Positions 1 to 64,000 of a DNA stretch of 64,000 nt are shown here, piece by piece. The translations under genes were made by a program, and so were the position numbers. The notes under the pieces were generated by a model that worked only from the letters and a program-made list of their open reading frames with translations, had not been told where the DNA came from and searched no databases. The DNA comes from Deuterostichococcus epilithicus (lineage: Eukaryota; Chlorophyta; Trebouxiophyceae; Prasiolales; Stichococcaceae), in assembly GCA_033439295.1 (NCBI GenBank), contig JAVTLE010000018.1:558001-622000 (forward strand), in the 5' to 3' direction. Positions within the stretch are counted from its first letter, which is position 1; each line of letters starts with the position of its first letter.

Positions 1-1185
1 GGTTCCCCATGTGCAACTGGTGTCGGTCTTCGAGGGTGCCGGCAAGCCGCTGCCGGAGCCCTCGCTGCCGCACACCCAGCCAGGGCAGCTGCACCCCGCC
101 TCCGTGGCCGCTCGCCTGCAGCACGAGAGCGCCGCCACCGCCAGCGGCTTCAGCACGGACTCGGGCGTGAGTTGCTGCAGCACATGCTATCCTCATGAGC
201 ACCGCTCCATGGGGTCATCGCCACACAGACCGCACTGCAGGCTGTCGCCTAGGATGCAGTCCGTCAGCGTCCTGTCTGGCACTCGATAGCCAGAAGGGGT
301 TGTGCAGCGAAACCACTGGGCAAACCGGAGTCTGCATGCCAGCTGCCAGCGCCACAGCAGCACAGTCGAGGTGCCGGCGCACAACCAGGGTTTCGACAGT
401 CGGCGCCCGTTGCTCAGCGAGGCTTCTCCGCACGGTGCCGGCGCCAGGCAACCACAGCGTGAGATCGGCTCAATTCATGTTCAACTACCTGACGACGCCC
501 TGCTGCCCTGCAGAGCTGGGAGGCGGCGTCGCGCGCCGACTCCTTCGACTCCAATTGGGAATCGGGGGCCCCGCTGGGCGCGCCGCAGGGTAGTTGGGAC
601 TGGTTTGGCTCCCGCGGCTCCGTGGGCTCCGGGGGCATGCCCTCCAACTTGCGCCCTGTGGATGACGCCGTTGTCGCCGAGGTGGGTCCGCTCTTTGTCG
701 CGCACCTGTTGCAGAGTCGGAGGGGGGTGCAGGGGCATTGCATAGAGGCTCAGCAGCCTGTGTAAACTGTGGCATGGAAGATGCTGTTGTCAGGCGGCTC
801 ATCTGCAATCTCTACAGCAGCTTTCGACACTTTACGTGGGCTGGTGGCTGGGCGTCACCCTCTGAACATGCGCTGCCCCACCCTGCAGCGGCGTGCGAAC
901 AAGGTGGTGTGGCCGCCGCCAGGCTTGGATGCCTCGAACGACCGCCCAGGCGCCCTGTCTCCGGCGGCCACTGCCGCCGCCTTCCGGCGGGCCAGCGCGT
1001 CGGACAGCTCCGGGCTGCCGCCGTCGGCGAGGCGACCGAGCAGTGCAGGATCTGATGCAGTTCGCCGCGCCAGCTTTGGGCGGGCAGCGCATCAGTACCA
1101 GATGCTGGCGCAGCAGGAGCACCTGCCGTCGTTTGTTGGCGAGGACGAGGGTCAAGCAACCGGCATGGCCATTGGAAGGGAATAG
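1..1185 (+). CDS. C-terminal part of an unrecognised Ser/Ala/Gly/Pro-rich protein (5' end outside window)
   Basis: Three exons join in phase 0: 1-166, 514-681 and 889-1185, with stop TAG at 1183-1185. Donors are GTGAGT and GTGGGT; both acceptors end in CTGCAG or similar. About 209 residues are visible and the upstream part is missing. The sequence is rich in Ser, Ala, Gly, Pro and Arg, with isolated aromatic patches such as SWDWFGS and NKVVWPPPG and an acidic end, SFVGEDEG. It looks like an intrinsically disordered tail. I recognise no domain, so no function is proposed. The frame stays open across all three exons with matching phases, which is the main evidence that it is real. Confidence 0.6.
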
Positions 1186-1893
1186 GGATGCAGAGTGGAA
1201 GGCAGCAGAAGAGGGGATCATGGAGGCTGGGAAGCCGTCTCCAGATCGAAGTGCACCAGCCCTCAATGGCGAGACACGAGCGCTGCACGGAACTAGCAGC
1301 CGACGGCTGCATTAATCATGAGCAATTGTTTGAGACGGCCAGCTGTGCTGGCTGTCGATCTGGGATCTTCCGTTTTAGTTCAGCAACGGCGTCGCAGCTG
1401 CTGCACATCAGGTCTTCAGGTGGCATATCTCTGATTCGGGTCGAAATTGTTTCCAGGGACAGGAAGACGGGGCTAGGCCTGTGACCGTCATTTTTGACCG
1501 TCAGCAACCTGGTGCGCTGCCTTTGCCAGCAACGCTTTCACCTCTGTCGATCAGCGATGCATCCGTCGATTAAACTACTACAGAAAGACCTTTTATGTAT
1601 GGTTTTCGAGCACTGCTGGGCGTCGTTGCGAGGACAATTGAGGAAGAGAGCTCCCTACTGGGAACAGCTGTGGTGCATCTACCCGCTTGCGCGTTGGAGA
1701 CACTCTCGTCGTTGCGAGGACACTGTACTGGAGCAGCTTTATCTTGCCGCCGTTTGATCCGCGACTATAGTAGCCTAAGCGTCGTTCCAATCAAAGCACC
1801 TAATCACAAAGGGTGATGTGTGCCAGCGTGGACGCCGCAACAGTCGATCGTGAGAACAGCGGCCACCTGCAACAGCGCACACAGCCCGCGACC
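1186..1893. other. Intergenic, upstream of the L21 gene
   Basis: No supported gene. It holds the 3' UTR of the preceding gene and the promoter/5' UTR of L21. A short direct repeat, GTCGTTGCGAGGACA, occurs near 1622 and 1712. I see no recognisable TATA box. Confidence 0.5.
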
Positions 1894-4129
1894 ATGGCGT
1901 CCGCAATGATGTCTCGCTGCACCTGCCCGCCCGTCGCAGTCGCGAGGCCGCAGCTGGCACGCAGCGCGGCGCAGTGGAGTGCCCCAGCCAGGACATGTAG
2001 CCAAGCTCCATTCGTCCAGCAGCGACAAGCCTGCAGCAGGGCTGTTGTCGCGCAGGCAGCCGCAGCAGAAGGTGAGCTGGAGGGTGCAGCAGGCCAGAGC
2101 TCTAGAAATGATGGCTGCTTGTTTGCACGTGGTGGTGCAGGCCAGAGGTTTGCAAGACGGTGGGCCGCGACGAACAGATTTTCTCGCAAAGACCGTAGAC
2201 GTGATCCATGCTTCGGACACTAACCCTCCGGCCACGATTTGCACACGTTTAGTCGGTGTCGGAGCGATCTCGCAACAGATGCACCCAAGCCAGCTGGGGC
2301 TGCCGCGTCTCTTCCCTGGGGCAACTCGCGGGCAATGGATCAGCCCGGCATGGAGAAGTAGGAGGCGCCGTGCACGAGCCTCGAAGTAGAGCGAGGCACA
2401 CGATGTTGGGCTGCGCCGGCTGCCCCCTCTGCGCGGACGCTGCGCACAGTGCAGCAAATGTGCTCAGCCGGTCCGCCGTCCGGCAGCGCACGACCACCGG
2501 CCGCAAGCTGCTGAATGCCTCCTCAGCTTGGGCTTGTGCTCCGGCGGGTGCAGTTTTTCCTACTAGTTCGCTTTGCTGGGCGGGGCCGGCAGTGCCGTGT
2601 GTCCGCAACCATGTCGAGACCTGAGTAGTCGTTGCGTCCGTTCGAGGTTGCGAGCAGGCATAGTGGCCGGTTGTCGAACGAACTGCATCCCCACCCGGCG
2701 GCCATGCCACTGGCAATGCGGTTCCTGCCCTTTCTCTGCACTCAACTCGAGACACAAACCCCAATGACCACACTCTGCGCCGCCGTTCCTGTGCAGTGCG
2801 GTGATTTCAGGCCGCCGAGGGCGCTGCGGGCAAGCGCTGCGCCGCCGTCCATGCCCGCCTTCTTTTTCTTTGCCAAGCCCAACCCTGTGCGACCTTTCTT
2901 GTCCCTGCCGCAGTCGCCAGCCCGCCGAGCCAGCTGCCGGCGGAGGCGGCTACGCCGCCCTCCATGCGCGGCCTGGCAGACACGTATGCGGTCATCGACA
3001 TCGGCGGCGTGCAGCACATCGTGGAGGAGGGTCGCTGGTACACCTGCAACCGCCTCGCGGTACGCCCTCAATTGAACATCTGCAAGGAGACCTGTTCTTA
3101 TGTCAGTCTGGGTGTCTGTCGAGGAAGGTCGATGAACGATGTCGCCCTGAGGCCGCTGGCGGCCGAGCAGCGCGATGCTGCGCGCAGCAGTGTCTGCAAA
3201 GCGTGCAGAGCATCCATGCACGCATGCAGGGCATTCATCTGACTCATACGAGCTGTCACGTCACGAATCGTTTGCCTACTTGCCAATGTGTCTGGGCCTG
3301 CCCAGTCGGTGCTGCCAGTGCGGATTTGCTGACGGCGTCGCACGCTTGACATGTTGTTGATGCGCTGCACTTTTCTCACGCATCAAGACCGCCGAATACA
3401 ATCCGCAGTGGGCCTCATCATCGACGCAGCATGTGGGTGGCATTATTGGCCTTTGATACCAAATTCGAACCTCTTTCATGATTTCCAATGTGCCCCGTGT
3501 CGCAGGCAGAGCCGGGCAGCACCATCAAGCTTGGACGGGTGCTGGCGCTGAAGACGGACGGCAAGTTTTCCGTTGGCCAGCCCTACCTTGGTGGCGTCAC
3601 CGTCGAGGCTACCATCCTGGAGGAGCTCAAGGGCCCCAAGCTCATCGTGAGTCGTCGTCTCGCCATGTCATTGTGACTTGGTCATTGCGTGTGATCTGCT
3701 GCATCGCTGTGTTCCAAGCAGGAAGAGTGTGCCGCTGGTGACTCAGTGCCCGAGCACCTGGTCTCCAAAATTTGCGCTGCTAGTGGAGCCAGTGGACAAG
3801 TGGCGCACCGCAGCTGCATTTTTCTGCGGCGGCGTGCACCACCTTGGCATGTCCTGCGCCGGATTCATGCTCGGATGGATATGGCAGTGCCCACACGTGT
3901 TTACCCCTGTGGAGTGGCACAAGCGGCTCCAAGTTTCCGTCTGTTATCAAGACTTGTATGATCCAACAGCTAGGTGTGCTCCTGCAGCTGCCTGTTGAGT
4001 GTGATGCTGAACTTCGTGGTGCCATACCCGCAGATCTACAAGCACAAGCCGAAGAAGCACTACCAGCGCAAGACGGGCCACCGGCAGCCGTTGTCCAAGT
4101 TCCTGATCACAAAGATCGCCGCCGAGTAG
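1894..4129 (+). CDS. RPL21: Plastid 50S ribosomal protein bL21, nuclear-encoded
   Basis: Component of the large subunit of the plastid ribosome, binding 23S rRNA. Four exons: 1894-2071, 2914-3059, 3506-3646, 4034-4129; phases 1, 0, 0 match and the product is 186 residues. The start ATG has an ACC-ATG-G context. The first ~60 residues are rich in Ala, Ser, Arg and Gln with no acidic residues until the end ([13 protein letters not shown]...), as expected of a chloroplast transit peptide. The mature part has the bL21 hallmarks: [16 protein letters not shown], the [16 protein letters not shown] segment, and the basic C-terminus [19 protein letters not shown] mitochondrial L21 is the main alternative, but the transit peptide and closer plastid-type similarity favour plastid. 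The family call is secure. Confidence 0.93.
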
Positions 4130-4679
4130 GCCTGCCGCTTTGGGAGCTACAAGCTGCAAGTCTTCAGCCGGGATGGTATGGACAGGCCAGCGAGGCATCA
4201 TATGGCGCAGCGCCGCCACAAACGCATCCAGGCGTGGCCGTGTGGGATGCCATCTTGTTCTTCCCGTGCCAAACGCATGCACTGAACCCAGCTGACTCTG
4301 AACTCTTCCTGCGCAAGTGCGCTTCTCCGCACCGGTCCACTTGTTCTTTCCTGTTCGTCTTGGACAGACTGCATCAGTTGTGACACGCAATGGAGTTGCA
4401 ACACAACCTGGTAATTTGACACACCCCTGCCAACCAAACCGCTTGGTACATTATGCATGACACGACTTGACACGAGGACAACGTTCAACCAAAGGCGTCA
4501 GATCAAAACATATACACACGCGCAACACTTGTGCCAGCTCCATCGCAGAGCACTAGCACCCGCGCATGCCCAAACAAAGGCTGCCAGATGTTGGTACAGG
4601 TCAGAGAATGCACCAAACCCAATCCAGCCCGCTTCGTGCAGCACGCTGCGTATGGGCGTCATGGGCGTCCGTATCAAAC
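4130..4679. other. Tail-to-tail intergenic region
   Basis: Lies between the 3' ends of L21 (+) and the phospholipase B-like gene (-) and presumably contains both 3' UTRs. I see no gene, repeat or clear poly(A) signal here. Confidence 0.4.
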
Positions 4680-7600
4680 TCAGGTCCAGGGCTTCAGCAA
4701 CTCAAAGTCAAAGTCGAAGACGTCTGGCTGTCCCAGGTGGGGGACCTCGGCAAATCTGCTACCCTGCTCGTCCCAGCGGAAGGGCTTCAAGGTGCCCTGT
4801 CGAGCATGGAAGCGCGGTGAGGTGCGTGAGGACATGCATACGCAGCTCATGCTGCCGGCACAGCGCCGGCTGCGGACCTTTGCGCTGCGCGACAGCTCAG
4901 CGGGCAGGGCCTGAAGCAAGGCAGCCTGTGGTGTGCCGTCAGGGCTGCAGGAACGTGCAGCTTTTGCCACCGCCTCGCCGGCCAAAGGCGACAGGCAGCA
5001 GTGGACTTTCGTGTGAGGCGCACAACTGTCCTAGACACCGGGCGAACGATGACCATCCGATACGATAACGTGACGCGGGCCAAGAGCCAAAAGCGGGCGT
5101 ACCTGTGCGGTGGTGGGGCCCACGACACCAATCGCCCAGCGCTGCGCCGCCATGGCAAAGTTGGTGGCCTTGGTGTCATAGCAGCCGTAGGCCACAGGGT
5201 GAGCCGCATTCACATCGCCGCGTCCACAGATGGCGCCCAGCGAGCTGTTGCGCGAGTACTGCGCAGGGGGCGGCGGAGGGCATCAGAGCGCCCTCCAAGT
5301 AGGTACTGTCGTTACACAACGTTGGTGCACTGCCGAGCATTGCACAACGGGAGGGACTCTAGCGCTATTGGCTGACGCTCTACCGCCGTGTCGACTCTGA
5401 CCGCCTCGCGTGTGCTTTCTTGCCGCCGGCCCTCCGCGCACCGAGTCAGCGGCCCAGCCGTTGGAGCGCATCAGCTCCTGCAGCGTCGCCACGTCCGCCG
5501 CGTCGCCCTCGTCCCGCCGGAACAGCGCCGCCCGCGGCGCCAGCTGGTAGCTCAGACCTTCGACTGCGGCCGCGAAAGCCGGCCCACGCGCTGCGTGCGC
5601 CTCCTGGAAGGCGCTGTACCCCGAGCGCCGGTAGATCTGCGGGTTTTAGGGTTTTTCGGGCTTCGTGGTTAAAGGAGACTGCAACCTGAGCAGCTCGAGT
5701 ACGCCTGTTTGAAACGTGGCAACGTGATGTAGCAGGTCGCGTGTGGCCCCCACCACCCGCCTGGACCTCAGCACATGGAGATTTCGACTGGCTTTGCTCT
5801 GAAATGACGCTGCTGCTTCCGGCTCAAATGCAAGTCAACATCGCCTGACAGCACCCATGGCCTCGAACACAACATCTCAGCAAAGGTCTTGGGAGACGGA
5901 GGATAAAGTCAGCGGCCGCCGCGCGCCTCGGGGAAGAAGGGGACGTTATAGCTAGGCCAATAACCTCGCTCCAGGGTGGCCGTTTTGTCCGCCGCCACCG
6001 TCAGGCCCGGCACCTGCTCCACGATCGTCAACAGCCCCGGCTGCAACTCCTGCGGCAGGGCATCAGCGGAGTTGCCGTCAGGGCGAGCGGCTTGCAGCTG
6101 CTAAGACGTACAACAGCAGTGCCATTAGAAAGGCAGACGCTACTGCATGCCAGGGCGGCAGGCAGGTTGTCAGCAACGCTGTGGTCTTGTATGCGCATTC
6201 ATCTCATCGAGCAGGCAGAGGCCGTCAGGCCGAAATCTCGCATGCCAACTTTGCCAGACCAAGGCGCCAGGCCTTGCGGTTGCCAAGCCTCCAGAAGCAG
6301 AGCCGCAACACCGCCGTAGAGCAGTGCAGCTGGGGTTTATGCTTTGATATTGAGCACGAACCTGACGGGGCCGGAATTGCTTCAGGTCCACAACCATGTA
6401 CTGGTTGTTGCAGGTCCCTACGGCATGTTCGTCAGAACGGCTCAGGATGTACCAAACGGAATACATCTCTGGGACAGCAGGCAGGCAGACGAGATATCTG
6501 TCTCCTCGGCAGCGCAGTCGGCCGCCAGCCTCCACTGTACAAGCATAGCACATCTGGCATGGCACGAACAGGGTGGCTGCCGCACGTGCCTGACTGGTGC
6601 TGGTCGATTGCTGCCGCCCACTCCGCGCCTGCACACAGACCAGTGCTGCCGAGTCAGCTCTGCGACGCGCAAAGCGTGCAGCGTAGCAAATGGCACATCG
6701 ACGTGCAGCACGCTTTACAACACGAGGAACAGGGGCATAGCGGGAGCGGAGGTCCATCCTGATGCACGGATCCGACTGTGAACAGCGCACCCATGGTGGA
6801 CTGCGCACTGGCGCTGTGGCGCTATGTTCTGTTCACACCAGAACACAACCAACGGCAGGGGCCCAACGACCCAATACAGACCGGACAAAACCCGCGCCTG
6901 ATGTGGAAAGCATGTTGGCGACGCGCACGCGCTGCCACGACGTCAGCGACGCCGGCGTCAGCAGCTCGTACAACGAGGTGTCCAGGATGTCGTTGGTGGT
7001 CTGCAGCACTGCCAGGCCGGTGTCCAGCAGATAGAAGTCGTCGTCGCTGGACAGCTCGCCTGAAGAGCAGAGAATGCAGAATCGGGCTGGCCGGTGGGTG
7101 TGCCGGACATAGGCGGGGGAGAGGCCGGACTGATAATGCGCCATGACTCGCGGTGGTGTGGACAGATGCAGCGACGTCAGGGGTTTTTGAGGGACTATTG
7201 AGGTCCCTTGAATACACCCAGAAACGTCGTACTGACCGGCCGGCATGAGTATGCACCCTGTCATGAGTGTTATCACGAGGGCATTACCAGGAAAAATACA
7301 TGAGCTACAGCACCGATGCACGGTGCGGCGCTTGTGCACAGCGGCAGTGTGCGGCGCGGCGCAGCTCTCAGAGAGGGGGGCGCAGTTTAGCCCAACAGCA
7401 GGGCTTGACTGTTGGATTGTACACACAGAGTTCTCCAGAAGGTTCCACGATGTCGACATGAACTTGACCAAAACCTGTTGTCAGCATTTACGCCTGTTGG
7501 TTTGTTGCAAGGCGCACCGGCGTAGCTGGAGAAGGAGGCACGCCGCAGCCGGATCGCCGAGTGCGCCAGTGGCAGGTCATAGTGCTTGTACAGTCGCTGC

Positions 7601-9473
7601 ATGGCCGCGAAGGTGTACCAGCTGGAGTGCGACAGCAGCAGGTCGCTGAGGTCACCTGCGCCGGCAGTGCCGCAATACTTGCCGATACTGCATTACTTGC
7701 CGCAATATTGCCACAGTACTACTGAGAGACTCATCAGTTATTGACGTCCACACATGAGACGAGGGCTTGAACCGCTGGAAACAGGAGCTGCAGCAAAGGA
7801 AACGTGCAGCCCAGGGGCAGTGCGCTGTGGGCCCGCACCAGTGACCTTGACGAGTGCGCTGCACTTGCCGCGCGTCGCGAGCGTCGTCGCCATCTCGACA
7901 GGACTCATGGCATGCCACGTCGGCCGCCGGGCGGCATCCAGCGCCGGAACGAGGTCCCCCAGGTCCCCTGCAGCCAGTGCCAAACGCATCGAAAGTGGGA
8001 GCGCGCGTTCGTCTCAACGTGCGGCTCAATCAAACACAGTTTACTTTTGACGTTTCCGCGAAACTTTTGTTTATCAGGTATATGGGGGACGCTTTCTGAT
8101 GCGCACCCACGGCGGAAACCATCAGCAGGTCCGCGCGCGTCAGCCGCGGCGGCGTCGGCCGCGCGCCAAAGCCGACGCGCTGGGCCTGCCCCGCCGCCGT
8201 TACGAGCCTCCGCCTCTGGGACGCCGCCGCCCGAGCGGCACCGTCTGGGAAGGCGCCGCCAGCCGCCTCCGTGGCAGCCACCGCGGCCGCCGCTGCGGCG
8301 CCGACCCGAGCGTTGTAGCCCGCGAGCAGGCCGTCGAACTGCGTCAGCACAGCGCCAATGGCGACCCACAGGTCCGAGCTGTTGCGCGCGGCCTGCTGCC
8401 GAGCCCACCTGTCCTGTTGCACCAGCCTGCACCGCGGAGTTTGACACACAGTAGGCAGCGACGGCAAGCTGATGTGAGGACGTGTCCCGTGTCCCATTGT
8501 CACCATATAGCCATGCGTTTGGCGGTCGCACCTGGGGCTGAAAATTGCTGTTCACTGGGCTTCATGCTATGCTTGGCAAAGTTTGCAAGATCAATCGAAG
8601 AAACGCGCACCAGTCCACAGGCGCGCTGCTGGACATGTTGAAAAAGCCGCGCATGTTGTGGAAGTGGTCGTAGATTCGCTCTGCATTCATATGCATGAAT
8701 TCTATCATCGACGACTTTACACAGGGATTCAGCAGCTAGCTGACGGCAAATTTGTGGCGTGGGCAGCTGATTGTGTTGAAAATCTGGCTTGCAAATGCTC
8801 CGGAAATGCATGTGCATGACACGCGCACCTGCCGTGAGCCAGCCCTCGGCGAAGCCCGCCGCATACATCTGCTGCTCGTCCGTATATGACGGGTCACTGC
8901 TGACGTGCAGCACGCCAAAGCCGCTGCGCGTGTGCCGCGAGTCGACAAAACCCGCCCGCGCCGGACCAGCTGCAGCAGCGGTGTCATTCCCAACGTTACA
9001 CCAAGGGGTTTCCATCAGGACGACAGCAACTCAGCGAGGACCGCATTCGAATACATCGAATCCATAGAGATGCAGACTTCCCAGCGCACGCAGCATGAGG
9101 CTTTGCAGTGGATGCTCGCTGCTGAGGAACGACATAGCACATTTTCCCTCTGTCCAGGCACCACACCTGCAATAGGTCGGTACGTGAAGTCGTACCTACC
9201 ATCATTCAGCGTCACCACGCCGTTCACCTGGTGCCGGCTCTGCGCATCATTGTTATCATGAGCGCCGTCACTGAATCTGGCCCTGTTGCTGTGCAGATCA
9301 TCTTGCTGAGCTGGTAGTGGATGTAGGTGTGAATCTGCTGCATTTGCTGTACGCAGATCGCTCCAGCGTGCAGCGAAAGGTGTCCGGAACGAGTGCGATG
9401 CTGTGCAGTGCACGGAGCTGGCCAACAGCAAGCCGACCAGCAGAATGCACATCTTTCCGTGTAATAGCTCCAT
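4680..9473 (-). CDS. Phospholipase B-like protein (LAMA/PLBD family), secreted or lysosomal
   Basis: Member of the Ntn-hydrolase-fold PLBD family of lysosomal or secreted acyl-hydrolases. Twelve exons in transcript order: 9200-9473, 8829-8969, 8611-8680, 8107-8426, 7839-7967, 7518-7655, 6892-7059, 6362-6468, 5927-6049, 5442-5636, 5103-5258, 4680-4796; all phases agree and give about 645 residues. The N-terminus is a signal peptide (MELLHGKMCILLVGLLLAS). Family segments in order: EQQMYAAGFAEGWLTAERI, VLTQFDGLLAGY, KCSALVKVTG, LLSHSSWYTFAAMQ, DDFYLLDTGLAVLQTT, LTSWQRVRVANML, NNQYMVVDL, LTIVEQVPG, ERGYWPSYNVPFFPE, YGCYDTKATN, VGPTTAQ and DVFDFDFELLKP. The intron after FFPE begins with GC instead of GT (GAG|GCGCGC). 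The join between 6892 and 6468 uses a weak donor (GTTTTG) and is the least certain. The 5' end is divergent from the DNL zinc-finger gene. Confidence 0.92.
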
Positions 9474-9801
9474 GCCAGTTTCTGCACGTTTGTGTACACG
9501 GCAACCAGGCGAGTGCGAGCGACAGGAGAACCTGCAATTGCTTTGTTTCGGAGGGACACGAAGCGAGGGCTGTCAGCCAGATGGACAGCACACGGCGCAG
9601 CGCCACACTGCACGTTCAGAGCGTTCAGTCTCGTCTTCTCAACATTTGTTGTTGCTGGACGTTCACAAGCTGCTCCTCCAGGCGCTTTTTTCCGACAGGT
9701 TTTGGGTTCCAATTTTCGGACACGGCGTGCAGGCGGGCTTAAAAGCGTCCAAAGCCCACTGGCATACACAATCGCTTTGATTTCACGCCTGACGAAGCAG
9801 C
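9474..9801. promoter_or_regulatory. Short divergent intergenic region (PLBD-like / DNL zinc finger)
   Basis: About 330 bp separates the two proposed start codons, so both promoters and 5' UTRs must lie here or overlap the first exons. I identify no specific element. Confidence 0.4.
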
Positions 9802-11086
9802 ATGGTCGATGCAAGCCTGCTGATGCAGCGCTCGACTGCCCTCAGCGCCAGTTTCTCTATGGACAGCATGCGGCAGGTGCAGCACCGGCAGGCGCCTCGT
9901 GTGAGCATGCGGGCCACACGTAGTAGCCTGGAACTTCAAATGACAGCCTTTCAAGCCCGCTCGCCATCCCAGCCGCAGCTCAAGCGTGCTGGAGGAACAT
10001 GGCGCCAATCAGCTGGCAGTGCCGAGCAGCCGCTGCGCTGCGGCAGCATGCAGCAACCCAGCACCGCCGCCGGCCGCAGCAGCGTTACGACGCAACCTTA
10101 TGTGCGCGGCTGGGGCGGATGGCAGCGCTGCAGCACCGGCAGGGGCGATGACTTTGCGATACAGCTGTCCTCCAACGCATCCGGTTTGCTCTGCTTCATC
10201 AGCCCTTCGCAATGTCAGGCCGGACCTGTCCTGTTGTATACCACGAATGCCTGCAGCTCGCCGCTGATGCTGCCGCAGATCAACGGTCGCGTCAAGTGAA
10301 ATACCATACAATCCTGACTTGGTTGCGGAAAGACTCGACAGCTACCAGCCAGATGACGCGTCTGCCTCCTTGGAATCTCCACCAAAAGCTGATGCGAGTC
10401 TGCTGCACCCTGCAGAATCGTCGTCGAGCGAGGGCGCCAGCAGTGATGGCGAGGCTGCGGCGGCGGCATCGCAGGACGGCAGTGTGGCGACCATCCAGCT
10501 GGACATGCCGCGCCGCAGCCTGCAGGTCACCTTTCGCTGCAACGTCTGCGGTGAGCTTTACAGCTTCTGCCATCAGGGCGCACGCATGACCCTCCGCACT
10601 GCAGGCGCCGAACCCTCTCCGATTGGGAAGGATGGGCAGCTGGCAACCTTGGAAGCGCATCTCCTGATGCCGCAGCCGCTGGGCTTTGCTTTGCCGAACT
10701 CGGTGTAGCAGGTCGATTCGACACTGCGTGACAATTACAGCACCGGGGCCTGCAGACGCGCGCACAATGCGCATGGTGAACCCCATCGCCTGGGACAAGG
10801 GCCTAGTCATGGCCAAGTGCTCCGGCTGCGAGGCGTGGCACAAGATTCGGGACGCCGGCAACCTCGTTGAGGTGGGCACATGTGTGAGGTTCACACAATT
10901 TCGGGCAGAACCGGAGCTCTCGACAGGCTCGACTGGCTTCCATGCCGTGTCTGTTGTTGCTGCCAGTCGGGAGATGCGGATCCTAATGGGCAGAACCCTT
11001 CTCATGCCTTGACCCTGTTGTGCGCGCAGGAGATCCGATACACCGACGAGGACGCCGAAAGCACCAGCAGCGAAGGAAGCGCGTGA
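9802..11086 (+). CDS. DNL-type zinc-finger protein (Zim17/HEP family), probably organellar
   Basis: Zim17/HEP proteins bind and keep soluble the Hsp70s of mitochondria and chloroplasts. Secure exons are 10279-10550, 10756-10871 and 11030-11086 (stop TGA 11084-11086). They encode a Ser/Glu-rich linker, then the zinc ribbon with CNVC and CSGC pairs, the following WHKIRDAGNL segment and an acidic tail. The first exon is uncertain: an in-frame ATG at 9802 opens a Ser/Arg/Gln-rich segment with few acids that looks like an organelle-targeting peptide, but I could not find a well-supported phase-2 donor joining it to 10279. The domain call is strong; plastid versus mitochondrial location is open. 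Confidence 0.82.
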
Positions 11087-11460
11087 GCAGACCATTATGG
11101 ACGGGGGTGCACAATATGGTCAGTTGAGGAACGTGTCAGCGGCAGCGTCCAAACAACAAGCCCTGCAGCGGTCAAGAGTCAGTAAGCTGAGTTCAGAGGG
11201 GGCCTGCTGCAGCATGGCGTTGCGTGGTTTTTAGGGCGGACGTTGCAGAGCTGATTGCGCGGTTGAACTTTCCTGTACAGAGTGTTCAATGAGGCAGATT
11301 GCAAGCGGCAAGACAGAGGCCTGGATGCTTCTCCCACCCACACCAAGCTGCTTTTTATTCTCCTAGAGCCCGTGATCCAGGAACGCCTGTGCCTGCACAC
11401 GCCACAATCTGGGCAACCAGCACACTGGGCTGCCGACCTCCCGTACTCACAGAAGCGGTA
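11087..11460. other. Tail-to-tail intergenic region
   Basis: Contains the 3' ends of the DNL zinc-finger gene (+) and PPAN (-). I see no gene or distinct element. Confidence 0.4.
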
Positions 11461-14400
11461 TCAAGTCCTGCCGCCCTTCTTCTGCTTCTTGCCGCCGTGC
11501 CCGCCGCCGCCCTGCTGCTCCTTCCGCAGCCTCTTGTCCCCCTGCCGCTCCTCCTTCCGCCGTTCCTTCTCCTTCCTCTCCTTCCGCTCCTCCTGCGTGC
11601 CGCGGTCCCGCCCGGCGTCCGGTTTCCGCCGCTTGAGGCCCCGCGCCCCACCGATGCCCTCACCAGCCGTCTGCTTCCGCCCCTCCCGCTTTGCTTTCGT
11701 TTTGCTGCCGGCAGGCCGCTGCGCGCCGCCGGCGCCGGCGCCGCCGGACCGCTCCGCCAGAGTGCGACTGCTGGGCCCTGCCGAGAAGTCCGCCTCCGGC
11801 TCCTCGCCGACCTGTCAGTTTAGGGTTTGGGGTCGTGTAAGGACCAGCCGACTGTTAAGACACGACGGGGACAGTTGCCTCCAGAGCAGGCTGCCAGTTG
11901 ACCGGCTGCGCGGCCCATACCATAACCACAGCCGGCAGCAGCCGCCGCCACAGCGGCGCCGCAACAACTCAACAATGCAGTCGAGGAGTGCAGGAGCGCG
12001 GAGCAGCAACTGCATGCCGAGACGGTGCTGCGGCCATTACCATACCCTTCATATTAAAGGAATGGAACCCCAGCTCGACGGCAGACAAACGCGTTCTCCT
12101 CCGGCTTGTGGCATGATTCTACGGGGTCGTGATGAGGGCTGACAACCATGGACACCCTACCTCGGCGCGGTAGGCGGCGGCATCGTCCTCTGCCTTGCTG
12201 GAGCGCTTCGCAGCTTCCCCCGCATCCAGCTCCTCCTGCCACCACGGCTTTTTCGCCGGCTTCGCAGTGCCGCCCTCTGCCGCCGCCTTGGCCGCCGCCT
12301 TGCGCCGCACGTTCTCGTCCTGCGTTTCAGTTTGGATGTCGCGGTTGGAAAATAAGTAAATGGACATGTTCTCATTGGGGAGTGTCGGACCATGGAGCGG
12401 CAGCGCCGACAGGCGCCCCCGCCCTTCACGTCGCCGCCGTATCGCCGCCTTCCGCTGAATGTCCTTTCCCTGCGGGTGAGATGATGAAACGTTGGGGAAT
12501 CCAGTGATGGATGCTATCAGGATTTCCGAGACGCAGAGCCGACAGGCAACGCCGTCCTCCGCCGCCGCCTTAGCCGTCGCCTTGCGCCACAGATCTTCCT
12601 CTGCCATCCTGAACAGGTTTACCACCTTTGGAATCCAACACTGGGTGCCATCGGATCTTCAAGTGGAACAAGAGTGGCAGAGATTGCATGCTGCATGTGC
12701 TTATTCGGTCTGCCTTGCTGACACTGCGGGTCGTATGGTGAGTGTGCCCCTCGACAGCTGGCTGCGCGCTAAGCTGTCAGACTACAGCTGGAAAGCTGGT
12801 CTGCTCTCCAGCTGGCGCCAGGAGTCGGCAGCCGCAGTCAGCCGATGTGCTGAAATGACTTTCTGGCAGCGATGCCAGCCAGAAGGCTACAGCGACTCCA
12901 AGGATAGCTACGTTTCAGTGCGCCACAAATGCGCAATCTGCCATCTGCGATGGACCGCCACATGGCGCCTGTGCAACCCCCCCCGCGGCTGTTCGCACCG
13001 CACGCACAGGGGTTGCAAACCCGCCAAGGCAGCGCTGCAACTTCATGAAGTGAAAGTCCCAATGCAAGGCATCAGGTGTGTCCCCCACCTGCTGCTTGCG
13101 GCGGGCGTCCTTCTCCTCTTCCGCCCGCCGCGCCGCGTCTTTCCGAGCGTCCGCCGCCGCCGCCTCCGCCTCTGACTTCGCCTCGAAGGCGTGGAACAGC
13201 ACCTTGCCGTCGCACAGGCCCTCCTCCACCTTTACGATCTCCAGGCTCATGCGCGGCCCGATCTGCGGGGTCGTACATTTGTGGGGTGAGAAACCGTGCA
13301 AGGGAGGGATGCGGACGCCTTGCCGCCGCACGAGCCCTCCTCTACATTCACGGTGACCAGGCTCACGTGCAGCCCAAGCTGTGCTGGACATTGGAAGGCG
13401 CCTGCAGGTGAGCCCTGCAGACAGCCTTGCGTGCAGGGTCAGGCATGAGGCAGGGTCGGCAGCAGCACCAGGCGTGATCGACAAAACCCTGGAGCCCCTT
13501 CGAAATGAGGGGAGGGTCATAGGCGAGTCGGAAACGGCGCATCTCAAGTCTGGCAGAGGCTGCTCGAGCGCCGCACCTCCTGCAGCTGCACGCGCGACTG
13601 CCGGGCGGCGAGATTGCCCCTGCCCAGGTCCTGCGACAGCATCACCCGGGACTCACCCGCCTCCTCCCCCTCGCTCTCCTGCGCGGGCGACAACCAGGAA
13701 GCATCGCGCCAGGTTACTTTTCATGCTGCCAAGATGTTCTGCACAAGGAAAGCCGAGCCATATGGGGATGGTGCTTGAAGGTCCTGCGACCGCGTCACCC
13801 GTAATTGTTTCCGCTTCCCAGGCCCTTGCATTCCTGCGCACAGAAAGCGTGCGTCCACGTCGGTGTCCGTGTAGGTGGCGGACACGAGGCTGCTCGCCCT
13901 TGCCAAAGCGTGTTGGCTGCGCCGAGTCTCAAGTCTTAGGGGTGTGCCCGTAAGCATTCCACACCCTGGTGCATAGGCAAGGCCGCCACTCCCCTCGCAA
14001 GGGTCCGCGGCATGCCTGCACGGCTGCCGCACCAGGTGCTGCGGTTGATGGCTGAGACTGGAACCCTTTGCGCAAGGCAGTGCAGACAAGTCCTCGGCAC
14101 TCTGTGTCCCTTTGTGACGCGCAGGAAACAGAGGCGGTGCGCGCACCGAGCCGTAGCCGGACTTTGTCAGGAACTCTGAGACGTCTGCCATGTCGCCCAT
14201 AGATGGCAGCGCGCGGCCGGCCACCAGCGTCTTCACGCCCCTGGAGACGCCCGACGGCGCGACCGCAATGGCGTAGTGCCGGAAGGAGATGCGCCTGGTC
14301 GCCCTGTCGTGGTCCAGCAGCACCACGCGCTGCAGGGTGGGCAGGGAATGGATGACTGACTAATGACACTTTGTCAGTGCAGGCCTGACGACAAGAGCCA

Positions 14401-15961
14401 GGGCGCTTCGGCATGGTCCAGCAGCACCATGCGCTGCAGGGTGGGCAGTACGACACTTGCCATCCATGTAATGTATCTGCATGGATACATTGGACAGCCA
14501 GAAACCCCGTGTCGTGGTCCCCCAGCACCACGCGCTGCAGGGTGGGCAGGGAGGGAACGACAAGGTGCATCGCGTGAGGCAACCAGGCCAGGGTGCTTGC
14601 TGAGGTGCCAAGCACGTGTCCCATGCCTGAAGCAGTGCTGTGTCTGCTTGCAGGCTGCACACTCGTTGCCCTGCTGGCCAGGCGGACTGACGCACAGACA
14701 TGTCCCTCTTCTGGGCAGGCGCCCCTTCAAAGATCTCAATCCTGGCACCAGGCGACAGGGCAGGGCGGCCGCCCCGCCGGGGGCGCACACACCTGGCAGC
14801 TGGCGAGGCGCACGGTGGTGACGTTGAGCGTCGGGAACAAGTTCTGGAACAAAATGGTGGCCAGCTTGAGGTGGCCCGGCCCGTTGAAGTTGTTCATGAC
14901 CAGCAGCGGCGGCGCGGTCCACAGGGTCTGCGGCGCGCGAGGGCGCTGCTGCGCCGCCGCCACGTCGCGCATGAGCGCGTACTCGTGCACCCGCATCGTC
15001 ATCGTCGGCCCCTGTTGCAGGAATGAACCGGCACAGGAGCTGAGTCCGGGGGCTCAAAGCTGACCTGGGCGAGCGCCCGTCGGCAAGCCCGGCGGCACCG
15101 GACGGCACAGCCAACACACAGCCATGAAAGGGCCACCAACGCATTGCGGGCTGCCAAGTCAGTGCCCTGCGTGCAGCTCCCTGCTCGCGCAGTGGCAGGA
15201 ACATGAAATGGAGGCTGTGCATCCGCCTTCGGGACCTCACCCGCGGGCTCTTTGCAATGCGCAAGTAGGAGGCGTGCTGCGTGGCGGTCAGGATGAGGAA
15301 GTGCGTGACGCCCAGCGGCCCCGCGATGTGCACGAAGTCGCGCAGCACGTTGCGCTTGGACTCCCGCAGCCGCGGCGCCGTGTGCGGCGCCATCACCTTG
15401 CGCAGGTCCGCCTCCAGGTCCGCCATCACCAGCTGCAGCAGCAGGTGACCGCCAGCGTTTCAGGGTGGATCATCATAGCCACCATTGGGTTGGCGCCTTG
15501 GCGCCTCCAGTTTTGCCGTCACCAGCTGCGGCAACCCATAGTTGTGAGGTCGCACTGATGTTTCTTCAGTGGAATGAGTCACATCCAGCGCAAACTGCTG
15601 TCCCTTTGCAGCCGCAGCCGCAGCCGCAGCCGCAGCCATGGTTGCGGCCGCTCATGCCGCACCTCTGCAGCCAGGACGCTCCAGCTGTGGGAAGCGTGCT
15701 GTGCCTTCTGGATTTGCTGGCATCTTCTTCATGAGTTCTAGGCATTGCTGCAATCTGGCCCCGATACATAGTTGTGGCAAAAGTGCCCGCCGTGCGCTGC
15801 CATTGAGGGCTCACCGACGCTGCATTGCGCAAACGAGTGCTGCTTACCCCATGCCTGCCGCGCCGGAAGACGAAGCTCTTCGGGTCTCCCTTCTTAGATG
15901 GGTCTGTTGACACGGCCTGGTGCGTCTTCTTCTTTTTCTGCAGGTGCAGCAGGATGGCCAT
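11461..15961 (-). CDS. PPAN: Ribosome biogenesis factor PPAN/Ssf1 (Peter Pan), Brix domain
   Basis: Nucleolar factor for 60S subunit maturation. Exons in transcript order: 15848-15961, 15241-15432, 14793-15011, 14147-14329, 13577-13678, 13089-13262, 12161-12319, 11461-11811, all joined in phase 0, about 497 residues. Motifs: PKSFVFRRG near the N-terminus, then DLRKVMAPHTAPRLRESK, DFVHIAGPLGVTHFL, LVMNNFNG, ILFQNLFPTLNV, ISFRHYAIAVAPSGVSRGVK, NLAARQSRVQLQEIGPRMSL and EGLCDGKVLFHAF; this order is diagnostic of PPAN/Ssf1. The C-terminus is highly basic, ending HGGKKQKKGGRT, typical of nucleolar proteins. A start further upstream is possible because the first exon begins close to an acceptor-like CTGCAG. 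Two extra Lys/Ala segments resembling the 12161-12319 exon lie near 12400-12470 and 12540-12610 and may be alternative or decayed exon copies. Confidence 0.9.
14297..14556 (-). repeat. Three tandem copies of a PPAN exon 5' edge (one real, two intronic ghosts)
   Basis: The real exon start, acceptor CTGCAG plus sequence for RVVLLDHD, ends at 14329. Two degenerate copies of the same acceptor plus about 40 bp of exon lie upstream in the intron at about 14397-14452 (RMVLLDHA) and 14502-14556 (RVVLGDHD), spaced about 103 bp apart. The ghosts keep the AG acceptor and polypyrimidine tract but lose the rest of the exon. Confidence 0.8.
15609..15640. repeat. Hexanucleotide microsatellite (GCAGCC)n
   Basis: About five consecutive GCAGCC units inside the first PPAN intron. 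Confidence 0.9.
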
Positions 15962-16744
15962 CGCGTCAGCCGGCGCATGCGCAGAAGCAACGGTGAAGCA
16001 ACCGTCTACGGTGAAGCTTCCAGCGGCTTTGATTCGGTTAGGTCAGGATAATGCATCTTGACGCTTAACGCAGGACACAATCGCGCACCCTTGGCTTTGC
16101 CATGGCTGCTCAAGCCTTCGGTTTGGTGCTGGGAGATTCGCCTTGCGCAACGAGCACCTGTCGTCAGCTGTTCGAGGGCAACCTGTTTCGGTTTGGTCTA
16201 TCAAGAAGAACTTAGAGACACAATGCGCAAAGGCCCTTAGTGCTTCGATTGCGGTTGGAGAAACTGGCCCTGGTCTCGGAGTCGGCCGAGCACAATTGAG
16301 AATTGACAGAGTGCAAAACCCTTTCCAAGGAAGCAGCCCCCGCATCTTGCCCCGACATGCTTACTCCGCACGAGCCGTCAGATTGCCCGAAGCCGCAGCC
16401 AATTCTCCCTCTCTCCTTCCAGCGATTGCGGCGTTTTCCGCAAGCTCAGGTGCGCTGCAGTTGTACGGCGTGGCCGACCGGCCTGTGCCTCTCGCTGTGT
16501 CATCGAAGTCTCAACGCCAACATCAGGCGGCTGCTCATGCTGCTCGAACATTGAGCAGTGTGATGCCAGTCTGTGCAGCAAAGCATCTTCCTCATCAGTG
16601 CACATGTGCATGCACATGTGTGGTTGCTCGACTTGTCCACGACGCCCGTTCTGAGGTCCTCGCCCATCCGCAGGCCTTTGTGCCTCTCGGGAGTCGAGTT
16701 GACCTCGTGTCGACGCGTCAAGACTCCTACCGGAATCAGCAACC
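15962..16744. promoter_or_regulatory. Divergent promoter region shared by PPAN and eS10
   Basis: Head-to-head region of about 780 bp between two genes of ribosome production. It holds a perfect 20-bp palindrome, CACATGTGCATGCACATGTG, at 16601-16620, about 125 bp upstream of the eS10 start. Function is inferred from position only. Confidence 0.5.
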
Positions 16745-19118
16745 ATGCTGATCTCCAAATCTGACCGCAAGGCGGTCTACAAGTACCTCTTCCAGGGTGA
16801 GCACACGTGAAGCCCTGAGTGCCAGTGCACCACCCACTTGACCAAACAGCAATGACGACACCCAAGCAGCAATGACGACACCCACCGCCCTTCCGAGAAC
16901 GCTCCTGCGTCTCATCGACCGAGCACTCCGATGCCAGGCAGAATCGGTCGCGGTTTGTGAGCTGTTGTTCATGTGTCGCCGTGCGACATGTCTGCAGACT
17001 GCATCCCGTCATGTTGCCAGCAGCAATGACGAAACCCACCGCCCGTCCGAGAACGCTCCTGCGTCTCACTGACCGAGCACTCCGGTGCCAGGCAGAATCG
17101 GTGGCGGTTTGTGAGCTGTTGTCCATGTGGCGCCGCGCGACATGTCCGCGGACTGCATCCCGTCGTTTTGCCAGCAGCAATGACGAAACCCACCGCCCGT
17201 CCGAGAACGCTCCTGCGTCTCACTGACCGAGCACTCCGGTGCCAGGCAGAATCGGTGGCGGTTTGTGAGCTGCTTTGTCAATGTGCATCATCTCGAACAG
17301 CAATGACGACATTCACCGCCCGTCCGAGACCGCTCCTGCGTCTCACCGACTCGAGCACATATTGTGCCAGGCAGATTTGGTGGCGGTTTGTGAGCTGTTA
17401 CCTTGTGTGCATCCTGTGCGTCCTGACCAACAGCAATGACGACATCCACCGCCCATTTGAGAGCGCTCCTGCCTCTTGCTGACCGAGCACCTTTGTGTGC
17501 TAGGCAGAACTGGTGGCGGTTTGTGAGCTGTGCTCTCAGGACCACTGCAACGCGGTCCATTCTCACCGTAGCACTCCGTCTTTCACCAACTGTTGTGATC
17601 TCGAACGATCCCCGTGATCCTTGTCCTGCAGAGGGGGTGCTGTTTGCGGAGAAGGACTTCAACCTGCCCAAGCACCCCGAGGTGGACGTCTCCAACCTGG
17701 TCGTCATCAAGCTGATGCAGTCCTTCAAGTCTCGCGAGCTCGTCACGGAGCGCTTCGCGTGGCGCCACTACTACTGGTGGGTTACGTCGTGCACACAGCT
17801 TCGCATGCATGTCAAGAGGAGGGTGGCGGCGGGCGATCAGGACGGTATCGTGTACATTCAATCAAATGCGTGCAGCCATGGCTGTGAGATGCATCATTCC
17901 CGATCGAGGACGCTCCTGCGCCTCACTCATCCAAGCTACAGCCGGGATGATGCAGGGAGATTCGAGCCACTGCCTCTGACAGCAGCAGCAGCAGCAGCAG
18001 TAGCAGCAGTATTCAACTCGGCGATGAGATGCGCGGTGCATCCCGAGGCCAATCCTGTGCCTCCGGTTCCCAAGCTTTTAGCTCTGTGGACACACCGATG
18101 CACGACGAGCCGAGTTTGTGTTTTGTAGTGGGCAGTGTAATGCATCATCCCAGCCAGTGGCGCATCCTGCCCTTGGCGCTCTCGCGCACCCTGCTGCAAG
18201 GGAGAAACCGTGGGGTCTCGCGTCATGCGAGCGCGCCGTTCACGATGCAGCCATGATGTCAACCATCCCGACAGAGGAAGCTCCCTGCTCCTCGTGCGCC
18301 AGAGCCTTTGCAGGCTGGGAAGACGCAATGGGAATCTGAGCTGAAAGCCCCAGGGTGTTGGGCTGGAAGCATTCTGCCATCATCAAGCTGGGAAGAGTGT
18401 GGCATACACATTGAAGGGAAATGTTTGCTCATGTGTTAGAGGCCAACTGGGTGCCTGCTGTCGTGCAGGTTCGTCACCGACGAGGGCATCGAGTACCTGC
18501 GCGAGTTTCTGAACATCCCTGCGGACGTTGTGCCCAACACCCTCAAGAAGAGCTCGCGGCCCCTGGAGCGCGCGCCCGGCGGCGGCGCCGGAGGAGACCG
18601 GCCGCCGAGGCGGGACTTCGGCGGCGGCGACAGGCCCCGCCGCGACTTCGGCGAGGGTGGCGGCGGCGGTGAGTTGCTCGCATGAGGCACGAGCTGCTGA
18701 CTGCTGAGGCTGTCCCGAGCAACCTCGCTCCCGCAGGGGCGCAAGTGCTCAATCTGCAGCTCCCTTGTTGCAGTCACCGGCTTCTGTTGCAGGCTGCCCA
18801 GCGCTGTTTGCTGACGGCATCCGACCCTATCGTTTGCGCAGGCTTTGGCCGTGGCGGCGGCGGTGACCGCGAGGGCTACCGTGGCGGCCCGCCGCGCGAG
18901 GGCGGCTTCGGCCGTGGCCGCCCCGCCGGCGACGAGAAGGTGCCAGATGCGATTGTGAATCGATGTCGACTTGCCTCATCTGTCGAGTGCAGTCTGGTCT
19001 CAGCCATGTCAACATTCTCCAGCCAGGAAGAGAGCCATTTACATTGTCCGTGCAGGCTGGCGGCGGCGCGCCCGCGGGCTACAACCCCTCCTTCGGCCGG
19101 GGCGGCGGCACCGCTTGA
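16745..19118 (+). CDS. RPS10: 40S ribosomal protein eS10
   Basis: Small-subunit protein of the cytosolic ribosome head. Five exons: 16745-16796, 17632-17776, 18469-18668, 18842-18939, 19056-19118; phases 1, 2, 1, 0 match; 185 residues. The eS10 core is clear: [17 protein letters not shown], then [45 protein letters not shown] and [20 protein letters not shown]. The C-terminus is a Gly/Arg/Asp-rich tail ([15 protein letters not shown] repeats), as in plant and algal eS10. The first intron is long (835 bp) and filled with a tandem repeat, listed separately. A TGTAA at 19164-19168 could be the algal-type poly(A) signal. Confidence 0.96.
16845..17540 (+). repeat. Minisatellite of ~120-157 bp units in eS10 intron 1
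   Basis: Five diverged copies start near 16872, 17023, 17180, 17302 and 17433. Each begins with CAATGACGA, continues through ACCGCCC...GAGAACGCTCCTGCGTCTCA, then CCAGGCAGAATCGG, and ends with GCGGTTTGTGAGCTG. A partial copy recurs near 17895-17935 in intron 2. The repeat lies wholly outside coding sequence. Confidence 0.85.
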
Positions 19119-19163
19119 AGTCGCTCACGGTTGCTTGATCAAGGCGTGGCTGCGGTCCTCCTG

Positions 19164-19168
19164 TGTAA
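19164..19168 (+). terminator. Candidate TGTAA poly(A) signal of eS10
   Basis: TGTAA is the usual polyadenylation signal in chlorophytes. This one lies about 46 bp after the stop codon. Position is the only evidence. Confidence 0.3.
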
Positions 19169-20416
19169 CAGAACGCTGTCCCACTGCCGCGGAACGTTAC
19201 GAGCCCTTTTGCACAGATCCAGAAGCCCCTCCACTTGCACCGGCCTCCCCAGCAGCTGTCCACGTTCCCCGCCTCCCCAGCAGCCATCTTCCTCCCCCCC
19301 TTGCCGCAACCCAGCCAGGTCCTCCTCCTCCAGATCGCGCACATGCGCACACTTCCAGCAGCATCGTTCTCGGGTAGTCACACCTCTCGCCGCCGCTCTC
19401 AAGTTCCCCAGCTTCGCTTGCACCGATGCAACACACCCCTTCCCTTTCCCGCCTTCTGGGCACTCTGCAATCCTGTGCCGTGGCTTGTGCCGCGCTCTTA
19501 TCACGCCCTCCTAAACCTCCTTCTCATCACCGGAATGGGATGGCTGCTGTGCCGCCGAGGACGCCTGGGCGTCCTTGCCGCCTGCGACACGATGATAATC
19601 CTGTGAGTGGAGCAGGTTAGTTGCTGTGGTCCCTGATGCGGTCATTACACTGCTTGCGATCCAGAGTACCCGATGTAGGCAGTTGCTGGCACAGGCTGCT
19701 GTAAGCTGGCTGCAGTGCTAGTTTTGGATCAGGACGGAACCAGCAACATGCTGCCAGCCCGGCATGCCTCCGGGCAACAGCAGGCCAGTGGCAATGCACA
19801 CCGGGACGGATCAAGCGTGCGTGGCCGGCAGCAATGCAGCAGGCGCAGCAGCGGCGACAATCCAGCGCCCAGCCCTGCAACTGCAGGCACGTCATGAATC
19901 AGCCGGCTGCTTGGCCTCTTTAGCCCTCAGTTGTCGAGTTCAGCGGTGCAGAAGCACTATGCAGTCAGGAAGTACAGTTGCTGAAGGCCTCTTTTGCAGG
20001 CGGGGGTGGCGGCGCGCACCTTGCAACCGCCTGTATCTGAGCGGCGCGCCCGTTCCAATTGACAACGAGGTCAACGGTCGTCCTGTGCAGCGCGTGAGGA
20101 TCAGCACAAGGCTCCAGTCTGCTTTCAATGATGCGCCAGGCAGCTGCCTATGGCCTGTGCAGCCTCTTATGCAGCAGACTTAATGCAATGCGCAGGTGCA
20201 GTTGCGGTCCAGATACTCGGAGGGCAGGCAAGCCGGACTGCGAACACAAGCGGCACACGGCAAGCAGCTGTCCGACAAACATAAATTTACCTGAGAGCCT
20301 GCCACAACGTGAGCGGCTGCACTGAAGCTCTACGCGCGGCAGGCGGTTCAGAGTTCAGCAGCCAACCCTACTGCTGCAGTAGCGCACAGCAGCCGATCGC
20401 AACACACATGTGTCCG
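19169..20416. other. Intergenic, no supported gene
   Basis: No frame with family motifs or consistent splice chain was found. It contains CT-rich stretches around 19225-19345. Confidence 0.4.
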
Positions 20417-21046
20417 TCAGCGGCTGCTGGCACGACCAGTGTTCCCTGCCAGCCGCAGGGCAGCGAGCGCGGCAACGTCATTCCGCCGCTGGGCTGCCAG
20501 AGCCGCCAGTCGCAGCCGCACCCAGTGCATGCGCCACTCGATCCCCCGCCGCGCTTGCTTCCAACTGCTGCGCCGTCCCTTGTGGGGGCGGCGCCGCGGC
20601 GGCTTCGTTGCCCTACGACCATCGCCGGATGTGTCGCTGTCGTTCAGGAAGGTGACTGCATGCGCATCATGCGGGCCGCCGCCATCGTCCATTGCCGTGG
20701 CGTCGCTGCATGCTTCTGCAGAGGCGGCTCCTTGCCGCCCGCCCAATGTTGCAGCTGGTATGGCATGCGTTGCCTCAGGCCGCCCTGCCGCTGCATGCGC
20801 TGCAAACCAGGGGATCCTGAGCAACTCTTCTGCAGCACACTCGCCCTGCGGCACTGCTGCGGCGGCGGCTGCGGACACGCCATCTCGTACATGGGCGGAA
20901 CCCATTGATTCTGCAGGGGGGGTTGCTGCTGCCTCGCCGGCTGTACGTGCAGGTGTTGGTGCTGTCGCCTCCTCAGCTATGGGCGTCCTTGGCGCTGTGG
21001 CTGACGCCGCTGGTGCAGCTCGCAGGATCAGTCGCCTCGGAGGCAT
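20417..21046 (-). CDS. Uncharacterised basic protein, single exon
   Basis: An uninterrupted 209-codon frame from ATG 21044-21046. The N-terminal ~135 residues are Ala/Thr/Pro-rich and low in complexity. The C-terminal part is strongly basic and helical-looking: PPRRRPHKGRRSSWKQARR, then IEWRMHWVRLRLAALAAQRR. That arrangement of a basic block followed by an amphipathic W-rich helix resembles a segment in some plant and algal nuclear proteins, but I cannot name the family. A shorter, less convincing frame overlaps on the other strand. More exons downstream or upstream cannot be excluded. Confidence 0.45.
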   Translation of the reverse strand: MPPRRLILRAAPAASATAPRTPIAEEATAPTPARTAGEAAATPPAESMGSAHVRDGVSAAAAAAVPQGECAAEELLRIPWFAAHAAAGRPEATHAIPAATLGGRQGAASAEACSDATAMDDGGGPHDAHAVTFLNDSDTSGDGRRATKPPRRRPHKGRRSSWKQARRGIEWRMHWVRLRLAALAAQRRNDVAALAALRLAGNTGRASSR

Positions 21047-21748
21047 GCTGCAGCGACTAGTGCTGCATCTCTACTTGAATAAGAGCAGTCAGTGAATGAA
21101 TGCATCAATCAGCTGAAGGGGTGCCTGAAGCCGGTCACCTCGGTTGAACGTGAAAGTGTCCCGGAGTACCAGAACGTCCAAGACTGAGGCCCCAAGTCTT
21201 CGGAGAGAGGCATTTCACCAGGTCACTTTCCGGGCACTTGCTACATGTCGTAAATGAGCTGGCAGACAAACGCACAATCAAGCCCGAGATCTCGTGGTGA
21301 ACCTCCGCCATATTCTCCACCAAATTTCGAAATGCGCAACATCAGCAAGGTGCCAAGTACAACAACCTCCTCTGCGTAGAAGGTTGTCTAGTACGCCACT
21401 CCAAAACACGAAACTTGAGCTTCACAGCAAACCATGCCCTAGCCCCTTAGCCGCCGATCTTGAGCAGCACATGGTGTGCCTGACATGTGTCCGTTGCCCT
21501 GGCTCTACAACGCATGTCTGGCTTTTGACGTACGCTCGTGGTACTGCAACTATGTTCCCTCGCCATTCAGAGGTTCTAGCCGACATCGTGGCTCATCCGG
21601 CGCCCACTCCCACTCGGCAGCGACTGGACTCCCTCTGCTCTGCTTCTCATCGTGATCCATTTTCGCACAGATGAATATCTTAGGTGTCAGCTGGCCGCTG
21701 CTGCACTTGCGGCGCAGACACGCCGCTTCCGGCACCGCTGCCTCGCCT
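21047..21748. other. Intergenic, no supported gene
   Basis: Presumed 3' flank of the DJ-1-like gene and 5' flank of the basic protein gene, both on the minus strand. I see no distinct element. Confidence 0.4.
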
Positions 21749-24730
21749 TCAGGGGGTGACCCGCACTCCGAACGTCTGCGCCTCGATGACAAGCTCGGCT
21801 ACGCGTCTGGCCGCATGGAAGTTCTGGCCGGTCACCAGCGACCCTGCACGGGCCGAGCGCCGCAGCAGAAATTTTGTGACCGCGCCAGCAGGTCCTGTCT
21901 TGCGCAATTCAGAGTAGGGTCTACCAAATGGCAATGGCGACAAAGCAGGTGTCGCAGCAGGCTGTTGCCTCAGAGCATATATCCAGGCGATCCTCAAAGG
22001 TAAACCATGGCAGCATCACTACTGAGAGCCAATGCTCGAAGGCTGACATCAAAATCGCACCGACAAACGCACAGACAATTTGGCGGCCGCTTAGAATGCA
22101 AAAGCATTGCAGAAGCCTCACCAGAGCGTACAGACCAGGGGGCGTCAATGGTGTCGGCGTGGCTGAACACAGCGCCGCGCTTCTTGAGCTCGTCCGGCAG
22201 GAAGAAGGGAACGTGTTCCACGACGCCGACGGCTTCCTCGTCATCTCGCGTAGGCGCCGTCACCTGCATCAGGGTTTAGACGGGTGTTGTTTCGACATGG
22301 CGGCGACTTGTTTCTGCCGATGAGAATTGATCTGCCAGCTTCTCCCGCAGAATAATGCATCCAGTTCAGTAGGTAGGAGTGCCCGCGGCTGCGCTCCTAC
22401 TGTGGCCTGCTTTTCTGCCCTTGGCCGCCACTGCACGAAGCTGCTGGCCGGTGCCTAGAGATCTGTGGCTCATCATGGTCGCTCCATGCAGCAAGTGCTG
22501 CCCGTGCGCATCTTTGTTTTGCTTGACGGCAGCTGGAACGCCGGCATCGTGGCCGCACACCTCGGGTTTCAGCTCGGAAACGCTGCTGGGCACGCAGACG
22601 ACCTCTTGCAGGACGAATAGATGTCTGCTGCGTGCACTGACCTCTGTGTTCTCGAAGTAGCTAGGTACCATTCATCTCCAGCCGCGATGCAACACCGCCG
22701 CAAGTCAAGCAATACCTCCATATTTTCAACTAGCTAATCCCTTTCAGTATGAGGCTCGCGGCCCTGTGTGAGTTTTACACCTGAGTGTTGATGCACAGGC
22801 CGCCGCCGGCGCCACGGCCGCACAGCACACTACTCCTGATGGTCAAAGCAGACGTCGGGCCCGTGACACATCCGACTGTGATTCCGAATGACATGCATTT
22901 CGAGGGTGTCTGACACCGAGGGAATCTGTGACGCACTCCCTTCTTCTTGATGTAGGTTCCGTCAGACGTGGGGTTCTTACCCTCCAGCGATACTGCGGCG
23001 GTGGGGCCATGGCCATGCGCTACAATCTTCACTTGCAAATACCGAACCGAGAGTTGACTTACTAGCATTCTGTTTCGTCGGTTCCAGCGCCGGTCCCATG
23101 CTGACGCACCTCCTTGTTCTTGATGTAGGGTCCCTTGGTGGTGGCATCCTCGACTTCCAGCAGCGCGGCGGCGCCGTGGCCGCACGTCGCGACGCAGCGG
23201 CCGTCCGCCAGCGCCGCCGACAGCAGCGTGGCCAGCTCCTTGTTCGCAGAGCCGTCCCACACGATGCCATGGCCTGCACGGACTCATCACACGTATTCTT
23301 ATGGCTGTAAGAGGCTAGTGGTTGGGAATCAGCACTCGAAAAGGGGGCCGCCACTGCTGGCGTGGACCCGAGGTTGTCTCCAACAGCGTCCAGTTCAGGT
23401 GTGCCTCTCGCTTCGAAAGATGATGCCTTGGCTGGGGATGTCGTCAAAGGATCGACTTGCAGGGCAAGTGCCCTGTTGACTTTCAAAGCTGCTGCACACT
23501 CTACGACTTTCAAGTATGGATACTTATGAATGCATGGAAGTCCGCACCGCCGGCGACGTAGATGGCGTCGTATGTGCTCTGCCGCACGTACACGATGCTG
23601 ATGGAGGTCTCCAGCGCCGTCATGGCGTCACCTGCAGGTCAGAAACGTTGAATGTTGAGATGCTTCTGAGCTTGCGAGAAGATGCAAGCTGACTAAAGTG
23701 AATTACGCATGCTGTTTGTTGATAGAAGTACCTAGCGCCAGCATGGCGCCAGCTGCGAATGTTGCAGACAATGGTTGAATGTATCATGTCAGACTCTCCC
23801 TCGCTGAACTGAGCCGCCGCGAACGTTCTCACACGCTGTTGCATCGACATCTGTGCCGTCTGCTGGCTCGCGGCCTGACCTGTTGAGACTTGATCACACC
23901 GAAACAACACAGGCCCTCACTCGCACGACCCCTACTGGCTAGGAACGGCAAGCAAGGTGGCTGCCGGCGGCCGCGCTGTGCCCCAGGGTCTGCACGACAT
24001 TGTGAAGACTTCGCTTGCACAGCAAATGGCAACGCACCGTCAGCCAGGAAGCGGCGGACGTCGGAGCAGCGGCGCTGCGCCTCGATGGTCGTGGAGCGCG
24101 GGTCCAGCGGGATGCGGCCGCCACGCGGCGAAGCGAAATCGACGGTGTAGCCTGCCGCAGCACGGACAGGGTGTTGCCATGTAGACTGCCGGCAAGGCGA
24201 GGCATGGTTGACGACAGCTGCGCAGTGCAGCGGCACCAGCTGATGTCCTGTGCTGTTCGCAGCGCGGTTGCAGAGGCTGACGGAGGCAATAATGGGGCCA
24301 ATCTGGCGATTGCAAGCCCTCCCCATTGCTGTGGCATTTGACAAGGCTCGCTGCATTCGATATCCTCGGCTGCATTTGGTTGTGCGCCTGCACCTTTGGC
24401 CTTGAAGAAGTAGTAGGGCACACTGATCTCCTCAGCCCTGCGGCGCAGCAACCGCAAGGGCCTCTGCCGCGCGTGCGCCTGCCCTCCAACCCCGCGTGGA
24501 TGGGCGCGCAGCAGTGCCAGCTCACAGATGGTGGCGCGCACTCACATTGCACGTGCATATGCACATTACACTTTGATTTGTGACAGGTGTATGCACATTC
24601 ACACTCGTATATCTATATATAGATCAATGGGGGCGCTGCTCAAAGCGGCACACCAGGCGCCGACGGGCTTGTCGCTGTCGGCCATGCGGTCGTTGCTGGT
24701 GCCGATAATCAGGACCCGCATCTGCGCCAT
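21749..24730 (-). CDS. DJ-1/PfpI superfamily protein, Hsp31-like (glyoxalase III / deglycase type)
   Basis: Hsp31-like DJ-1 proteins act on methylglyoxal or glycated substrates, or as stress chaperones. Seven exons: 24654-24730, 24394-24437, 24038-24151, 23548-23631, 23110-23273, 22122-22263, 21749-21843; phases 2, 1, 1, 1, 0, 1 agree and give 239 residues, the usual length. Motifs in order: RVLIIGTSNDRM, GAWAEEISVPYYFFKAKG, YTVDFASPRGGRIPLDPRS, YDAIYVAGGHGIVWD, ATCGHGAAALLEV, AVGVVEHVPFFLPDELKKRG, GSLVTGQNFHAARRVAELV. The order matches Hsp31/class I GATase-like members. At the nucleophile elbow, where the family has C-H-G-P, this protein reads G-H-G-A with a Cys one position earlier, so catalytic competence is uncertain. 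Confidence 0.9.
22927..23030 (-). repeat. Degenerate copy of a DJ-1 exon 3' edge inside the following intron
   Basis: Reading minus, this segment encodes HGHGPTAAVSLEGKN and YIKKKGVRH. It is colinear with the end of the true exon (GHGAAALLEVEDA, YIKNKEV) and is followed by the same GTGCGTCA donor-like sequence. The two copies are about 180 bp apart. The tail of the copy shows altered codons and it is not needed for a full-length protein. Confidence 0.75.
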
Positions 24731-24857
24731 GGCTGCAGCTCTGGCCAGGTGTGATGGTTCAGGAAGGCGCAATCTGCTGCTGTGGCACCGTCTGCTGGCA
24801 GGCGGCGGCGGGTGGGCCTCGGCTGCAGACGACCAGCTTTAGCAGGAGCCGGAGGCG

Positions 24858-25299
24858 TCAGGTGCGGTAGGCAAAGGGATGCTGCGGCGAGGGCGGCGCG
24901 CAGGCAAGGCAGGGACGCCTCAGGTCGGTCCCAGCCGCCAGCAGCGCCGTGCCAGCGGTGTGCAGGCAGGGTAGCAGCAGCTGCGCCGACGAGCTGAGGG
25001 TGCCCAGGACGCACTCGGCCCCCCTGCGAAGTGACCAATCAGACAACTGCAAACTTCGTGGCTTGAGTACGTGACAGAAATTGAGTATGCTGGCGATCTT
25101 GACTGTAGGGCGGACGGCGGCGGCGACATTGTGATGCCATAAACAGTCGTGTTGTGTTTACATGGTGATGCATGTAGCGCCGCCTCGCATGCCACATGCA
25201 GCTTTGACAGCGGCATGAATGTGCTATGCCGCACCTGTGGGACAGGATGTAGGCTTGTGCGACTGGGGTGCGGCGTCCGAGGGAGGCCGGCCCAAACTG
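24858..25299 (-). CDS. 3' exons of an unrecognised gene (5' part unresolved)
   Basis: Two exons read in one frame on the minus strand: about 25236-25299 (FGPASLGRRTPVAQAYILSH) and 24858-25023 (GAECVLGTLSSSAQLLLP...), joined in phase 2 through a GTGCGGC donor and a TTCGCAG acceptor, ending with HPFAYRT and a stop. The second exon has a hydrophobic, Leu/Ala-rich middle. The 5' part should lie between 25300 and about 25750, but I could not find a convincing chain. I do not recognise the family. It ends 127 bp upstream of the DJ-1-like start on the same strand. Confidence 0.4.
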
Positions 25300-25754
25300 C
25301 AGCACACTTGAACTGAATCTTTGCTATCGTTTCGGCTCACTGCAGCGCTGCTACCTGCTGTTCCGTTCAGCAAGCAGCCGACTCTGATGAACGTCCCGAC
25401 AAGAGAGCAGGCCTGCGACAGCAGCTGCCCACCCCCAGGTTTGAAAGTATCGGTCACCTGTGCCACCAGTAGCACTGCCGACTCGAAGCTGCAGGATGGG
25501 ATCGTGCTCAGCGCCTGTCCAAGAGCTCGCCGCCGAGCGAGTGAGCACATGCAAACGAGGTTGGCTGGCCGAGGGTGCTGCACTGCAAATATGGAACCTC
25601 GGGATTTTGTGCTTGCTCCGCTGGCATCTGCCTCGGAACCTCGTAATGTAACGTTGCCTGTGTGCAGTCTGCAAATTCGTCTCTTCCGTCCACAAACTGG
25701 TTGGGATCGATTCAACCAGTTGAGTGCTGCAAATCAATTAACATCCTCAAGCAG
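25300..25754. other. Region between divergent genes
   Basis: Probably contains the unresolved first exon(s) of the minus-strand gene and the promoter and 5' UTR of the coiled-coil gene on plus. A first non-coding exon of the latter may end at the CAAGCAG just before 25755. Confidence 0.35.
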
Positions 25755-28700
25755 ATGCCGGCCGCAAGCAAATCCGCCAACGTGACACACTTGTCCATGG
25801 AGCACATCTTCCCCTCGGGGTACGATGTGCCGGAGGTGCTGCAGGAGAAGATGATGGCCGCCTCGGTTGCCGAGAAGCTTCCTCGAGAGTGAGTGTCTGA
25901 AGTGCTTGGCAACGACACTGTGCCGAGGCTGTCAAGCTGGTGGGCATAGCTGTCGAGGCGCCGCCATGCATGTGGAGCATGCATGTTAGAACATCACCTG
26001 CAAGCCAATTGCGTCGATGTACCGCAGCACAGTCGCACCAGCCAGCACTGCACCGGAATCAACACATCCGTAGCACTTGTTGCATCGTGTTGCAGACCAA
26101 TTGGTGTGCACGCATGTGTTGTGTGCAGATAATGGTGCTAAGATCTGCCGCCGTCAAGACAGCACTTGTGATGCAGTGGAATGCGGTGCTAGAGGTCAGA
26201 CACCATGATGATGGACTCCATCTCGTCTAAGCTGACTTAAGGCTGCGCTGTGTTGTGTATGGCAAACTCCCACAGATATGACGACCCCAACGACCCAGAT
26301 CTGATCAAAATCTTCCCAGAGGGCTTCGAGCCCAAGGCGGGCCGCTTCTTCGGGCTGCCGCCGCACGAGCACGCCTACTTCGCTGAGAAGGAGGCGGTGA
26401 GGGGTTGAAGTGTCTCTACCAAGTGTTCCCAAGGTCGCCAGTAGCCAGTCGCCGCATCACGGCACCCAGCTGCGGCTCGTAGATACAGGGCTACCACGCC
26501 AGCTTGCCGGCTCAGGAATGGCCGATGCCACAGTGCCTGGCAATTCTGCACAATCAGGCTGCTGCAGCAGGTCGCCGCATGGCCTGGCTGCAAGGCGCTG
26601 TGATGACCGCCGGGTGGCAAGTGTATATGTGGCGATGCTATCCATGCGCCTGCGGCTGCACCACAATCGCACCTATCGCCATGTCTTATTATGATGTCCT
26701 GTGCATTTCACAGATCCGGCCGGCGATGTTCGACCGGTCGCGCAGCCCCGACATGGTACTGGAGGAGGCGCTGTACCCCTCCGGCGTGCCGCGCCCCGGG
26801 CGCCACGCCCACGTCAGAGCCCCGCCGCTGCGCCTGCACAGCCGCCGCTACACCGCCGCNCCCGGCGGTGGCACGGCTACAGCGGCAGCCGCTGCCGCCG
26901 CCGCGCCTGGCCTGGAGACCCGCCGCGTGGGCGCTGGGTGCGCAGCTCGATGTGTCGAAGCAGATTCTGCACATTTATGTGACAGGGATGACGTAGCCTG
27001 TGATGCGGGCATTGCGGCCTGCAAGCAAATGTGTGATGCCCTCAGCAAATACAGACGCCGCTTGCGGCACTACAGGAATCTTCGGCGCTTTATTTGTCTG
27101 CTGGAGGCTTCAGCTGTCCAGGGGTTTATGGGTCATGTCACAATCGGAGCCTGCAGGTGTTGTTTCTGGGCAGACGTGTGTGCTCTGTGCACCTTGCTCA
27201 AGTTTGACGACATGCCTACAGGCCGCATTCGTGTTTGCTCTCAGAGCCTGCTGCGCGTGATCTGCCTGCAGCAAGAAGGTGTTTATGGAGTCGGCGGAGA
27301 CGGCCGCAGGGCCCGCCGCCGTCGCAATTGTGGCGCGCATGGAGGAAGAAGTGGTGGAGACGGAGGGGACCTACGTGCACCGCAGGTAGTGCGGCATTTG
27401 CTTTCCAAACACCAAAGCCAAATTGAGTGTGCCACAAAGTTGGGACGATGCCCATATGAGGCGGAACCGTCGCATCTATGAGCATATGCTGCATCGGACA
27501 CTCGCTCTGAAACTCGCAGTTCCGCCATTGAACTGCAAGAACCGAGATGGCCCTCAGCAGTGGGGTCGAGAGGCTCAACAGCCATGTAGATATGTTCGCT
27601 GACACTCCCGACATCGCATAATACTGCAGCCGCCTGGTGCCGCTGGGACAGGCGCTGAGGGCCAAGGGGCGGCGTGCCGCTGCGGCAGAGCCCGTGGCCA
27701 GAGCCGCCGTTCCGGTGCGCATAAGCCTCCTGCTTTTGGAAAATAAAAACTTGGCCTGTGTGACAATTTGTGTCCGAAGAGCAGCAGCAATGAACCGGTG
27801 GCATGCACGATGCTTGGCTGCGCAAGTGTTGGCCGCACTTAGGTAACACGAGCAAAACTCACTGCAGGAAGTGGTGCCGGTCGTGCTGCAGCAGCCGGAG
27901 AGGATCTAGTGGAGACCTTGCTGCTGGAAACACAAATCAGTGCATTTAAAACGAGGTTTGACGTCCTTTCAATTACAGCAGGAGGCGCAGGCGGCGTGGA
28001 GATGATGCAGCAGGAAAACCGTTCCGCGGACGGCATGGCTGCAGGCATAGGATATCATTCAACCGGAAAGACGATGACTTTCGTGTGATGCATGCAGGAG
28101 GTGACAGCGGCATGGGGGCGCCACGAGAAGATTCAGAAAGCGGCCCGGCTGCTTGGGGCCACAGAGAAGGCGATGGCGGTGGCGGCAGCGGCCGCGGCGC
28201 AGAGCAACAACTTCAAACGGGCCGCCGAGGAGGAGGCCGCTAAGGCGGCGGCCGCGTTGGTCGAGTCCAAGGCCATGCCGCGCGTCACCGGGGTGGGCGA
28301 TTATCAGCATCATAATGATAATGCCTGCCTGTGCCCTGCTGCCGATGCCGTGTGAACCTTCAGGAGCGTGCAGCGCGAGCTGGGCCATGCAGTGCCGCGC
28401 AGCCTCCTGAGATTGTACATTCTTTCCGAGCTGTGGAGATCAGCAGAAGCTCTGGTTGACCTGCCAACAGCTCGAGCATCAAGCAGGGTCTGGGCAAGAT
28501 CTCGCGAGCTTTTCAGACTAGAAGGCAACCCTTGTAAAAGGAGTCGCGCGGAGGTGCTGCGCAAGAGGCCTGTTCGGAGCTGCGGTGTTGCAGAGACCGA
28601 CAGACCGAGTGAAGCGGAGCTGCGCACGGAGCGGACGGCTCTGCCAGCCATCCTGCGCTATCATCCAGTCACTTCTTCCCAGACTTGACCACCCCACTGG

Positions 28701-31700
28701 ACGTGCTGACCGGCTCCTCTTGGCGGTCTGCAGGAACACGTGGAGAAGCTGCGCAAGGAGCTGACGGCGCTGCGCAATGGAGTGCAGGACAAGGGCCGCA
28801 CCGCCGCCTCCCTGCGCGTGTGAGCAGCTCAGCCACATGCCGTTTTCACTTTTCCTGTCTCCGTTGTGTTCTGACGGCTCCGGCCTGCCAGCTCGCAGCT
28901 AAGCTGCATGTCGTGGGCAGCTGTGTGTGGGCTCGAGACTGGGCCAGTGTGTAGGGCAGCCCGAGCCGGCAGCCCACTTCACGGGTCCGGATTGATGAAA
29001 CAAAGTCCTGCTGTTCGCCATGCAATACTTGCCTTCGTCAGGGCCAGCCCAGAGGAATGCCGGAAGTGTTTGGTGGTCATTGACGCGCGCAGCTGTGGCC
29101 CCCTCCTGCGTTTACGCATAGGAAACCGCAGCAACATGTCCAGCAAAACACAGCCACATGTCTGCAGAACCACCCCGGTTCAGACGCGGGTTTCTACAAG
29201 ACGTGAAATGGACGCAGGGAGCTGAAGGGCATGGAGGCACGCGTCGTCAAGAAGCGCGGCTTCGCCGCTGCGCTGCTGGCGGAGGCCCGCACCCGGGCCG
29301 CCGAGGCGGAGGAGCTCCGCCGCGCCCTGCTCCGCCTGGAGGTGGTGGAGCGCGAGGCCGCCACTTCGGCCCAACACGCTGCGGTGCGCTTACTGATTAC
29401 TTGACGCTGAGCAAATGGTGTGCCGCCAATGGTGCACCGCCACACCTGACACTCCTCTGTCTGAGCCAACAAAGTTGTAGGCACCACCACCGTTCATGGT
29501 ACTCCTCTGCATTACAACCGGGCGGTGGTGGGACGGGAGGCCGCCACCACAACGACGCACGCTGAAGCACGGGGTTTGTCTTGTCGATACTGAGTCAGTG
29601 GTGTGGAGGCTGTCGCAATTGACCAGCCTGTTCTCGGGCGCCTCTAGCGGTCGCCCAGTGGGAGGCTGCCCCCTCAGCAGCACGCTACAGCGCAGCTAGC
29701 AATGCAAGCTTGCTGCCGCTTGGCGCTGAGCCATTGCAGAAAAGGTTAGCAGCTTTTGAATCTCGTCTCAAATGCCGGTCGGTCGTGGAAACGACAGGAG
29801 GCCGCCGCCCTAGCACAGCATGCTTCCACATTGTAGACATGTGCGTCGGCTAGGCGCAGCATTGGGCCAGCGTAACACGTCATGCTGCGCTGAGGTACCG
29901 CACCTTGTTGTTCCGAGGACTGCTGCGCGCTTGTGACGAGCTCCCGAGTCGCGAAACTATCCTGTATCGGCTAGGACAGCGCACATCAGGCATCACCAGC
30001 CCGCGTTCTCGGTGTGGGCTTCGGGCTGCAGGGGCTCACTGCCGCAGGAGCAGGCAGATTGCTCGACTGTGGCATGTACGAAGATGTACTCGTAAAGTTC
30101 TCACATCACAGGCCATCGAGGTGGAGGTGAAGGAGGGAGCGGCAGAGCTGGAGGCAAAGACCGCCGCCGCCGCTGGGATCGCCAAGGTGCAGCGCATGCT
30201 CCAGGCGGATTCATCATGTTGATCCTGTACGTCTCACTGCAAGTCGACATGCAGTTGCCCATACGGCCATGTGTCAGCAAAGGGAAGCGTGCGGCGGCGG
30301 CGCGCTGCACTACCGAGGCGGCAGCTGTCAGCCTGCCGTCGCTGTTGCGACCCGATTCTCGCCAGTCCAGCGAGGAGGGCGGTGGCTTCATTGGCACAGG
30401 CAGCGTCTGCCGCCCTACCCTCCAGCGTGCATGGGTAGACGAGGCAACGGCAAGCGAGGCAATGGCATGCACGACACCAATAGCCCTCGATCGAGGGCTA
30501 TCACCAGGCTGACAATATGTTGCGCTGGGGTTTGAGTTTTTCACGCCAGGCCATGTCGGTGCACTCGGCAGTGTTTACTGCTGCGAATTCGATGACGACC
30601 CTCCTGAAGGTCTGCGCCACCGCCGCAGGAGGTGGCGCTCGTGCAGGCGGCGCTGCAGGCGGCCACCAAGGCCCTGACGGCGGCGATCTCCGACGAGGAG
30701 ATGGCGGAGCCGCGGGCGCGCCTGGCGGCGGAGGAGGCCCGCGTGCATGTCGCCAATGCCGCGGTGCGTGACTGCTGCGAAACCCGAGCAAAATCTTAGT
30801 CTTTTTGCTGTTACTTCTGCTGCTTTGCTGCTTGAGCAAATGCCTAGAAAAACGCGGGAGGGGGGCTACACGTTTGTACATCTGTATGTCTGTACATGTG
30901 AGCGTAGGGAGAAGCCTGCCGTGCGCACTCCGACGACAATGCAGCGGTGCGCATGTCTTACATAAGCGTTTCGCATTATTGACATGACGTCATGACTTTG
31001 TTTTGTTTCCCAGCTGCCACAGTGCGCTAGCTCTGCTGCCTCTTCGCCCAGTCCACAGCTGTTCGGTGAGCTGAGGCCAGTTGGCGGCAGGAACGAAGCA
31101 TCGCCATTGACAGGTTGTCCGTCTCGCTCAACAGCAGAATGTTCAACTCGAGCGGTGGCGTTTCTGACTGGCAGGAACCCGAATCAATGCAACAGCATGT
31201 AAAAGGCGAGCTCCAGGCAGCGACAGGAGCTCAGTACACAGCTCAACAAGAGTTCCTCGTAGGTCATGCCGCAACTGTCAATGTGCCGGCATGCAGTGTG
31301 GGCGGCGGCTGCCAAAATGGCGAAGATCGAGGAAGTGGCAGTTCCACATGGAGTGCTGTCTGTTGAAACTCGACGAGAGCCGCAGCTCAAACCCCTCTTG
31401 CTGCTTGTTCAGGCAGCGGAGACGGCGGCGGTCGAGTCGGCGGGGCTTCAGTAAATGGCAGCCCAGAAAGCCAGCTCACCATATGACAACTGCCACAGCG
31501 CCAACCCTAATTGCTTTCTTTACTACAGGCGGCAGAAGTTGCGGCGGTCAAGGCGGCAAAGGCGTGGAAGCTGGAAGCACGCAAGGCAGAGGCGAAGCAG
31601 GCGGAGTCGCTGCGGCTGTGGGAGGAGGTCTGCACCACTGATCATTGTTCTTCTCTCTGGTTTGCATGAGACTTTCGTTGGGTTGTTCGTGTATGTCGTG

Positions 31701-34398
31701 CAAGTAATATGCGTAAGACGGATCAGCAGTTTGCGAGCCTCCTTCCCGAGTGTCTCAGGGCATTCACCTAAGTCATGCAGCTCAAGGGCCCCAGGCGCAG
31801 AGGCAGTGCGCAGCGGCAGGGTGCGGTCGGGGAAGGCCTCCACGTCGAATTCGTGCGTATGATCAGATCAGCCTAAATGTGTCCTAGCTGATACAGGTGC
31901 GCGCCATGGGGGAGCATGCGGGCGAGGGCGTCCGCGACGCCACGCCAGTCAAGGTAGCTTTTGTCCCACCAGCACCCATTTTCGAGTGGCCAAATAGCTC
32001 TCGCATCCCGAGCATGTGGGGCTACCGTCAACCTATGGAATTCTGGCGAGCTGCGCACTTCGCAAAGGCCTGATCTGCATGGGGCAATGTGAGTTGCAGA
32101 TGCTGCTCAGGTGGCGCAGCCGCTACAAGCTGCTTCCTCAGCAGTGCGGTCCTTTCCGTCCACCTTCATTCCCTTTCCCGGACACCAGTCCTCACCAAAT
32201 CAGCAGGGGTCAGGCACTCCCGGGACTTCGGGGGTTTATCTGGGGGCCTGCCTGACGCGTGATGCTCTCGATCCACAGGACAGCCATGCGATCATCACAG
32301 GGTTTTGTTGATACTGGGGCGTCAGATGCGGAAAACGCATTCCTGGAGAAGGGCACCCGAGTGCTTTGTGCAGCCAGTGTGCAGCGAGACTACTACAGGC
32401 GCACTCGACGGTCCGAGGGTTAAACCCTAAAGCCCCGCTGCGCAGCCCGCAGTTTTGTCCCCCCGCAACTGACAGCGCATCAGCTGCAAAGCGTCTGCAC
32501 ACGTGTTTCAAAGCTGAGCGAGTCTGCTTGGTGGGCCCGGCAACATCAAGTAGGGCGACCGAATGGAGGCGATGATTGCCGGGTGCATACTGCGGCTGCT
32601 CTCGATGGATCCGTGCTTCACTGCGCCCTGGAACCTGTCTCGCAGCCGCCGGCCATCATTGATGAGGGCGACCGGGTGGAGGCGGTGGATGCGGTGCGGA
32701 CGCTGCTGGAGGCGGAGGCGGACCTCGGCTCCATGGAGGCGGCGCTGGCGCGCGGCGCCGGCGCTGCCGCCACCATCGGAGGTGATGAGCACCCTGCACT
32801 GTCAAGTTGGTTTCGAATGTGTCATCAGAGGCCCGCGCAGCCTCGGAGCCGCGGCTGCAGCACTGGTGGCACCTCAGTGGTGCCAGAGGTGAGAAGGCTG
32901 GCGGCGTTCGTCGCCGGACGATCCACACAAATGACTGGCGGGGCTTGGTGCCGCGGAGGCAGCGCTGACACCCTGCAGACGTCATGACACATTCTTGAAC
33001 ATAAACCAGTACCTCTCATTCTGGAAGTTGCTATGGCCTTCTGGCATGCTGTCACACCGTGACTTAAGCATATTGGCTCGCTGCGGCTGCCAGCTTTAGC
33101 TGCCACGCTGACACCGCCAGCCGGAAAGCCGACCAGCTTTCCAGCTGCGAGGTGACGTATGCACGCCTGCAGCCAGCTGCCGAGGGGGCACACCCTCTGA
33201 TCCCGCCCGCATTGCCAGGGAAACCGGACCAGAACAGCATGTGCAGCTCGCCGTCTTTGTCACTGTGTTCATTGTTGAAAACTGGACGCCGCCCAAAGTT
33301 CGGTCTCTGACAAGCGAGGCCAGACACCGCAGCTTGATGCTGCTGGCCCAGCGCCGCCGGCAGTTGATAGTAGCAGGCCGGCCCGCGAGAGGCAATGTAC
33401 AGCCTCGACAATGGCAAACCCTCCAGCAGGCTGCCGTCAGCGCCTGTCAGCACAGAAGCATGTCGGGCCTGCGGCTGCTGCCAACGCCAGAGTGCTCTTG
33501 GCAGCGTCTGTTGAAACAGTGCTGTGCCCCCATAATGCACTGCAGAGGCGGGCGCCGGGCCGGAGCCGCCAGAGGTTTGGGGTCCTGGCTCCGAGTACGA
33601 TGTGGGTGGCGCCTCCTACGTGCCGACTGCCGAGCCTGCTGGTGGGCTGCTCAATCGTATGTAGACTGCAGAGTCCAGTCAGCGTGCGGACCTGCGTTGG
33701 CAGAGCAGCTGTTAAGCGGGCTCGGTGTATGAACTTGGCTTGTGTCCTGTTTGGTGCATGATGCCCCAACATGCTCGAGCGAGGAGCAGCAGCATTTCCA
33801 GGGCGGTGCCAAGCTTCAAGCAGCCCGCTGTCGCAGGCACTGCTGGTTAGTGAGTCTGGGTGCGGCGGCAGCGGCACGCAGCAGATGTGCCTCATGTCGC
33901 TTTGGCATGGATATATGTTTTGTTGTGATGCCGGGGGCTGGCGGTGCAGGCGAGGAGGCGGCGGCACCGGCGACCGAGGCAGTGACTGTGCCGGCGCCAC
34001 CTGGCGATCAGCCCGCCGTCCCCATCAAATTTGAGGTGGAGGTGGAGGTGGAGGTGGAGGAGGAAGCCGCGGAAGCTGCAGCAGGCGAGGAGGCCGCTGG
34101 CGGCGATGTGCGCCGCGCAGTTGACGGCGTTCGCACTGCCGCCTCAGGCGGCGGCGGGCCGGCTCTGGATGCGGCGCCGCCGTCCACGACGAGCCGCGGC
34201 GGCGTGACGGGTGGCACCGCTTCCGGCCTGGAGGTGCCCACCTCACTTGTGACGGATTCCCATCCATTCCTTCGGATTCTTTGTTCGCATTTGGCACATT
34301 GCCGATCTTGACCCTACATACGCGCCAGGCCCTGACGACCCCTGTGGGTGCAGGCCCGCATGGGAGATGATCGTGGAGCCGGCAGTATCGCAGCGTGA
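25755..34398 (+). CDS. Unrecognised Ala/Glu/Lys-rich coiled-coil protein
   Basis: A 15-exon chain with matching phases gives about 636 residues: 25755-25888, 26276-26396, 26714-26937, 27272-27385, 27540-27585, 28098-28292, 28734-28817, 29222-29383, 30112-30186, 30629-30763, 31529-31627, 31897-31953, 32646-32781, 33950-34233, 34354-34398. The N-terminus is a compact, non-repetitive part (IFPSGYDVPEVLQEKMM; DPDLIKIFPEGFEPKAGRFF; RPAMFDRSRSPDMVLEEALY), followed by a long heptad-like stretch (AAWGRHEKIQKAARLLG; EHVEKLRKELTALRNG; AALQAATKALTAAISDEE; AAEVAAVKAAKAWKLEARKA) and an acidic, Pro/Gly-rich tail with (VE)n. No family recognised; a cytoskeletal or ciliary-type scaffold is only one possibility. 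An unresolved base N sits at 26860. The exon starting at 29222 uses a less usual acceptor. Two further coil-like fragments at about 31297-31355 and 31414-31450 could be alternative exons. Confidence 0.65.
30481..30500. repeat. Perfect 20-bp palindrome in an intron
   Basis: TAGCCCTCGATCGAGGGCTA, with no loop, inside the 30187-30628 intron of the coiled-coil gene. Confidence 0.9.
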
Positions 34399-35195
34399 GA
34401 GGCTCCGCTCTCGACCTCAAGGTATGCAAGTGCGTACAAACCTACTTCGAAGATGTTTCCTAGACGAGGCTGCATTCCTCAGTCATGCGCAGCGGTGTGG
34501 GGGACCCAAGCTGGCTGCCTTGCCGCCGAGCTTCTGTGCTGGCCTGATGCAACAACACAATGCTGACTGAGGTGGCGCTGTGCAGGGCTCCTGTCACGCT
34601 TTATAAGTTGGTGCTGTTCGAAATGTGCGACGTCACACAGCCGGGTGGACTCAATTGCTGACAACATTCAAGTTCGAGCAGCGGCACGTAGGAGAGATGA
34701 GTTGATGCATTGAGGGCGAACTTATGTTTTGCTGCTGTTTGTGTACCCAGTGTGCAGAGTATTATATGTCGTGGTTGCGAGTCATGGTTGCGGATGCTGC
34801 ACGAATATCAGGCAAGGCAAGACGAAGGCGGTGTCATGTGATGACGGCACCTGCGCTACTGCTTGTATATTTATTTTCACACTTCGAGCTGTGCAAAGTG
34901 TTGGAACCTGACTAGGTAGGGAACAATCAGTCAGTGCCTCCCTGGAAGAAGCACATCCATGATCCAGTATGCTTGGATCCGAAGACCCCTCGGGGTCTCA
35001 GGTCAGATCCCAAGAACCTTCTCCTTCTCTCTTCTCGAGTACACGTGTAGATTCTCCCCAGCGGGCAGCGCCGCGCCTGCTCCACTACAATCCCTCCCCC
35101 CCTGGGCCCGCGCCCGCGGCCATTGCTGCTTGCTCGCACGCGCCGGGCCCAGCACTGCAACCCCCTCCTCCTGCCGCCAACTCGACGGCGCCACC
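34399..35195. other. Tail-to-tail intergenic region
   Basis: Lies between the 3' ends of the coiled-coil gene (+) and the GT29-like gene (-). No supported coding frame and no clear poly(A) signal. Confidence 0.4.
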
Positions 35196-38100
35196 TCATG
35201 GTCCCTTGGACAGGGGGTCGAACACCTGGACGAAGCCGCGCTGCACGAGTTTCACCACTATCACCTGCACGCAGCAGATCGCCACGAAGTCGCGTTCGTC
35301 GGCAGCAGAGCCATTCGCCACCAAAAGGCGGAGATCCAGCTTTGTCGTCATGCGAGGCTGGCGCCGCCGGCAACTCGCAGGCTGGCAGGCCAGCCTCTGC
35401 GGCATCTGCTCGGCGGGCTGCCAGCCTCGCAGAGTGCGTGGCAACCACGATGTTCACATGACCTTGTCGGCGTAACGAGCCGGGCTTTAGGAATCTTTCC
35501 CGAAATCCACGCTTCTTCTCGGCGCGCACCTGCTCGGTGTGTGTCATGGCGGCATTGAGGACATCACTCGGGAAGCCCATCATCTGCACCCGCGCCTCCG
35601 GCGAGCAGCCCAGCGCCGCCAGCAGCACTGCAGGCGGCAGGGATTGAAGGCATCAGCTAGGCAGCACCGCGGGGACCCACTGGAAGGCTTCTGGAATGCA
35701 GCTTCTAGGCGCTCCTCATGCAAGCACCGACGCCGGTAGAGGGGCTCGTGCCCATGCGCCGGCGCAGGTGCCGAATACAAGGTATCAGACTAGGTACAGT
35801 ACCTCAGCGAAGCGCGCTCCCTGGCAGTAGTGTCTTCAGGCCAGGCTGCATGGCCGCGACAGCGCCGGCGGCAAAGGGCTGGTGGCACCACGGCAGCAGA
35901 GCTTCTAGGAGCGGCAGCGGCGGAACAAAACAGGAAGGATAATCGCGTGTCCTATACCGGCGAGCCCCACCTCCGAACTGCGCGCTGACGGTGGGCATCG
36001 TCTTCTTCGGGACGTCCGTCGGCTTGGGCGGGAACAACATGCGGCGCAGGTGGCCCAGGCGGGGCCCGAGGCCGTCCATGACCACGCGAGCTACTTCCGG
36101 CTTCCGCTCCAGCGCCAGGCCGTGCCGGTCCATCGCCTGCGCAGTGGGGATTGCAGCACGCTGTGGCGGCAGGGCTGGCTGGACGGGCACTGGAACCATC
36201 GGCGGGCTTGGAACCATCAGCGGGCTTGAAACCCGAGCATCTATCCGAGCTGCTGTCGGTCGCATGAAGTTGCAGATGGTGGCACTGGCACCCGGTGCGG
36301 GCTGTGGGGCTGTCATCAGGATGCTTGCGTTTCCCCCCCACTGGCCGCAGGTTGGCTGATTGCTAGGTAGGCAGGCCGCAGCCAGCGGTGGGGGAGGACA
36401 CAAGCACCAGGCGGGAACAACAGCTCTCGATGGGCAGAGCCGCACCGCTTTGACGTTGTGGTGCAGCCCGCCCCAAAACACCAGCGACTTGGTGAGCTTC
36501 AAGGCAGCCGCCATCTCGGGCGGCACGGCAAAGTCCAGCCCTTCGTAGCCGCCGTCCGGCGGCGCGCCTGGCGCCTGGTGCCGGAAGGACACCACCCACA
36601 CCATGCGCTGGGTGCCGATCAGCCTGCGGGCGGCACAGCACAGCCACAGCCCTCAAGGCACACGCTGAGACACCCCCGCACCAAGACGAGCCGTGGGCCG
36701 GAAGGTGGCGGCTTTGCGGCTTTGCCTGGCTGCCATGCACCAGGCCCGGCCTGAGCTGCCGCGGCGCGCAGTGGACCAGAATCTCCGGAAGTGTGGGTGC
36801 GACGCCAACACACCCCGAACGGGCGAACCCCTGGAAGGCTTCCAGCAGCCTGAGAAAGCCGCGCACCGGCGATCCAGGCCGTCAAACACCTACAATCAGC
36901 ACTTCTGGGTTCTGCATCAAGCCCTAAACCATCCCCAAACCCCCAAAAGGTGTGCGCACCTGCGGTCCACGCCGTCAAAGCGCACGATCGTGTCCGCGAC
37001 CCGCAGCGCCCGCTGCTCGGCGCCCGTGAGCGAGCCGCTGCCGACGAGCGCCACGCGGGCCGCAGACACCAGCCGCAGCCGGCGGCACAGGTGCGGCAGG
37101 CTGTCGGGGTGCGCCGCAGTCTCCGCACGGGCCTTTCGCTCCACGTCCGCATCGGCGCCTGGGGCCGAACGAAGGTTGCAATGGTCACTGTCTGACATGA
37201 GACTCGGAGGAATCTGTCGCCGGCGGCACGGGTGCGGCAGGCGCCTTCTCCTCCGCTGCGAGCTGCACATTCGCGTCGGCACCTGCAGTCGAGAACTTGT
37301 CCTCGTGTGTGCAAACTAAGCGCCTCTTTGGCCTTGTAGGCCTTCTGAAGAAGGACCGGATGTACTATGTGATGGTGCGCCGCCTCGCGCGCTTTCGGCT
37401 CCACATGGAGCTTCACGACGCCCGAGTTTGCCGTTCGGTCATGGATCGCAGGAAATTACGAAGCTTGTTCTGATCTGTGCAAGCTGATGGTGCGCCACTG
37501 CCTCCTCTCAGGCCCACGCCCGTGCCGGCGCCTGGACAGTGTTCGACAGTGTGTCATTGTGTCATTTCTTCCGACTCTGGCTGCAGGGTCGGGTTGTGGG
37601 GTCCAGAGTTGCATGGTCTGATAGCAGGGCCTGGCTGCTGCCACGATCTGCTCCAAGGACGACGGGATGTGTTACTGCTGGGGCTGATGAGGGCACAGGC
37701 GGTGCACCCTGCACCCGCATCTGCAGGCACAGCCTGCGGCAAACGTGGGTGCTGCTCGTCGGAAATCTCGATCTGTTGCTGGGAGCGGCTGAAGTCTAGG
37801 TCACCAGCCCTGTGGATGGCTCATATCCAAGAGAGGTACAGCGACATGCGACAGGTTTCCTGTGCAGGCACCTGTGGCGGGCCATGGCGGTGCATCTCCA
37901 AACCGACATTGGCGCCCAATCATCGTTGGTGGATCAGATGCGGAAGCAGGCCCCCAGACACCACGCAACAGTACAGGGTGTGTGAAAAAGAATGCTCAAG
38001 GTATGTTGAACCCCTGTAGTGGGCAGGGGGGCTTGCAGTTGTGCAGCTCATTGCCTGCGGCGTGCACTGCGCCATGCGGGCAGGCTGTCGGCGCCACCAA

Positions 38101-41100
38101 GCAGAAAAAGACTCGCACAGTGAAGTGCGAAATGATATTCAGCGGCACCTGTGGCGGGCGCGAGGCCACGGCGATGCAGCTCCACGCCCACGGCGTGCAC
38201 CGCGTCCCGCAGGTAGGCCGTCGGCGCCACCCAGCAGGAAGGGCGGCTCGCCTTGCAGTTCACGTCCAGCCGCCGCACGCATGCCCGCAGGCCTGTGCAC
38301 GCAAGTCGTGGTGGCAGGCGATTAGATGGAATGGTAGAGACGTGTTTGATTCTTTCTTTTCTAAAGTGAATCCATCCTCAGGATTCAGCAGGCGGCAGCG
38401 CAGGCACGCCCACAGGGCTGCGCCCGGACTGCGGCGCTTGTGCTCAGAAGTTTTCTCTGAAGGTGACGGCATTGCCCTGCGGCCGCCGCCTGCAAAGGGT
38501 TGGTGCGAAAGCTAAACTTGACCGAAACTGAGGTTCCGAAAACAAGCTTGCGCGGCGAGACAGGCTGCTCAGAGCAGATCGCTTCAGAACAGCACGCCGA
38601 CCGGACGAGACTCGAGCACGAGCATTGCGGTGCAAGGATGGCAACCCGGCAGGGTGTATGGTGCCACGCTCAATGCCGAGAGTCCTGTAGGACAACACAG
38701 CGCTTTTGCGGGCCGGCAGGCGGCAGCTGGGTGCTGCGGCTGGTCCCCAGAAGAGCAGGAGGAGAAACTCTCAAGAAAGAGTGCACACCCCGGCAGGGCG
38801 GTGGGTGCACCCGCAGCAGGCCTGCCGCCTGCAGCCCCTCGACGGCGCGTGCCTCGGCGCCGACGTCATGCCGCGGCCAGTGCCCCGGCGACCAGTTGAA
38901 GCCGTACAGCTGGATGGCGGATTCCGCCGGCAGGCACGCCAGCGCCGCCAGCACGACTGCGGGGCGGGGTTCACACGTCGGGTGTCAGGACAGGATCCGC
39001 ACGCCTGAAACCCGGGCTGCGGGGCAGGAGACCAGGCCACTGCCCCTGGTGCATGTGCCGCAAGCGGAGCACTGCAGCGCCGGTGCGTGTGTCGCAGCAG
39101 TGGAGGCTGTTGCAGAGGGAGGCCGATGCAGCTGCGGCAGTAGCCACGAGCATCCGACCTGAAAGCTGCCGGAAGCAGCTTCGGGCAGCTCTCAGGGCGA
39201 TGGTGCGCACCCACGAAGCCAGTGGTGGGGCTGACTGCAAGCCGGGTCGTCACGTTGCGCGGCACCTTGACCACGCTCCTGCATGCAGGTGCAGAAGAGT
39301 ATGGCCTTTGTCCTTCCAAATGGCACCAGATGAATGGCTTCACGAATGAGGTTTGGAATGGCACGCTCCAAATCTACAGATAGAGTAAAACGTGCTCTAG
39401 GGCAGCTGGGGACCTTGGGTATCACTCGATTTTCACATCAGGCCTGAACCCGAGTTGACTCCGGAGCACTTGATGCAGTCCAACTGGCGGCAACGGAGAC
39501 GATCCTCAATCGGGCATTGGGTTCTGTTATCTAGTCAACTACGTATTTATGCCAGCATCGTGGGAGTGGGCGCGCGCGCCTGTACAGGCGGTCGTAGTGC
39601 GTCAGGAACGCCTCCGTCTCGACGTGCAGCAGCTTCTCGGCCGGGACCCGCGGGTAGTGCGCCAGCGCAGCATGGACGGAGGTGGTGTTGCCGCCCAGCA
39701 GCACCACCGCCTCCGCTTGCTGCATTGGGATACAGCATCCCTCAGCTCTTGCATGGCGGTCTGTGTTGCGGTTTGGGGTTATTTGCAATCCCGGGTTTGC
39801 TTGCGATTTCGGGGTTGTGTGTAGCTGATTTGAAAAGGGCCAAGAGCTGGCATCGCCGCCCAGCATCACCGACCGTGCCTCCGCTGGCTGCGGCACACAG
39901 AGGGAAAGGACTTGGCAGTCTGTGGCCTGCGGTCTGGAATTCGGCGTCTAGGACAGCGCGCGAGCGCCGCCGCGCCCACCGAGCTGGAATTTTCGTCAGC
40001 GACACCACATTGGCACTGCTTCCTGCACAGCGGGCAGGTGCTTTGCGAGTTCGGGGTCTCAGAGCGCCACAGCGCTGCCGGAGGGTGTGCACAGTGTCCA
40101 CAGCAAACCTGCCGCAGCTCAGGCTGCAGGCGGCAGGCTGCCCTGCTGCGCCGGCACTCCCTGCTTGCCACTTCAGTCCCACGCCCTCCAATACGGACAG
40201 GTCGACGACTCACGACCTGTCAGCCAGAAACGATTAGAAGGGCGGCCGGTAGCTCACCGCGAACGGCGCCTCAACCTCTCCAGCCGTCACGGGCGCACCC
40301 TCCTGCTCCAGGCCGTAGTACATTGCGGGGGCGCGGCCGGCGTGGCGGGCCACCCACACGTCCAGCCGCTCCCCCGGCAGCCAGTTGTTCAGCATGTTCA
40401 TGCGCACCTGCAGGGGTGAACATTGCTCATTGTTGGTGGTTTTGTAATGGTAGTTCGATAGGCGGCGGGCACCGAGTGACGGGCCAGCGTCACATCAGGG
40501 CACCCGTGCACGGGCACGCGCTGACGGGCAGGCCACGGGTCGGAATGGCATAGCCTGTGGGGCTGCCCTAATCAACACAATGCCACGGCTTGCTACTCCG
40601 ACCTGGCGTGCGCACGTGAGCCAACCTCTGCCTTTCCGTCTGCTGAGCGCGGCGTCCATTGCGGGACGTTAACAGTGACTCGGACCTGCACACTGACGGA
40701 ACTCTGAATGGGAACCGCATGATGTTGCGGCGCGACTCACCACGCGCTCGGTGGCATTGATGGCCGCGCGCTGCTCGACGCTCAGCGGGCCGTTGCCGAC
40801 GAGCGCCACCGAGGCCGGCGGGGCGTCGCCCTCTACGCCCACCATCGCCGCGCAGAACAGGTTCTGGTCCGCCCCCTGCAGAAGCACTGGCGCTGCAGCT
40901 GAGACGCGCCCATGCATCCCACGAGGTTCAGCTGTTTGCCGCAGGGTGGCTGCATGAAGTAGGGTGGCGCCACCTCGGCAGCCCGCCGGAGGGGGCGAGG
41001 AGCAGGGAATTGTTTGGGTAAGAGTCATTCAGGCGGCTGCTGCAGGGTCGGTCTTCGCGTGCGCGCCGCGCCATCGGTCACGGAGGCGCTGCTGCGTCGA

Positions 41101-44100
41101 GTGCGGGAGGCGCTCTGCCGCCTGAGGTTCGACCCTGTGCCCTCATTGCCTCCCAGCTGACTGGCCGGCCCAGCAGCTGGAGGGGAAACCAGAGGGGCGC
41201 TTCAAACCAACACAATTAGTAAAGCGCACTCGCCTGAACCACTGCAGCGGCGACGGCAGCGGCTGCGCCCCAGGCGTTTCCCTGCTGCGCCGCCGGCCGC
41301 GCCGCCGCCGCGCGCCATTNGGTGGCGGCGGCCTCCCGCTGCTTCCGCCGCTGCGCGGCGCTGGCCTTCCCACCGCCGCCGCCGCCGCCGCCCACTGCAG
41401 GGTACATGAGGCGGAAAAACCGCCGCAGGTCCGGCCGCTGCTGCACCACCTCCGCCATGTCCGCTCGGGCGACCTGCGATCATTCATTCCTTTCTTATTA
41501 GGTTTTATGTGCGCCATCAGCCTTGGAGCTCGCGAGCAGCACTCTCGACGCATCAGCCGTCACCGTGCGCTGCCAGGTGCAGCGCTGCGTCTCCGCCGGC
41601 GGGGGCCGCCGGCTGCACAATACTGCGGGCCGGGGCGGCGCAGCTCAATACCCACCCCTCCTCCCCCGAGCCCCCTGACATCCCGATCCGGGTCTGCAAC
41701 CCCGGTGTTCATCGCGATCCCCCCAAATGCGCCGCTTGCCTTGGGGAAGCCGCAGGCGTCATCGCGGGCGCGGCACCAGTGCTCGTCGAGCCGGCCGCAG
41801 GAGCGCAGCGCGTCGCAAGGCGAGTGGTGCAGCGCCAGCCACCCATTGGCCTCCATCGCCTTCATGCTGGCCTGCAGCCGCACGCAGAGGCAGGGGTGTG
41901 CCTGGCGTCGCGCGCAGCGACATGCAAGGTGCGCACATGGATTGAATGAAGGAAGATAAACGGCGCACACACCCTCTGGCGCCTCTGCCGCCCCCGCGTC
42001 AGCCAGCCATGCAGGTGCAGCACTTGCACGGGCGAGAGTTCAATCGACAACAAGACAACCGCATGGCCCCGCAGCCGCGAGCTGCCGCTGCGCTGGCGCA
42101 GCGGCGGCAGCCAACATCGGCTGTGCACAGACCGGCAGGGCACACAAGTCTACAGTCGGAACCACACAGGATCAACAGGAGCCGTGACACGAGAGGCACG
42201 GCAAGAGGGTGCATACGTGCTCGCTCCAGCGGGGGTGGCGCTCAGCCTGCCGCGGCGACCAGTTGTAGCCGAAGGCGTGCAGCGCCGTGCCCGGCGGCGT
42301 GCACGCGACCGCCAGCATCGCCACTGCAGCCAGTAGGACGTCAAGTTAAGCAGATTCGCCTGTCATCAGCAGCACCTGTGCAGGCATGCTGGCGACTGTT
42401 CTCACAGACGGCTCCCATGACCCTGTGCATGCACCGCCGCAGATGCTGAATGAGTGGACCCATGCAGCCGCCCCCTCCTCTCTACTTCCCCTCCCGACAT
42501 TGCTTCCCTTTCCAACAACCATCGAGGCTTCAACATGGTGGATCATGTGGGCATGGGGATCGCAGGCAGCGTGCCGACATTCCAAGCCCATGCGGCCACG
42601 TATCCCCGGTCAGGTCTCAGCACGCTTGGCGACGGTCAGAATGTGTCACCCAAGAACAGTTTTCGCAATGCAACATGGTGTGATGGACCACCGCCACCAT
42701 GCAGAACATCATGCGACGCTCAGCAGACACCCCAGCAGCCTGCAGCAGGGGTGCAGCAAGACAAAGTGCAGTGGAGGTTCAGCTGTGTGTCTTCATCCCC
42801 TTTGCGGGACGCACGCGTGAAGCCGGAGGTCGGGACCCGCTCCTCTGTTGCGCTCTTGACGCGCCGGAAGGCCGCCGCAAACTGCGCCAGGTACGCATCC
42901 GTCGGAGCGTACAGCACTGTGCTGAACCCTGCGGCGGTAGCAGCAGGGCAAGCCTCGTGGCGGATGCTGACAGCACAGCAGTTGCAAACGAGCTGCATTC
43001 GGACGGCAGCAGAGCTGCCGCAAGGCACTGTCTGCAATGGCTGCCGGCCGCCGGCTGTCAGTCGACAACGTGCCGGCCACCATCTCCGTGCGGCAGCTCA
43101 CGGCGTGGACCACCCCTCGAAAGGAAGCGCCCAGCCTGTCTTGGAGTCGCTTCGGAGCATGGGCACAGCCATCGGGCGTAAATCTGCTGACAAGCAGAAT
43201 GTACATATTGGCACCTGATGACATACTCACCATGCGGCAGCAGGAGAGGACACATCACGTTTGAGAGGGGAAACCCCGCACAAGCGATGGTGGCATCGTG
43301 ATGCCTGAACGCAAACAAGGCAATATCCACCGCCGAGCCGCCCAGAAACAGCAGCGACGGCCACGATAAGCTTCGAAGCTGGACCTCAAGACTATGCTTA
43401 TGAGATAACCCAGAAATCCAGAATCCAGACCCAGAAACTCACAGGAGATGGCGGCGTTGTGAGGCGCCTGAGCGCAAATGCGACGTCCGCCGCCGCGCCG
43501 CCGGGGAACAGCGGCGCCGGCCATGATGAGGTTTGAAGCCTGACACCAGGGCTGACATGGTGCTAGCAAGGGCAGCATTCCCCTTGTTCCCCTTGGGTGC
43601 CAGAGCCTTACGGGAGATGGTGGCGTTGTGACGCCCGAGCGCAAAGGCGACGTCCGCCGCCGGGCCGCCCAGGAACAGCAGCGCCGGCTGCTGGCCGAGC
43701 ACCTCGTCGGCCTCCTCCTCGTCCAGGTCGTCGAGACCGCCCCAGCGCTCCGGCGAGCCTGGGTGGTGCGTCAGCACCCACAGATGCACCCGCTCGCCCG
43801 GCAGCCTGCGGCGTTTGCGTCGGGATGTTGTAGGGTTCAGGGTTTCGCATGCTCAGATGCCAGCGTGGTTCAGGGCTCGGAGGCGGTGGGCACGAGGCGC
43901 TTCGCGGCACGAGCTCCGGTTGGGCACCGTGTCTGCTGCCCAGGCACGCGGCAGGCGCCCAGCAGCGGGCAGCCAGGAGTGGAGCGGCGTCACCCTGGCG
44001 TCAACAGCGCATCAAGCCTCGGTCGCATGATGCAGCAGGCGACAGACCGCAAACCCCATCTCGAGAACCATTCCCAACCGCTGTTGTGATAGGCACAGAC

Positions 44101-46557
44101 CGGAGCCTGAGAGCAAGGAACACTAAGCACAGCTGTCGTACTTAGTATCCCCTGTTGACGGCGGTCACCTGTGGTGCATCCAGTTGAAGCGCACGATGTA
44201 GTCCGCCGCGGCAATGGCGGTGCGGTCCCCCGGGGCCAGCGGCGCATTGCCGACCAGCGCGATGCTGAGGTGTGGCCGCCGCTTCCTCCGCGGCGCGCGT
44301 TGGTCCTCAGAAAACAGCCGGCACAGCCTGTAGCACGGCGAGTTTGTGAGGAGCGATGTCTTCCTCACTGATTTGATTATGCCCGGGCATGAGTTGGCAT
44401 CTCGTGAGCGTCCAAAGCATGAGCACAAACCGCATGGTCAGTCGGCGCGTTCGACCACTTCGTATGCTGACATCCGTCCACACAGCGCGCACACCGCAGG
44501 CAGGACGGCTTCAAGCCGACGAGCTGCTCGAAGACGGACTCTGCGGGGCCTTCTCTGGCTGCGGCTGGATGCTTGTGAACTGCTGGCACACCACCCTGTG
44601 CCGCCGCCCACTTAGGTCTTGTAGCGCCAATGCCTGGGAGTATCATTCAATTGACTCGATTCATTTTGGGACCAAAGGCTGGGCATGCACCTGAAGCCGG
44701 CGCTCCTGGCGTCTGGCGACAGAATCGGAGGCAGCGGCTCCGCCAGCTGGTCGGCATGCTCCGGCTTCCTGCTTCCGGCGACGCGGGCTGCGCAGGCCTG
44801 GCCCGCCTGCTGCTCCTGCGGCCAGCTTTTGAAGGGTCCTCAGAGCACGGGAAGTGAGCAGCAGCCATGTCGGCGGAATATTGCATTTGAAAGGACCAAT
44901 GTCGAAAGCTGGGCGCAGGTCCAGGTAGGTGCGTGCGTGCTGCCCAAATGCTTGGGCGGCATGCCATCGTGCTCCACCCTGGCAACGACATCACTTGCTC
45001 TGGATGCTACTGCACGCCTTGACTTGCAGCGTCGATCGCAGGCATTAACACAGCAGTAGCTGCCGCGCCTTCAATCCCAACAAGCAACATCCGCGAGCGG
45101 GGCATGCACCCTACATGCACCAGAAACTCGAAGGTGTATAGCCCGGCCACTTGCCTGCGCAGCGAGCAGTGTGCGGCTGCGGCGCGGGCGCTGTTGCACG
45201 GCGCCTGCGTCGCCGGCTTGTGCCTGCACAAGCAGGTTGAGGGCAGGTCAGGAGCATCGCGCCAGTGAGCTGTTTTGGCAAAATCGCCCGGTGAGAGCGT
45301 TGAGCTGAGTAGTCAGTGCTCGCTCTGGGCAGACATTGGTGAAGATAAGACAAGCAGCTCCCAGCATGCAGGTGTAAGACTGAGGCTGGACAGCTGCCAC
45401 AGCCGGCAGCCCACCTGCTTCTGTTCCTGTTGCTGTGCTGCGCCGTCAGCATCCGCTGCCGACCTTGCCTCAGCTCTATAGCCCGCCGCCACCACGCCTG
45501 GCAACCCTGCGGCGCCGCCGCCGCCGTCTGGCACCTGCACAGCGGCAGCGGCAGCGGCAGCAGCAGCGCCGCCGCCGCCCTCGGAGCCGCCAGCGCCGGC
45601 CTGACGCAGGACGGCGCCGCCTCGCTCCCGCTCTTGGGCCGCCTGCTGCTGGCCCGCCGCGGCGCCTCGTCGCCGCCGTCGCCGCCGGCGCCGCATGCCC
45701 CGCAGCTGGCCAACAGATGCCAGCTGTTCAACCTGCTGCCCGCCCTGTCGCTCGCCTAGCATTGCCTGCGCCTGTAGGTCCTGCTGTCGCTGCGGCAAGG
45801 ACGCGCCCGCCCGCAGTTGCTGCTGCAGGTCGAGCCGGGCACCGCCGTCGTGCTGCGGATGTTGCTGCGGCTGCACGGCGGCTGCGCCCGCCGCTGCCCC
45901 ACCGTCTGCCACAGCCTGCTGTGCGGCCAGTGGCATGGGTTCTTCATCAGCAGCGGCGGCGGCCTCGAGCTCGGCGTCTAATTGCTCAGCTGAGTCTTCG
46001 GCGCCCATCGCATCCCGCTCAGCGCTCAACAGCTCGGCGGCGGCTGCGACGTCGAGGTCTGCATTCCGAAAAGCTGCTGCACTGTCGGCGGCACCGATGG
46101 CATCTGGCCTCGGATCCATTTGCGCCGCTGCGCCAGCATCGCTGGCGTCAGTAAGCTCGGCGTCCAGCCGTGCTGCTGTGTCATCTGCCATGCCAACGGC
46201 ATCGGGCCTAGCCTCCAGCTGCACCGCTGCGTCTGCAGCACCAGATCCTTCGAGCTGAGCCTTTAGCTGTCCAAGTTCGTCTGCGTCGCCAGCGGCATCG
46301 AGCTCAGCATTCAGCCGCGCGGCTGCGTCCGCGACGCCAGCGGCGTCCAGCTGCGCATCCACTTGCGCGGCCGAGCCTGCGGCAGAACCGGCGTCCAGCT
46401 CGGCGCCCCTGCGCATGGCCTCGTCCTCAGCGGCGGCGGCGCCGTGCTCAGCGTCAAGCGACGAGGCATCCTCTGCGTCGCTGGAGGCGCCCTGCTGCCG
46501 CCCGCCCGCAGACGCCACCTGCTGGCCGAAGGCATTCAGCTGTGGCTCCTGCTCCTG

Positions 46558-46598
<41 letters not shown>

Positions 46599-49049
46599 CT
46601 GATGCGCCGCCCAGCGCCTGACCGGCAGCCTCGCTGCGGGCCTCACCCTCGACGGCGGCGTCGCCCTGCTGCCCTGCTGCCCAACGTGACGGCTGCAGCA
46701 GGTCGCCCGCGTCGCCACCGCCCGCGCCGCCGCTGTCAGCGCCGTCGGCGCCGTCGCCGCCCGCCGCCTCCGCATCCTGCAGCGGCTCCGCCAGCGGCTC
46801 CGTCAGGGATCCGTCAGGATCTTCGTCCACCAGCCACTCGTCGGCGTCGCGCCCGCCAAACGCCGCAACCCGCTGGTAAAAGTCTAAACCCTCCTCGTAC
46901 TCGTCTTCCTCGTCGAGGCCGGCGCCGCCATCTGCGCCGGCGTCGCCGTCGGCGCCGCCGCCGCCGCCGGCTTGGCGTCCCAGGACCGCCGCCCCTCTGC
47001 CGCCGCCGCTGCCGCCGCCGCCGTCGTTGAGAGCAAGGTCGCTGCCATCGCCAACAGTGTCACCGGTCAGACCGCCGCCGCTGCCGCCGCCACTGCCGGT
47101 GAGAGACAGATCGCTGCCATCGCCCACGGGGTCAAACTCATCCTCTTCCTCTTCCTCGTCCGCCTCCTCCAGTGCGGTTGCCATTGCCGCCGCCTGCACG
47201 GCGGCGGCGGCCGCCCGCTCGTCCGCATGGAGGCCGCCCTGCAGCAGCGGCACAGCTGGCGGCGTCAGGAATTTTAGGATTGCAACTACATGCCCGGCGC
47301 CTCTCGTGCGGCGCTTTTGCTATTTTTTGGGCTCATGACCTGGGACCATGCGACAGTCGTTAGGGCGAGTTGCAAGCCCTGTAAGCGCCCTCGCTGTATC
47401 GTCCAGCGGCCAAGCATCTCAGCGTCCAACTCGTCTGGCAACGCTGCTGAGCTCGCCCGAAATAGCCTGCCACACACAGCAGCGCATCCCTCCAGGCAGG
47501 CGCAGATCATTTGGCAACTGTGGAGGGGCGTGCCTCTCGCTCCCCGGAAGGCTGCTCCTCGACGCCAGCGGCGGCCGCAATCCCCGCATCCAGCAGTTCG
47601 ACACCCTCAATGTTGCCGCCGCCGCCGGCTCCAAGGCCAATGCCCGCATCCGCCCCGGCCACGACGTCGTGGCTGTCGACCTGCACGCAGTCCGAAACAG
47701 TTCTGTGGCGCTGCGTAAATGCAAGGCCAATGTATGCGTTGATGGCGCTGACCTGGTCGCTCTCTCTGCTCTTCTGGACCCCATGTCAGCCTCATAGAGA
47801 GCTCCATGTGTGACCAACCACTGGCGCCATTCAAACGCGCTGCAAGTCGCAGGCTACCTGCTGCGCGCGCACGTTCGGCTTCCACCAGGCTTGCAGAGAC
47901 GACCACGCAAGACATGGAGGGACCGCCTGACCTGCGTGGGGTCGGTGCGCCGGCGCGCCGCCAGGCCCTCCTCACGCGTCACCTGCTGCATCTCCATCGC
48001 GCTGAACACACACAGGTCCTCCTGCAGACCATTGAGCATGCTTTCCGTGGGACTTCGTGGTCACGATGGTAAACTGATGCCCGCAGCAGTGGGGGGCACG
48101 CACGCAGTCTGGCTGTCCTCTGCGCAGGGGACCACATCAAGGGGCCGGGCGGCAGCCCAGCACAGCCGCGCTTGAGGCGCAGCGGCGCCGGGCGGGCCTG
48201 TGCAGCCGGCTTCTGGTGACACACACGCGTGCATGCAGTGCCGAGTTTGCTGTTCCCATCTGGACAGGGGTTTGCAGGGCCCATGGAGCCGGGCGTCAGG
48301 TATGGCAGCCAGTAGCAAAGTTCAACAAACATCAAACAACTTATCCGCACCTGCAGCTCAGGCGCTAGTGAGGCGACCAGCAGCGTCTCAAACGCCGAGG
48401 TGTTGGACGTGTGGCGCGGCGCAACGCCGGGAAACTCCAGCGCTGAGCGCGCCCGCAGGTCAACCGTTGGAATGGAGTCCCGCCCGTACTGCAGCCGCAG
48501 CATGCCTGCGAAGGGGGACCGGCTGCACTCACATGGGCGCCCGAGACGCTTGCCGCCAGGCAGGCGGGCGGCTTGCGGCGGTGGACGGGCCACCAGTGGC
48601 AAGTGCAATGGCACAGCTGTGATGGCAAGTCCTGCATCCCGCTTCAAGGCGGTTGCTGCCGGCCGCAGCCTTGCTGCGCTCGCGCCTGCGCATGCAGAGC
48701 TAGGGGCGCAGAGATCACCCCCCAGTCGCGGCAGACTCCGCTCACCGTAGACCACATCGGGCGTCAGAACCGACTCGATGGGCACCGGCGGGCTCTCCGG
48801 CGTGTAGAACATGGCGCTGTCCAGGCCGGGCCGGGCGGACTTGGCGGTGAAGGCCGACAGGAAGTAGCTGTCGCCGCCGCCGTGCTGCCATGCTTCCGCC
48901 GCCAGGCGCAGCACGCAGACGCCCAGCAGCAGCGCCAGGCCCAGGCGCAGGACCCTGTTGCGCCTGAAGGCTCCGGTGTCCGACTGCTGCCGGGATCGAG
49001 GGTGCCGCGATCCAGGGCTTCGGCCGTTGTGCGGAGGCGACTTTGGCAT
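35196..49049 (-). CDS. Giant type II membrane protein with three tandem GT29 (sialyltransferase-like) domains
   Basis: Read as one gene of 25 exons and 1743 residues with every phase matching. Anchor and stem: 48746-49049 (RVLRLGLALLLGVCVL membrane segment), 48351-48505, 47932-48021, 47519-47680, 45415-47238, 45155-45223. Domain 1: 44691-44815, 44493-44540, 44169-44327, 43612-43805, 42815-42928, 42217-42323, 41740-41871. Domain 2: 41234-41473, 40741-40875, 40258-40407, 39586-39719, 39211-39278, 38789-38956, 38149-38292. Domain 3: 36960-37158, 36446-36623, 35971-36136, 35530-35627, 35196-35264. Each domain has an L-motif-like segment (IALVGNAPLAPGDR...YIVRFN; VALVGNGPLSVEQR...VVRMN; VALVGSGSLTGAEQ...IVRFD). 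Domains 1 and 2 also have S-motif-like PTSGF or SPTTGF plus AFGYNWSP or LYGFNWSP, and RH....E. Topology implies Golgi. Alternative: three tandem genes, with stops such as 41560 used if the GC donors are not spliced. Domain family is well supported by motifs; single-gene status is inference. Confidence 0.7.
37198..37282 (-). repeat. Degenerate copy of the domain 3 first-exon edge
   Basis: Minus strand reads GADANVQLAAEEK...; the real exon at 37158 downward begins GADADVERKARAE. Both share the acceptor, the GADA start and a later CTGCCGCACC-TGCCGCCGGC block. The copy has an internal deletion and sits in the intron just upstream of the real exon. Confidence 0.7.
38040..38110 (-). repeat. Degenerate copy of the domain 2 last exon
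   Basis: Resembles the exon segment at about 38170-38240 (CWVAPTAYLRDAVHAVGVEL) but is frameshifted. It lies in the following intron about 130 bp downstream. A further trace, CACCTGTGGCGGGC, recurs near 37869. Confidence 0.6.
43268..43522 (-). repeat. Two degenerate copies of the domain 1 exon 3' edge
   Basis: The real exon end at 43612-43690 encodes LLFLGGPAADVAFALGRHNATIS. Copies at about 43440-43522 (PAPLFPGGAAADVAFAL...) and 43268-43370 (LLFLGGSAVDIALFAFRHHD) lie downstream in the same intron, about 170 bp apart. Confidence 0.8.
45935..46375 (-). repeat. ~16-residue (48-nt) coding repeat in the glycosyltransferase stem
   Basis: About eight imperfect units of the form LDAELDAAGxADxAAx, for example VDAQLDAAGVADAAAR, LNAELDAAGDADELGQ, LEARPDAVGMADDTAAR and LDAELEAAAAADEE. 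Strongly acidic and Ala-rich; part of the 45415-47238 exon. Confidence 0.85.
46549..46600 (-). repeat. Coding CAG repeat (poly-Gln) in the stem
   Basis: A run of CTG on the plus strand encodes about eleven Gln on minus, followed by an EQEQEPQ segment. Length-variable repeats of this kind are common assembly and polymorphism sites. Confidence 0.9.
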
Positions 49050-49634
49050 GCTGCAGGCCAGCGCGTCAAGGTGTGGCCATGCAGCCGGGATCAAGCAGCT
49101 TCAACTGAAGGCGTGCAGATGCCGATCTTGTGCATTTGTCTGCAGCGCTCTGCAGTTCCTGATGCTGCCTGCTGAGCGATCCCGAGATGCACGTCTCCAG
49201 GGACAATCCGCCCAAGCCGCAAGTACAGCACCGTTTTGCGATCTCATAAGATAGGTGTACATGTAGTTTGCAAGCCTGGCTATCGGTCTGAAGCCGCTTA
49301 GGCAAGCAGCGATGGTGTGGCCATGCGAGTACGGCGTCCAAAAGCCCCGGCGCGCTCACAGAATGGCGAACCCAGTGCGTCCAGGAGTCACTGACAGTTG
49401 CCACACAACTGTGCATTGCAGTTGCACGCTGCGTGGCCAGGTGGCACAAATTATTTCTCGACCCATGGGAGTGGCGGAATGACCGGCGGCGTATAGCTGG
49501 ATTAATAACCCCGCAACTAAGGAAACGAGAACCAAAGTGCGAGCGGGTGGAATGCACTCAGGCGGCGTCGGCCAAGCGTGTGCACAGTCACGAAAAAGCA
49601 CCTGACTTGAGGGGTTGGGCTGACCGGAGAGGTG
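49050..49634. promoter_or_regulatory. 5' flank of the GT29-like gene
   Basis: Upstream of the start ATG at 49049 on minus. Presumed promoter and 5' UTR; no specific element recognised. The hAT-like element lies about 590 bp upstream of the start. Confidence 0.35.
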
Positions 49635-49642
49635 CCAGCAGG

Positions 49643-50070
49643 CAGGGTTCGGCCAAACGCGCGTTTGGGCATTTTTGGCTGCCGTTGAACGCGTTTGAAA
49701 CGCGTCTGAACGGCAAACGCGTCTGAAACGGCTGTGCAAACGGCAAGCCTTAGTCAGGCTAGACGTGCTGAGGTAATCCTGACATAGACAGTGCTGCAGG
49801 CGCTGTTGGAGTACTGAGGCAGGCTATAACGATGCCTGGGAGGCTCAACAGAGCTTTCTAAGCATGCTTGCGTTTGAATCTGCACAAACAGGTGTCTTTC
49901 CTAGCAGCAGCTTGTCGCCTGACTGACTGACTGACTGACTGACTTGTCTGACGACAGTCACGTGTGCCGTTTGCGAGGCGTTTGGCGTTCGGGTGCGTTA
50001 AGACAAAAACGTTCAAACGCGTTCCAAACGCGTTCACGTTCAGACGCGTTAGCCGTTTGGCCGAACCCTG
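49643..50070. mobile_element. Non-autonomous hAT-type transposon (MITE), 428 bp
   Basis: Perfect 17-bp terminal inverted repeats, CAGGGTTCGGCCAAACG, at 49643-49659 and the complement at 50054-50070. They are flanked by identical 8-bp target duplications, CCAGCAGG, at 49635-49642 and 50071-50078. An 8-bp duplication and a CAGGG start are hallmarks of the hAT superfamily. Subterminal arrays of AACGCGTTTGAA or AACGCGTCTGAACG lie in opposite orientation at the two ends, as seen for hAT transposase binding sites. The interior holds a TGAC tetranucleotide run at about 49920-49943 and no transposase frame, so movement would require a transposase supplied elsewhere. Intact repeats and duplication imply a fairly recent insertion. 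Confidence 0.88.
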
Positions 50071-50078
50071 CCAGCAGG

Positions 50079-51573
50079 TGCGCGAAGGGCGGCGGCTGCA
50101 GGAGGGCACTGTCAGCAGGCGGGGCACACAGCGAGCTGACTTCAGCAGAGCAGTATGCTATGCACCTAAAGGCCCCCTTAAAACTATGATTTTATGAATG
50201 TCAAGGCCTCCAGGCAACGGGGGTGCAGGTACGTACGTACGAGGCTACTGCAGGTTGCGGCTGGCCAAGCGAGGGCTGGAATGCAGCACGCAGGTGGTGC
50301 GGTAGCTGTGGCGTATAGCTGGTGTAACTCGCTCCTGTTTCTGGTGATTGAGCCCATGCTACATAAGTTCATCATCAGGGCTATTGGGATTTTGCACGCT
50401 GAAACCGCTGGTGACGGATAGTACTATCATCAGTAGGCCAAGGTGATGTTGATGCTGGCGCGCATCCGATGGTAGTCCGCTGGGCTGAGCCAAGCTGGGT
50501 CGCTGCGTGCGCAAAGGCTGGTATACGGACCACCGACCATCGATGAGAAATAGCTGTGTTTGGCCAAATTTGGCGTCAAGGGTGCTCTGCGGGGCGGCAG
50601 GACATCTACGAGATAGAGCGAGCGCCACCGCCGCCGCAAGCAATTGATGTGCGCGCAATTGCCGTTGTACCCCCGGTGTCATGATGCCAGCTACACCAGC
50701 GAGTGCGTGATGCGTGATGCATGAGCGAGGCACCTATTGCTGAGCGCGCAAATGCGGTTGTACCCACTGCGTGATGCGTGCCGCCACACAGTGCAAGCGG
50801 CAATAGCAGATACATATGTTCTTCACCCTGAATGCCACACCAAACTCCCAAATGTCGACGAGAGTGCATTGCAGTCAAGCAGAGCGTCTGTTCAAATTCT
50901 TTGATCGACTGCTCACAAAGCGCTCTGGTCAGGGGCAAGACTCTCCGCCACCGCTCCGCTTGTCCAATCAATGCAGCCTGGCGGGCAGGGAGTGCGTTCG
51001 ATTGCCGACGCCCAGGACTTGGGGCTGTCAAAGACCGTCTTTGTTGTCTTTGACGTCACGCAACTACACCTTGCATTTCCCAAACTTTTGGGTAAGGAGC
51101 TCAAGCGTCGGACCCATGACAGGGGTTTTGCCAGATTTTAGGGGCACGGTCAACGCGCTTCCGGATATTTCAAAGCGCGCCGCACGGACCAGCGCGTTGA
51201 TCGTCCAAGACAAAGTACGACAGTATCTCAGCAGGTTTGCGGCAGTATAGCCGAGCTTGTGCCTAGTTCAACACAGCTTCGAACATACTCCGTTCCGGCA
51301 GTCGGCCGCGCGCGGTTATCGGGGCAGGTGGAAGGCTGCCGGCCTGTAAGGCGCCTTCGCAGTATACCATGGAGGTGTGTGCTCATGCATGCATTCCTGG
51401 TTGGCTGTCTGCATCGCAAATGTTCACAGCCACGCACTGATCGGGAGCTGCTGTCGGAGGGGTGGTTGCGCGTCGGTGTCGCAGCCAAGAAGTGCTTGGG
51501 TTTCTGTACTCTCCTTGTGCACGCCGAAGTCAGCAAATCTCTCCCTGATTCTCATGAATAGCTATGCGTACAG
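50079..51573. other. Intergenic region upstream of the CDKL kinase
   Basis: No convincing coding chain. It should contain the first exon of the kinase gene, with the start Met, and its promoter; I could not locate that exon with confidence. Confidence 0.4.
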
Positions 51574-55697
<4,124 letters not shown>

Positions 55698-56375
55698 CTG
55701 GCTTAGATGTCGGTTAGTCACGAGGGCAAAACTGACGATTGCTGGGATTGCCGGCAAGGGCACTATGCAATTTATGACAAGACAGTGTATTGTAGCAGGA
55801 TGGCGGGTTTTAGCCACATGTGACTGTCCAATGCGTGGGCGCGCATGGGTATGATCAAGCGATAGATGCACTGATCGTGGTGGTCCTGCTTACATGTTGC
55901 ACTTTGTGATATCTGCCCTGTAATGGTGCATGACGCGTGGGCTTTGAACTCGTGGTGACTCAGGCCTGACTGCATTGCCTTTCCAAGCTGCCTGAACGAT
56001 CTCTAAACCCTGCCACTCCTTGAAACAGAGTCTCGCTGGTGCAAGTCCCAAAACCAATGCCTGTCACCTCAGAGGGGTTGGTCCAGATGTGAGGGGGCCC
56101 ATCTCATCGTTCCACCTGAGCCCTTCGCTTCCAGGGATCACGACCGCGTGCAATGCCTAGTGGCCTGCTGCGCGTAGACCGGCACCACTGGCGCATTGCT
56201 GCACCATCATCATTCGCCGATCATGCGCTCATTGTCCGCCTGCGATGCAACAGAAGAGGCGCACTCGGATCCAGCTGTCAAGCACACGCATAGGCTGCGA
56301 ATGTCTCAGCTGCAGCTGCCACAAGCGCAGATGTTGCTGGGCAGGGCAGCGCTGCGAGACCTGGAGAAGCTGGCA
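55698..56375. other. Tail-to-tail intergenic region (CDKL kinase / CCT-gamma)
   Basis: Contains both 3' UTRs. A TGTAA lies on plus at 55919-55923, 222 bp after the kinase stop, and one on minus at 55890-55894, about 480 bp after the CCT-gamma stop; they nearly overlap and are the best poly(A) signal candidates. No gene seen. Confidence 0.4.
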
Positions 56376-59300
56376 TCAAGCCGGCACACCAGGTCCTGCC
56401 GGAAAAAAGCGCACCCCGTCTGCGTCCTCCGTCTGCGGGCCCTGCTGCATGGAGGGGCCATCGGCGCCGCGCGACTTCTTGGCGATGCCCGACACGATGT
56501 CGTCGATGCGCAGCAGCAAGCACGCCGCCTCGATCGCCGTCTTAATGGTCTGCACCTGCAGTGTTACATCGGCAGCGGCAGCGGTGTCAGGCTGGTGCCG
56601 ACTCGTCAGGCTTCGGGCTCATCGAGCTCTGGATATCACAACGTGCAAAGGATGAGAACAAACGATGAAAGGGTCCATCCGGAATTAGCTGCACCTTGAC
56701 AGCTTTCCTATTCCCACCACGCCCCCAACAGCTCCTGCATGTCAACAACGACGCACAGGCAGCAGCGTCATCTGTGTGGGGGAAAAAGGCCGTCACCTTG
56801 ACGGCGTAGGGCTCCCACACGCCCAGCTCCTGCATGTCGACGATGTCGCCGGTGTTGCCGTTGATGCCGAAGGTGCCGTTGGGCGCCTCTGCGTGCTTCG
56901 CCCGCAGCTTCGTCAGCGTCCTGCAGTGAGCAGGGCAGCTGTTGAGAAGACAGCCCATTGGGGCCACTGGCGGCTAGTCCAGCTCTGAGGGACGTCGGAA
57001 CAGGGGCCTCGCCGGTGTCGGCTCGGCAGCCTTCGAGCGGGCGCTGTGCCGGCTGCCGCGCGGATGCCCATTGTGCGGCAGCCGTCACAGCGCGGCGCAT
57101 GCAGGCTGCCAGCCGGCTGCTCCCGGCCGGGGCGACACCTCAAGGCCTTCAACGTGCTGGGAGCAGGCTGGGGCCTGCAGTGCCGCGCACCTGATGACGT
57201 TGGCGCCGCAGTTCTGCGCGAGGGTGCGCGGGATGACCTCCAGCGCCACGCCCACCGCGGCGTACGGCCACTGCTCCACCCCTGCAGTGCATGTTCCAAG
57301 GTTCGTAGGGATTAGGGGTTGCGCATGGGCTGGAGCAGGAACGCACGCACCGACAGGAGCCCCCCATGCTTGCTGGGGTGGCGGCCAGCAGCGCGAGCCA
57401 CGATCGCGGCTGCAGCCGCGGGATTCTGCTGCCCCAGGCGCTGCACCCTGCTCGACACAAGAGCGCATCGCTGCTCGCGGCCCCGCCTGACAGCCCGCGA
57501 CTGTATGCACCATCCAGACCCCGCCATGAGCTGACCAGCCGGCATGCGGAAGCCTGCCACGGATCTGACCCCCCCTCCGAGAGCCAGAGAGGGAGGAGAG
57601 GAAGAAGAGGAAGCAGAGGAGGAACACCCACCCTGGATGGCGGAGGCGCGGTCTTTCAGGCCGCGCGACACGGCCATCTCTGCGGCGCCGCCACCGGGCA
57701 CCAGCCGCGGGTCCGCGACCACGTTTCGGGCAACGCCCATTGCGTCCTGCAGGTTGCGCTCCACCTCGTTGAGCGTGTCCTTGCTCGCGCCGCGCAGCAC
57801 CACCGAGCACGCCTTGGGCTCCTGTGGGTCAAGGGGCTCGCAGCAGTGAGCTCTGTGAAACTTTATGCGGACACTTGCGAGGAAACCATCGTGTGTGCAG
57901 CTCGACGAGCGTGTCCCGATGAAACCTTGCAAGCCACCGCTGGGCAGACCTGCGGCTCCTGCGTCCAGAGGGTTCAAAGCTCGCGGTGTCAGATCAGGTT
58001 TGCGAGAACAGGTGGCGCGGCTCTCTCTGCGATGCTGAATGGTTTGGCTGTTCCGAGGCACCTTGCCAACAACCTGCGGGGCCGCGACGCCGGCGTGCCT
58101 GATAGAATCCTGAAAGGCACATGCAGAAGCAGCCCAGCAGTCTGCAGCCCAGTCGGCAAAGTTGTTTTTACTATAAACGAATTGGTGGCATGTCCGACAC
58201 GCACAAGCTAACGTGCTGGGCAGCATCAACACGTTTGCTTGTCCGTGCTTTGACATGCGACCATGCAGCCACGAGGATGTTAAGGAAGTCGTTGCCGATC
58301 TCGTGGTGCCGATCTTGCGCTCTTGGAAAACAGCAGCCCAGCCGCTGATGGCTCAGATGGTAGCAATCATGTCCAACGTGCAAATCCAGTATGGGGCCTT
58401 GGCGTGGTACATCCAGAATCCCCAGTTCGACAGGTCTTTTGTGTCCACTGGTGCAGCTCTCAGTCCGCGAGCAGCTCGCAGCCCATGGGCGCAGCAGCCC
58501 AGCCGCTGGCGCCTCGCAACTCCTCAGCAGTTTCAGGTCAACAGGCAAAACGCAGTTACATAAGAAGTGACTGTATACAAGTGGCTTTATCAGGAGACCT
58601 TTCAGATGGTAGAGAACAATAGAAACTGACACCTTGCAGTCCACGATGAAGGTGAAGAACTCGTCGCCAATCTTGCGCACGTCAAACAGCCCGGCGCGCG
58701 TGCCGATGTCCGCCTCCCGGATCTCCTCCGGCCGGTGCACGATGGTCGCGCCCGTCGCGCGCGCTATCCGGTTGTTGTCTGCGGCAGCAGAGGTGCATGG
58801 GCTGATAGTCTTGCAACACGGGTTTGCAAGGTGGTTCTGCACGGCGGTGGCGCCAGTCGCGCGCGGTATCCGGTTGTTGCCTGGGGCCGACCCGGGGACA
58901 GGTCGAGGTAGTCCTGCATGAGATTGGGTGCATGCTGCCGGTGGCATGCGCATGGCCGGTGCACCACATCGAGCAGAGGTGCAGGCCTGTGCTGACAGCG
59001 CTCGGAGTTTGCGTCTTTGTGGTACCGAGCGGTTGTTGCCGGGACCCCAGCCCGCACTACGGGGGTGCAGGCAAGAGGCTCGCCCTGAGCCTCCAGAACA
59101 TGCGAGCAGCACCAGCTGCAGCCATGAATCAATGCAGCCAGCGGCTCCGGTATGGGCCGGACGCTGCTTTTAAAGCACACCCTAACAACGCCCGGCGCCC
59201 TTCAACGGCTGCTGACCTGTCTTCCGCAGGCGCCGGATGGCCGAGATGCCCGCCTTGGTGAGGAAGTGGGTGGCCAGGTCCGACAGCCCCTTCTCGGTGA

Positions 59301-62300
59301 CGACGACGTCCGGCTTGAAGGAGGCGATGGTGCCGCACACGCCCGCGATCCAGTCCTCCTCCGCCTTGAGCAGCGCCGCCCTGTGTTTGCGGGGCAGGGG
59401 CATGTGACTTTTCGTTGACATTTCGGAGGGCTGGGTTTAGGGCTGCTGCAGTCAGTCCTTCGCCTACAGCAGCGGCACCCCGCGCGGCAGGGCAGGAGAG
59501 GTCGGGCTCTGGCATGGTTTGTGAAGACCGGCGCATGGGTGGCGGGGAGCACAACGCTCCGAGGTCTGTGGCCGCCGCGAGGCCTCGGCGGCGCCCCGCG
59601 CCAGTCACGCGCCAAGACAGCACCACAGACAGCGCCGCAGATTCTGACCCCCTAGCCTTCTCAGGCCATCAGCGGTGCAGCGCACGGCCGACATTCTGGG
59701 ACCATCAACGCCCGCCCCAGGCCAGGTGGCTGCGAGCAGTGCCAGGTGCTGCCTCCGAACCCTCCCGCAACACACTGCGCAACAACGCGCAACAGGCGCA
59801 CCAATCCTCCTCCTTGGTCAGCTCCACGTTGGTCTGGTTCTCCCCCTTTTTGTACTCAAGCGGGCAGTCCAGCAGCAGGATGCGCGGGTTGTGGATCTTC
59901 CGCCGCATGCGCCCCGGTGCCACCACGTCCTGTCCGCAGATGCGCGTGAGATTGTCAGCCGTCATACCATGCTGCAGCCCCCGTGCAGCTGCTGCAGCTG
60001 CTGCTGGTTGAGCCACGTGATGTGTCCTTCCGTGTGGCAAGCAGCTCAGCCTCTGCTCCCGATGATGACAGGCGAAAAAGGAAGCACGCCTGTGGCAGGC
60101 AGCGTGTACTGGTGGAATGGGGTGGGGTCTCGAAAGGTTTGGCTCGCGACATCGGAGCACGACGCCGTTGCGGCACGCGGCAGTCCTGGGCGCTGCTGCC
60201 CGGGGTTGCAGGCAAGTGGCTGAGGTTCAGGTTGGAATCGGCGGGCCGACTCGCTCGTTTGCACCACATGACGCCCTTGAGCATGCTGCAATCCTCGGTG
60301 CTGCGAAGCGCAGCGCAGACGCCGCGGATTGCAGGCAGGACACAGACCGGGGTTCAGAAAAGGCTCGCCTTGTTGAACATGACGCCCTTCAGCACGCGGC
60401 AGTCCTCCGTGCTGCCGCCGGGGATTTTCTCCACTTTTATGTACTTTTTGATGTCGATCTCCGCCTGCCCGTCGGGGCGCTGCACCGCCACCGTGTTCAC
60501 CGCATCCAGCGCCAGCTCCTGTGCGCACACGCAGGCGCAGTTCCGTCAGCTTCCTTGATCACCCCTTGGCACCCTTACATCCTGGCCTGTCAGGCCGCGC
60601 CACCGCTACCGCGGTGCGCCTTATCCAGCTCCTGTTGAGCGCACCATTGAAGGTTTTTAAGCCCATGCACATGCTAACAGCGGGTTTAACCCTTTGTCAC
60701 TCTTTCGTCCCGCCTGATAATGCGGGGCTGCGGCGCGGTCGCGGCGGAGTGCGAGGTTGCCTCTGGTGCCAGGCGACCCTCAAGACACGGCTGCCCCTGA
60801 GATTGCGGTCGTCAGTGCCAATCAGCAGCCCGCACATGCCACGGCCGTGCAGCTAGTTGTTCGTCTTCCTGGCGCTCGGGAGCTGGTTTGACAGCCACAC
60901 AGGCATGCCATTGTGCAGCAGGGCACAGCCTCGGGCTTCTCCTCCGCGCCTCCTCCACACGGTTCAGGACATGCCTGCGCCATGCTGAGCACCTGCTCGC
61001 CGCCGCTCTCCAGTACCAGCGCAGGTACCGCCGTATCCTCACGTCGGACTGTCCACGCCGACATATCGTGCTGACACACACGACCGACAATATTGGACCG
61101 GCTCACTCACCGCCATGAGGCTGCCGAAGCGCGCGGTGTACTTTGTGCCGATGCAGCTGTTGAGGATCTTCAGCATCTGCTCCCGATCGCGGGTGTCAAT
61201 CGGGAAGGCCATGGAGTCCACGATTTTCACGGCGTCGTCCAGCGCGCGGTGGAAGCCCCGCACGATGACCGTCGGGTGCAGGTTCCGTTCCAGGAAGGGC
61301 TCCGCCACATGCAGCATCTCGCCCGCTGCGAGCATTTTTTCGGGAGGAGCGTTCAAGCAGGAGGGGGCCGAGGGGCCGGGGTTGCGGCGCATGGCTTCGG
61401 GCCGGCGGTCCCGCCAGGACAATGCATGACCAATGGATGCGGGCTGGCGGCGGCAGGGCAGCCTGGCCCGCTTGCGCCGCGCCATCGAGGGGTGCCGCCG
61501 GCGCGGTCGGCGCAGTGGGCGCGTGGGCCGGGCCGCCGCCAGATGCCCGACTGGGGAAAAAACGGTCAGGAGGTGCCACGTGCATGCAGCGGCGTCAGGC
61601 TGCCTCACCCAGGATGATGACTGAGGTGGTGCCGTCGCCCACCTCCTCGTCCTGTGTTCGGCTGAGCTCGATGATGGACTGCATGGCGCATTTCGCACAC
61701 TATGATCGGCACTATGATCGGCAGAGAGGGTGGGTGTCCCGAAGCGTTCGTGCTGCGGCGGCGGCCATGCCATGCAGCAGCGTCGGGGGGCCACGCTGGC
61801 GCAGGAGGCGCGCGGGGGCACCTTGGCTGCTGGGTGCGACACGTCGATCTCCCGCAGGATGGCGTTGCCGTCGTTGGTGATGACGATGCCTGCGGGTGTG
61901 CACAAGCGGGTCGCCACGTGCCACATGGCCGCATGAGGCTGCCGAGGGCCGTGCATCTGCTTAGATGGTTGTGAACATGCCGCCAGTCGTGCTGCCGTGG
62001 CTCGCCTTACAAAGGCATGACCCCGGCTCGAAAGATGTCTCCGCTTGCAGCACCTCACTCACCTCCGCTGGCGTCTAGAAGCATTTTGAGCATCGACCGC
62101 GGCCCCAGCGTCGTGCGAATGATGTCTGCAACCGCCTGCGACGGCAGCGATACATGTTCAGTGTGCGCGCTTTCGAGGAATCGCGGTGGTCGGCCTTGCG
62201 ACATGAAAAATTACATGCATGACGCCGTGCGTGCGACTGAATGGTTCTGAACACACATCACTTTCGGCAAAATGACGATCTGCTTCCCAATCGCATGCAG

Positions 62301-62517
62301 AACGAAAGCTCGTGGCATGCACGCGGACATGCGCAACGCCTTATCCGAGACGCTCGGATGCATCCTGAGGAGTTTAGATACGGATCTGCACCACGAGGTT
62401 GTGTTACAGCGGCGCTGCGCTCACCTTGCCGGCGGCGATGTTGCCTGCCTGTGCCTTTTTGCCAACCTCGCGCTTTGTATTCACTGTCAGCACCGGCATA
62501 CCCCCGCCCTGCATCAT
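56376..62517 (-). CDS. CCT3: Chaperonin TCP-1/CCT subunit gamma
   Basis: One of eight subunits of the cytosolic chaperonin that folds actin, tubulin and other proteins. Thirteen exons: 62425-62517, 62063-62135, 61822-61889, 61609-61678, 61111-61325, 60369-60518, 59802-59929, 59217-59380, 58633-58778, 57632-57821, 57191-57281, 56797-56920, 56376-56555; all phases match; 563 residues. Motifs: IIRTTLGPRSMLKMLLD, GIVITNDGNAILREID, DEEVGDGTTSVIILAGEML, PDVVVTEKGLSDLATHFL, ITAIRR-type AIRRLRKTDNNRIARATGA, DPRLVPGGGAAEMAVSRGL, EQWPYAAVGVALEVIPRTLAQNCG, INGNTGDIVDMQELGVWEP and LLLRIDDIVSG. MMQGGG...VNTKREVGKKAQAGN at the N-terminus and the VDM..LG.WEP segment point to gamma rather than another subunit. 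The intron after VMFNK has a GC donor (AAG|GCGAGC); reading on through it meets a stop. Start is the first of two adjacent ATGs. Confidence 0.96.
56711..56757 (-). repeat. Degenerate copy of the CCT-gamma exon 12 3' part
   Basis: GCTCCTGCATGTCAACAACGAC and flanks copy the true exon sequence at about 56815-56845 (encoding DMQELGVWEP) with substitutions. The copy lies in the next intron, about 100 bp downstream in transcript order. Confidence 0.6.
58831..59045 (-). repeat. Two degenerate copies of the CCT-gamma exon 9 5' edge
   Basis: The real exon starts at 58778 (DNNRIARATGATIV). Copies of this acceptor plus about 40 bp lie upstream in the intron at about 58831-58890 (NNRIPRATGAT) and about 59011-59045 (more decayed, NNRSVPQ-like). 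Confidence 0.75.
60145..60312 (-). repeat. Two degenerate copies of the CCT-gamma exon 6 3' edge
   Basis: The real exon end at 60369-60425 encodes STEDCRVLKGVMFNK. Copies at about 60251-60312 (EDCSMLKGVMW-like) and about 60145-60200 (more decayed) follow in the intron with about 110-bp spacing. Confidence 0.7.
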
Positions 62518-63137
62518 GCTGGGCGAGTGTAACGCCGCCTCCCCCTCCCGACACGCTGCTTTGGCTGTTCTAGAAGCTGATCAAGCGACTTTGAGCAGGT
62601 CACATCAGCGAAGCACGGCGACAGGGTCGCAACAGCGGCTTCTCTCTTCAGGTGCTGATGCAGATGGCAAGTTGCAAACGTTCCAAAGACGCCTTTGTTG
62701 AAACTCGCATCTGTGAACGGAGTTGCAGAAAAAAGGGCGCGAGCTTGCAGGTGATGAAAGGACAGGGTTTAGCACTTCACCGATTTCAAGGCTTGCCGGC
62801 AGGCATTTCGCATTTGCGATGCAGTTCACCGCGTCGCTGTAGTCTCTGCAGGGCAGTATCTGCCGAAGTTTTGCACAAGCATGCATGTGATTCAGCCGAC
62901 GCGAGCTCGATAGTCCGGGAAGAGCTTGCGATGCCTGACGCACAAACGCTGGTGCAGTGCCGTTGAGCTTGCGATGCAGCAGCAGCCTCTCTCCTCGCCG
63001 AAGTACAGCAAGCCGGCCTTGAAGGTGGTTCAAGCAGATCATGTAGTGCAAGTGCACCCAATTTGCCCTGCTGCTGCTGATGTACCATCCTGCAGACAGT
63101 GCTGAGGCCCAATACGACCTGCATCGCACAGGGTGGC
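62518..63137. promoter_or_regulatory. Divergent region between CCT-gamma and apyrase genes
   Basis: About 620 bp separates the start codons of CCT-gamma (-) and the apyrase (+). Presumed to hold both promoters; no specific element recognised. Confidence 0.4.
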
Positions 63138-64000
63138 ATGCTGTCCTGGCTGGACGGCGCTGGAAAGACTCGCATTCGTCTTCTGGCAGCGTTTTTCGCG
63201 GTGAGTACTTGTCCCTTTATCAGTCGAATTGGCTGCAGCATCCCCCAGGGGGGGAAACCGGCGGCGCTGGCCTGAACGGCAGATTCGCACGCGCTAGTGC
63301 AGGGATTGTACCAGCCCAGGCTGCTCTTGATCATCCTTTCAGACCGGCGCGTTAGCCACATTCAGCTCAGGGCTTCAGCCACGGCGGCTTGCTGGACGGT
63401 GGCAAGCAGGCGCCGCCGCCAGGACTGCTGGTCCTTACCCCTCCACCGCGTGCACCGCCGTCTGCGCCTGACTGCGGATTACCATTATGCGTCGTGCAGC
63501 TGCTGGCGTTGTACGGCTGCCTGACGGTCGTACACCTCTCAGGGCGGCCCGACTACATTTTGGTCATCGATTGCGGCAGCACCGGCACGCGCATGTAAGC
63601 ACGGTTGCCCAACATCACTGTGTTGTGCATTCACCTGCTTTCGCCAGCCTCCGGATCCTTCCACAGTCGCACTCTTCGCACCAAGCCAGCTGTATGGCCG
63701 TGCCATGACGCAGCGCGACTGCCGAGTAGTTCTCCAGTAGCCAAGTCTGATTGCCGGCGGCCAAGAACTGCCGCGCCTGTGCGGCGGATGAGCTGGTCGC
63801 AGGCACACGCAGACATCTCTGGCTGGCATTGCGGCGCAGTGCGACCTTTGGCTGCTGGTCCCGCAGATATGCTTACAAGTGGCATTGGCACCCTGGACAG
63901 CTGCCGCGCCTGCAACTCGTGCCGCCACGCGCCGCCCGCCACAAACGTAAGCGTCCTTGTGCAATGCATGCCCAAATATGGCGCAAACTCGTGCACAAGC
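63138..64000 (+). CDS. Apyrase / ecto-NTPDase (GDA1/CD39 family), N-terminal part
   Basis: Hydrolyses nucleoside tri- and diphosphates, in the Golgi lumen or outside the cell. Three exons are visible: 63138-63200, 63371-63594, 63867-63946, phases 0, 2 then 1; the gene runs off the window. After a Pro-rich cytoplasmic stretch there is a membrane segment (LPLCVVQLLALYGCLTVVHL), then YILVIDCGSTGTRI, the apyrase conserved region 1 that binds phosphate, followed by YAYKWHWHPGQLPRLQLVPP, the usual spacing to the first luminal segment. The single N-terminal membrane segment gives a type II or two-pass topology. The start ATG at 63138 is in frame with both exons but an earlier start is possible. Confidence 0.82.

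Follow-up and report, generated by a model that had tools for sequence, protein, structure and literature searches.

Three GT29-like units, arranged in tandem behind one membrane anchor, are predicted to form a single gene on the minus strand (49049-35196) of the window, which is the whole stretch of 64,000 nucleotides analysed here (contig C16, 558001-622000; the assembly has 46.8 Mb in 21 contigs). We assign this reading a probability of about 0.5, on the basis of gene models. The tandem units themselves are real and probably belong to one gene, in which two motif-complete GT29-like domains would be accompanied by a degenerate third. The description of the locus in the earlier note as three tandem paralogous units behind one anchor, here of type II, was borne out: the units are homologous to one another and to two dispersed paralogs, with pairwise identities of 22-44%.

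Locus and predicted gene structure

The GC content of the window is 56-69% (per 2 kb), its predicted genes are intron-rich and the predicted neighbors encode a phospholipase B-like protein, a DJ-1/PfpI-like protein, a protein kinase and TCP-1 gamma. With such neighbors the locus has the appearance of normal nuclear DNA. The organism is putatively a chlorophyte alga. A tandem array of 154-bp and 133-bp units was observed at 16842-17531. In addition, two predicted genes, which start at 63138 and at about 80763 (the latter beyond the window), are closely similar, and the first has a low-complexity insert; this pair may be apyrase-like.

To predict genes we used a gene HMM self-trained on this genome; its intron length law had one, two or three stages, and introns either did or did not have a composition of their own (six variants in total); all re-trainings without the window began from a model that had seen it. 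After re-training on sequence that excluded the window, the two-stage model with separate intron composition gave one gene at 49049-35196 with 23 exons and 1701 amino acids. Two other self-trained models placed the gene at the same coordinates with 28 exons and 1713 codons and with 27 exons and 1757 codons. Thus, the total of 25 exons and 1744 codons proposed earlier was not reproduced, and all self-trained gene models used the same start and stop bases (ATG 49049 and the TGA ending at 35196). Both were found in the translation, as were the previously named exons and splice signals, i.e., AAG/GCAAGC after 41740 and CAG/GCGAGT after 41234 (the slash marks the exon end), exon 41473-41234 between them, and exons 38956-38789 and 38292-38149. 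The predicted features are listed in Table 1.

Table 1. Features of the predicted gene and its surroundings (window coordinates).
Feature	Position	Strand	Basis
Exon 1: ATG, basic N-terminus, hydrophobic anchor VLRLGLALLLGVCVLRLAA, type II topology	48746..49049	-	hydropathy 2.21
Lumenal stem, exons 48505-48351, 48021-47932, 47680-47534	47534..48505	-	translation and gene models
Large low-complexity stem exon, Ala/Gly/Gln/Asp-rich	45415..47238	-	gene models
Stem exon preceding unit 1	44691..44815	-	gene models
Unit 1, exons 44327-44169, 43805-43612, 42928-42815, 42323-42217, 41871-41740	41740..44327	-	
Exon joining units 1 and 2, GC donor on either side, holds N at 41320	41234..41473	-	
Unit 2, exons 40875-40741, 40407-40258, 39719-39580, 39278-39211, 38956-38789, 38292-38149	38149..40875	-	
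Unit 3, exons 37158-36960, 36623-36446, 36136-35971, 35627-35530, 35264-35196 (TGA)	35196..37158	-	
End of unit 1 exon 43805-43612 and two decayed partial copies in the next intron	43279..43688	-	

The anchor segment claimed for exon 1 is present in its translation. It is the one N-terminal hydrophobic segment before unit 1, in agreement with type II topology, and the protein is putatively located in the Golgi. The exact-exon posterior of exon 1 was 0.96 in the two-stage model; in the simple model it was 0.58 with the window in training and 0.08 without it. From exon 2 to unit 1 the stretch was joined at a posterior of at least 0.995. The span of the large low-complexity stem exon is poorly resolved (exact-exon posterior of 0.12 in the simple model), and an extra exon with a GC donor at 45223-45155 occurred in two simpler models and was absent from the two-stage model. 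The decayed exon copies at 43688-43279 (71% identity over 255 bp and 80% over 76 bp) lie outside the predicted protein.

The three units and their relation to GT29

When each unit was searched against its own genome, two further single-unit loci stood out, on contigs C5 (at about 965-966 kb) and C19 (at about 4163.9 kb). Weak matches were also found for unit 2 on C18 (E 0.2, or 2e-4 in a small set, with 26% identity and the motifs absent) and for unit 3 on C3 (E 0.2). The five domains (units 1-3, C5 and C19) could be aligned, and the L, S and H-x4-E residues were all aligned in the four motif-complete ones. Unit 2 was closest to C19 (43.8% identity) and only 35.3% identical to unit 1; thus, the locus does not have the look of a recent triplication. 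In the tree, whose supports were only 56 and 77, unit 2 had the shortest branch and unit 3 the longest (2.49). All five domains have a phase-1 intron just after P[ST][ST]Gxx, at the same position and in the same phase; a phase-2 intron at NN/RLPGE was common to units 1, 3, C5 and C19 and not found in unit 2. These shared introns show that unit 3 is a true divergent copy despite its motif loss.

The VGNxPL...RFN segment that the earlier note ascribed to every unit is exact in unit 1, but reads VGNGPL...RMN in unit 2 and VGSGSL...RFD in unit 3. Sialylmotif L in the broader form VGN[AG]PL...VR[FM]N is present in units 1 and 2, C5 and C19 and absent from unit 3. The same four domains contain sialylmotif S (P[ST][ST]G...C...G[FYM]), in place of which unit 3 has TVSAQFG...MMGF. 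The H-x4-E pattern of motif VS reads HPRWSE in unit 1, HDVGAE in unit 2, HAIAAE in C5 and HNMGAE in C19 (the last depends on a manual exon join, as the gene models skip that part of the exon) and is missing from unit 3. Overall, unit 1 keeps VGNAPL, VRFN, PTSGF, GYNW and H-PRWS-E, and unit 2 keeps VGNGPL, VRMN, PTTGF, GFNW, HW and H-DVGA-E, whereas unit 3 is degenerate but open, with VGSGSL and VRFD and with neither P[ST][ST]G nor H-x4-E. The HW pair also occurs in C5 and C19, and unit 1 has QA at the same place; that HW corresponds to motif III of GT29 is a guess.

Units 1 and 2 therefore keep the motif residues expected of the proposed GT29 catalytic domains, but since most of these residues are gone from unit 3, the claim of three such domains is too strong. 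Unit 3, which has lost them and kept homologous introns, is probably a pseudo-enzyme, as judged from its sequence. It should be noted, however, that according to part of the text of PMC5811610 motifs III and VS are also missing from two of the three GT29 proteins of Arabidopsis; hence, motif loss need not mean loss of activity, which argues against a dead unit 3.

It is also conceivable, although improbable, that the locus is a decaying array, in which one part is functional and the remainder is pseudogene that a gene finder can still thread. The loss of most motif residues and the longest branch in unit 3, QA instead of HW in unit 1 and the two decayed exon copies in an intron of unit 1 are consistent with such decay. 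However, unit 3 consists of five open exons with exact-exon posteriors of 0.72-1.00 in the simple model when the window was left out of re-training, the frame could be followed without crossing a frameshift or a stop, and the N in the joining exon is the only ambiguous position.

The relation of the units to known families was examined with profile searches. No Pfam family matched any of the three units or any of the five domains at E <= 10, and PF00777 (Glyco_transf_29) was among the unmatched. A search with PF00777 against the whole genome also gave no match; it gave none in any of 14 control genomes either and is hence uninformative. A search of each unit against this family had been proposed in the earlier note, with a miss named beforehand as a refutation of its reading; it was run and no unit matched. 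We do not count this miss as a refutation because of the rank in the PDB profile search and the S-VS alignment described below, but as PF00777 gave no match above cut-off, we call the units GT29-like rather than GT29.

In a search of 177,635 PDB sequences with a profile of the five domains, 6apj (alpha-N-acetylgalactosaminide alpha-2,6-sialyltransferase 2) ranked first with an E-value of 0.062, its L and S-VS regions matching in order and neither stretch being significant alone; arginases followed at E 2.2. A profile made without unit 3 matched 6apj as the sole PDB entry (E 0.051), in the L and S regions, which were again not significant alone. With hhalign against the S-VS fragments of three GT29 structures, PTTG, YGF and H-x4-E were aligned (E 4.1e-4, probability 34.8%), and the H-x4-E of the domains aligned with HDLSLE of 6apj. 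When unit 2 alone was searched against PDB with phmmer, nothing matched. No relative was confirmed in prokaryote genomes (25 pattern matches) or viral contigs (40), which were scanned with one to two peptide patterns. Weak as it is, the profile link to GT29 structures thus lies at the expected positions.

The idea that the units represent another family of nucleotide-sugar enzymes, with a motif resemblance that arose by chance, agrees with the Pfam result, the PDB E-values of 0.05-0.06 for stretches that are not significant singly and the hhalign probability of only 35%. It is nevertheless hardly credible to us, as the top match among all PDB sequences was a GT29 enzyme, with the L and S regions in order and the histidine and glutamate of H-x4-E aligned with those of H-D-L-S-L-E.

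Predicted joining of the units into one gene

The joining exon contains an assembly N at 41320, which was overlooked when the exon was previously taken as open: the codon NAA becomes the stop TAA if the base is T on the minus strand. A further ambiguous N occurs in the assembly at 26860. The exact-exon posterior of the joining exon was 0.90-0.94, and it fell to 0.00 if N was a stop (two-stage model) or if GC donors were barred (simple model). In the simple model, a non-stop base at 41320 gave a probability of 0.86-0.98 that units 1 and 2 are joined, over all settings, and a stop base gave 0.66-0.78. With the non-stop base, the whole gene was joined at 0.90-0.95 when the learned settings were used; short-gene priors lowered this to 0.71-0.82 and the barring of GC donors to 0.67.

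GC-AG introns account for 40 of 305 predicted introns (~13%) in 164 kb of the genome, with a strict AG preceding the GC. Among the 118 introns of eight other predicted genes, 15 were GC-AG, at least one of them being a false join of MCM8 and a GT29-like gene. Two junctions were compared with conserved proteins: that in MCM8 (TADHQ/ALLIAMEQ) lies in a gapless alignment to a solved MCM8 (7wi7), and that in TCP-1 gamma (VMFNK/DVV) is continuous in 4b2t, in an alignment where the query had a 14-residue insertion dropped by a later model. These matches suggest that GC donors are real in this organism, with an exact share that depends on our own models. The pentamer TGTAA was considered as a gene-end signal, was not enriched after 21 predicted genes and was dropped as evidence.

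In its first form the HMM joined the units into one gene, yet it merged MCM8 and the C5 paralog as well (0.93-0.99, or 0.66-0.67 with GC donors barred) and predicted 11 genes on the window whose strands alternated without exception. Fusion and strict alternation indicate that the simple model over-merges, and because it fused MCM8 to the paralog we did not trust it as the sole basis for joining.

In the six variants, the probability that units 1 and 2 are joined was 0.95, 0.81, 1.00, 0.94, 1.00 and 0.66, and that for units 2 and 3 was 0.99, 1.00, 0.98, 1.00, 0.94 and 0.58 (at least 0.937 in five). The C5 control was joined at 0.85-0.99 in the first three variants and at 0.35 in the fifth; no variant but the fourth (two-stage, separate composition) and the sixth (three-stage, separate composition) brought it below 0.01. 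The sixth, which is the stricter one, supported the joins at only 0.66 and 0.58. The fourth gave 0.94 for units 1 and 2, 0.995-0.997 for units 2 and 3 and 0.93-0.94 for the whole gene, and it split the control pairs MCM8 and GT29-like (0.002-0.003), SET and ResB (0.078), and EamA and RING (0.0). These pairs were deemed separate genes from their unrelated Pfam domains and sit inside the training sequence, and as the two-stage variant was picked after its success with the controls had been seen, its figures are optimistic. On the other hand, it cut genes that were whole in the simple model (26259-34398 into three and 21749-24730 into two), and hence it seems unbiased towards joining.

An enzyme of the lumen requires a signal, which separate genes for units 2 and 3 would have to supply themselves. 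The best ATG-led 17-residue segment had a hydropathy of 2.21 in exon 1, 1.85 in C5 and 2.04 in C19; the C19 anchor was included by the gene models, and that of C5 is a manual reading, the two-stage model starting the gene just downstream. Such segments were weaker before unit 2 (1.59, an Ala-Val stretch) and unit 3 (1.26), and a value of 1.72 was reached by an open stretch at 38142 that has no ATG. In 500 random 1-kb windows the median was 1.39 and 33% reached 1.6, so that a missing anchor is not rare by chance, and the values mean only that units 2 and 3, if they were genes of their own, would have poor anchors.

A division into two genes, with unit 1 ending in or just after exon 41473-41234 and units 2 and 3 forming a second, two-unit gene, is unlikely, though it has to be taken seriously. 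Candidate ends of unit 1 are 41320 (N as TAA), the TGA at 41560 and a TAA near 41216; T at the ambiguous base lowers the simple model to the 0.66-0.78 given above, and the join of units 1 and 2 requires two successive GC-AG introns. When a stop was imposed at 41320, the split paths started unit 2 mostly at 41074, 40917 or 40845. Each division, however, leaves unit 2 with the Ala-Val stretch as its best anchor, the start at 40845 drops a Cys that unit 1, C5 and C19 also carry before the L motif, and the two-stage model holds the join at 0.94 even with N = T, through another path.

Three separate tandem genes, which is how the locus was initially read, appear highly improbable. It is true that the three-stage model with separate composition parts units 2 and 3 in 0.42 of paths and that 990 bp is a long gap between these units (of the 309 predicted introns, 8 have at least 900 bp), but five of the six variants join them and none of the ATG-led segments upstream of either unit equals the known anchors. 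The single gene with three units is thus the reading we retain. As for the one open frame claimed earlier, the parts do join in phase via GC-AG introns, whereas the single transcript is a prediction of the gene models alone.

Donor sugar and proposed function

Genes for CMP-Kdo synthesis were detected in this genome: KdsA (TIGR01362, 380.6 bits versus a cut-off of 314) on C1 near 1312 kb and KdsB (TIGR00466, 196.2 bits versus 155.2) on C12 near 2309 kb. In contrast, NeuB (PF03102) had no match in an exon-by-exon search of the genome, in which controls were positive in 9 of 14 genomes. Nucleotide-sugar transporter exons were also present. The organism probably makes CMP-Kdo, as far as these profile matches go, and with KdsA and KdsB found and NeuB unmatched, CMP-Kdo is a likelier donor than CMP-sialic acid. 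A sialic acid donor is thus unlikely for the domains that the earlier note calls sialyltransferase-like.

Animal GT29 enzymes have a single catalytic domain and use CMP-sialic acid as donor, and LARGE1 and K4CP combine different activities in one protein. The residues of L, S and VS occur in animal GT29 enzymes (6apj, ST3Gal1 and ST6Gal1) in the same order as in the present domains. LARGE1 and K4CP, like the predicted protein, have more than one transferase domain per polypeptide, as stated in part of PMC13411425; the present protein differs in that its three units all belong to one family, the third being degenerate. In the portions of open papers covered by a literature search on GT29 proteins with several domains and on transferase domains in tandem, no GT29 protein with domain repeats was described.

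Among plant proteins, RCKT1/MGP2 and SIA2 (Arabidopsis At1g08660 and At3g48820) resemble the present protein in being GT29 members with a sialyltransferase-like annotation and a likely Golgi location (PMC11288761 and PMC12168206, in part). RCKT1 differs, as compared by description, in that its model has a single transmembrane helix and a single catalytic fold (part of PMC11288761), whereas three units and a long low-complexity stem are predicted here. For Bathycoccus prasinos, part of PMC3491373 describes 69 GT29 proteins, nearly all of which consist of an N-terminal anchor, a stem that varies and a GT29 domain at the C-terminus. This layout is similar, but the genes are dispersed and nearly intronless, without evident tandem duplication; in the present genome two dispersed copies were found together with three units in line, and the genes are intron-rich. 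Other GT29 counts in the consulted parts of the literature are those for Chloropicon primus (59 genes; PMC6731263) and for Dolichomastix and Bathycoccus (given in PMC4815162).

According to the parts of PMC11288761 and PMC12168206 that deal with it, RCKT1/MGP2, a GT29 protein of plants, putatively serves as a CMP-Kdo transferase for RG-II. As described in part of PMC5811610, GT29 enzymes have been suggested to have moved from sialic acid to Kdo in streptophytes, and perhaps in prasinophytes as well. We infer that the protein described here, which would be a type II Golgi membrane protein of ~1700 amino acids with an anchor, a long low-complexity stem and three GT29-like units, works like RCKT1/MGP2. 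CMP-Kdo, or a similar CMP-ulosonic acid, would be taken in the Golgi lumen and the sugar transferred, with inversion, to a glycan of the cell wall or of scales. Unit 2 would be the most likely catalyst and unit 1 a second transferase or one with an altered acceptor, while unit 3, as a probable pseudo-enzyme, may bind the acceptor or stabilise the protein. A more specific and rather doubtful proposal, which we make tentatively, is that the two sites add ulosonic acids (Kdo) sequentially or processively, with the dead third unit serving as an acceptor-binding or regulatory module. Such a protein would have several GT29 sites and a pseudo-enzyme of its own in one architecture.

If the single-gene reading is true, this organism would have a GT29-like protein with repeated transferase units, whereas a single domain of this kind is the usual state, and the locus would offer a natural test of the division of work between catalytic and dead GT29 units in tandem. 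Very divergent GT29-like enzymes can, in that case, escape Pfam, and the protein would be a candidate for Kdo transfer in an organism that is alga-like.
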